Source of the DNA: a bacterium
GTDB lineage: Bacteria > Zhuqueibacterota > QNDG01 > JAFGCO01
DNA: 43,758 nucleotides
NCBI GenBank assembly: GCA_016932575.1
Contig: JAFGCO010000016.1
Span: 1 to 43,758 of the forward strand
Reading direction: 5' to 3'
A program made the translations under genes and the position numbers. Of this stretch, positions 1-43,758 are shown in pieces (within the stretch, counting starts at the first letter, position 1; every line of letters starts with the position of its first letter). The notes beneath the pieces were generated by a model. The model did no database searches. It was not told where the DNA came from and worked only from the letters and a program-made list of their open reading frames with translations.

Positions 1-73
1 CCGTCGTAAAATCAGCAATGGGGTCTTGTGAAAATACCGGCAGTGAAAAAAATAAAGTCAGAAAACAAATCAT
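1..73 (-). CDS. 5' end of a secreted protein, cut by the window edge
   Basis: Reading leftward from an ATG at 73 the frame stays open to the window edge. It encodes about 24 residues: a short hydrophobic stretch (MICFLTLFFSLPVFSQ) followed by DPIADFTT. This is a typical exported-protein start with a likely cleavage after the FSQ triplet, as is common in this kind of bacterium. No strong ribosome binding site is visible before the ATG. The gene would be divergent from the sigma factor gene, with a shared A+T-rich spacer of about 200 bases. Function cannot be told from this fragment. Confidence 0.5.
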   Translation of the reverse strand, partial: MICFLTLFFSLPVFSQDPIADFTT

Positions 74-278
74 GCAAATAATGAATGTTTTCCTGTCCGG
101 ATAAAACTGTAAAACCTTCATTTTTACCTCCAAACAGTCGATTTTCATCGATCAATTGGTATGATTGGTCTTTTTATCGGATCTTCTCTATAATAATTAT
201 TCGATATAAAGTGATAAATATTGAAAAAAAAATCAATTTTTTATTGATTATATCGACCTTTATTTTTACACTGTATTT

Positions 279-872
279 ATGCTTGAAGCAAGTGATAAAA
301 ATCTCGTGGACAGAATACGGGCCGGAAAGACCGAAGCGGAAACCGAATTAATACAAAAATTTGGTCCCTTGATCGCCAGAAAAGTGTCTTTCGATCTGGG
401 AGCGGGAAATCCGGACTGGCGGGATGTGGCTGCCGATGCACAACTGGCACTCCTGATCAGCCTCCGCCAGGGCAAGTTTAATGTGAACCGGGGGACGTCT
501 CTGGGTTCGTATGTCTATGGTATTACATTCAATAAAATCCGTGATTATTTTAAAATGCAAAAAAAACGTCCGCTTTTAAAAGAATCATTGCCCGAATGCA
601 TTGTCAGTGCAGCCGAAGCCTATGATATAGAAAGAAAGGAAATCCGGTCTCAGTTGAGAACCCTGCTGGGAAAACTGAAACTGAAATATAAAGAGGTGCT
701 CTATCTTCGGTATTACCAGGAGTTGTCTGTCACCGAGATCAGTCAGAAAATCAATCTGCCACCCAGGAGGGTCAGTGAACGGATTCATTATGCTATAAAA
801 CTGCTCAGAAAAGAATGTCACCCTAAAAAAGATTTTTCAATATTTTTAAATCTGATTCTAATACTATATTAG
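279..872 (+). CDS. ECF-type RNA polymerase sigma factor
   Basis: A 197-residue sigma-70 family protein of ECF size. Residues about 24-95 resemble region 2 (promoter melting and -10 contact). Residues about 128-185 resemble region 4, with a clear helix-turn-helix (KEVLYLRYYQELSVTEISQK, then LPPRRVSERIHYAIKLLR). There is no region 1 or 3. The next gene, 25 bases downstream, is a zinc-finger anti-sigma factor, the usual arrangement for ECF pairs, so the two are probably co-transcribed. The ATG at 279 has no obvious Shine-Dalgarno sequence; the 200 bases before it are A+T rich and hold no promoter I would defend. The regulon is unknown, but the convergent CHAT genes are obvious candidates for functional partners. 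Confidence 0.88.
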   Translation: MLEASDKNLVDRIRAGKTEAETELIQKFGPLIARKVSFDLGAGNPDWRDVAADAQLALLISLRQGKFNVNRGTSLGSYVYGITFNKIRDYFKMQKKRPLLKESLPECIVSAAEAYDIERKEIRSQLRTLLGKLKLKYKEVLYLRYYQELSVTEISQKINLPPRRVSERIHYAIKLLRKECHPKKDFSIFLNLILILY

Positions 873-897
873 GAAACCGAATCAAGAGGTTGCATTT

Positions 898-1554
898 ATG
901 AAATATGAACGGAAAAACAGAGCTGAAATCCTGGATAAATATGTGAATGGGAAGCTTTCTGAAAAAGAGAGGGAAGCTTTTGATGAACATTGCTTTAACT
1001 GCGAACATTGTTTCGGTGAATTAATGTATTATGAAGAAACAGCTGATTTAATTAAACAGGAAGGAAAAACACTTTTTTCTGCTTATCTTGCAGCATCAGA
1101 GCGAAAAAAAAGCCAAAAAATTCAATACAGCCTGGATAAACTCTTTCATTTCCTGACCCTTAAACCTTGGCAAACGGCAATTGCAGGTGCAGGTCTTGCC
1201 ACCGTTATGATCATTGTCATGCTGATAAAGCCTGCCCCTGATACCTCAACAGATTTTGAAATTTTACCCTATCTCGAAGGGATGCTTTCCGATGTATCCC
1301 GATCCGAATCCGTCAATATTCTCTCACCGGAAACAGGTGAAGTGGTTCAGAACAAGCCCGTTTTCAAGTGGGAGGGAATGGAAGGTGAAACGGTTTATCT
1401 GATCATTCTGGATAATCTGGGAAATGAACGATTCGCCTTTACAACCGATAAAAATCAGTTTGTGCTGCCGAAAAAACTCATCCCCGGCCTCTATTACTGG
1501 AAACTGGAAACTGAAGACGATTTGCTGTTTCTGGGGAAATTTGTTGTAAGGTAA
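898..1554 (+). CDS. Membrane-bound zinc-finger anti-sigma factor
   Basis: A 218-residue protein with an N-terminal cytoplasmic ZAS-type zinc motif: His31, Cys35 and Cys38 in the spacing H-x3-C-x2-C. One transmembrane helix lies at about residues 91-110 (WQTAIAGAGLATVMIIVMLI). A periplasmic part of about 108 residues follows, whose last 80 residues look like a small beta-sandwich (SPETGEVVQNKPVFKWEG onward). ZAS anti-sigma factors bind and hold their ECF partner at the membrane; release follows a conformational change or proteolysis. An AGAGGT ribosome binding site lies 7 bases before the ATG. It follows the sigma gene directly and converges on two exported CHAT protease-like genes. Confidence 0.85.
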   Translation: MKYERKNRAEILDKYVNGKLSEKEREAFDEHCFNCEHCFGELMYYEETADLIKQEGKTLFSAYLAASERKKSQKIQYSLDKLFHFLTLKPWQTAIAGAGLATVMIIVMLIKPAPDTSTDFEILPYLEGMLSDVSRSESVNILSPETGEVVQNKPVFKWEGMEGETVYLIILDNLGNERFAFTTDKNQFVLPKKLIPGLYYWKLETEDDLLFLGKFVVR

Positions 1555-1566
1555 TAAGAGGTATTG

Positions 1567-1581
1567 GGTATAAGTTATACC
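1567..1581. repeat. Short palindrome between convergent genes
   Basis: GGTATAA-G-TTATACC is a perfect 7-bp inverted repeat between the convergent ends of the anti-sigma gene and the first CHAT gene. It has no T-run, so it is not a clear intrinsic terminator. The adjoining ATAACTC direct repeats are echoed in the 3' flank of the second CHAT gene near 4895-4922. Confidence 0.5.
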
Positions 1582-1595
1582 TTATAACTCATAAC

Positions 1596-4500
1596 TCATT
1601 CCCCAATCAGCACAAATCCGCTCCATGTTCTGGGGAATGCGGTTTGTGGATTTTCAATCAATTTCAATTTCGCTTCTCTCAGGGAAGCCGCGTATGATTT
1701 TCCATTCAGATAATGATGATAAAAATCCTTCATAAGATCTCTTGTGGACGCGTCATCCACTTTCCATAAACTGACCAGCAGATTTTTAACACCCGCGTAG
1801 AAAAATCCGCGACCCAGACTCATCAGGCCTTCACCCGGCCTCAGCTTTCCAGCACCGCTTTCACAGCTGCTTAAGACAAGTAAATCCGAATTCAGATTCA
1901 GGTTATAGGTTTCACCCGCGTAAAGGACACCATCTTCCATACTGGTTGTATCCTGAGGCTGAGAGAAGATAATACCGGACAAACGGGGATTCTTTTCATT
2001 CATGATGCTGTGCGACGCGATATGAACAATCCGGTAATTCGGAGCCTCATTTTTAAATTGTTCTTCTGAGGCTTCATTATATAAAAAGATGTTTCCCTGT
2101 TTTTTTCCGGCCCGGAATTCGGAAGCAATATCAGTCACTTCTTTCTCCGTTTGAGGCAGCGCGTTAAACACTTTGCCATCCAGACTGATAGAACGTGTAT
2201 CAATATCCGCCTCCGTACTGTCTACTGTACGTAAATTGCAGCCTAATATAGTCGCATTATTAAAAAACGTTTTAAAAACAGGGGCAAACCCAACAAATGC
2301 CATTTCGGACCGGGGTTCTTCCTTACTGCTCTTTTTCTCAAATCCACGGTTGTAAAGTGTGGCAGAATAGTGATAACTGATTTCATAATCCCGGATCAGA
2401 TAATGCAAATCAGAAAATTTGTCTTTGTTTGCTTTTTTCGGTTTTTGTATGAGAAGCGATTCAAAAGGCAATTTATAAAGCAGGCCATGCGGTATGATGA
2501 CCAGCCGTTTTATTGATGCAATGTCAATTTGATTCGGGAGCAGAAATTCAGCCAGTTCCGGCCCAAGGTCCAGAAACGTGGCAGGATTTACTTTTTTAAT
2601 GGATTTTAAATATCTTCTCAGAGACGCCTGATATTCACCACCAGGATCCAGTTCGAAGTATTGAATATTCTCCTTTGAAATGACAAACAGATAGACCATG
2701 GAATCCGCAGTAAAATACTCGAGCAGAGCGCAGTCAGGATTCAGACGCTTCTGTATGTTCTCAAAAGAAACGGTACGGATCTGATATTTTAAATGATAAT
2801 ACTCCGGAAAATCCTGTTCATATTTACGGATAATTTCTCTGTATTGGGAGGTAAAATGAAAATGGCGGTTTTGATGCATCTGAAGTTTCAGTGTATCCGC
2901 CTTTTCCTGTTTAGCCAGTTCTTTTTGAATTTCCGTGTTATGATAGGTTATTTCCCTTTTTAAAAATTTCTCTTTTTCCAAAAGACTGTCCGGAATATTA
3001 AAAAACTGCTTCACTTCGGATTCATGGAGCGTTGAAGAAAGCACCGCAAATTTAGCTTCCTCCATATAATCGAAAATGTTATTCAGGTACTTTTCATCCC
3101 GAGTTTTTTGATAAAGACTACCAGCCGATTCAACAGCATATCGATAGAAATTACGAGTCTCATCACCCAGAATAAGCCTGGATTCTTCTGTTTCAAATTG
3201 TGTTCTGATCCGGTTGGTCCAGGCAATACCCAGTGCAGACGTTTCATGAACCAGATGCAGCAATTGCAGAGAATCCGGATTTTGTTGATAAAGTAATCGG
3301 CAAATTTCGATCTTAAGCATGAGTGTGGATAAAATAAATTCATTGGAAAGACTTTCTGACAATTCCGGATTCCCCAGGCCTGTTGTATCCTGAAAACCGG
3401 GAATCATTGCGGCGAGAGATTTCTGTATATATTTCATAGCCTGTTGATAATCTCTCATATGATACAATGTGTTAGCGATATTATTATAAGCCATTGCTGT
3501 GCGTTCATGATGAAAGCCCAGGTGCTTCCGGTAGATTCGTCCGACTTCCTGATAACTTTTCAGGGCTCTGGTATTATCACCTTTATCATAATAGCATGTA
3601 CCGATATTGGTCTTACTGTCCGCAATGCGCCAGTGATCTTCCCCGAGGATACGCTGAACAATGGCGCCTGACTTTCTGTAGGTTTGAATCGCCTTGTCAT
3701 ATTCTTTCTGCCTTCCATAAATAATCCCCATGTTTAAGTAAACATGGGCCAAATCCAGAGACTCCGGAAACCTTAATAAAATACTCTCAGCTTTATTCAG
3801 ATTCTCAATAGCAGGATCATAGTTATTCAGATTTATATAGTCAATCCCGATATTATTGTAAGGTTGTGCGGTCTTAGGATTGTTCTCTCCGTAATTTTTT
3901 AAGTTGAGATCCAATGCCTTTTGGGAATAGCGAAGCGCTTCATGATAATCCCTTTTTTCCCGATAATAATTACCAAGATTCAGATAATTGATCCCCAGAT
4001 CGGGGTGATTTTCTCCATAAAGATTTTTAATCACATGAATCGATTTAAATTGATATTCAACCGCTTTGTCCATATCCCCTTTGATAAAATGAATATCGGC
4101 AATACCGCTGTAATTATATGCGACCTTCAGGTGGTTTTCACCAATCGCCGGGATGGCAATTGAAAGAAACCGCTGATAATATTTTAATGCATCATCGAAA
4201 TACCCCATTTGCTTGTATACATGACCGATACAGATATTGTTGGTATTCACCAGCATATGGCTCTCACCCAATAACGGGATCCCGATATCCAAAGCCGTTT
4301 GAAAGTGGGTTATTGCTTCGCGGGACTTATGCATGAGAAACAGAATAAATCCGATATTATAATAATTACTCACGATTTCAATATGATCACGCACCAGATG
4401 CTGTTTGCCCAACTTCTGAGCCTGATATAAGATTTCAAGTCCCTCTTCATATGTCCCGAGGCGGCGGTGATTGTATCCGATTTCATTCAGACAGTGTATT

Positions 4501-4745
4501 TTCCCGGCCCAGAGATCGGGATGATCTTCTTTCTCGAGCAGTACCTCATAAATTTGTCCGGCTTTTTCATAACAGATGCTGGAGCTGTCAAACTTGAACT
4601 CACTTCGTAATTTTTCGGCTTGCGTTATCCAGTTCCTGGCTTTAAGTGTATCCGGAGACAACATATCGGAATCAGTCAATGCCCGGCTGAAAATCGTGGA
4701 ATGCATCATAAACAGACAGATGATCAGGCTGATCCGGTTTTTCAT
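1596..4745 (-). CDS. Exported TPR-CHAT caspase-like protein (copy 1)
   Basis: A protein of about 1049 residues. It has an N-terminal signal peptide (ending near residue 20-22), roughly ten tetratricopeptide repeats of the 42-residue kinesin-light-chain type (about residues 35-440, many with the GENHP turn), a helical linker, and a C-terminal CHAT domain (about 690-1049). CHAT is a caspase-like peptidase fold. Both catalytic residues are present: His912 in HIASHS and Cys961 in LSSCESG. I chose the ATG at 4745 because an AAAGGA ribosome binding site lies just before it; an in-frame TTG at 4760 would add five residues. A close paralogue lies directly upstream. The signal peptide suggests a periplasmic or surface location. 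The substrate is unknown. Confidence 0.88.
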   Translation of the reverse strand: MKNRISLIICLFMMHSTIFSRALTDSDMLSPDTLKARNWITQAEKLRSEFKFDSSSICYEKAGQIYEVLLEKEDHPDLWAGKIHCLNEIGYNHRRLGTYEEGLEILYQAQKLGKQHLVRDHIEIVSNYYNIGFILFLMHKSREAITHFQTALDIGIPLLGESHMLVNTNNICIGHVYKQMGYFDDALKYYQRFLSIAIPAIGENHLKVAYNYSGIADIHFIKGDMDKAVEYQFKSIHVIKNLYGENHPDLGINYLNLGNYYREKRDYHEALRYSQKALDLNLKNYGENNPKTAQPYNNIGIDYINLNNYDPAIENLNKAESILLRFPESLDLAHVYLNMGIIYGRQKEYDKAIQTYRKSGAIVQRILGEDHWRIADSKTNIGTCYYDKGDNTRALKSYQEVGRIYRKHLGFHHERTAMAYNNIANTLYHMRDYQQAMKYIQKSLAAMIPGFQDTTGLGNPELSESLSNEFILSTLMLKIEICRLLYQQNPDSLQLLHLVHETSALGIAWTNRIRTQFETEESRLILGDETRNFYRYAVESAGSLYQKTRDEKYLNNIFDYMEEAKFAVLSSTLHESEVKQFFNIPDSLLEKEKFLKREITYHNTEIQKELAKQEKADTLKLQMHQNRHFHFTSQYREIIRKYEQDFPEYYHLKYQIRTVSFENIQKRLNPDCALLEYFTADSMVYLFVISKENIQYFELDPGGEYQASLRRYLKSIKKVNPATFLDLGPELAEFLLPNQIDIASIKRLVIIPHGLLYKLPFESLLIQKPKKANKDKFSDLHYLIRDYEISYHYSATLYNRGFEKKSSKEEPRSEMAFVGFAPVFKTFFNNATILGCNLRTVDSTEADIDTRSISLDGKVFNALPQTEKEVTDIASEFRAGKKQGNIFLYNEASEEQFKNEAPNYRIVHIASHSIMNEKNPRLSGIIFSQPQDTTSMEDGVLYAGETYNLNLNSDLLVLSSCESGAGKLRPGEGLMSLGRGFFYAGVKNLLVSLWKVDDASTRDLMKDFYHHYLNGKSYAASLREAKLKLIENPQTAFPRTWSGFVLIGE

Positions 4746-4850
4746 AATCGATCCTTTCAAAAAAGATGGGGAAATATGGGAAATAATGAATATAAAGGAT
4801 ATAGATGGATAGTAAGCATAGAGATAAAAGAGATATAAGGTGATTGATAT

Positions 4851-4922
4851 TATCTTTCCCTTATTCCCTTATTTCCTCTATTCCCCTTATTTCCTTATAC
4901 CCTATAACTTATACCCTATAAC
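4851..4922. repeat. Low-complexity intergenic tract with 14-bp tandem repeat
   Basis: The spacer between the two CHAT genes (4746-4922) is pyrimidine rich on the plus strand, built from TTATTCCC and TTATTTCC units. It ends in two exact copies of TTATACCCTATAAC at 4895-4908 and 4909-4922, abutting the stop codon of the second CHAT gene. A related ATAACTC repeat follows the first CHAT gene. The shared 3' flanks suggest the tandem gene duplication included downstream sequence, or that these are a dispersed spacer repeat. Confidence 0.6.
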
Positions 4923-7900
4923 TCATTCCCCAATCAACACAAAAGAGGCCCATGATTTGGGAAACGCGGTTTCGGGATTCTTTAACAGAGTCAGCTTTGC
5001 TTCCCGAAGTGAATTGGAAAAGTTATCTCCCTTTAAAATATTTTTATAGAGCTCGGTCATTAACTCCGATGTGTGCTTGTCGGATACTTTCCAGAGCGAG
5101 ACAATCAAATTGTCAGCACCGGCATAGAGAAATCCCCGGGTCAATGCCATTAGCCCTTCCCCTCTCACCAGTTTGCCGATACCGCTCTCACAGCTGCTCA
5201 GTACGACCAGATCGGCATTTAAATTTAAATTGTAAATCTCTCCCGAATAAAGGATGCCGTCCTCCTGGTTCGTTGAATCACCGGGCTGTGAAAAAATGAT
5301 TCCCGAAAGCCGCGGATATTCTTCGTTGACAATACCGTGGGAAGCAATATGAATATATCTGTAATTGCCTGCGGTCGTTTTAAAGTTGTTTTCCGAGGCC
5401 TCTTTTCTGTAATATCCTGTGGCTGTTTTCTTTTTTGTTTCGAAGCAATTAACAATTCCCTGAATTTCCTTTTCCGAGTATTTTAATTCATTGAACCGCT
5501 TTCCGTCGACACGCACGGCGCGGTAATCGGATTCCGAATAATCCAGATCAGTGATAGCGGACCGGTGGTCGGCAAGGACCGAATTGTTATCCGCCTCGTC
5601 GCTGAATACAGGAGCAAAACCGGCAAAACCGTTTGATGCGGACCGCTCCTGTTTATCTTTTAACTGATTTGCATACAGGGTTGCGGAGTAATGATAGGAA
5701 ATTTCGTATAAACAGATCAGGTAATTTATTTTGATGAAATCAGTCTGATCCGACGGGTCCGGCAGTTCGGCCATGAGTACTTCAAAGGGGATTTTAGCCA
5801 GAATGCCGTGAGGAATGATGATGATTTTTTTCTTGCCTTTTAATAGATTTTGAACAGGCGCAATGAGTTTTTTGTGCAGCTGGACACTTGTCCGATTAAA
5901 ATTCCTGAAATCGATTTTTTTGATGGATCTGATCAAAGAGCCGGCCATTTGATCAAATAATGAATTTGTTTTTGTTTGATAGGCTTCCATCTGATTTTGG
6001 GTAAATGTAAAAATCGTCAGGGTGTTTGCTCCTGTGAAATATTCGATGAGAACCGTCTGATCGTCCAGTAATGTTTGCAGGTTTTCAACCGGTATCGTCT
6101 GTGTCCGGTACTTCAGATCGTAATATCTTGGGTATTTGTTCTCGAACGTATTGATCAGTTCCTGATACTGGTTATGGAGAGCGAAGCGCTTATTCTCAAA
6201 GTTGTTAATTTTCTGACTGCTGCCTGCCTCCTTTTTTAACAGCTCCTTCTGAAGTTGGGTGTCATAATAGGCGAGATCCGCTTTGATCGCCTTCTCCTGT
6301 TCAAGCGATTGATTTGGTATTCCGGCAAATTGCTTGGCCTTTGAATCCTGCAGAACGAGTGCAAGTGTTCCGAACTTGCTCTTTTCAGTTAGTTGAAAAG
6401 CCTTTTCCTTGTACGCTGGATTTTTCGTCGCGTTATAAAGCGCGACAGCCGTCTGTATGGCTTGATCATAAATATCGGATACTTTCTCTCCGAGAAACAG
6501 CCTGGATCCTTCGGCCTTATACCCGCTCCGTATGTCATCGATCAGATCCACGGCAAGCTGAAACGTCTGAAGAGCCATCTTCAGATCCTTCAGGTCTCCG
6601 GATTCGTTCGAATAAAGCTGTTGGAATGACTCTGCCTTAAAGTGCAAAGCATCCAGCAGATCCTTGTCGGAAAGGCTGTTCTCAACGGAGGGATTTTGGT
6701 ACAAATCTGTTTCTGAAAATTCGGGTGACAGAATAACAAGGGATTTTTGAAAATGGGTAATAGCCTTGGCATAATCCTTCTGTTGTTGATGAATTTTCCC
6801 AATCAGATTATTGAATTCAGCCACGCAGGGATGGTTTTCCCCTGTAACCTGAAGCTGGATTGTCAATGCCTTCTTATAACATTCAATGGCTTTCCTGTTC
6901 TTATGCATACTGGCATAAATCCGGCCGATGCTCGCATGATCAACCGCAACAGACGGATGCACTTCACCCAGACGTTCAGTTCGAATACGCAGCGACCGGC
7001 TATAATACTCAAGTGCTTTTTGATAATTTCCTTCGTCAGAATAAATCGCGCCAATGTTTGCAACCGTATTCGCCACAGAGGGATGATTCTTACCGAATAT
7101 CTGAATCTTTGTTTCAAGTGCCTTCCTGAAATATTGGAGCGCTTCGTCATTCATTCCTTTCGCTTTACAGGTAGATCCTATGTTATTATTGCCGTACGCG
7201 ACTGCCGGATGCTGATCACCAAAGCACTCGGTAAAAACCGAAACAGATTTTTTATAATACTCCGCTGCCTGATCCAGATCCCAGATCGTTCGATAATAAA
7301 ATCCCAAAGCATCATAGGTTTCAGCCACAAGCGGATGCGCTTCTCCATATTCCTCCAGCCGCATTTTCAAGGCTTTATTGAGATACACATAGGCCTGGTC
7401 ATAATATCCCTTAAAAATATAAGCGTATCCCATCCCATAGTAAGCTCCTGCCAGGGATTGATGATCGGGTTCATCAAAATGAAGATTGACATCCCTTGCT
7501 TTCTCGGAATACATCAATGCGCCATCAAAGTCTCCCATATCCCGGCAGGAAAGCGACAGATTATAGTATCCGTCGGCGACATCTTTGTGAACCGGTCCGA
7601 CATTTTGAATAACAATGTCCAGGTATTTCTTGTCGTACTCAAAAGTTTTCTCAAGATCGGACTGTCTGTAATACAATCCGGCGAGTTCTCTGTAAACAAA
7701 GGCAACCCGGATATGATTCTCACCCAGTTTTTCCCTTCCCAAATCCAGTGCCTTGTGAAGCGTTTCATAAGCGGGTTTGAATTTCATCTGTCTTACAAGA
7801 TTTTTCCCAGTATACGAGAGACAGTGAATATAGTCCTCCCAGAGACGCTGGTCTTCCGTCCGGCTGAGAGCTTCTTCATATATTATCATCGCATTATTGA

Positions 7901-8078
7901 AACATTGCATGGCACTGTCATACTCTGCCGCGTATAACAACATTTTTCCTTTGGTGCGATATTCTCCTGCAAGTATGGTATCGGGCTGAACCAGAGAACT
8001 TTCTGTCTGACATACTGCGTCTGTTTGATAAAATGCATAAGTCAAAGCAATCATGATCATGCAGATCTGATGTTTCAT
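4923..8078 (-). CDS. Exported TPR-CHAT caspase-like protein (copy 2)
   Basis: A protein of about 1051 residues with the same plan as its downstream neighbour: signal peptide (about residues 1-24, ending DAVCQ), about ten kinesin-light-chain-type TPRs (residues about 45-450), a coiled helical linker near 580-640, and a C-terminal CHAT domain. The catalytic pair is His914 in HIASHG and Cys963 in LSSCESG. The last 90 residues are very similar to copy 1 and both end in VLIGE. The start is the ATG at 8078, after a G-rich ribosome binding site; a GTG lies one codon earlier. The cysteine near the signal cleavage site (AVCQ) is not a convincing lipobox. The two genes probably form one transcription unit. 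Proteolytic activity is expected from the intact dyad but not proven. Confidence 0.88.
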   Translation of the reverse strand: MKHQICMIMIALTYAFYQTDAVCQTESSLVQPDTILAGEYRTKGKMLLYAAEYDSAMQCFNNAMIIYEEALSRTEDQRLWEDYIHCLSYTGKNLVRQMKFKPAYETLHKALDLGREKLGENHIRVAFVYRELAGLYYRQSDLEKTFEYDKKYLDIVIQNVGPVHKDVADGYYNLSLSCRDMGDFDGALMYSEKARDVNLHFDEPDHQSLAGAYYGMGYAYIFKGYYDQAYVYLNKALKMRLEEYGEAHPLVAETYDALGFYYRTIWDLDQAAEYYKKSVSVFTECFGDQHPAVAYGNNNIGSTCKAKGMNDEALQYFRKALETKIQIFGKNHPSVANTVANIGAIYSDEGNYQKALEYYSRSLRIRTERLGEVHPSVAVDHASIGRIYASMHKNRKAIECYKKALTIQLQVTGENHPCVAEFNNLIGKIHQQQKDYAKAITHFQKSLVILSPEFSETDLYQNPSVENSLSDKDLLDALHFKAESFQQLYSNESGDLKDLKMALQTFQLAVDLIDDIRSGYKAEGSRLFLGEKVSDIYDQAIQTAVALYNATKNPAYKEKAFQLTEKSKFGTLALVLQDSKAKQFAGIPNQSLEQEKAIKADLAYYDTQLQKELLKKEAGSSQKINNFENKRFALHNQYQELINTFENKYPRYYDLKYRTQTIPVENLQTLLDDQTVLIEYFTGANTLTIFTFTQNQMEAYQTKTNSLFDQMAGSLIRSIKKIDFRNFNRTSVQLHKKLIAPVQNLLKGKKKIIIIPHGILAKIPFEVLMAELPDPSDQTDFIKINYLICLYEISYHYSATLYANQLKDKQERSASNGFAGFAPVFSDEADNNSVLADHRSAITDLDYSESDYRAVRVDGKRFNELKYSEKEIQGIVNCFETKKKTATGYYRKEASENNFKTTAGNYRYIHIASHGIVNEEYPRLSGIIFSQPGDSTNQEDGILYSGEIYNLNLNADLVVLSSCESGIGKLVRGEGLMALTRGFLYAGADNLIVSLWKVSDKHTSELMTELYKNILKGDNFSNSLREAKLTLLKNPETAFPKSWASFVLIGE

Positions 8079-8266
8079 CACATTCCCCCTGCTATTTCTT
8101 CAATATTGTACCTCATTTCCAATGAGAGAAATGACAGCAACAATGAATACGAATAAAAACATTCTTCCGTATTTTTAAAAGCAATTTCTCACGAGGCATC
8201 TGCATTCAGCCCATCCAAGACGTATGATTTTAATCATTGAATTGCAGTCTTCAAAGCCATTTTCAT

Positions 8267-9124
8267 CTATAATTGATTGATAAATTTCTGCAATCGGACC
8301 GGCTCCGAAGATCTTGAAAACAGCGGTTCCTGTGAGTCGCGGTAGACATTCAGGTTGGCTTCGAAAGTCGTTCTGCCTGACTGTATATAGAAGATACCGA
8401 GCGAAAACTTATCCGTTTCTAATGCACGCTGAATCGCCGAGGACCGGTCTTCAGGATCGTAGGTGTCTTCGAGCCGAACTGTATTTTTTTTTATCCATTG
8501 ATAGGTATTGACTTTATTGAAAGAAACACAGGGATGAAGCACATCGACGAGAGCATATCCTTTATGCTGAATGGCTTTCTTCAAAATCTTGTTCATTTGA
8601 TCTTCATCGGTCGTACTCACCCTGGTAACAAAAGACGCGTTGAGTGCAATAGCCAGGGCGATCGGATTCAGAGGTTCAAGAATAACACCGTTAACCTGTA
8701 CAGAGGTTGTAAATCCGACCTGACTGGTTGGGGAGGCCTGGCCCTTTGTCAGTCCGTAGATCATGTTGTTGTGGACAATGTTGGTGATATCGGGATTTCT
8801 ACGGATTGTATGCATGAAATGATTGCCTCCCTCGCCGTACATGTCTCCGTCTCCGCTTTCCACGATCACAGTGAGTCCCGGATTGACGGCTTTGATTCCG
8901 GTGGCTGGTGGGAGGGCCCTTCCGTGAAGCCCGTTGAAGGTATGGCACCTCAGGTAATGGGGCATCTTGGCCGCCTGCCCGATACCCGAAACAATAACCA
9001 CATCGCGGGGTTCTATATTGAGTTCATCCAGTGTTTTCTTCAATATTTTCCATATGACAAAATTGCCGCATCCCGGACACCAGGCAATGTCGATATCTTT
9101 CATATCATAACGGTTTTGATCCAT
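8267..9124 (-). CDS. korB: 2-oxoacid:ferredoxin oxidoreductase, beta subunit
   Basis: A 285-residue thiamine-diphosphate-binding subunit of the 2-oxoglutarate/2-oxoacid:ferredoxin oxidoreductase family, which interconverts a 2-oxoacid plus CoA with acyl-CoA, CO2 and reduced ferredoxin. Diagnostic features are WCPGCGN at residues 15-21, [10 protein letters not shown] at 63-72, and the ThDP/Mg motif [10 protein letters not shown] at 91-100 followed by HNN at 118-120. Cys16, Cys19 and Cys199 fit three of the iron-sulfur ligands. The place where many relatives carry the other cysteine (GIGC) is GIGQ here, while Cys60 is nearby and may substitute. The start follows a GGAGG site, and only 9 bases separate it from korA. 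The substrate (2-oxoglutarate, branched-chain or aryl oxoacid) cannot be fixed from sequence. Confidence 0.9.
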
Positions 9125-9133
9125 AGCAGCCTC

Positions 9134-10846
9134 CTAAGCCACAATATCTTGCAACTGGCGAGTAATTTCTTCGACTGAAAAAGCCAGGCCGCTGTATTTC
9201 AGTATTTTTTTCGGAATCTCCAGGTCACATTCGCTCTTTAAAATCCGGCCAAACTGAGCGGTTGCGTTATTTTCTACCAGAATCATCTGTTTCGGTTTTT
9301 TAAAATAATCCTGTACCTCCGGAGATATCGGATAAACCTGCCTGAAATAGAGTACGGCCATCTTTTCTTGATTTACATGACGAACAGCTTCAGTGACGAT
9401 ATGAACCGTGGATCCCCAGCAGACAACCAATGTTTCACAATCCTTGGGTCCGATCCACTCCGGAGGCAGTGCCTCTTTGGCAAGTGCTTCCACTTTCTTC
9501 AGTCGTTTTTCGACCATATTTATCCGGACAGTACTGCTTTCCGTAATGTGGCCTTCCTCATCGTGTTCATCGCTGTCCACTTCCACAAATCCGTCTCCGT
9601 ATCCCGGAATGCCGCGAGGGGATATTCCGTCTTTTGAAAGTGCAAAACGCTTATACTTCCGATCGGTCTTCATGACAGTTGCCCGGTTTTTACTTTTTTC
9701 AGTCTGCAATCTGTAAAGGTTGTAATAGGAATCAATGTAATACTGATCCGTCAGAACCAATACGGGGATCTGATAGTTGTCGGCCAGCTCAAAAGCTTTC
9801 CGGGTGAGTAAGAAGCCGTCTTCGAGGCTTCCGGGCGCCAGTATGACACGGGGGAATTCTCCATGACCGGCATAAAGGGCAAACAGCAGATCGCCCTGCT
9901 CGGTTCGTGTGGGCAGGCCAGTGGCCGGTCCGGGTCTCTGAGCCAGATGAATCACAATCGGCGTTTCGATCATACCGGCGAGGCTCAGGCCCTCTGTCAT
10001 CAGGGCAAATCCGCCTCCGGAAGTGGTAACCATACTGCGAACCCCCGCATAAGAAGCTCCTAGCGCCATGTTAATGGCGGCAATCTCATCTTCTGTCTGT
10101 TCTGCGATAATTTGAAAGTGCTCCGCATGACGGGCTAAAAAAGTCAGTACCGGTGTGGAAGGCGTCATGGGATATGACGCGATAAAACGGCATCCTCCTG
10201 CAATTGCACCAAGACTGACCGCTTCCCCTCCATTGATGAGAAATTCATTTTTAATCTCGGACATAGTTCTTGTCCTGAGTTCAATGCGAAGATCCGGTTC
10301 CATCTGTTTGCCCGCATCGAATCCCCTGCTGACTGCATCAATATTTCGACCGACAATTTTTTTATCCTTATGACCGAAAGCCTGCTTGATATGAGATTGA
10401 ACAACAGACTTTTCAATATTAAAAAGCCGGGCGACAAGACCCGTTACAATCACATTTGAATAAATAATACCGCCTGTTTCCTTGCTGAGCCGGGTCAGAG
10501 GAACATCCATAATTGGACAGGGCAGCTTGTAATCAGGGTTTAAAAGTATATCCTTTTCACCAATAACAAGGGTTTCCTCTGATATCCGGTGTTCAACATG
10601 CCCCAGCGCGATCCGGTCCAGAGGAATCAGAATATCGATTCTGTCCACCAGTGCCTTAACCGATTCTGATGAAACCCGAATGGTGATGGAATTGCTCCCC
10701 CCGCGGACACGGGACATGTACTCTTTCGTTGCAAAGATATGGTACCCCGCTTTTCTGAAAATCGAGACCAGCAGTTTCTCGGCGGTCTGAATACCCCGCC
10801 CGGCCGGTCCGCAAAGAACAATTGAAATATCTTTCTTTTTTATCAT
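9134..10846 (-). CDS. korA: 2-oxoacid:ferredoxin oxidoreductase, fused gamma-alpha subunit
   Basis: A 570-residue protein. Residues about 10-190 are the gamma (POR) domain, opening with a glycine-rich stretch CGPAGRGIQTAEKL. Residues about 205-440 are the alpha pyrimidine-binding domain with SYPMTPSTP and EQTEDEIAAINMALGASYAG. The C-terminal part is domain II. It forms the heterodimer with korB, which lies 9 bases downstream. No separate ferredoxin-like delta subunit gene is adjacent, as expected for this two-subunit class that uses external ferredoxin. The upstream neighbours are secreted T9SS substrates with no metabolic link, so sharing of an operon is doubtful even though the gap is only about 40 bases. 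Confidence 0.92.
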   Translation of the reverse strand: MIKKKDISIVLCGPAGRGIQTAEKLLVSIFRKAGYHIFATKEYMSRVRGGSNSITIRVSSESVKALVDRIDILIPLDRIALGHVEHRISEETLVIGEKDILLNPDYKLPCPIMDVPLTRLSKETGGIIYSNVIVTGLVARLFNIEKSVVQSHIKQAFGHKDKKIVGRNIDAVSRGFDAGKQMEPDLRIELRTRTMSEIKNEFLINGGEAVSLGAIAGGCRFIASYPMTPSTPVLTFLARHAEHFQIIAEQTEDEIAAINMALGASYAGVRSMVTTSGGGFALMTEGLSLAGMIETPIVIHLAQRPGPATGLPTRTEQGDLLFALYAGHGEFPRVILAPGSLEDGFLLTRKAFELADNYQIPVLVLTDQYYIDSYYNLYRLQTEKSKNRATVMKTDRKYKRFALSKDGISPRGIPGYGDGFVEVDSDEHDEEGHITESSTVRINMVEKRLKKVEALAKEALPPEWIGPKDCETLVVCWGSTVHIVTEAVRHVNQEKMAVLYFRQVYPISPEVQDYFKKPKQMILVENNATAQFGRILKSECDLEIPKKILKYSGLAFSVEEITRQLQDIVA

Positions 10847-10888
10847 AACATCAATGTCTCCGGTTTCAATTGAATACAGGTACTCATC

Positions 10889-12373
10889 TTATTTTAATAA
10901 AATCATTTTTTTCCTTTTAATCATATTACCGCCCTGCAAACAAACCAGGTAAATTCCGGAGGATAATTTTTCAGGCTGCCATATCATTTCGCTTATCCCT
11001 GCAGAACAATGACCGCTGAAAATACTCTTGACTTCTTTGCCCCGAAGATCATATACTTTTAAAGTAATATCATCTGGCCTTGATAATGAAAAACGAATGG
11101 TGGTTGATGGATTGAAAGGATTGGGAAAATTCTGTTCAAGAATAAAATCCGCCGGGATGTTTATTTGCCCTTCCAGATATATTGAAGTTGCATTGCATGC
11201 ATCCATGATCAAGTGATGATAAAGGGCACCTGTGGATGAAAATGTTTTTGACAGCATGTTTGGACCAGAGGCCGTATAACCCATGTTGTACAATTGATCC
11301 AACGGCATGGTCTCGTGTTCCGGAAGATAATCCATATATGAGAAAAGATAGGTGGCCCAGATAAGAGAAGTCACTTCACATTTGGAAAGGTGCGACAGTT
11401 TCACCACACATTCTGTAAACAGAGAATCCAGGGGGATCCAGAAGCTGAAAATATCTCTGGCAAACAACACATGGGCCGGGAGTGTCTGGAGATCCGTTTC
11501 ATCGGCTTTATGAAGCCAGCATTCTCCGATGACCAGTTTCTTTTGATATCGGGTCGCAATGGAATCGATCTTGAAAACTCTATCCACAAAAAAATCCTGG
11601 ATGACCGGGTAAATATGATAATCAATATAGTCAATCTCCGGTAACTGCGCGATTGCATCAATATAATCGATTTCATCCCAGGTACCGGCTCCGCCTCCGA
11701 TCAGCGTTCCTTTTTTATCCAGTCCGTTCAGAAAATACTGGACGTATTCAACAACATCATTTACTGTGTAATTCAATCCGAGATTCATCCCTTGTGTGGA
11801 CGGCTCGGTTTCAATGGTTAAATAATCCGGCTTGAGTTCGTTGATAATGGTTTCGATCATCTGCTTCTTTTCGGCTTTAAATCGAGCCTTGTCCAGTCCT
11901 TCATAAAACGCTTCCACATCCAGCTTTCCAAAGATGCTGTCACGAAACGTGGATTGGCAGCCGATGATCAGCCTGAACTCATGATCGCGCACTTTCTGAA
12001 CGACCGCTTTGTAAAAATTCAGATAATCCTGTGATTTCGGAAAAGATGTAACTAGTACCGGATACTGAATGGCGATATCAACAGCCCGGACGCCCAGTGC
12101 CTCAAAAGCATCCAGATAATATTCAATGTTATCCAGTACCTTTGGCTCAAGCAGGGCTTCCCCGCGGCCGCTGTTGGCAGTCATCAAGCTTGTACAATAA
12201 TTGGTGCAGTATTTTTTTCCATCCCATGCAATGGTCAAAGACTGATCAATCTCTATGAGTTTTGCATCGAGAGTTGCATACAAAGCCTGGTATGGATCCG
12301 GCACGTTTTGAGAAAATCCAAAATGCCAATAGTAAAGGAAGATTGTTAACAGGATTCTTTTTTTCATCCTCAC
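10889..12373 (-). CDS. Secreted TIM-barrel glycosidase-like protein with T9SS sorting domain
   Basis: A 494-residue exported protein. A signal peptide ends near residue 22 (GFSQ). The core (about 40-400) has the alternating strand and helix pattern of a TIM barrel. Two conserved-looking glutamates lie at the expected ends of strands 4 and 7: the TIETEPST segment (Glu188/Glu190) and GECW (Glu284). This resembles clan GH-A glycosidases, where these would be acid/base and nucleophile. I cannot assign a family. Residues about 415-494 form a type A T9SS C-terminal domain with QNFPNPFNPSTTI, used for export and cell-surface attachment or release. The gene starts at GTG with a GGAG site 6 bases before it; an ATG lies two codons in. 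It begins 13 bases after the propeller gene, so the two are likely co-expressed. Confidence 0.72.
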   Translation of the reverse strand: MRMKKRILLTIFLYYWHFGFSQNVPDPYQALYATLDAKLIEIDQSLTIAWDGKKYCTNYCTSLMTANSGRGEALLEPKVLDNIEYYLDAFEALGVRAVDIAIQYPVLVTSFPKSQDYLNFYKAVVQKVRDHEFRLIIGCQSTFRDSIFGKLDVEAFYEGLDKARFKAEKKQMIETIINELKPDYLTIETEPSTQGMNLGLNYTVNDVVEYVQYFLNGLDKKGTLIGGGAGTWDEIDYIDAIAQLPEIDYIDYHIYPVIQDFFVDRVFKIDSIATRYQKKLVIGECWLHKADETDLQTLPAHVLFARDIFSFWIPLDSLFTECVVKLSHLSKCEVTSLIWATYLFSYMDYLPEHETMPLDQLYNMGYTASGPNMLSKTFSSTGALYHHLIMDACNATSIYLEGQINIPADFILEQNFPNPFNPSTTIRFSLSRPDDITLKVYDLRGKEVKSIFSGHCSAGISEMIWQPEKLSSGIYLVCLQGGNMIKRKKMILLK

Positions 12374-12386
12374 AATACACTCCTTT

Positions 12387-14753
12387 CTATTGAATCACCA
12401 ACATTTTTCGGGTCTCTTTCAACGCGCCCGCTTGAAGCACGCAGATATAAAGTCCGCTGGTCACCGGATTGCCGGCATTGTCTCTTCCGTTCCAGCGGAT
12501 GAAATAATCTCCCGGTTTTTTCAAGGCATTCTCCAGCGTTGCCACCGGCCGACAGGAAACATTGAAAATCCGAAGAATCACACGGCCCGTCATCGGCACA
12601 TGGTAGGTCACTGTTGTGACGGCATTAAAGGGATTGGGATGATTCTTCAGAAAAAAAGATTCCGGCTGGCTGACAAATGGACGTTCCGGTTCAATCCCCG
12701 TCTCATCCGCGGTCTGAAACAATCCCCTGCCCATGGTGCCTGCATAAATCCGGTCGGGAAACCGGGGATCTGTTTTCAGAGATAAAATAAACGGCGAGGT
12801 CAGATTGTTGCTGACCGGTTCCCAGGTTTTCCCGTTCTCCGTACTTCGGAAAATACCGTTCCCGTTGGTTTCGAGAAATTTTCCGCCGGTACCTGCGTAT
12901 ATTATACTTCGGGAATGAAAAACACCGGTTAACGATGTGATCGGATAGTCTTCCAGTCCAACCCGTTCCCAGGATGTGCCGGAATCTGTACTCCTGTACA
13001 CACCGCCATGATCGGTAAATGTGCCTCCGCTTCCTGCATAGATCATGTTCGGTGCATTGGCATCTATGAGCAGCGTATATGCATAGGGCATTGATGCCAT
13101 GGGTGTCCAGTTGATACCCGCATCCGTACTTTTGAAAATGGCGCCACCGGTACCGGCATAAAGAATATCCGGAGAAACTGGATCAATGACAATATCGAAA
13201 ATCGGATTGCCCGGAGAAGGCCAGCCTGATGTCATCTCCCAGGTATCACCCCGATCCGTGCTTCGGTAGATTTTATACACCTGTGCGGGATCCGCGCCCC
13301 CAGTTCCTGCGTAAATAACTTTTGTTACAGGATCAACAGCCAGACAAAGAATCCAAAGATTATCCGGTGTCCAGAGTGTTTGCCAGGTTGCCCCGCCGTC
13401 ACGGCTCCGGTAAAGCAGGCCGATTGTAGGATCCTTTGCAGTATCTGAATAGTGACTCATACCGGACACATAGATAAGACCTGAAGAATCCGGATCTGCC
13501 GCAATATCCCAGATACTGGTCATATAATACGGGGAGGGGACAGTCGCCAGCGGAATCCAGGAATGACCATCATCAAGGCGCCTGAACACACAGGGGATAT
13601 CTCTGTAAGTGCCCCATCCGACAGCTGCATAAAGCGTATGGTCTGCGTCAAAATCCATCGCTTGCACAAGAGTTTGGCGCATGCCGGTGGTGATCATATG
13701 CCAGGTGGCAGCGCCATCCGTGCTTTTGTAGACTCCTCCCAATCCGTCTGTACCTGCATAAACCATGTTCGGAGTGACAGGATCCACTTTAACATCTCTT
13801 GCCATACGGTCTGTCAGCCCCGTATTCACAGGGAACCACGTCTCTCCTCCATTATTGGTTTTAAAAACACCTTCCTGCCCATCCATGCTGGCCCCGGCTG
13901 CCATATAAAGGATTTCACGATTTTGCCGGTCGATATCCAAACCATAGACAGGTGTGCCCAACGCATATGATATTTCCCAGGTATCCCCTCCATCCAGGGT
14001 TTTATAAACGGTGCCGGCATCACGTTCGTCTGAAAGAGAACCGGCATACCAGGTAAGATGATCTGCAACAACCAATGATTGAATAGATGCAGAGGCATCT
14101 GGCGGACCACGAAAGCTCCAGGTTGAGCCGCCGTCTGTGCTTTGATGAACACCATAGCTTGTCCCTGCATAAAGAATGGTCGATGAATCAGGATCAAAAC
14201 AGATATCAAGCACGGCATTCCCCTGGAAACTCGAATCGGGCCATGTCAATCCTCCGTTCACACTGCGGTAGAGTCCATAATCATCCGCTGCATCGATAAC
14301 AAGCCCGGCATAAATCACATCCGGCGATTCCGGATCAATCCCCAGGGAATAAACGGTATCATCCCTGCGAAAAATCAGGTCCCAATCCTGCCCCCCGTTT
14401 ATGGATTTATAGATCCCTTCTTTGCCACAGGCAACATATACAATATCACTTGATACCGGATGAATTTTAATATCCAATGTATTTCCGAGCCCGGATACCA
14501 GGCCAAGGAAGTCCCAATTGGCACCCCCGTCTGTGCTCTTGTATACACCCCCGTAAATATCACACCCTGCATAGAGCACCTGAGGGGATCCGGGAGCGAC
14601 AGCAAAACAAAGCAGAAATCCACCTTCCGGGCCCAGAGATGACCATTCGATCTTTTGCGCAGGAGCTGTTTGAGGCAGCAGGAGTAAAATAAGCACGAAG
14701 AGCGGAAGAATTTGAGTAAGCCCCCTGGTTGTTTCATGAGTCATATGCATCAT
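12387..14753 (-). CDS. Secreted Asp-box (sortilin/BNR-like) beta-propeller with T9SS sorting domain
   Basis: A 788-residue protein with a signal peptide (about residues 1-32, ending APAQ). A long run of Asp-box repeats follows, of the type S/T-x-D/N-x-G-x-x-W (for example STDGGANW, SINGGQDW, STDGGSTW, SRDGGATW, STDAGINW). I count about 13, enough for one large or two propellers like those of sortilin or exo-glucanase-type proteins. Residues about 700-788 are a T9SS sorting domain with NHPNPFNAVTTV and a terminal strand pattern. GGAGG lies 7 bases before the ATG. Such propellers bind glycans or proteins at the surface; catalysis is not evident. It probably leads the transcription unit that includes the glycosidase-like gene. 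Confidence 0.82.
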   Translation of the reverse strand: MMHMTHETTRGLTQILPLFVLILLLLPQTAPAQKIEWSSLGPEGGFLLCFAVAPGSPQVLYAGCDIYGGVYKSTDGGANWDFLGLVSGLGNTLDIKIHPVSSDIVYVACGKEGIYKSINGGQDWDLIFRRDDTVYSLGIDPESPDVIYAGLVIDAADDYGLYRSVNGGLTWPDSSFQGNAVLDICFDPDSSTILYAGTSYGVHQSTDGGSTWSFRGPPDASASIQSLVVADHLTWYAGSLSDERDAGTVYKTLDGGDTWEISYALGTPVYGLDIDRQNREILYMAAGASMDGQEGVFKTNNGGETWFPVNTGLTDRMARDVKVDPVTPNMVYAGTDGLGGVYKSTDGAATWHMITTGMRQTLVQAMDFDADHTLYAAVGWGTYRDIPCVFRRLDDGHSWIPLATVPSPYYMTSIWDIAADPDSSGLIYVSGMSHYSDTAKDPTIGLLYRSRDGGATWQTLWTPDNLWILCLAVDPVTKVIYAGTGGADPAQVYKIYRSTDRGDTWEMTSGWPSPGNPIFDIVIDPVSPDILYAGTGGAIFKSTDAGINWTPMASMPYAYTLLIDANAPNMIYAGSGGTFTDHGGVYRSTDSGTSWERVGLEDYPITSLTGVFHSRSIIYAGTGGKFLETNGNGIFRSTENGKTWEPVSNNLTSPFILSLKTDPRFPDRIYAGTMGRGLFQTADETGIEPERPFVSQPESFFLKNHPNPFNAVTTVTYHVPMTGRVILRIFNVSCRPVATLENALKKPGDYFIRWNGRDNAGNPVTSGLYICVLQAGALKETRKMLVIQ

Positions 14754-14873
14754 CCATATTCCTCCATTCTATCTTTGAGACCTTCGCATCTTTTCGCCGC
14801 TCTCATTTTTCACTATCATATCGCAGAACTCAACAGGTGAAATCCTGTTCAGACTGCTTTTCAGAATGTCATA

Positions 14874-14897
14874 TAAAGCCCGGCATTGGCTGCCGGG
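14874..14897 (-). terminator. Intrinsic terminator of the small secreted-protein gene
   Basis: On the minus strand a perfect 7-bp stem CCCGGCA/TGCCGGG with a 5-base loop begins one base after the stop codon of the small secreted-protein gene and is followed by CTTTATAT. The U-tract is short, so efficiency is uncertain. Confidence 0.6.
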
Positions 14898-14898
14898 A

Positions 14899-15294
14899 CT
14901 AATCCTTATTCTTGTATGCTCTTAAATTCTTTATGGCAAATTCATTATATTCTGATTCTTTATACTTGTCTGAAGAAAAAACCAGCACCCATATGGTACT
15001 TTCACCATTCCCCAGTGCATACGTCATACGCTCATTTGTCCCGCCCAATTTTAAAGTGAATGAGTCGTCGCTGTAAAAATCTGCTTCAATATACCAGGGT
15101 GGCGTTATATTCCCGCCATGATTGGCTGCAATCCCCCTTGCTTCCAATTTATCCGTAAAAACACTGGTCTCTGTAATTGTAAGATCAACATTTGTAAGCA
15201 CATCCACGTCTTCCACACCCGTAAGATCACCATCACAACTGACATGGTATGTGGATAAACAGATAAAAGTGAAGATGACTGCGATTTTACGCAT
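14899..15294 (-). CDS. Small secreted beta-rich protein, unknown function
   Basis: A 131-residue protein with an N-terminal hydrophobic segment (residues 1-19, ending STYHVSC). A cysteine follows the segment, but HVSC is a poor lipobox, so lipoprotein status is possible rather than clear. The mature part has alternating polar and hydrophobic stretches (VDLTITETSVF, WYIEADFYSDDSFTLKLG, STIWVLVFSS) consistent with a small beta-sandwich of the CARDB or FxLYD kind that binds at the cell surface. A GGGAG site precedes the ATG, and an intrinsic terminator follows at once, so it is probably a single-gene unit. I do not recognise a named family. Confidence 0.65.
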   Translation of the reverse strand: MRKIAVIFTFICLSTYHVSCDGDLTGVEDVDVLTNVDLTITETSVFTDKLEARGIAANHGGNITPPWYIEADFYSDDSFTLKLGGTNERMTYALGNGESTIWVLVFSSDKYKESEYNEFAIKNLRAYKNKD

Positions 15295-15503
15295 AATTGT
15301 CTCCCGGGTTTTTTATTTAATATAACAATTATTCACACTTTATATAATACATGCATCAGCAGTAGCCTGCTCTGAATGTTGAACCACAATCGAAAACAAC
15401 TACGAAACTCGTTTGAATAACCGCCCGGATGCAGGAACACAGGATGTCAATTCTTTGGATATAAATATAAAATCAGGGTACAAAATATTTCGATGAAAAG
15501 CAA

Positions 15504-18500
15504 TTAAAAAAATGCCCGCACTTCCACCTGACCCGTCTGATATAAGTTCTCGCGCCACGGCTCCTGACGGGCCCGGTAATTCAGTGTAGCCATCATATGG
15601 CCGGAAAGCCGGTAGGTCATAAGCACGTTCCATCGTAGCGTACGGCCTGGCTGGTCTCCGTTCAGCATTTCATACGGCAGTGCCCGGTCTTTGGGTTTTG
15701 CAAAAACCCGGCCGATTTCAAGTTCCGCACGCACATTGCCCCGTCCACGGATGGCGTATGAAATCCTGGGGATAATAAAAACAGAAGAGGCTTTTGTAAT
15801 CGGATCAGGTGCCCGGTCTTCGGCTGCTTTCATATGACCTTTCAGAGCAATTTCAATATGCTGCTTTGGTCTGTATGAGGCTTCAGCACTCCAGTCATGC
15901 AGCCGGATATCCCTGTTTGAATAAGACCGGGCGGTGTAGTTTTTTTCATCCAGTTTATTGATATATTCGATCTGAATCCCTGTGGATTCAGAAAATTTAC
16001 CCTTCACGCGGACCGCCCGTTCTGTGACATGACGCACCAGGTTTTCCCTGAGCAGCTGATTGTTTTCAGAATTGTTATTCTTGTACCGCAAACGTATGGA
16101 AACACGCCGTTTCTCCGGAACAATTTCCACATCCTGATGAAATGCCGTCATGGCCATGACCAGTGTGCTGTCTTTGCCCCAATCCGGAGAAAGAGCGGTC
16201 CGGTTCACTTTCGCAAAATCGCGCTCACTGTCCCTTCGTTCCACCCGAAAAAGCGTGCGCCCTTTCAAAACAGAAACAAAAGACTGCCAGCCAGAGGGCG
16301 CTTTCCAAAGAGCAGAACCGTTCCAGCGGAAATCCGCTCCTGCCTTTAAATCATTAACCGGTGTAAACCGGCCCGTCTGAACCATTCGGATCAATAGGTC
16401 ACCATCCGCATCCGGTACAAGCTCTTGAAGTGCTTCATCAAAACGGTAATTGCCCAGCCCGGTCATCACCTGAATAGTGTCGCGAACCAGCTCGGAGATC
16501 CGTGTGGATGAAAACTGATAATTCAATTGAGCGTCTATCCAGCGGCTGCGCGGACCGAACCGTAAATTGACGTCCGCCAGATCTGCTCGCTGATCTTCGG
16601 AAGCGGGATCCTCATAATTTCGATCTCTGCGCGTATACATCATCGTGGCACTGAAATAAGTACCCGGTTTTAGCGCCCATTGAATTTTATCTGTTCTGGC
16701 TTTTGATTCATGCTTCAGGTGTCCGCTCCGATAACGCTGGTAACTACGCATAGTTTCTTCTGCAAATCCAGAAATAATGCCCCGTCTGAATTCGAGCCGG
16801 CCGGTCCAATCATCGAATCGAAATCCGATTAAAACCGAATCAGGATCCTCCTGCCGGCGGTGTTCTCCTTCGTACCGGACGGATGGCGTGAACGCACCGA
16901 GCGTATAAATAATTTGCCCTTTTTGGCGCTTCCAGCGGTTTATCCCGGAACCCCCATTCTCCGAATTGATCCATTCGGCCTGATATTTCATATGGGGCCA
17001 GAAGCCCTGATGAAAATCCGTATGCAAGGTCTTTCGCTCGGATTGAAAATCACCCCTATGAAAATTTCCCGCTTCTCCGCCGATTTTCCAGCTTTCAATG
17101 GGCGAATAAATTCCGCCGGCCTCCCAGACACGCTCTCCCCAGAATACGCCTTCTTCGGTCCCCCATTTGCGTCCGTATTCCACATCGGTCATGCGTCCCA
17201 CCGACCGGTACCCCCCACCCACATCGCGTATACGCCCCGACATTTCCAGCTGTCCCAGATTGATTTTGCCAAACTGCAGAGAATGCCCGTTCATTCGAAC
17301 CTCTCCCTGAAACGCCCTGTCTGTATTATCGTCGTCGTCTTTCCGGGAATAAAGGTTAAGATCCTGATTGCTGAGGCTCATTTCTCCGGACACAGACACA
17401 CGGCGCATGATTTTAAGATCCGATTGCAGGCTGGCTACCTGATGCTTCCGCGCCATAGGCAGCGCAATGGCCGGAATATAACTTCCTCGATTTTGCCCTT
17501 CAAATTGATAAATATCATAACCCTGAAAACTGTAATCACCCTCGCCTTCTCCAACATATGAAAAACGGACGACTGTATCACCTTCACCGCTTCCCATATA
17601 CTGATAATAAGAGATTCCGTCCTGCTCAGTGAGCCTGTAATTGCCCTTGCCCTCACCAACAAACCGGGCTCCTGAAGCTGCAGCCGAATCGGGATCATCA
17701 CCTGCCTGTTCAAGTATCTGTTTGTAATCATCCGTCAAGGGAATGTCCAGAGGATTTTCCTTGTCATCTGACTCGTGCAAAAAGGTTGAGCGGAATTGAA
17801 TCCGTTCATCCCACAGGGTGATTTCTCCCACAGCACCATAAATTGATTTCTGAAATTGCAGATCCGAATATTCAAAATCCACTGTAATACGTGAATCACT
17901 GGTGATAAGCCGGTTGCGGGTAAATGTTATCTGGCCAGTGCCATACTCGATCACATAATCATTATCTTCTCCCCGAACCATACGTTCGCCATCAATCCAA
18001 ACCCGTTCTGTACCGGCCAGAACAATGATATCCTGTTGTCCCTGTGTTCCTGTCAGCTGGTAGGGCCCCTGATTGCTTTCCTGCCCCTGAAAATGATTGG
18101 TGGTAAATTGGCCTTTTGAAGCGGCTCCAATCAGAGTCACATTCCCGAATTTGCCTTCGGCGCTCCCCATCACGCCCTGAAGTTTCCGGGAATAGGTACC
18201 GAATCCTGAAGGACCGGTATCAAATACAAAATCTCCCAGTGTGGCTTTCAGTGAACTTGCTTTTATATTGACAAAAACCTTATCGATTTCCTGCAGTGTC
18301 TGGGTATTGCCTTCCGGCTGGATGGGGGTATTCTGGTCGGTCAAAGAAGCGGTCACATCGACACCGGGTGCAATCTGACCTGATATCTGCAGCCGTAATC
18401 CGGACTGAAGGCGCATGCCCTGATTGGTACCGACAGTCACACCTCGAAAGATACTGCCGCTGCGGCGCAGGTCCGAAAGACCGTCATTTGATAACCTCTC

Positions 18501-18902
18501 CCGTGATCCTGATTCGAACTGATACACATGAGCTGCCTCAGCTGAATCGGAAATTTGAATCTTTACACTGTCAGACAACGAAAAATGTCGGTGAGTCAGC
18601 GGCAGAGAAACCGGCATACGCTGGTATTTTATATTCACAACAGTCCCTGAATCCGGGACATGAATCCATCTTACTGTACCGGTCAGAGGATTCAGCATAT
18701 AGAGAGAAGAATCCAACAATGTTTCATTTGTCGTGATAACAAACGTGGATGGAATAATAAAACGGTCGGGCAGACCGAGCAGGGAATCACCCCGAGTTAT
18801 TCGGACAAGCTTGCGATGCAGAGGATTATATGCGGGAACCCGGGCATGCAGAAAAACTGCAAGTATTATAAAACATGTCCCGATGTGAAAACCCCGTTTC
18901 AA
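15504..18902 (-). CDS. Large outer-membrane barrel of the SprA-like style
   Basis: A 1132-residue exported protein. A signal peptide is followed by a periplasmic part (30-150) and then a block typical of large FCB outer-membrane proteins: RGVTVGTNQGMRLQSGLRLQ at about 153-172, a DQNTPIQPEGNTQ stretch at 189-201, LGDF at 222-225, and GPYQLTGTQG with ERVWIDGE at about 279-306. From about 360 to the end, alternating strands rich in aromatic residues close on a final phenylalanine, as in transmembrane beta-barrels. I link it to the SprA-like superfamily by motif style and memory; the true T9SS translocon SprA is about twice as long. The start is a TTG overlapping the NHL gene's TGA (TTGA), with AAGGA just before, so the two are translationally coupled. 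A transport role is inferred only. Confidence 0.72.
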   Translation of the reverse strand: MKRGFHIGTCFIILAVFLHARVPAYNPLHRKLVRITRGDSLLGLPDRFIIPSTFVITTNETLLDSSLYMLNPLTGTVRWIHVPDSGTVVNIKYQRMPVSLPLTHRHFSLSDSVKIQISDSAEAAHVYQFESGSRERLSNDGLSDLRRSGSIFRGVTVGTNQGMRLQSGLRLQISGQIAPGVDVTASLTDQNTPIQPEGNTQTLQEIDKVFVNIKASSLKATLGDFVFDTGPSGFGTYSRKLQGVMGSAEGKFGNVTLIGAASKGQFTTNHFQGQESNQGPYQLTGTQGQQDIIVLAGTERVWIDGERMVRGEDNDYVIEYGTGQITFTRNRLITSDSRITVDFEYSDLQFQKSIYGAVGEITLWDERIQFRSTFLHESDDKENPLDIPLTDDYKQILEQAGDDPDSAAASGARFVGEGKGNYRLTEQDGISYYQYMGSGEGDTVVRFSYVGEGEGDYSFQGYDIYQFEGQNRGSYIPAIALPMARKHQVASLQSDLKIMRRVSVSGEMSLSNQDLNLYSRKDDDDNTDRAFQGEVRMNGHSLQFGKINLGQLEMSGRIRDVGGGYRSVGRMTDVEYGRKWGTEEGVFWGERVWEAGGIYSPIESWKIGGEAGNFHRGDFQSERKTLHTDFHQGFWPHMKYQAEWINSENGGSGINRWKRQKGQIIYTLGAFTPSVRYEGEHRRQEDPDSVLIGFRFDDWTGRLEFRRGIISGFAEETMRSYQRYRSGHLKHESKARTDKIQWALKPGTYFSATMMYTRRDRNYEDPASEDQRADLADVNLRFGPRSRWIDAQLNYQFSSTRISELVRDTIQVMTGLGNYRFDEALQELVPDADGDLLIRMVQTGRFTPVNDLKAGADFRWNGSALWKAPSGWQSFVSVLKGRTLFRVERRDSERDFAKVNRTALSPDWGKDSTLVMAMTAFHQDVEIVPEKRRVSIRLRYKNNNSENNQLLRENLVRHVTERAVRVKGKFSESTGIQIEYINKLDEKNYTARSYSNRDIRLHDWSAEASYRPKQHIEIALKGHMKAAEDRAPDPITKASSVFIIPRISYAIRGRGNVRAELEIGRVFAKPKDRALPYEMLNGDQPGRTLRWNVLMTYRLSGHMMATLNYRARQEPWRENLYQTGQVEVRAFF

Positions 18903-19843
18903 AAAGAATCCTTACCGGTAATTTTCCACTCGAACACATCCACAGCGTGACGCTGCCGGTCCAAAACGAACAGCAAATGCTCATGTATGGCCACATCTTC
19001 TATCCCTTTGAAAAGAAATCCGCCTTTGGGGCTCCCTTTCAGACAAACGAGCATCCTGCCCCGGCCGTCAAAAACAACAAGTCCCGATCGCACATCCGCC
19101 ACAGCGATTCTTCCGTCCGGAAATTCACACATATCCTGAGGCCATTCAAGAACCGAAGTGCCAAATCGATAAAGATAATTACCATGAATGTCAAAAACAA
19201 AAATGGCATGGTATTCCCGGTCAGATACCAGTACACGGCTGTCCTTCGTTATAAGAAGCCGCTGCGGTGTCAAAAGGCGACCGGCTCCCGAATCGAAATC
19301 CCCGAATGAACGCTGCGGATTTCCAAGAATATCCAGTTTCAGAACACGCTGATTTTCACCGTCCAGGCAAAAAAGTTCACCCTGTGAAGACAGCGCCATA
19401 TCCAGGGGAAAACCGAATTCAAGGTTTTCCGGCCAGGTTTCGTCTGTCCGGAATGCGGCCAGATAGTGAAGGTCTTTGTCGTATCGCTGAATACGGTGGT
19501 TGTTGAAATCAGCGACAAACACATCCAGACCATTTCCGGCCCAGACTGCACATGGATGATCGAACTGCTCGGCTTGCCATCCGAATCCCCCGATTTCGGT
19601 GACAAAACGGCCCCGCGGATCGATTTTCTGAATCCGCTGATTGCCCGTATCCGCAACATACAAGAATCCCATGGGATCCACATCAATTCCCATGGGATCC
19701 AGAAATTGCCCGGCCTCGTTTCCTTTATCGCCCCAGGTGGCTATATACGAAAATTGAATGGCAGATTGCGCATATAAAGCTGAAATCAGGTTAAATAAGG
19801 CAATCCAAAACAGGCCAATCATATTTATGGGAGACCGATCCAT
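18899..19843 (-). CDS. Exported NHL-repeat beta-propeller protein
   Basis: A 314-residue protein with a signal peptide (MIGLFWIALFNLISALYAQ, following a short N-terminal extension) and about six NHL-type blades. Examples are GQFLDPMGIDVDPMGFLYVA, then DTGNQRIQKID, FNNHRIQRYD, GENQRVLKLD and REYHAIFVFD. The repeats span nearly the whole mature chain, consistent with one six-bladed propeller; no extra domain is present. A GGAGG site lies 7 bases before the ATG. Its stop codon overlaps the TTG start of the large barrel gene, so the two products are made together and may form a periplasmic propeller and outer-membrane barrel complex. NHL propellers generally mediate binding. Confidence 0.85.
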   Translation of the reverse strand: MDRSPINMIGLFWIALFNLISALYAQSAIQFSYIATWGDKGNEAGQFLDPMGIDVDPMGFLYVADTGNQRIQKIDPRGRFVTEIGGFGWQAEQFDHPCAVWAGNGLDVFVADFNNHRIQRYDKDLHYLAAFRTDETWPENLEFGFPLDMALSSQGELFCLDGENQRVLKLDILGNPQRSFGDFDSGAGRLLTPQRLLITKDSRVLVSDREYHAIFVFDIHGNYLYRFGTSVLEWPQDMCEFPDGRIAVADVRSGLVVFDGRGRMLVCLKGSPKGGFLFKGIEDVAIHEHLLFVLDRQRHAVDVFEWKITGKDSF

Positions 19844-19958
19844 ACTGGATCCTCCTTGTTCACATTGAGGCTATCGGATCGTTAAAATATAATGGGTTCA
19901 ACCGGAAAGATCAATGCATTATTTATATTTAAATCTGCAATAAAATCTTTGATATGTT

Positions 19959-20057
19959 ATCCCCCTGACAAGGGGGATCCAGCAAAGCTGGCAGGGGGTT
20001 ATCCCCCTGATAAGGCTTGTCCCCGGACTTGATACGGGAGGGAACCGACAAAGTCGG
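19959..20057. repeat. Cluster of short G/C-rich palindromes (REP-like intergenic repeat)
   Basis: The 330-base gap between the NHL gene and the receiver gene contains four nested or adjacent inverted repeats: ATCCCCCT-GACA-AGGGGGAT (19959-19978), CCAGC-AAA-GCTGG (19979-19991), CAGGGGG-TTAT-CCCCCTG (19992-20009) and CCGAC-AAA-GTCGG (20045-20057). The unit GTTATCCCCCTGA occurs twice. This has the look of a dispersed noncoding repeat rather than a regulatory site. I see no gene in the gap. Confidence 0.65.
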
Positions 20058-20173
20058 GGTAGGGGGTTTGGCACCAGCCGAGAAAGAGGGGTGTTTCCTT
20101 TCCCCTGTTAACCTATCATCTTTCAAATTTCGGAAACAGCAAAAATATTGCGTGCAAGAAAATGGAATAATAA

Positions 20174-20545
20174 CTATTTATCAACCAATTCGGCGATGAT
20201 CTTTAACAAGATATCTGTTCTTAGAGGCTTTAACATATATCGTACATAATCGAGCCGCTCGGTTTCATCCATCAATTTCTGATCGGGATAACCGGTAATA
20301 ATGATCACAGGAATACGGTATCTCTCAGTGATGATCCGGGTGACTTCGACTCCGTCCAATTTGCCTGCCAGCTTGAGATCCATCAAAACAATATCCGGCT
20401 CTTTTTCTTCTAGATTTTGAAGCACCTGTTCTCCGGTGGCAACAATACCGGCCACTTTCAGACCGGCCATTTCCAGTTCCATTTGCAGAGACAGAGCCGA
20501 AAGAGCCTCATCTTCAACAATCAGACAGCGAATATTTTTTTTCAT
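20174..20545 (-). CDS. Stand-alone response-regulator receiver domain
   Basis: A 123-residue CheY-like receiver with no output domain. The acidic pair is Glu11-Asp12, the phosphoacceptor Asp56 (in DIVLMDLKL), the switch threonine Thr84 (IIITGY), and the conserved Lys106-Pro107. The start ATG overlaps the stop codon of the kinase gene (ATGA), so it is co-translated with its presumed kinase. With no DNA-binding part it must act by protein contact or pass phosphate on. Its immediate neighbours on the other side are unrelated. Confidence 0.92.
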   Translation of the reverse strand: MKKNIRCLIVEDEALSALSLQMELEMAGLKVAGIVATGEQVLQNLEEKEPDIVLMDLKLAGKLDGVEVTRIITERYRIPVIIITGYPDQKLMDETERLDYVRYMLKPLRTDILLKIIAELVDK

Positions 20546-21777
20546 TTGGATTCCCGGACGGACATATCTGGATCCTCAAATTGAATGTGAAAAGCCACAC
20601 CGTTCTGAACCTCGCAGGACACCTTGCCTTGAAGCTGATGTTCGACAATGGCATAAACGCTTCGGATGCCCAATGACTTTTGTTTTAAAAATTCGAATCC
20701 TTCCGGCACACCCACACCATTATCGCTGAAATATATGTGGATGACTCGCTGATCGGTTTTTAATAAACGAATGCAAACCCGGCCTTCCCTGCCACCGGGA
20801 AAAGCATATTTCAAGGCATTGGATAAAAGCTCATTTAATATCAATCCGCAGGGAATAGCAATATCAATCGACACAGCAAAATTCTGAATATTCAGATCAA
20901 GCGAAACGCGTGCCTCGGATACGTGATAACTTTTCAAAAGCAGATCGCCAAGCTCATGTACGTAATCACAAATATTGATACTGGATAAGCTCTGAGACTG
21001 ATACAATTTCTGATGGACAAGAGACATGGCGTAAATACGGTTTTCCGTATCGTGAAAAATCCGTTTTACTTCTTCATTGTCACTCGCATTGGCCTGAAGT
21101 GCCAGCATGGATCGGATCACCTGCATATTATTTTTGGTCCGGTGATACAGTTCTTTTAACAGAACATCTTTTTCTTTCAGTGAGGCTTTCACCTGTTCTT
21201 CGGCCTTTTTACGTTCAGCAATTTCAATAAACACATTTAATGCGTCTTCCGCCATCCCGCGGTCTGCCGCTTCGAACGGTCGGTGCAAATGCCGGTCCTC
21301 TGTCTCATTGCATATCAGAAGCGCCAGTCCGGCATCCAAATTGGAGATCCAGATCAAATATTTACAATGTGATTTTTCACACAGGCATCGAGCGACATCA
21401 TCCGGTTTCACACTGGAATTGACATAAAAAAACTCCGGCGGCTGACAATCAATACACATTTCCGGTCCGTCCGTGCTTTTAAAACCGAGCAATTGGGTTG
21501 ATATCCATTTATCCTGTCCTGAACTTTGACGAAACAGCGCAGCCCGGTCGGCGCCAAGGGTGTCTAAAATGATATAGAGAAAACGTTCACCAATCTCATC
21601 GAATGAAACCCTGGCGTCAGCGAGCTGATAGACTTCACGGATGAGTGTGGCAATCATCCGGCTTCTTCGGGCTTCCTGCCGGATGTGCGTCTGTTCTTCC
21701 TGAAGCTGAAGCAGACGTGCACCCATTTCATCGCACGTGCGCTTGTAAAAATCGCGCTCACGTGTCACATCGTTCAT
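20542..21777 (-). CDS. Sensor histidine kinase, HisKA_2/HWE-like, with GAF-like sensor
   Basis: A 411-residue soluble kinase. An N-terminal coiled-coil (about 1-45) leads into a GAF-like domain (about 45-185) that carries a cysteine cluster (Cys108, Cys111, Cys131, Cys133, Cys138), which could bind metal or sense redox state. A short helix (186-205) leads to the HisKA_2 box ELYHRTKNNMQ with phospho-acceptor His212. The HATPase_c domain has the N box LNELLSNALKYAF (about 314-326), the G1 motif SDNGVGVPEG (351-360) and SLGIRSVYAIVEHQL. No transmembrane segment is present, so sensing is cytoplasmic or through a partner, probably the FIST protein encoded just upstream and coupled by an ATGA overlap. 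Confidence 0.9.
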   Translation of the reverse strand: MNDVTRERDFYKRTCDEMGARLLQLQEEQTHIRQEARRSRMIATLIREVYQLADARVSFDEIGERFLYIILDTLGADRAALFRQSSGQDKWISTQLLGFKSTDGPEMCIDCQPPEFFYVNSSVKPDDVARCLCEKSHCKYLIWISNLDAGLALLICNETEDRHLHRPFEAADRGMAEDALNVFIEIAERKKAEEQVKASLKEKDVLLKELYHRTKNNMQVIRSMLALQANASDNEEVKRIFHDTENRIYAMSLVHQKLYQSQSLSSINICDYVHELGDLLLKSYHVSEARVSLDLNIQNFAVSIDIAIPCGLILNELLSNALKYAFPGGREGRVCIRLLKTDQRVIHIYFSDNGVGVPEGFEFLKQKSLGIRSVYAIVEHQLQGKVSCEVQNGVAFHIQFEDPDMSVRESK

Positions 21778-23012
21778 GATGATTCCCTGTTTTGGAAAAA
21801 CAGTGTCAACACGCCCGTCCAGTCCAGCGGGCGGCTGCGTCCCAGAAGGGGCGCAATTTCCACTCCTGAATAAAATCCGAGCAGAGGCACATTCTGACCG
21901 ATTCTGTTCTGGACAATGCTGGCCTCTTCGACTTCTGAACCGCTGAATGCATTGCAGCGGCCGGCACAGTCAATATATAAAGCAAAAAACGGATCCCGGT
22001 TCTGAACGGATTCCAACAGTTCCTGTGTGCCTTTTTGGACGGATTCATACATCAAATGGTTATCCCGGGACATAATTTGAATCCGGGTGCCCTCTTGAAA
22101 ATCCGCCTCAAACAAAACAACCGAACCGTTTTCAGGATTGCTCGCCAGTATAAGCCTGTTCACATATGAGGATTCATCATAGGGAGCGAATGGATCACCG
22201 TGTTTCTGACCGATGGTCAGCGATAATGATAAATTATCGGTTACAGAAGGTCCCCGATCTTCCCCGAGCATTTCCATTAAAATTTCCAGAGCCGGCCGGC
22301 CGTCCAGCTCATAGAGCACTGCACCTTCAATTTTGGTAATTTCCATGAATGAGCTGACCGGTACACAGCCATGCATGATTCTGGTGTGGCTTTCAATGGA
22401 AGACGGCAGCACCATGGCCGCAGCCGCATGTTTTTTCATTTGATTCCCTGAAAAAATATGGCTGCCGCTCAGCTGCAGGTCCCCGGCCGTTCCTGCTCCC
22501 AAAAGCTTCATGGATTTGCCCTGAAGCCCCCTGTAAATGCCTTCCATTAAATAGCTGCCTACATGCAGTACCGGTGGCGGACTGCTTTGAATGGAATCAT
22601 AAAACAGCAGAACCGTATCCCCTTCATGAGCAATTTCACGCAGCCGGGCGCCCAGCTTTTCTCCGGCCTCAATCTCTCCTTTATCCAGATCCTCCACGGA
22701 AATCAGGACCGGCTTCGGAATGGCCTCCGAAAAGGCAGCGATTGAAAGTTCATACCCGCTGGTTCCCAGCAAATCCCGGGTGATGGTGCCGACTGCAGCA
22801 CCGCCAATCAGACAATCTGTGTTGAGTCTGGAGCCAATATGCTGGATAACGGTTTGCGAATCATGCCGGCCCCCGCAGAAAATGAGTGCCCAGCCGACCG
22901 AAATCTCAGGACCGAACTGTTCCAGAATGGATTCGGTTGCTTCCTGTGCCGCCTTCTTCGAATCGGGCTGCCGGCTGCTGCCGATGGCAATAATTTTATC
23001 TGAATTTCTCAT
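21774..23012 (-). CDS. FIST N/C domain sensor protein
   Basis: A soluble protein of about 412 residues with the FIST N domain (about 1-200, including a GGAAVGTITRD segment) and FIST C domain (about 210-395, ending with the typical ALYIDCAGRCNAF and a VPLLGFYSGVEIAPL segment). FIST domains are proposed small-ligand sensors, perhaps for amino acids, in signal transduction. I prefer the ATG at 23012 because GAGGT lies 8 bases before it and the FIST domain begins soon after; an in-frame ATG at 23117 would add 35 residues with no clear ribosome binding site. It is the first gene of a three-gene unit in which each stop overlaps the next start, implying a FIST to kinase to receiver path. Confidence 0.85.
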   Translation of the reverse strand: MRNSDKIIAIGSSRQPDSKKAAQEATESILEQFGPEISVGWALIFCGGRHDSQTVIQHIGSRLNTDCLIGGAAVGTITRDLLGTSGYELSIAAFSEAIPKPVLISVEDLDKGEIEAGEKLGARLREIAHEGDTVLLFYDSIQSSPPPVLHVGSYLMEGIYRGLQGKSMKLLGAGTAGDLQLSGSHIFSGNQMKKHAAAAMVLPSSIESHTRIMHGCVPVSSFMEITKIEGAVLYELDGRPALEILMEMLGEDRGPSVTDNLSLSLTIGQKHGDPFAPYDESSYVNRLILASNPENGSVVLFEADFQEGTRIQIMSRDNHLMYESVQKGTQELLESVQNRDPFFALYIDCAGRCNAFSGSEVEEASIVQNRIGQNVPLLGFYSGVEIAPLLGRSRPLDWTGVLTLFFQNRESS

Positions 23013-23855
23013 GGTAACGGACCTCAATTTTTTAACTAAGCCTTCCTGTTCTGAACAAATAAAACAAGGCAAAGGCAATGTGGATCGAGATAAAATACTG
23101 AAGGCATCATGATCCATACCCGTTAAATAAAGACCTTTTATAGGATCTGATATTCCGTCAATTGCACTCTCCTGTCCCTTTGATCAATTCACCAATTCTG
23201 TTCAGATTGAATAAATTTTATTCCTATAGGCACAATTATTATGCCAAATAGATTTTCATTCAGCGCCGTACGATTATTCAGATAATCAAATAAAAACTGA
23301 ACTGCGATATGAAATGGTAATTTTATCTCTTTGAAATACAAATATTTATGTTATGTTTCAATATTGACATTTAATCATCCATAATCGAACTTTTCGCTTT
23401 GGTGAGATAAATAATCTTCATGGCAAACATTCGCAAGGCATATGATATCCGGTTACTTTCTACTCTCTGCCGGTCATTATTTTCTTAATACACAATAATT
23501 TCAATGAAATTCCCGCCAGCGGGCCTGTTTTGAAAATGAATCCAAAGCAACTATGACAAGAAATTATTAATCATGACTGTTTATTAATATTATAACCATT
23601 TAATATTTCAAATGTTAATAAGAATTTCAGTGTGCAATGATAAATTTAAAATCCGACCGATTATACACAAGAGCATTATTATGGATAGAAGCATATAAGT
23701 TACTGTTTTTATTTGTATTATTCATATCAATGTAATTGCTGTCTTTACTGACATATTTTCGACCCATTCATGGCACATGCTTTGCTTTAAAAAAAGTGAG
23801 CTCAAAGGAGGGAGTAAATAAAAAATGGATCCATAAATTTAATGAAATCGATTTC
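23013..23855. other. Long A+T-rich divergent intergenic region with leader
   Basis: About 840 bases separate the FIST gene from the large surface cluster on the opposite strand. I find no gene here. It should hold both divergent promoters, but I cannot defend any -10/-35 pair. A small hairpin CCCGC-CA-GCGGG lies at 23512-23523. Near the cluster start, a strong GGAGG (23814-23818) serves an ATG at 23825 encoding only three codons (Met-Asp-Pro). A second mini-frame at 23842 (MKSIS) ends by overlapping the ATG at 23856. These could be a translated leader or chance. Confidence 0.5.
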
Positions 23856-26800
23856 ATGAAACGCCAAAAGCCAAATCACCTGAAATCTCCCCTCCCCACC
23901 TTGAACAATTGGTTCAAAGTTTCTCTATTTTTCATTCTCGCTTCATTTGTAACCGTTTCTTTCAAGGGATTTTCACAGGAATCCTGGAGCCAGAACTGGA
24001 TCGAAATGATCGGCTCGGACTGGAATTACATGACCGACCCGACGGGCGATCACAATCCGGCTTCTGTGGACGTGATCAACAACGGCGTGCCCCTCTGCTG
24101 TTATTATGCATCCTCAAGTTCAAGTGTCTTCTATCGTATGGCGCTTCGCGGCGATCCGATAAACGCACAAGGCGAGCTGGACCAATACGCATGGATGGCC
24201 CAGATCGATGTGGCCGATGACGGCAATTCCAATATCGATGTCACAGTAAGAGCCGAGGGCATCAACGAGCGCCTCAGAACCTATAACGGATCCGGAGGCA
24301 TTCTCTGGAACGTGGATGATCCCATCAGCGCCGGGTATGTGCAGGCCTATCAGAGCGGCAGCATCTGGTATCTTGAAATGCAGGCCCCCTACTCTGCGCT
24401 TGGCGGCATCACCCGGGACACACCGGTACGATTTTTCTTTCACACCTCCACCACAGAAACAAACGATATCAAAGACGCAACCGTGCCGTCCGCAACCATC
24501 TCCGGTGCGTTTGCCGAATCCGGAACCACCACACTGGGCGGAGGCGGCGGTTACGGATTTATGTTCGACTCGGATGACACCAATCCATACTCCAATGCAG
24601 GAACCTATGACAGTGGTGAGCTGGTCTATATCGAAGGCTACGGCTGGCCGGCATCCACAACCCTGAATGTGCGCATCAAAAATTCCGGCGGCTCGATCAT
24701 GTGGTCCGGCACGGTCAGTTCGAACGGCAGCGGCGATGTCAGTTCCACAGCCAGCTGGACCGTCGATTATTCAGCCGCCTCCGGACTCTATACCATTGCC
24801 GTGCAGAGCCCCAAAGACGGTCAGTATTATAATTATGACGATTTCACCGTGGTACAGCTTATGGAACCGGAAATCAATATCGTGGGCAACAGTGTGACCA
24901 TTGCGGACGGTGATGCGTCTCCCTCTTCATCAGACGATACGGATTTCGGTATCATTGATCTGAATACCGGCACGGAAGATCATATTTTTACGATCCAGAA
25001 TATCGGCAATACGGATCTGACACTTTCCGGATCGCCGGCCGTCAGTATCAGCGGATCGCATGCATCGGATTTTACGGTTACACAGCAGCCCGCATCGCCG
25101 GTCGGTTCCGGAAATTCAGTGACTTTCACGATCCGCTTTGACCCTTCGGATTTGGATGTCCGATCGGCCACGGTCACAATTTCGAATACCGACTCCAATG
25201 AAAATCCCTACGATTTTGCTATTCAGGGCACCGGCCAGCTCATGCCCGAGATGGATGTGACCGGCAATGCCATTTCCATTGCGGACGGAGACAACACGCC
25301 CAATTCCACGGATGAAACCTATTTTGGTGATGTGGCCACGACCGGTGTCACCCAGGTGCATACCTTTTTTATTGAAAATGACGGTTCGGCCGATTTAATT
25401 CTGTCCGGATCTCCGATGGTGACGATAAGCGGAACGCATGCGTCGGATTTTACGGTCACACAGCAGCCGTCTTCACCGGTTGCTTCCGGAGGCAATACCA
25501 GCTTTATCATCACATTCGATCCTTCGGCACTGGGATCGCGTTCGGCCACAGTGTCCATCTCCAATAATGATCTGGATGAAAATCCTTATACATTTGCCAT
25601 AGAGGGCACTGGCGTCAGCAACGGCTCGCCCTTCTCATGCAGTTCCCGGTTTTATCATTTTTACGGCAGCGGGACCTTTGCCTATTTAAACACCGGCTCA
25701 AATCCCTTCTCATACAGCACATTCGGATCTGCCGGATATGCGATCAATGCGTTGGGGTACAACCAGGAAGACGGGATGATGTACGCGGTTTCAGGCAGCA
25801 ACATCATCCGCATTGATGCCAACGGGATTGTGACACTGCTCTCTGTGACCTTGCCGTTTGGTGCCAATGCCGGTGATTGCGACAACAGCGGCAATTACTA
25901 TTTCATTAATACGGGCGGCGGCGAGGCAGCAAAATATGATGTCAGTTCCAACACTGTCTCTACATCAGGACTGAGCGGATCATTCCCGGCTCAGGATATG
26001 GCTTTTATATCAGGCAGTTTTTATGGCGTCAATGGTACAACCCTATATCAATTCAATCCGTCCGGCAATTCCGTATCCAGCAGTGCCATCACAGGGACCC
26101 TGTCCAGTGAGAGCGCACTAAATCCTGGGGCATGGAGTGCCGCATGGACGGCCGCAGACGGCTATCTTTATGTAGTGAATCAGAGCAGTCACCGATTTTA
26201 TAAAATCGACGTCAGTACCGGATTAAGTTTTTACGCGGGCACGGGTTCGGGCTCGCTCAGCAACAGTGACGGGGCCTCCTGCCATTCGGCATCATCTCCC
26301 CTGCCAAATAATGGTTCCACAGGAAATTTTGTCTGGCAGGATTATGACAATAACGGCATTCAGGATGCCGGTGAACCCGGTCTGGGAAATGTGACGGTTA
26401 CACTTTATCGCCGGGGGGGTACGCAAATATCATCCACCACCAGCGCCTCCGACGGATCCTACAGCTTCTCCGGTATTGCACCTGAACAGTATTATTTAAC
26501 TTTCTCCAACTTGCCTGCCAATTATTCCCTTGGCCTGCAGGATCAGGGCGGAGACGATTCATCGGACAGCGATCCGGATGCATCGACCGGCCAAACCGCC
26601 AGTTTTATCATCGATGCCTATGAAACGGACAATACCCGGGATGCGGCGTGTGTAACCACAGGCGTGGGAAATTTTGTGTGGAACGATCTGGACACAGACG
26701 GCATCCAGGACGCGGGCGAACCCGGCGTAGCCAATGTGACCGTGGCACTCCAGCTGGGAAATGGAACAGATGTATCCTCAACCACAACAGATGCGGACGG

Positions 26801-29558
26801 ATATTATCAATTCATTGGTCTGGCCTCTGGAACACAATATCAGCTTGTTTTCTCAAACCTGCCCGGCGGTTATGATTTCACCTCCAAAGATCAGGGTGGA
26901 GATGACACGGTTGACAGTGATGCCAATCCGTCCACTGCCAAGACATCCAAATTTACACCAGTCAGCAATGTGTTTGATCCTGCCTGGGACGCAGGCGTGA
27001 TCCAGACAGTGTTCCCGGAAATCAATTTGCAGGGCAACAGCACAGATATTCCGGACGGCGATACCACCCCATCGTCCGCGGATGACACAGACTTCGGATC
27101 TGCAACAGTGGCTTCGGGTACAGTAGATCATACGTTCACAATTCAGAATACCGGCAGTGTGGATCTCTCGGTCTCCGTCAGCATCACAGGCACGCATGCC
27201 GTTGATTTTACGGTCATCGCCAATCCCCTCAGCCCGGTTTCCGGAGGCAGTTCCGCAACATTCACCGTCCGGTTTGATCCCGGCGAATCGGGTGTTCGGT
27301 CTGCCACAATCAGCATCACCAACAATGATCCCGACGAAAATCCCTACGACTTTGCCATTCAGGGAACGGGCCTGGCCCCCGAAATCGACGTGCAGGGCAA
27401 TTCAGTATCAATCGCAGATGGTGACGACACACCGGATCCGGGAGACGATACCGATTTCGGCCCTGCTGATATCACAACCGGCACTGTCATACATACATTC
27501 ACGATTGAAAATTCCGGAACCTCAAACCTTGATCTGACCGGTACGCCCATCGTACAGATTTCGGGAACTCACGCCAGTGATTTCACGGTCTCACAGCAAC
27601 CCGCATCGAGCACGGTCGCCGGTTCCGGTACCGTTACGTTCCAGGTCACTTTCGATCCGGGTGCCACCGGGCTGCGAGAAGCGGCCATATCGATTGCCAA
27701 CAACGACTCGGATGAAAATCCCTACAATTTCAGCATTCAGGGAACCGGCACCAGCGGTCCGGAAATGGATGTGCAGGGCAAAGGCGTTTCCATCGCAGAC
27801 GGAGATGTGACGCCTTCAACCGCGGATGATACCAATTTCGGCACGGTGAATATTGCAGTGGGATCCGTCAGCCGGACGTTTACCATAGAGAATCTCGGAT
27901 ACGCGGATCTGAACTTAACCGGCACTCCTCTGGTGGCTCTCAGCGGAGGCACAGATTTTTCCATCAGCTCACAGCCCGCTTCCTCGACAATCAGCAGCGG
28001 CAATACCGTAACTTTTGTGGTGAGCTTCAATCCCGCTTCCATCGGTGTACAGACCGCGACCCTCTCTATTGACAACAATGATGCGGATGAAAACCCCTAT
28101 ACCTTCACCGTTCAGGCAGAGGGCGTCACCGAACCTGAAATGGATATTCTGGGGAACGGAGTTGAAATTGCGGACGGAGACAACACACCTGACATAAGTG
28201 ACGATACGGACTGGGGCGCCGTGGATTTATCGGCCGGATCGGTGACGCATACATTGACCATTCGTAATGAGGGCAATGCGGATCTTTCATTGACCGGAAC
28301 ACCGATTGTGGCGATCAGCGGAAGCAGTGATTTCACGATCAGCACACAGCCCGCCTCAAGCACGGTCAGCGCCGGCGGCGGAACGGAAACCTTTATCATC
28401 AGTTTCAATCCTTCATCCACGGGCGTTAAATCCGCCACGGTCAGCATCAGTAACAACGATCCGGATGAACATCCCTACACTTTCGACGTCCAGGGAGAGG
28501 GCATCTCTGTTCCTGAAATGGACCTCAGTCAGGCAGGCACGCCGATTGCCGACGGCGGCACATACACATACAGCAATACTGAAGTGGGTTCCACCCGGGA
28601 TATCATTTTCACCATCAACAATACAGGCAGTTCCGACCTGACTTTAACGACGCCTCTGAGCATCACAGGCGCCGACGCCGGTGAATTCAGCATTCAGGCC
28701 CAGCCGGCAGGCCCAGTCACCGGCGGCGGCAGTACGACCTTTACGGTTCGTTTTGCGCCCACCTCCGCAGGAACGAAAAATGCCCTGATTTCCATTGCCA
28801 ACAATGACAGTGACGAAAACCCATACGATCTGAATCTTCAGGGTACGGCAACAGTGCCGGAAATGGATGTACTGGGAAATGGTGTTGTCATCAGCGACGG
28901 CGACACCACGCCGGATGCCGCGGATCATACGGATTTCGGCAGCATCGCTGTCAGCGCCGGAGCCGTCAATCGTACCTTTACCATCCGCAATAGCGGCACG
29001 GCGGACCTTTCCCTCACCGGCACTCCGCTGGTTTCCATCAGCGGATCCGGAGAATTCACAATCAGCACGCAGCCGGCGGGCAGCACCGTATCGAGCGGCG
29101 GCGGAACCGTGACCTTTGTCGTCAGTTTCAATCCTTCAAGCACGGGATCAAAGACAGCGACAATATCCATAGACAATACAGACAGCGATGAAAATCCCTA
29201 TACATTTGATATTCAGGGAACCGGAGACGCCGATCCGACTCCGGTTCTTGTGCTCTCCAAATCCGCAGATAAAGCCTCGGCAGTGCCGGGCGAAGCAGTC
29301 ACCTATACCATTGACTATGAAAATACCGGTACCGGCGATGCCACGGCCATCACTATCCTGGAGCCGATTCCGGCCAATACAACTTTTGTTCAGGGATCGA
29401 TCACAGCCGCAGGCATGACCGTTACCTACAGCCACAACAACGGCGTCAGTTATGATGGTTCTGATACGGCGCCGGTGACCCATATCAAATTTCACCGGGC
29501 TGCCGCTTTATCAGCCGGCAGTTCCGGATCGATTATATTCAGCGTGGAAATTGATTAA
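23856..29558 (+). CDS. Giant exported choice-of-anchor-D / SdrD-B / DUF11 surface protein
   Basis: About 1900 residues. A signal peptide ends near SFKGFSQ. The N-terminal domain (about 40-330) is unassigned. Two choice-of-anchor-D repeats start near residues 337 and 462, each opening PE(I/M)(N/D)-x2-GN and followed by ADGD-x2-P. A propeller-like segment lies at about 586-818. Two SdrD-B-like domains follow near 822 and 936 (GNFVW-x-D-x2-x-x-GIQDAGEPG). Six more anchor-D repeats start near 1052, 1173, 1301, 1425, 1551 and 1666, and a DUF11 domain closes the chain (about 1791-1900). The open frame extends upstream to 23736, but the ATG at 23856 gives a proper signal sequence. There is no T9SS sorting domain. 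It is the first gene of a five-gene plus-strand cluster and is likely a long extracellular filament or adhesin. Confidence 0.82.
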   Translation: MKRQKPNHLKSPLPTLNNWFKVSLFFILASFVTVSFKGFSQESWSQNWIEMIGSDWNYMTDPTGDHNPASVDVINNGVPLCCYYASSSSSVFYRMALRGDPINAQGELDQYAWMAQIDVADDGNSNIDVTVRAEGINERLRTYNGSGGILWNVDDPISAGYVQAYQSGSIWYLEMQAPYSALGGITRDTPVRFFFHTSTTETNDIKDATVPSATISGAFAESGTTTLGGGGGYGFMFDSDDTNPYSNAGTYDSGELVYIEGYGWPASTTLNVRIKNSGGSIMWSGTVSSNGSGDVSSTASWTVDYSAASGLYTIAVQSPKDGQYYNYDDFTVVQLMEPEINIVGNSVTIADGDASPSSSDDTDFGIIDLNTGTEDHIFTIQNIGNTDLTLSGSPAVSISGSHASDFTVTQQPASPVGSGNSVTFTIRFDPSDLDVRSATVTISNTDSNENPYDFAIQGTGQLMPEMDVTGNAISIADGDNTPNSTDETYFGDVATTGVTQVHTFFIENDGSADLILSGSPMVTISGTHASDFTVTQQPSSPVASGGNTSFIITFDPSALGSRSATVSISNNDLDENPYTFAIEGTGVSNGSPFSCSSRFYHFYGSGTFAYLNTGSNPFSYSTFGSAGYAINALGYNQEDGMMYAVSGSNIIRIDANGIVTLLSVTLPFGANAGDCDNSGNYYFINTGGGEAAKYDVSSNTVSTSGLSGSFPAQDMAFISGSFYGVNGTTLYQFNPSGNSVSSSAITGTLSSESALNPGAWSAAWTAADGYLYVVNQSSHRFYKIDVSTGLSFYAGTGSGSLSNSDGASCHSASSPLPNNGSTGNFVWQDYDNNGIQDAGEPGLGNVTVTLYRRGGTQISSTTSASDGSYSFSGIAPEQYYLTFSNLPANYSLGLQDQGGDDSSDSDPDASTGQTASFIIDAYETDNTRDAACVTTGVGNFVWNDLDTDGIQDAGEPGVANVTVALQLGNGTDVSSTTTDADGYYQFIGLASGTQYQLVFSNLPGGYDFTSKDQGGDDTVDSDANPSTAKTSKFTPVSNVFDPAWDAGVIQTVFPEINLQGNSTDIPDGDTTPSSADDTDFGSATVASGTVDHTFTIQNTGSVDLSVSVSITGTHAVDFTVIANPLSPVSGGSSATFTVRFDPGESGVRSATISITNNDPDENPYDFAIQGTGLAPEIDVQGNSVSIADGDDTPDPGDDTDFGPADITTGTVIHTFTIENSGTSNLDLTGTPIVQISGTHASDFTVSQQPASSTVAGSGTVTFQVTFDPGATGLREAAISIANNDSDENPYNFSIQGTGTSGPEMDVQGKGVSIADGDVTPSTADDTNFGTVNIAVGSVSRTFTIENLGYADLNLTGTPLVALSGGTDFSISSQPASSTISSGNTVTFVVSFNPASIGVQTATLSIDNNDADENPYTFTVQAEGVTEPEMDILGNGVEIADGDNTPDISDDTDWGAVDLSAGSVTHTLTIRNEGNADLSLTGTPIVAISGSSDFTISTQPASSTVSAGGGTETFIISFNPSSTGVKSATVSISNNDPDEHPYTFDVQGEGISVPEMDLSQAGTPIADGGTYTYSNTEVGSTRDIIFTINNTGSSDLTLTTPLSITGADAGEFSIQAQPAGPVTGGGSTTFTVRFAPTSAGTKNALISIANNDSDENPYDLNLQGTATVPEMDVLGNGVVISDGDTTPDAADHTDFGSIAVSAGAVNRTFTIRNSGTADLSLTGTPLVSISGSGEFTISTQPAGSTVSSGGGTVTFVVSFNPSSTGSKTATISIDNTDSDENPYTFDIQGTGDADPTPVLVLSKSADKASAVPGEAVTYTIDYENTGTGDATAITILEPIPANTTFVQGSITAAGMTVTYSHNNGVSYDGSDTAPVTHIKFHRAAALSAGSSGSIIFSVEID

Positions 29559-29569
29559 CAGGAGGTCCC

Positions 29570-30052
29570 ATGAAAAGCCTTAGGATTTTAATGATATTCA
29601 GTCTGCTGCTCACGGCCGCATCATTGCCGGCTCAGGGCGGCCAGCCCAAACTGGAAATCGAGATTCGGGAACGTAAAATGAACCTGACCGAAGCAGAAAA
29701 AAACGGTGCGGATATTGTGTATACACCCGGTGATACGATCGAATATACGGTTATTGCAAAAAATACTGGAGACGGCATCATGACGAAACCCTCGATTGTG
29801 GATCCGATTCCCCAGGGCGTGGAATATATCGAAGATTCGGCCCGGGGGGAAAATTGCCGGATTGTCTTTTCCGTGAATTACGGCCTGCGCTATTCTGTCT
29901 GGCCTGTGATGGTCATGGCAACCACGGAAAGCGGCGCGAAAATCGAACAGCCGGCGAAAACGGACAAAATCACCCATATCAAATGGCTGGTTCAGGAAAA
30001 CATACCGGCCGGCGGAGAAAAACGGCTTTTGTTTCAGGTGGTGGTCAAATAA
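29570..30052 (+). CDS. Small exported single-DUF11-domain protein
   Basis: A 160-residue protein: a signal peptide (about residues 1-21, ending LPAQ) and one DUF11-like beta-sandwich (GDTIEYTVIAKNTGDGIM at about 53-70, then VDPIPQGVEYI). It begins 11 bases after the giant protein's stop with a perfect GGAGG site. Its domain matches the closing domain of the giant protein in layout, including the T-HIK segment before the last strand. It could be a pilin-like subunit, a cap or a chaperone-like partner. DUF11 domains in other bacteria can form internal isopeptide bonds; I cannot confirm the bond-forming residues here. Confidence 0.78.
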   Translation: MKSLRILMIFSLLLTAASLPAQGGQPKLEIEIRERKMNLTEAEKNGADIVYTPGDTIEYTVIAKNTGDGIMTKPSIVDPIPQGVEYIEDSARGENCRIVFSVNYGLRYSVWPVMVMATTESGAKIEQPAKTDKITHIKWLVQENIPAGGEKRLLFQVVVK

Positions 30053-30116
30053 ACTGAAAATGAGACAGAACCAATGAACCATAGATACAAACAAACAAAA
30101 AAAAGGAGGATGCCTT

Positions 30117-30188
30117 ATGAAATCCGATCAGCCACACGGCGTATCGAACAATCACGATCCGCCCCGGAGCTTACGTACGACGCAGTAA
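30117..30188 (+). CDS. Possible 23-residue small ORF
   Basis: A strong AAAAGGAGG lies 7 bases before an ATG at 30117 that opens 23 codons (MKSDQPHGVSNNHDPPRSLR then TTQ) ending in TAA at 30186. It sits in the 190-base gap between two DUF11 genes. The peptide is hydrophilic, with no signal peptide. The good ribosome binding site is the only support; it may be the remnant of a duplicated gene start, since the next gene is preceded by a similar CAAGGAGG. Confidence 0.35.
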   Translation: MKSDQPHGVSNNHDPPRSLRTTQ

Positions 30189-30244
30189 TTTTAAACACAA
30201 ACCGAAAGAAAACAAATGTTTCATATTTTCAAGGAGGATTCATC

Positions 30245-31951
30245 ATGAATCGCAAGACCATTTTTCTACTCATAACGCTGGCGGCCTTCGGCTTTACAGC
30301 GTTGATGTTCGCGGCCGGCACACCGGCGGGAACAACCATCTCAAACATTGCCTACGGCGGCTACAGCGATGCCAACGGCAATGTGATCGCTGATGTGGAT
30401 GACTCCACACCGAGCAGTCCCACAGAACGCATATCTTCAGGAACGGTCGAAATCGAAGTCGCCCAGAAGTATGGTCTGGATGTCAGTCCGGATGATGCCC
30501 AGGATATTCCTCGAAACGGCACGGTGACCTATGCGGTGACTGTTGAAAACACCGGAAACGGCAACGACACCATCGGGCTTTCACAAGTGACAACACCATC
30601 GGATGGCAGCACGTTTACCGTGCATATTTACCACGACACGGATGGCGACGGAGTCTGGGACGGTGCCGGTACAGAACCCGAAGTGGCATCAACCGGCGTG
30701 CTTGTCGCGGACGCCACCTATGATCTGGTGGTTGTGGTCAGCGTAACCGACGGAGTCCAGGGTGAAACAGGCACCACGGTTGTGACCGGTACCTCAAGTG
30801 ACGGTACCACAACAGAAACCGCCACTCTGGTATCAACCGTGCAGGCCGCGCTGATTACCGGTACACTGGCACCGGATGCGACAAGCAAGGCACCCGGCGA
30901 CATTATCACCTACACCGTGACCATCAACAACAGCAACGATACCGATTCCGAAACAGCCTATAATGTCAGAGCCTATCTGCCGGTTCCGGCCAACTGCACC
31001 TGGGTGGGCAATGTCACAGGCGGATCGGATCCGGGCGGAGCCGGAACTTCCACAGTCACCGGGTCCGATATTGCTGCCGGTGGAAGCGCAACCATCACCT
31101 ATCAGGTGCAGGTGAACGCCGGCGTATCCGCAGGAACCACCATCGACAATCAGGTGGACGTGGATTACCAGGACAGCACAGGAGATGACTATACACAGGT
31201 CAATCTCTATGCCAACGCGGGCACAGGCGGCCGGATTACGGTCAGTGAGACCACCTCATTTACTACAGCCATCACACCCGCCTCTCAATCAGGCGATCCC
31301 GGCGACGAGATCGTCTACCGGATAGCCGTCAACAACACCGGCAACGGAGACGACAGCTATGAAATCAGTCTGAATTCAAGCACCCAGAGCTGGACCTGGA
31401 CCTATTACCGGGATGACGGCGACGGAACATGGGAAGGCTCGGGCACGGAAACCCTGGATACCAATACCGGAGCCGTTTCTTCCGGCGGCACTGCCTATAT
31501 GTGGGCGGTCCGGACCATCGCGGCCGGCACAGACGATGAAACCGAGGATGTCTCGGTGTTCAGGATGACATCGGATGATGACAGCAATGAAACCAGTGAC
31601 GAAACCGGAACCACAACCGTGACCGCTCCGATATTGTCCCTCAGTAAAAGCGTGGCAGTGGTTGGCGGCGGAGATGCGGTTCCGGAAGCCACACTGCGTT
31701 ACACCATTACCATTGACAACAGCGGAACCGGAGATGCCAGTGATGTAATCATCAAGGATGCGATTCCGGCACACACCTCTTATGATACAGGCACAATGAC
31801 CATCGACGGATCCGGTGTCACGGACGCCGACGATTCACCCGTAGATGAAAGCCAGTATGATACCAGCGGATCGCCGACCTGTATTTTCGGGGTGGGCACA
31901 GTAGCGGCCGGCGCATCGATCGACTGTACGTTCGATGTGATCATTGACTGA
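30245..31951 (+). CDS. Exported DUF11/NEW3-type multi-domain surface protein
   Basis: A 568-residue protein. The ATG at 30245 has AAGGAGG 7-8 bases before it and opens a good signal peptide ending LMFAAG; the longer open frame from 30074 lacks these. After the start motif TPAGTTISNIAYGGYSD come about four CARDB/DUF11-like beta-sandwiches near residues 55, 200, 330 and 455, each with a GDxxxYxVxxxNxGN-like strand pair. The chain ends in a strand (CTFDVIID) like those of its two upstream neighbours. The TPAGT-x-I-N start is shared with the next gene product, so the two are related. It is acidic, rich in Thr, Asp and Gly, and low in Lys: typical of a long extracellular chain. Confidence 0.8.
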   Translation: MNRKTIFLLITLAAFGFTALMFAAGTPAGTTISNIAYGGYSDANGNVIADVDDSTPSSPTERISSGTVEIEVAQKYGLDVSPDDAQDIPRNGTVTYAVTVENTGNGNDTIGLSQVTTPSDGSTFTVHIYHDTDGDGVWDGAGTEPEVASTGVLVADATYDLVVVVSVTDGVQGETGTTVVTGTSSDGTTTETATLVSTVQAALITGTLAPDATSKAPGDIITYTVTINNSNDTDSETAYNVRAYLPVPANCTWVGNVTGGSDPGGAGTSTVTGSDIAAGGSATITYQVQVNAGVSAGTTIDNQVDVDYQDSTGDDYTQVNLYANAGTGGRITVSETTSFTTAITPASQSGDPGDEIVYRIAVNNTGNGDDSYEISLNSSTQSWTWTYYRDDGDGTWEGSGTETLDTNTGAVSSGGTAYMWAVRTIAAGTDDETEDVSVFRMTSDDDSNETSDETGTTTVTAPILSLSKSVAVVGGGDAVPEATLRYTITIDNSGTGDASDVIIKDAIPAHTSYDTGTMTIDGSGVTDADDSPVDESQYDTSGSPTCIFGVGTVAAGASIDCTFDVIID

Positions 31952-31989
31952 TAGTTTTAAATAATTAAGGATAGGCATTCGGGAAACCG

Positions 31990-34900
31990 TTGAGCAGAAT
32001 TAAACAAAATTCTCTCTTTATTACTATAGGGTGTCTCTTGATGAGCCTTGCCATGGCGGCCCGGAGTCAGACTCCGGCCGGCACCTCGATTCGGAATACC
32101 GCCGTTCTTGAATATAACGGCGGCAGGGGTGTGGTGCATACCCTCACGTCCGATGAGGTGACCATTATTGTTGGTGAGGGTGCATTGCGGCTCGTCAAAT
32201 CCGCGGAAAAAACCGAGGTCGGTCTGTGGGATACACTGGTCTATACCTTCGAAATCCAGAATATCGACCATGTGCCTCTGACGAACATTTCGGTTCGCGA
32301 CACCCTGCCCCGGATGCTTCGTGTGATTCATACAGAACCCTCCGCTTTGGTAGCGGGCAATACTGTGGAATGGCAGATTCCTTTGCTGGCAACAGGTGAG
32401 ACACGCATCCACAAACTGTCCTGTCAGGTGAAAAAAACCGCCCACCAGGAAACCTTTAAAAACAGCGCGGTTTATTCGGCAGACGGCGGGATCCGGGGAA
32501 GATCGAACCGGGTGAGCACAACCTGGCTTCCCTGGCCCGAAGCTGTCCTGGAGAAATCGGCCGACCTCGAAGCTGTTTATATCGGCGACACACTGACCTA
32601 TTTCCTCAGTGTCGCCAATACGGGGCCGATGCCCCTGTCGCAGATTCAGGTGGCCGATTCATTGCCTGACGGTTTTCAATTCTTGGATGCATCATCGGAC
32701 ATCGACCGGTCAGAGCAAAAACTGATCTGGAATATCGAAACACTGGCTCCGGGTACCGGTCGGTCTCTGTCATTCCGCGGTATTGTCACTGCCGATGTTT
32801 GCGGAGACACTCTGCACAATACCGCCTCTCTTTCAACATTCGAAGGAGCACAAAGCAGGTCAGGAACGGTCACTGTCTGTCACGGCCACGGCGCCGGGCT
32901 TGAAATCCTTAAATTGGCCCCCGATTCGGTTTTCTGGGCCGGGGACACGCTGACCTATGATCTGATACTCACCAGCTCGGGTGTCCGTACCGGCCGTGAT
33001 GTCACGGTGCTTGATACGCTTCCGCCGAATCTGGCTTTCGTGTCGGCTACGCATCAGGGACACCATCACAATCAGATTGTATCCTGGCATCTCGGAGATC
33101 TGCCTGCCGGTTATCACGATACTTTGCGGGTCGCTGCCTGTGTCCGGATCCCGATTGAGGATAACACCACTATCAACAATGAAGTCTGGGCCAGAACCGC
33201 TTTCGGTGCCCGGGACAGTTCCAGCTGGGAAATCCGGGTCCATTCAAAGCCGGACGCATCACTGAAAAAGACCGTGAATCTCGAATCCTGCTCTACGGGA
33301 GATACATTGACCTACACATTGCAGGTTCGTCATACCGGCACAACACCAGAGATAAACCAGTTGACAGTGACGGATACCCTGCCAGCCGGTCTGTCCTGTC
33401 TGAATGCCTCTCAAAAGGTGGATACAACCGGTGGAATTCTCTCATGGCACATCAACAGGCTGGGATATCAGAAAACCGAAACACTTGAATTCAAGGCCCT
33501 GGTAAATACACAGATGAGCGGGCAGACATTGCGGAACACGGCTGTCTTAACCGCTGACGGGATGGAAGAGAAAACGTCCTCGGCCGAATCTGAGTTCCAT
33601 GGCAATGGTGTCGGTATTGAAATCATCAAAGAGGCGGCCGATTCCCTGTACAATGCAGGAGATACGTTGACCTATGACCTGATTTTAAGCAATGGCGGAC
33701 TGCGCGCAGGGCATTCGATTGTAGTGAAGGATACGCTGCCGGATGCACTGGAATATCTGGCATCCACGCACAAAGGGATGCACAAAAATCAGATTGTCAC
33801 CTGGCGGCTGGGAGATCTGGAATCCGGCTATCATGACACCTTGCGTGTCACTGTAAGCATCCGCACGCCTGTCGAGGATCAGACTGTGGTAAACAACGAA
33901 GTCTGGGCATATGCGTCTCAGGGCGCGCAGGACAGTTCGAACTGGCGCATTGTGGTTACATCACTTCCCGAACTGGTGCTGAAAATTGACGGACCGTCCA
34001 TTGCATCACCCGGTGATACCATTACCTACAGGCTGATCTATTCAAACATCGGTACGGCCACGGCATTCGAACCTGTTGTGAGGGATACGCTTCCTGATGT
34101 TCTGGCTTACGTAGACGCCAGCGGCGAGCATATTTACATCTCTGACGCAAAAGCGGTACACTGGCATCTGCCGCCGTTAAGCCCGGGAGATCAGGATACG
34201 CTCTACTTATATGCCCGGGTGCATGATGATGCTTCGAACGAGGATGAAATCGTGAATTCGGCCTGGCTTTCATACAAACAGGCGTCAAGGGTGGCTATTG
34301 CCACATGTGTGACTGAAACCGTGCCTCCGGGAAAAATGCTTTTCGCATACATTACCGTGGATAAAAAAATGGCCGCCGAATATGACACCCTGACCTATTG
34401 CATCACATACGGATCATTGAACCGGGATATTCAGGATACCGTGCATGTATTCAATGATCTGCCTTATGAAGTGGAATGGATTGATAACTGCTGCATTAAC
34501 AAGCTGTCGGCGAAACATTTCGCGTATGACCCGGTGCTGCACAGCATTCATTACACCCATATCGGATTACGCGCCAATCAGCCGGATTCGATTTGTTTTA
34601 AGACAAGGGTGCGTCATCCGATACTGCCGGGCGTTCAATTGATTGAAAACCAGGCGCTGGTATACACGCACATCGATACGGCCCGGACCGTCGATGATCC
34701 GCGCACGGATTCGGTCACCCGGCTGATCAAACCGTTCATTGAAATTAAAAAGACTGTGAACAGAAAGGTCTCACAGGTCGGCGATATTTTAAGCTATACG
34801 GTGACGATCAGAAATAAAAGCAGTATCACATCCTTAAATACACTGACGATCCATGATTTAATTCCGGAAGGATTCAGATATCAAAAGGGAACATCGATCC

Positions 34901-35472
34901 TCGATTCGATCCAGATTGAGAATCCGCAACAGAGCCCGCAGGGAAAACGAATTCTCATGCGCTGGGATTTAAATACTCCCCTGAAGCCTGAACAGAGTAT
35001 GCGCCTGAAATACCGGCTCATTGTGGGATTGTCCACCCGGCAGGGCGAGCATGAGAATCTGGTCAGCGCCTCCGGGGTCACGCCCGATGGATTCGAAATC
35101 GGATCCGACGAAGCCAGTGCAGCAGTATTGGTGCGTCAGGGCGCCTTCGACGAAAGAGGATTTATTTTCGGCAAGGTGTATGAAGATCTGAATCTCAATG
35201 GACTGCATGACCGTCAGGAACCGCAGCTCGAGAACATCGAACTGATTATGGAGGACGGCACTCGCGTGAAAACCGATGAATTCGGCAAGTATTCCATTCC
35301 CAATGTTGAGCATGGACAGCATGTGCTCAGGCTGAATGAACATACATTGCCCAAAAACAAGCGCGTTCTGACAAATGCCTTTGAGCATTTGGAGGATCCG
35401 AAATCCCAGCTGATCATGGTGCCGCCGGGCCATATGGTCAAAGCCAATTTTGCGGTGGAAACAACCGAGTAA
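31990..35472 (+). CDS. Exported protein with about eight DUF11 repeats and a C-terminal SdrD-B-like domain
   Basis: A 1160-residue protein starting at TTG (31990). No in-frame ATG gives a signal peptide of useful length, while the TTG start gives MSRIKQNSLFITIGCLLMSL, ending ARSQ. After a TPAGTSIRNTAVLEY opening come about eight DUF11 repeats, each with a GDTLTY-like strand and a DTLP-like turn (examples near residues 75, 195, 310, 430, 545, 665, 780 and 920). The last 110 residues form an SdrD-B/prealbumin-like domain (GKVYEDLNLNGLHDRQEP). It ends 8 bases before the barrel gene's ATG. The domain order (DUF11 repeats, SdrD-B, then barrel) suggests the two products work as one unit, perhaps a plug or stalk with its outer-membrane pore. 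Confidence 0.82.
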   Translation: MSRIKQNSLFITIGCLLMSLAMAARSQTPAGTSIRNTAVLEYNGGRGVVHTLTSDEVTIIVGEGALRLVKSAEKTEVGLWDTLVYTFEIQNIDHVPLTNISVRDTLPRMLRVIHTEPSALVAGNTVEWQIPLLATGETRIHKLSCQVKKTAHQETFKNSAVYSADGGIRGRSNRVSTTWLPWPEAVLEKSADLEAVYIGDTLTYFLSVANTGPMPLSQIQVADSLPDGFQFLDASSDIDRSEQKLIWNIETLAPGTGRSLSFRGIVTADVCGDTLHNTASLSTFEGAQSRSGTVTVCHGHGAGLEILKLAPDSVFWAGDTLTYDLILTSSGVRTGRDVTVLDTLPPNLAFVSATHQGHHHNQIVSWHLGDLPAGYHDTLRVAACVRIPIEDNTTINNEVWARTAFGARDSSSWEIRVHSKPDASLKKTVNLESCSTGDTLTYTLQVRHTGTTPEINQLTVTDTLPAGLSCLNASQKVDTTGGILSWHINRLGYQKTETLEFKALVNTQMSGQTLRNTAVLTADGMEEKTSSAESEFHGNGVGIEIIKEAADSLYNAGDTLTYDLILSNGGLRAGHSIVVKDTLPDALEYLASTHKGMHKNQIVTWRLGDLESGYHDTLRVTVSIRTPVEDQTVVNNEVWAYASQGAQDSSNWRIVVTSLPELVLKIDGPSIASPGDTITYRLIYSNIGTATAFEPVVRDTLPDVLAYVDASGEHIYISDAKAVHWHLPPLSPGDQDTLYLYARVHDDASNEDEIVNSAWLSYKQASRVAIATCVTETVPPGKMLFAYITVDKKMAAEYDTLTYCITYGSLNRDIQDTVHVFNDLPYEVEWIDNCCINKLSAKHFAYDPVLHSIHYTHIGLRANQPDSICFKTRVRHPILPGVQLIENQALVYTHIDTARTVDDPRTDSVTRLIKPFIEIKKTVNRKVSQVGDILSYTVTIRNKSSITSLNTLTIHDLIPEGFRYQKGTSILDSIQIENPQQSPQGKRILMRWDLNTPLKPEQSMRLKYRLIVGLSTRQGEHENLVSASGVTPDGFEIGSDEASAAVLVRQGAFDERGFIFGKVYEDLNLNGLHDRQEPQLENIELIMEDGTRVKTDEFGKYSIPNVEHGQHVLRLNEHTLPKNKRVLTNAFEHLEDPKSQLIMVPPGHMVKANFAVETTE

Positions 35473-35479
35473 ATCAACC

Positions 35480-38400
35480 ATGAAACGACTGCATCGACAT
35501 ATTTTTTTCACGCTTGTCTGGATGACTGCCGGGCTCATGCCCTTATTCGGCCAGATGATCATTAAAACACCTAAACAGAATGCCGTCATTGAAAAACGCC
35601 GGATTGCCGTCACTGTTGTCGGCAGGACGGGCGCCAAAACCTGGCTTTATGTCAATGAAGCGCTCGCCGATTCCGGAGAAATACGGATCGACGGGAAATA
35701 CGACTTTTTAAACATCCCGGTACCCGAAGGTCCGGTAGAATTGCGAGCTGAAGCGATCGGCGCGGGCAGCCGCATTTATAAGGCAATCAGGCGGGTGCAT
35801 ATCGTGGGCCGGCCGGATACCCTGATCACAGATCAAAACCGGATCAACCTTCCTGCGGACAGTCAATCCGTGCAAAACATTCATGTCAAAGTGCAGGATG
35901 CCTGGGGATATGCCATTCAGCGTTTGAAAACGGCCACCGTGATGCTGACTAAAGGCTCACTGCTGGATACAGATATCGACTCGCTTTCACCCGGATGTCA
36001 GGTGCCGGTCGAGAACAGTGAATTTGTATTTACCCTGCGCGCCTCTTCGGCAGTGGGACGTGAACAGGTGATTATCAAAGTCGGGGATCTCAGTCATGAA
36101 ATCCCGGCACGCTATACCACACCCCTGACCCCGCTGATGCTTGTGGGCTCTCTGGATGCAGCGGTTTCTGCTGCAGAGCTGGGCGATAAAAAACATGGCA
36201 CGCCAAAATTTACAGTGGCAGACTGGACGCATCAGGAAGGCGATGTGAGCCATGTGCCTGTGAGCGGACGGCTGGCGTTCTATGCCAAGGGTGCGCTCAT
36301 GAAAAAATATCAGGTCACGGCCTCTTATGACAGCCGGAGGACCAAAGACAACCAGCTTTTCAGAGATCTGGACCCTGATCAGCAGTATGCATTGTACGGC
36401 GATGCCAGCACACTCACCTATGACGCACAGACCCAGTCCAAATTTTACGGACGCATCGAACGGAATGAATCTTTTGTGAGTGTTGGAGACTTCAATACGG
36501 AATTCCGGTCCACAGACTTCACGAAATACGACCGCTCTTTCACCGGACTTTTCAGTAAAATTCATGCGGGCAGACACACATTCACCGGATTTGCCACACT
36601 CAATGACCGCACAATGAAACTGGACGAAATCCGGGGAGAAGGCATTTCGGGATATTATTATCTCACCGGAACCCGGATCACCCTGAATTCCGACAAGATC
36701 CGCATTGAAACGCGGGACCGGTATCATCCGGAAAAAATCATCCGCTCCGATGAGCTTGTGCGGTTTATGGATTATGATATCAACTATGTGGACGGCACCC
36801 TGATGTTCAAGCAGCCGGTTCCAAGCGTGGATTCCCAGGGCAATCCCGTTTATATCATTGCCGCTTATGAGCGCCAGGCCCGGTCGGACAAGTCACTGAT
36901 CGGCGGTCTGCGTTATGAGGGAACAGTAAAAAATCTCCGGTTCGGCTCAACCCTGATCATGGAAGAAAAAGAGCCTTCCAATTTCTATATGACCGGTCTG
37001 GATGCGGAACTGCCGGTCACACGATGGCTGCGAATCAGGGGGGAATTGGCTCAGACCCGGAATTCGGATTTCACCGAAACCCGGCAGACCGGCAACGCCT
37101 ATGCTGCTGAAATGGACCTTACACCCCTAAAATCCATTCACCTGAACGGATATTACCGCAGCGTGGATGATGATTTTTCAAATCCGTCCCAGACGGGAAG
37201 CCGGTTCGAAGTGGGCACGGAAAAAGTCGGCACCAAAAACTCCCTGGATCTGGGCAAAGCCGGAAAAATTCATACAGAACTTTACCGTCAGCTGAACGAT
37301 ATCGGCACCGTCAATGAATATCATGTGCAGGTGGCAAATACATTTTATGAATATGCATTCAATAAAAAGACCACTGCCCGGCTGGGATACGAAGATGCAG
37401 AGCGGAAAAAAACGGGACAGGATTCAATCGAAGTGCGCGGATACCGGTCGAAAATGATCACGGGACAGGTGGCCCATCAATGGACCGAGCGCCTGTCTAT
37501 GGAAATCAGGCACGAGCAGAATCTGGCTAAAGGAGAAACAACACTGCCGACGGGCACATCTGTGGGCGCGATCTATGCCCTGTCCAAAAAACTGAAGCTC
37601 TTTTTAAAACAGCGCTTCCTGGATACAGACAAAAGACGTACCCAGACCATTTTCGGAATTGATACAAAAGTCGGAAAACGCACCCGGATCACGGGAAAAT
37701 ATGAAATCGGAGGCGCATCAGGTGAGGATTTAAGCCGGGCAACCATCGGACTGCGGAATCAGTGGGAAGTCCGCAAGGACCTGACCCTGAACATCGCGCT
37801 CGAGAGCACGGCCACCATGGATTCCCTGGAAGTGCCGACTCCCGATCACAATGCGGTTTCCGTGGGCATCGAATATCTGCCTGACCGGCCGTGGAAATCC
37901 TCGGCAAAGTTTGAGCTGATGCAGGATAAAATCGTACGCAAGCATGTCATTACCCTGGGCAGTGAATTCAAGGTATTCAGCGGTCTCAGCGCCATCGGAC
38001 GGCTGGAGTATGCCGGTGCGAATTATCTGGACACTTCTGATGAAGTATGGAACCGGGGCAATTATCAGCTGGGTGTGGCTTTCCGTCCGGAACAGCATGA
38101 TATGTTCAACGGCATCGCAAAACTGCAGTTACTGACAGATAAGAACACACACGCAGCACCCAAAACCAGGCTCGACCGCCTGATTACGGCAGCACACGGA
38201 CACTGGCAGGCCTCACCCAAACTGGGCATTGGCTTCCGCTTTGCCCTGCGCCGCCTGCTGGATGAAGAAACCGGATTCTTTTCCAGCAAAACCACGACCT
38301 CCCTTTACTCAATCCGGGCTGATTACAAACTGCACCGCCGCTGGACAACAGCCATAGACATGCGTCTCGTCATGCTCTCCCCCATCGGCCAGATGAAAAC

Positions 38401-38572
38401 AGGCGCCTCTTTCGAAGCCGGCTACCTGCTGAAAAAGAACATGCTGGTGGGCGCAGGGTACATCTTCAAGCAGCTCGACGATCCGGATTTTTCGTTCACG
38501 GAATACAATTACGGCAACATCTATCTGGTGCTGCGCATGAAGTTCAGCGAAGATATTTTCAACTGGAGATAA
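35480..38572 (+). CDS. Large outer-membrane barrel of the DUF11 surface cluster
   Basis: About 1030 residues from the ATG at 35480 (the frame is open from 35450, inside the previous gene). A signal peptide ends FGQ. The N-terminal region (about 20-230) holds beta-sandwich-like domains. A transition block follows with YGDASTLTYDAQTQSKFYGR, SVGDFNTEF, KYDRSFTGLF, GYYYLTGTRI, RIETRDRYHPE, and YDINYVDGTLMF with GNPVYIIAAYE (about 300-470). The remainder consists of alternating aromatic-capped strands to a C-terminal FNWR, as expected of an outer-membrane barrel. Motif style matches large barrels found with DUF11 proteins in other phyla and more distantly the 1132-residue barrel in this window. 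It is last in the cluster and is followed by a terminator. I infer a role in exporting or anchoring the upstream proteins. Confidence 0.78.
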   Translation: MKRLHRHIFFTLVWMTAGLMPLFGQMIIKTPKQNAVIEKRRIAVTVVGRTGAKTWLYVNEALADSGEIRIDGKYDFLNIPVPEGPVELRAEAIGAGSRIYKAIRRVHIVGRPDTLITDQNRINLPADSQSVQNIHVKVQDAWGYAIQRLKTATVMLTKGSLLDTDIDSLSPGCQVPVENSEFVFTLRASSAVGREQVIIKVGDLSHEIPARYTTPLTPLMLVGSLDAAVSAAELGDKKHGTPKFTVADWTHQEGDVSHVPVSGRLAFYAKGALMKKYQVTASYDSRRTKDNQLFRDLDPDQQYALYGDASTLTYDAQTQSKFYGRIERNESFVSVGDFNTEFRSTDFTKYDRSFTGLFSKIHAGRHTFTGFATLNDRTMKLDEIRGEGISGYYYLTGTRITLNSDKIRIETRDRYHPEKIIRSDELVRFMDYDINYVDGTLMFKQPVPSVDSQGNPVYIIAAYERQARSDKSLIGGLRYEGTVKNLRFGSTLIMEEKEPSNFYMTGLDAELPVTRWLRIRGELAQTRNSDFTETRQTGNAYAAEMDLTPLKSIHLNGYYRSVDDDFSNPSQTGSRFEVGTEKVGTKNSLDLGKAGKIHTELYRQLNDIGTVNEYHVQVANTFYEYAFNKKTTARLGYEDAERKKTGQDSIEVRGYRSKMITGQVAHQWTERLSMEIRHEQNLAKGETTLPTGTSVGAIYALSKKLKLFLKQRFLDTDKRRTQTIFGIDTKVGKRTRITGKYEIGGASGEDLSRATIGLRNQWEVRKDLTLNIALESTATMDSLEVPTPDHNAVSVGIEYLPDRPWKSSAKFELMQDKIVRKHVITLGSEFKVFSGLSAIGRLEYAGANYLDTSDEVWNRGNYQLGVAFRPEQHDMFNGIAKLQLLTDKNTHAAPKTRLDRLITAAHGHWQASPKLGIGFRFALRRLLDEETGFFSSKTTTSLYSIRADYKLHRRWTTAIDMRLVMLSPIGQMKTGASFEAGYLLKKNMLVGAGYIFKQLDDPDFSFTEYNYGNIYLVLRMKFSEDIFNWR

Positions 38573-38682
38573 ATCGAAGTGTTTTGTTTTCAAATGCATC
38601 TGATGCTTTAAAAATAAATGGATCTTGCGATTCGAACCTCCTGAAAATATGAACAAATTTGTTTTCTTTATTGATAAAAAGA

Positions 38683-38717
38683 CGGGATGCATAACGCGTC
38701 CCGCCTGTTTTTTTTTG
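38683..38717 (+). terminator. Rho-independent terminator of the surface cluster
   Basis: The stem CGGGATGC/GCGTCCCG (8 pairs with one G-T) and an ATAAC loop are followed by CCTG and an unbroken run of nine T. It lies about 110 bases after the barrel gene's stop and closes the plus-strand cluster. Confidence 0.85.
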
Positions 38718-38755
38718 AATGTTTTAATTTTTATAATGATTTCTTTATAACGAGC

Positions 38756-38802
38756 CCTGTAGGTTGGGTTGAACGAAGTGAAACCCAACATCAATTTACA
38801 GG
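38756..38802. repeat. REP-like palindrome (GTTGGGTT...AACCCAAC type)
   Basis: Nested inverted repeats: outer CCTGTA (38756-38761) with TACAGG (38797-38802), and inner GTTGGGTT (38763-38770) with AACCCAAC (38782-38789) around GAACGAAGTGA. The GTTGGGTTGAACGAAGTGAA wording is familiar as a palindromic repeat dispersed in many unrelated bacterial genomes. It lies between the cluster terminator and the integrase region. Confidence 0.7.
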
Positions 38803-38824
38803 TCAAGCTTGTGAATTTTTTAAA

Positions 38825-38918
38825 GAAGGCAACCTTTTTATTCGTATTGTTTTTTTAATATCTTAATCTAATTATTACTGAACACCAAACATCACTTATT
38901 TTTAAAAAGGTTACCTTC
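38825..38918. repeat. Long imperfect inverted repeat beside the integrase gene
   Basis: GAAGGCAACCTTTTT (38825-38839) pairs with AAAAAGGTTACCTTC (38904-38918), 14 of 15 positions, enclosing 64 A+T-rich bases. It lies 65 bases beyond the 3' end of the integrase gene. It could be a MITE, a terminator for the integrase transcript or a recombination-site hairpin. No coding sequence is seen between 38573 and 38982 apart from these repeats and the terminator. Confidence 0.6.
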
Positions 38919-38982
38919 TGGACCGATTGTAATAATCAATTTCTTTTTTTTATTAAATTTTGCCAAAGTTTTATTGTCTTTA

Positions 38983-39798
38983 CTATAATTCTGCATCATC
39001 AATATCATAGGGGCTCATCACCTCTTTTGGCTGCGGATGTCTCAGGGTTTGTGTGTAAATCATGGTTGTTCTGACATCACTGTGGCCCAGTAATTCCTGA
39101 ACTGTCCGAATATCATACCCGGCTTTTAAAAGATGGGTGGCAAAACTGTGCCTGAATGTATGCGGCGTTGCCCTTCTGGGTATCTCTGCCTCGCGTACTG
39201 CTTTTCTGACCGCTTTCTGTACATGCGTTTCATGCAGATGAAACCTGCGATAAGACTTGGCTCCCGGGATACGTGTCAGCTTTTTAGCAGGAAAAAAGAA
39301 CTGCCATCTCAATTCCTTTGCCCCGCTTTTATACTTTTTGTCTAACAGATCCGGCATAAAAACACCGTCATAATCATCTTTCAGATCACGTGTATGCAGT
39401 TTTTTAACCCGTTCAAGATGTTCCTTCATCTCAGGGATGATTTTTTTGGGTAACAATACCTTTCTGAACTTCCGCCCCTTGCCGAATATAGTCACAATCC
39501 CTTCTTCAAAATCAATATCCTGAACACGAATATTAAGCCCCTCGGTCAATCTAAGTCCACACCCGTAAAGCAGTTTGACGACAAGGTCATACGGATACTC
39601 AAGATGATTAATTATCGTATCGATCTCTTTTCTTGAAAGCACCGAGGGCACATATTTGGTTCTTTTGGCTCTGGGTATTCCTTTAAAATCACCAAAATCT
39701 TTATTTAATACATGCCTGAAAAAGAATAAAAGTGCATTAAAGGCCAGATTTTGAGTCGATGCAGACACCTGTTTCTCTACCCCGTGAGATAGCTCCAC
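38983..39798 (-). pseudogene. intI: Integron-type tyrosine recombinase, C-terminal part (disrupted)
   Basis: About 265 residues of real integrase sequence carry the whole catalytic domain. All residues expected for activity are present: Arg83 (GCGLRLTE), Lys108 (GKGRKFR), His213 and Arg216 (HTFRH), His239 (LLGHSD) and Tyr248 (TTMIYT), numbered from the GTG at 39798. The segment between the second and third boxes (about 135-195: LHTRDL, VFMPDLLDKKY, WQFFFPAKKL, RRFHLHETHVQKAV) is the extra region that marks integron integrases rather than XerC/XerD. The first eight residues are read from an inserted element. The N-terminal half is the separate open frame at 39871-40419, in the same reading frame. 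Removing 108 bases (39778-39885) would restore a continuous gene with the expected junction HLAV-EKQVSASTQN. The split gene is probably inactive. Confidence 0.85.
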
Positions 39799-39884
39799 AT
39801 ACGATTTTTTTTAAATTGTAATAGGTAATCCTAAGGATTTTTTGACATGATGTATATCTAATGATTTAAATTATCTCACGGGGT
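39779..39884. mobile_element. MITE-like insertion inside the integron integrase
   Basis: The 106-bp segment is bounded by perfect 13-bp inverted ends, ACCCCGTGAGATA (39779-39791) and TATCTCACGGGGT (39872-39884). The interior is A+T rich and noncoding, with a small internal palindrome near AATCCTAAGGATT. It interrupts the integrase codons between HLAV and EKQVSAST and brings in two in-frame TAA stops. With one extra base at each side the insertion is 108 bp, a multiple of three, so the halves stay in the same frame. No target duplication can be defined with certainty. The parent transposon is not recognised. Confidence 0.75.
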
Positions 39885-40419
39885 GAACCGCAAGATGTGT
39901 GATAAAATCCTTTGCATCCTGTGAATCGATCAGATCCGGTGATTTGCTTTTTAAAAAGGTCTGAAAAATCCGTGTCCACTTCATATAGGTCTGTAATGTT
40001 TTTCTGGAATACTGCCTTAATCTGATTTCATTGTCCAGCAGTTCAAGTTCCTTTTTCCAGCTCTGTTTTTTAGTAATATCCGGTTTCTTGATTGATTCAG
40101 TCTTTGGCTTTTGAATGTTCCTTTTATCGGACACAATAGCAGTGGTTTTTTTTATCTTATATGATTCAATCAATTGATAAAACAAAGTAATTGCTTTATT
40201 TGCTTGTTCAATCTGCTGTCCAGACTGTTTTTTCTGTTTGAGCTTGTTTTTAAATAATGGTAAACTGTTATGAGACGAACCTTGATGGGAATATTTTTCA
40301 CAGAAGTCCAGATAATATTTCAACCATTTGAGGTAATAAGGAATTTCATTGGCAAGGATATTTTGTTTATTCAGAAAAGTAACATAGGGTGTTTTTATTT
40401 TTTCAGGAATGGGTTTCAT
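39871..40419 (-). pseudogene. intI: Integron-type tyrosine recombinase, N-terminal part (disrupted)
   Basis: 182 codons, of which the last four (HPVR, then stop) come from the inserted element. Residues about 130-178 are the SAM-like core-binding domain (LRQYSRKTLQTYMKWTRIF, then DAKDFITHLAV). The preceding 120 residues are an N-terminal extension with a LPLFKNKLKQKKQSGQQIEQ stretch, as found in long-form integron integrases. GGGGGAGG lies about 7 bases before the ATG. Upstream is a palindrome of GGTAAAYATTC half-sites that may control expression. On its own this fragment lacks all catalytic residues. Confidence 0.8.
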
Positions 40420-40441
40420 AATGTCCTCCCCCTTCTAAGAT

Positions 40442-40469
40442 GGTAAATATTCAATTATGAATGTTTACC
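40442..40469. promoter_or_regulatory. Palindromic putative operator upstream of the integrase
   Basis: GGTAAATATTC (40442-40452), a 6-base spacer, and GAATGTTTACC (40459-40469) form an 11-bp inverted repeat with one mismatch, directly before the integrase ribosome binding site. The same half-site recurs at 40700-40710 and 40742-40752. A repressor site is the simplest reading; the protein is unknown. Confidence 0.5.
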
Positions 40470-40694
40470 GGAAATATAAATTAAAAAGATATACTTACTT
40501 ATTTGTATAAATGCAAGATAATTCTTGATTTTTTATTGTTGAAAACCTATATTTGACACATTAATCACCTTTTCATACAAATAAAATCACTCTGTGGGAA
40601 TGCGTGTGAATACAGCCTATAGATCTTATTATCAATTAATCTGTATTCTATTATTATAAGTTGATAAATGAATTTTTTATATGTTTAGCAGTCC

Positions 40695-40757
40695 TTTCTG
40701 GTAAACATTCAAAAAACGGATTTTAGTATAATAAATACTTTGAGTGTTTACCAGAAA
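40695..40757 (+). promoter_or_regulatory. Inverted 16-bp repeat flanking a TATAAT box
   Basis: TTTCTGGTAAACATTC (40695-40710) and GAGTGTTTACCAGAAA (40742-40757) match as an inverted repeat at 15 of 16 positions. Between them lies TATAAT (40727-40732), a perfect -10 box about 75 bases before the first A+T-rich gene; no good -35 is seen. The arms contain the same GGTAAACATTC half-site as the palindrome near the integrase start. The layout fits a promoter bracketed by operators, or else a recombination hairpin. Confidence 0.45.
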
Positions 40758-40808
40758 CTGTAGAATCACTGGTTATGGCAAGTTAAAAATATAAAATTGG
40801 AGCAATGA

Positions 40809-41597
40809 ATGTATATCAATAAATTTTATCTAATAAGGAACATATATAAAATATTATTATTTTATTGGCTTTTTTGCGTAAAACCTATATTCCCACAAAC
40901 AACAGATATACAAAACATTACAAAACTATCCTCAAACAATTATATGATAAAAAAGAAGAGAAGCAATAAAAATACTTATACATCAGGATTTGGAATAGGC
41001 ATCGGGAAATATACTTGTTATAACAAAAAAATTAATTCAGTTTTTGGCGAAATCCCAATGTTTCATCTCAATCTTTTCGGTGGAAGCGAAAAACGATTAG
41101 CATTAATACAAATTTCTTATGGATATAAAAGAAGCACCAATGATATTATATACTTAGAATATTCCAGTGAAGTCACTGGTATTGTACCAAGTAATCACAA
41201 TTATTTCAAGAATATATTCGTCACATGTTTCAATTTAGATTTTGATTTTTTGTATAATTTATTTGAAATAAAAATATTCAAATTTGTAATCGGTTCTGGT
41301 ATAAATTTAGGTATGTTAAGCATTAAAGGTGATCTAATGAAAGGTATTGCAGGTGGCTTAATCTACGGTGATGAGATAACAGATGATGATGCTGGTGGTG
41401 GTATTGGATTAGAATTAATTACAGGAATATACATCAATATTAGTAAATATTTTATCCAATGCCATGCAAAGTATCAAACACAAGGTTTGTGGTACTACAC
41501 GTACACTGAATTACCTTCTTACAAAGAACATAGTAAAATGGGATTATATAATATAAGTGGATTTCAATTCTTAATTGGAATTGGCATATCTTATTAA
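40809..41597 (+). CDS. Exported probable outer-membrane beta-barrel protein, unknown family
   Basis: A 262-residue protein with an N-terminal hydrophobic segment (about residues 9-30, ending IFPQ), then about eight amphipathic strands (GFGIGIGKYTCY, ALIQISYGYK, FVTCFNLDFDFLY, FKFVIGSGINLG, GIGLELITGIYI, YFIQCHAKYQ, FQFLIGIGISY). It closes on a strand ending in tyrosine. This fits a small outer-membrane barrel. The gene is far more A+T rich than the surface cluster, with A- or T-ending codons, pointing to transfer. GGAG precedes the ATG by 6 bases. It is 29 bases upstream of the next gene and likely co-transcribed with it. I recognise no named family. Confidence 0.7.
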   Translation: MYINKFYLIRNIYKILLFYWLFCVKPIFPQTTDIQNITKLSSNNYMIKKKRSNKNTYTSGFGIGIGKYTCYNKKINSVFGEIPMFHLNLFGGSEKRLALIQISYGYKRSTNDIIYLEYSSEVTGIVPSNHNYFKNIFVTCFNLDFDFLYNLFEIKIFKFVIGSGINLGMLSIKGDLMKGIAGGLIYGDEITDDDAGGGIGLELITGIYINISKYFIQCHAKYQTQGLWYYTYTELPSYKEHSKMGLYNISGFQFLIGIGISY

Positions 41598-41626
41598 ATA
41601 GATAATATGCTTTAAGAGGGATTGTG

Positions 41627-43480
41627 ATGAAAAACTTAAAAATATTCATACTAATATCTACGACAATTCTATTTCAAATGCGGTGTATTAATACTTCACC
41701 CATTGAACCTTTCTTTAATACAGACTATATCCTTTATAATAATGATGAAATATGGAATTATAAAAAGGTCTTTTTTACAAATGAATCTGATGGTTGGATC
41801 GTTGGCAATTTGTACTGGCCTAACAGAACAATCGTACTGAAAACAAACGATGGTGGTATAAGTTGGCAAAAACAATTATACTATGAGTCCACTATTATTG
41901 AATTGAAATCTGTTTATTTTGTAAATTCCTCAGTTGGTTGGGCAGTTGGAATTGATGGTGTTATATATAATACAATCGATGGTGGTCAGATTTGGATGTC
42001 GCAATCATCGAATGTATCATTTACTTTAAATTCTGTCCATTTTATCGATAAAAATACAGGCTGGATTGTTGGGAGCGGAGGTACCCTTTTAAAAACAACT
42101 GATGGTGGCGACCATTGGATTATTCAAGATATTGGTAGTTCAAATTCTTTAAAATGTATCATTTTTGTCAACTATAATACAGGTTGGATTGCTACTACAG
42201 GATGTATTTATAAGACGACAGATAGTGGAATAACCTGGAATAAAAAACAAGTGACAAATCATAATTATGATCTAGAAAGTTTACATTTTATTGATGAAAA
42301 CAATGGTTGGACAATTGATAGTGATAACAATGTTCATTATACAAATGATGGTGGTGAGACATGGAATAAACAAACTGTCGAAGGAATTTCAAATGTACAT
42401 TTAACTAGTATTTACTTTGTAAACAGTACTACGGGATGGCTTTCTGGCAGTAGAGGTTATATATTGAAAACTACGAACTGTGGTATGGATTGGACAATTC
42501 AATATGAAAGCAATGAACATTATTATGGATATAATGACATTATTTTCGTCGATGAAAATAATGGATGGGCTGTCGGTAAATTAGGAAGAATATTAAAAAC
42601 TTCCAATAGTGGTGTGGATTGGCATCTTATAAATATAGGTAATGATAATGAATTGACAAGTGTATACTTTACAGATCAAAATACAGGTTGGATAACAGAC
42701 AAGGAAGGAAATATCTATTCCACAATCGATGCTGGTCAAACTTGGACATGTCAAGTAAGTTCTCAAATAGTTCTATTTAATTCAATTTATTTTGTTAATG
42801 AAAATATTGGCTGGTTGATAGGTGAATCAGGCAGAATACAGAAATCCGAAAATGGGGGTGATAGTTGGATAGATCAATACTCCAATTCAAGAGATAATTT
42901 AAACTCATTATTTTTTATAGACAAAAATAATGGATTTATTGTGGGTGATAATGGTGTTATCCTTAATACCACAAATGGCGGTAAAAAGTGGAATTTATAT
43001 TCACATTCAATATCAAGTAATTTATACTCAGTATACTTTGTTAATGCTAAAACTGGTTGGGTAGTAGGTTCTGGAGGCACCCTATTAAAAACAGTTGATA
43101 TGGGTATTACATGGAATCAAAAATCTTGTCCGACGGATTATGACGATTTTTTATCTGTTTATTTTTTTAATGCGAATAACGGTTGGATAACAGATTCGAA
43201 TGGAGTTATTTATTATACAGCATCAGGTGGAAATTATTGGTCTCCTCAAAATCGTTCATTATACTTTGATTTGAACTCAATCACTTTTATTGATAAAGAC
43301 AATGGTTGGGCAGTAGGTGATTGTGGCACATTAATTCACACAACCTCTGGTGGTCATTATTGGTACTACCAAGAAATCGATACCGAAGAAAATATAAATT
43401 CAATATATATGCATGACAATCAACGAGGTTGTGCCGTCGGTGATAATGGATTAATTATAAATATTGTCCCTTCTGAATAG
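41627..43480 (+). CDS. Exported YCF48-type beta-propeller protein
   Basis: A 617-residue protein with an N-terminal export signal ending at a cysteine (LFQMRC; a poor lipobox, so lipoprotein status is uncertain). About 13 repeats of roughly 43 residues follow, with a NGWxVG-like turn and a LKTTDGG-x-x-W Asp-box-like turn. Examples are KNTGWIVGSGGTLLKTTDGG, NNGWAVGKLGRILKTSNSG and KTGWVVGSGGTLLKTVDMG. YCF48-like propellers act as assembly or binding platforms. The ATG at 41627 follows AGAGGG by 6 bases; a GTG lies one codon before. Like its upstream neighbour it is strongly A+T rich. It differs in repeat type from the Asp-box propeller at 12.4-14.8 kb. Confidence 0.85.
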   Translation: MKNLKIFILISTTILFQMRCINTSPIEPFFNTDYILYNNDEIWNYKKVFFTNESDGWIVGNLYWPNRTIVLKTNDGGISWQKQLYYESTIIELKSVYFVNSSVGWAVGIDGVIYNTIDGGQIWMSQSSNVSFTLNSVHFIDKNTGWIVGSGGTLLKTTDGGDHWIIQDIGSSNSLKCIIFVNYNTGWIATTGCIYKTTDSGITWNKKQVTNHNYDLESLHFIDENNGWTIDSDNNVHYTNDGGETWNKQTVEGISNVHLTSIYFVNSTTGWLSGSRGYILKTTNCGMDWTIQYESNEHYYGYNDIIFVDENNGWAVGKLGRILKTSNSGVDWHLINIGNDNELTSVYFTDQNTGWITDKEGNIYSTIDAGQTWTCQVSSQIVLFNSIYFVNENIGWLIGESGRIQKSENGGDSWIDQYSNSRDNLNSLFFIDKNNGFIVGDNGVILNTTNGGKKWNLYSHSISSNLYSVYFVNAKTGWVVGSGGTLLKTVDMGITWNQKSCPTDYDDFLSVYFFNANNGWITDSNGVIYYTASGGNYWSPQNRSLYFDLNSITFIDKDNGWAVGDCGTLIHTTSGGHYWYYQEIDTEENINSIYMHDNQRGCAVGDNGLIINIVPSE

Positions 43481-43565
43481 TAAAATAATATATCATTTAT
43501 CAAAATTGATTAATAAATTAATTTACTAAGTTACAATATAGAAATAGTTAAAAGTTCTAACGATA

Positions 43566-43667
43566 GTTTAAACGCGGACAAAAACACGGTCCGTTTTTGT
43601 GAAAAATTACAACTCTCGATAGTTCATTTTTAATAAAAGATATCGTTTGTGTTTTTGCCGGTTAAAC
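43566..43667. repeat. Imperfect inverted repeat, attC-like
   Basis: GTTTAAACGCGGACAAAAACAC (left arm from 43566; quoted in part as GTTTAA and CAAAAACAC) pairs with GTGTTTTTG...GTTAAAC (43649-43667), leaving about three unpaired bases on one side. The right end is GTTAAAC, which fits the GTTRRRY core of integron attC sites. The total of 102 bp is in the attC size range. The left end (GTTTAAA) departs from RYYYAAC at its last base, and an overlapping AACGATA/TATCGTT pair is not nested. It lies just after two A+T-rich genes beside an integron integrase. Confidence 0.35.
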
Positions 43668-43671
43668 TTAT

Positions 43672-43747
43672 GGATAGGACGGATCGCTTCGCTCTCCGTC
43701 CTATCCCGGCGATTCACCGGAAATCCCTACTCGGTCGCTTCGCGACC
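43672..43747. repeat. REP-like palindromes at the right edge
   Basis: GGATAGGACGGA (43672-43683) and TCCGTCCTATCC (43695-43706) form a perfect 12-bp inverted repeat with an 11-base loop. GGTCGC-TTC-GCGACC (43733-43747) forms a second hairpin. Both contain TCGCTTCGC. They are G+C rich against the A+T-rich genes before them, so the boundary of the foreign segment probably lies near 43670. No gene is seen from 43481 to the end. Confidence 0.6.
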
Positions 43748-43758
43748 TCCTATCAAGG

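Follow-up and report, generated by a model that had tools for sequence, protein, structure and literature searches.

Five neighbouring genes, p1 to p5, in the window (the whole stretch of DNA analysed, 43,758 nucleotides of contig JAFGCO010000016.1, assembly GCA_016932575.1, from a bacterium of the KSB1 phylum) probably encode a strand-complemented and likely self-ligating surface fibre together with its outer-membrane base. An earlier, sequence-only reading had proposed a dedicated secretion and anchoring machine for a long extracellular fibre based on gene order and domain content. This five-gene finding is real and better than earlier stated. At the level of sequence, incomplete last domains, orphan N-terminal strands and a Lys-Asp-Asn triad lift the long fibre beyond a deduction from gene order.

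The gene unit and its relatives

Five exported, co-directional ORFs are present at positions 23856-38572 of the plus strand, separated by short or negative intergenic gaps and followed by the only strong plus-strand site of a terminator scan (Table 1). Using ATG start codons at 23856 (p1), 30245 (p3) and 35480 (p5), the earlier lengths of about 1900, 160, 568, 1160 and 1030 residues are reproduced. The previously assigned composition of four beta-sandwich proteins and one large barrel agrees with the choice_anch_D, SdrD_B and DUF11 domains found and with the structural model of p5, and the barrel gene indeed directly follows a DUF11 protein ending in an SdrD_B domain, albeit a weak match. The T9SS sorting domain used elsewhere in the window is absent as well: a Pfam scan of the five proteins reported no Por_Secre_tail, which occurs outside of them at 10892-12373 in the window, with about 150 copies in the genome alongside a SprA. 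Export of p1-p5 by the T9SS was therefore rejected.

Table 1 Features of the p1-p5 cluster (positions refer to the window)
Feature	Position	Strand	Description	Basis
p1	23856..29558	+	1900 aa; N-terminal region, 8 choice_anch_D, 2 SdrD_B, C-terminal incomplete DUF11	Pfam scan
p1 acceptor domain	29241..29558	+	DUF11 stopping after F strand; Lys 29259-29261, catalytic-position Glu 29361-29363	
p2	29570..30052	+	160 aa; small exported DUF11 protein, acceptor-type end, no Lys at isopeptide position	
p3	30245..31951	+	568 aa; three DUF11-type repeats, N-terminal donor strand, C-terminal acceptor	AAGGAGG upstream of ATG
p3 donor strand	30317..30364	+	GTPAGTTISNIAYGGY, mature N-terminus; donor Asn 30344-30346	
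p3 acceptor domain	31628..31951	+	Lacks last strand; Lys 31646-31648, Asp 31757-31759	
p4	31990..35472	+	1160 aa; donor strand, seven DUF11 repeats with internal Lys-Asp-Asn triads, no acceptor	
p4 donor strand	32071..32115	+	TPAGTSIRNTAVLEY; donor Asn 32095-32097	G-strand profile, 12.3 bits
p4 SdrD_B-like domain	35161..35400	+	Weak, C-terminal; precedes barrel, barrel-fused in most relatives	
p5	35480..38572	+	1030 aa; signal peptide, small beta domains, giant barrel	
p5 predicted barrel	36254..38548	+	About 36-38 strands	AlphaFold2
p5 plug-like segment	36608..36835	+	Conserved, EIRGEGISGYYYL ... DYDINYVDGTLMFKQPVPS; inserted after about six strands, common to SprA	
Terminator-like hairpin	38683-38703	+	Rho-independent type, T run	Terminator scan

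The cluster is surrounded by the T9SS-tailed protein, CHAT-TPR genes, a FIST/kinase/regulator set and an integron integrase. Two CHAT-TPR proteins of about 1050 aa each are encoded in tandem at 1596-8081 (minus strand). The integrase at 38986-40419 (minus strand), whose C-terminal part scores 319 bits with TIGR02249, is split into two ORFs near profile position 56, and the break lies within an AT-rich stretch between the inverted repeats CCCGTGAGATA/TATCTCACGGG (about 39775-39885) that resembles a small inserted element.

When 11 other genomes of the order were compared, three of them, all from different families (G004, G008 and G002), proved to contain p5 relatives with 55-61% identity. All three keep the order p1-p2-p3-p4-p5 with unrelated flanks, the p2 homologue of G008 having been found in a whole-genome search for acceptor domains. 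Since the same five-gene order persists despite different flanks, the cluster represents a unit rather than a coincidental arrangement.

Searches of GTDB contigs yielded nothing with a single barrel sequence, and a 9-row alignment contained no stretch conserved enough, but a 5-row alignment worked and its scan returned 412 barrel relatives in GTDB species genomes. These belong to KSB1, Ignavibacteria, Bacteroidota, Krumholzibacteriota, Geobacterales, many Acinetobacter, Gallionella and cyanobacteria, as well as Nitrospirae, Aerophobetes, Lentisphaerae, Persephonella, Brocadiia, Opitutaceae and others. Eighty loci were fetched, and the 78 with a readable barrel ORF form the basis of all fusion and neighbour counts. 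DUF11 or SdrD_B is fused to the barrel in a single ORF in 66 of these 78 loci and located next door in another 11, counts that, like those of ends and residues given below, are inflated by related species (many Acinetobacter) and do not represent independent events. The single locus having neither is a 3.9 kb contig fragment. In contrast, DUF11 was detected in only 1/89 ORFs of at least 250 aa more than 6 kb away from the barrel. Both the conserved co-occurrence (77/78) and the single-ORF fusion of the 1160- and 1030-residue products, which the sequence-only reading had named as checks, are thus borne out, and a barrel without DUF11 neighbours, its refuting case, is the exception. An example is a 2008-aa gene product from an Acinetobacter haemolyticus plasmid, annotated as a DUF11 protein, the C-terminal half of which covers p5.

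A typical operon consists of genes for a small DUF11 protein (~170 aa), a DUF11 rod (~900 aa) and a DUF11-SdrD_B-barrel fusion (~2000 aa), often followed by an OmpA-family gene and then a large DUF11 protein. The window cluster is a split form with separate p4 and p5, in which the large protein (p1) stands first. In the Persephonella form (L097, 4035-12622), the separate anchor ends OmpA-like and the barrel protein starts SPOR-like according to our own reading of the sequence; these segments would place the anchor-barrel junction in the periplasm and hint at attachment to peptidoglycan.

The barrel p5

No Pfam or NCBIfam family matches p5 above cut-off. In its AlphaFold2 model (44 sequences; pLDDT 80, pTM 0.68), small beta domains, which are Big_1/invasin-like in relatives, are followed by about six strands, the plug-like segment (residues 376-446) and about 32 further strands. 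SprA is the top match in Foldseek, and the plug-like segment aligns with SprA in a remote hhalign match over 104 columns (E 8e-5), while the p5 region is absent from the TIGR04189 matches of a whole-genome search that did recover the true SprA. Judged from sequence and model, p5 is a distant SprA relative. With VIA-align, FimD ranks first (Z 16.7) and SlpA second (Z 15.6) with porins close behind, and the FimD/PapC rows near the top of the list (Z 12-17) stand just 1-2 Z above unrelated porins. Hence, the fold comparison fits an export barrel without identifying one; p5 most likely acts as exit pore and anchor at once.

It seems unlikely that the barrel is instead a structural anchor, S-layer protein or nutrient porin like Deinococcus SlpA, with the DUF11 proteins reaching the surface by another route. 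The rank of SlpA (7zgx, 8agd) in VIA-align and a Pfam SlpA_C match of one p5 relative would agree with such a function, but it accounts neither for the frequent barrel-anchor fusion (66/78 loci) nor for the regular presence of the barrel alongside proteins with the incomplete ends described below, and no further dedicated exporter was apparent in the clusters.

The plug-like segment is also common to a second barrel of the window (15507-18902, minus strand; E 1.6e-8), a 1132-aa protein with a partial SprA match that adjoins an NHL protein (18902-19843, minus strand). This pair recurs in the phylum together with a third outer-membrane-like gene (~580 aa) at L022, L023 (beside ribosomal-protein genes) and L024, and constitutes another uncharacterised SprA-like barrel family. 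Distant same-phylum matches (L005-L010, L022-L024) represent a different, NHL-adjoining barrel family and were set aside.

Incomplete ends, donor strands and the Lys-Asp-Asn triad

The strand that follows the penultimate one in a complete DUF11 domain has the consensus APAGTITNTATASY in the G-strand profile. Proteins p1, p2 and p3 stop just before this strand, their last residues ahead of the stop codon being IIFSVEID, LLFQVVVK and CTFDVIID, respectively, and p3 and p4 begin, past the signal peptide, with precisely the strand that is absent from these ends. As an iterated DUF11 profile shrank to the F strand, acceptor and donor ends were counted separately. An acceptor end was defined as a last DUF11 domain stopping at its F strand, at or at most 5 residues from the stop codon. 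At barrel loci, such ends are found in 83 of 90 large DUF11 ORFs upstream and 24 of 31 downstream of the barrel, in 30 of 57 small DUF11 ORFs (6-8 residues in most of the others shown) and in none of 77 anchor proteins. Control loci of the same phylum, fetched by DUF11 alone, contained 17 DUF11 ORFs with a stop, three of which have acceptor ends, all belonging to barrel clusters. None of the 14 non-barrel DUF11 ORFs of the phylum has an acceptor end, many carrying T9SS/FlgD-like tails instead, and none of 11 has an Asn donor (one chance motif). The T9SS-like tails found at the ends of other DUF11 proteins from the phylum are missing in those of the cluster, which speaks against the other refuting case of the sequence-only reading, namely substrates of another known secretion system. 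Additionally, when nine whole genomes were searched with the acceptor-domain profile, most of the strong matches were located at the barrel cluster.

Donor strands were scored over the first 120 residues, at a threshold of at least 5 bits, with a profile built from the internal G strands of DUF11 domains, KSB1 sequences being left out of its training. Positives comprise 48/77 anchors and 40/71 large upstream ORFs, versus about 1% of shuffles, as well as 0/54 small and 1/38 downstream ORFs. Within the window, p4 and p3 score 12.3 and 6.5 bits, p2 and p1 only 1.9 and 0.3 bits. By motif scoring, an Asn-type donor start is present in 50/51 scored shaft-type proteins, and any donor motif in 1/54 small and 1/38 downstream proteins. 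Cyanobacterial loci fit this donor/acceptor grammar poorly.

In a DUF11 crystal structure (9ifr), Lys715 and Asn806 are joined by an autocatalytic isopeptide bond, close to which lies Asp748 (PMC12617251). The profile of six complete p4 domains matches 9ifr with an E value of 9e-6, and their invariant K7, D42 and N96 map onto Lys715-Asp748-Asn806; by this mapping, the Lys-Asp-Asn triad is present in the complete DUF11 domains of p4. The isopeptide Asn of complete domains sits on the last (G) strand. Acceptor ends are without this Asn because the chain stops, and the donors supply it. An alignment of 31 diverse p3-type proteins with a mean column identity of 28% has 14 invariant columns, which include the donor Asn10 and the acceptor residues Lys444 and Asp481. 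Acceptor ends carry Lys and Asp/Glu in 50/54 shaft-type and 51/66 tip-type proteins, and the Lys+Asp pair is missing in 53/54 small p2-type proteins.

Across loci, an anchor donor Asn is matched with an acceptor Lys+Asp in 44 pairings. In all ten Geobacterales cases, the anchor donor has His and the acceptor Glu in place of Lys and Ser, Thr, Ala or Glu in place of Asp, which on sequence grounds is a correlated loss across two genes, seen in one lineage only. Geobacterales loci with this Asn-to-His exchange (L045, L048, L057, L058) also encode barrel proteins extended by ~450 aa at the C-terminus and an upstream protein without donor, and represent a simplified, probably non-covalent variant. 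Some anchors from Krumholzibacteriota, L106 and L114 have Ser, Ala or Val for the donor Asn opposite acceptors that keep Lys-Asp; hence, the anchor link is not necessarily covalent everywhere.

A different role of the incomplete C-terminal DUF11 domain, as a sorting signal read by the barrel in the export of separate adhesins that do not polymerize, has a low probability in our view. Acceptor ends occur on nearly all putative substrates and never on the barrel-bound protein, the genome also has a T9SS, which works by C-terminal domains, and p5 is remotely related to SprA, all of which would agree with such a signal; it leaves unexplained why p3- and p4-type proteins start with exactly the absent strand, and why the donor Asn is retained or lost in step with the acceptor Lys+Asp. 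Completion in cis, i.e. an orphan strand filling the acceptor of its own chain (a cyclised monomer) or capping its first domain without any fibre, is still more improbable, for although pilins that stay monomeric are known to complement themselves and the AlphaFold2 monomer of p3 models the donor with fair confidence (residues 7-10, pLDDT about 82, valid for the strand state only), p4-type proteins have a donor without acceptor and p1-type proteins an acceptor without donor, so that at least these two types must pair in trans.

Proposed assembly and comparison with known systems

In the favoured reading of a strand-complemented fibre, the groove of each acceptor, a DUF11/CnaA-like domain without G strand, would be filled by the donor strand of the next subunit. 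A head-to-tail order would result, in which p1 (acceptor only) is proposed as tip or adhesin, p3 (donor and acceptor) as the repeated, polymerising shaft subunit, and p4 (donor only) as base, i.e. anchor and terminator. The latter would be held by p5, the barrel that most relatives carry in fusion with a p4-type protein. Acceptor Lys and Asp/Glu may react with the donor Asn to give an inter-subunit isopeptide bond, like the triad inside complete DUF11 domains. For p2-type proteins, having the acceptor shape but no Lys, a role as non-covalent cap or guard that reversibly covers donor strands before assembly is our guess. The giant SprA-like barrel p5 with its plug-like insert would provide the exit pore and the anchor.

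Chaperone-usher pili (FimD, FimA, FimH) combine an acceptor-only tip adhesin with shaft subunits composed of an N-terminal donor and an incomplete Ig fold, and their outer-membrane barrel carries a plug insert behind roughly the first six strands. The polarity and grammar of p1-p5 are alike, here as a grammar of sequence alone and in another domain family. While the subunits of those systems are pilins, the cluster uses DUF11 subunits, a base subunit that is barrel-fused in most relatives, and the Lys-Asp-Asn triad, and the latter suggests covalent joints, unlike in chaperone-usher pili. No PF00577 usher is present in the genome (E. coli control positive), no sequence homology between p5 and FimD was detected (hhalign probability 0.1), and none of the window proteins scanned has a Pfam match to a periplasmic PapD-like donor-strand chaperone. 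With usher, chaperone and homology tests failing, identity with chaperone-usher systems was rejected, the proposed working principle being alike.

Archaeal threads of Sulfolobus (Saci_0406, PMC9715654) likewise form a head-to-tail fibre of donor-strand type, for which isopeptide bonds between subunits have been proposed, so the principle has precedent. They differ in being archaeal, without outer membrane, in an Asp24-Asn57 bond between subunits n and n+2, and in an unrelated subunit family. DUF11/CLIPPER fibrillar adhesins (9ifr, PMC12617251) share the domain family and the Lys-Asp-Asn isopeptide chemistry, but form intramolecular bonds within a single chain that has an OmpA-like anchor, and incomplete terminal domains, donor strands and a barrel are not part of their description. 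The T9SS translocon SprA has in common with p5 a giant barrel and the segment around the plug-like motif; p5 is half its length, and the cluster proteins lack the T9SS tail. In type V autotransporters, an N-terminal passenger and a C-terminal barrel share one chain, an order that would also suit the fused relatives, whereas the barrel is far larger here and a Pfam scan gave no autotransporter match for the barrel relatives. Foldseek searches with the p3 model retrieved generic Ig rods only.

Literature searches in open-licence papers found no description of this DUF11-barrel system. The five-gene kit, as yet uncharacterised, occurs in many unrelated Gram-negative bacteria. More tentatively than for the window cluster itself, we consider it possible that a widespread, undescribed secretion and assembly system of Gram-negatives exists in which a giant SprA-related barrel, mostly fused to its own terminator subunit, exports DUF11 subunits that form a donor-strand polymer welded by spontaneous isopeptide bonds between subunits, in effect a natural polymer of SpyTag/SpyCatcher type, with the donor strands guarded by an acceptor protein that lacks the Lys. 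Should this hold, an unrecognised fibre system built of DUF11 parts would be common to environmental Gram-negatives from many phyla (KSB1, Krumholzibacteriota, Geobacterales, Acinetobacter, Gallionella, cyanobacteria, Aquificota, Planctomycetota and Opitutaceae), and a role would be explained for many DUF11 proteins. It would represent a new kind of donor-strand polymer, independent of those of the chaperone-usher pathway, and, moreover, a source of natural peptide/protein pairs for covalent ligation.
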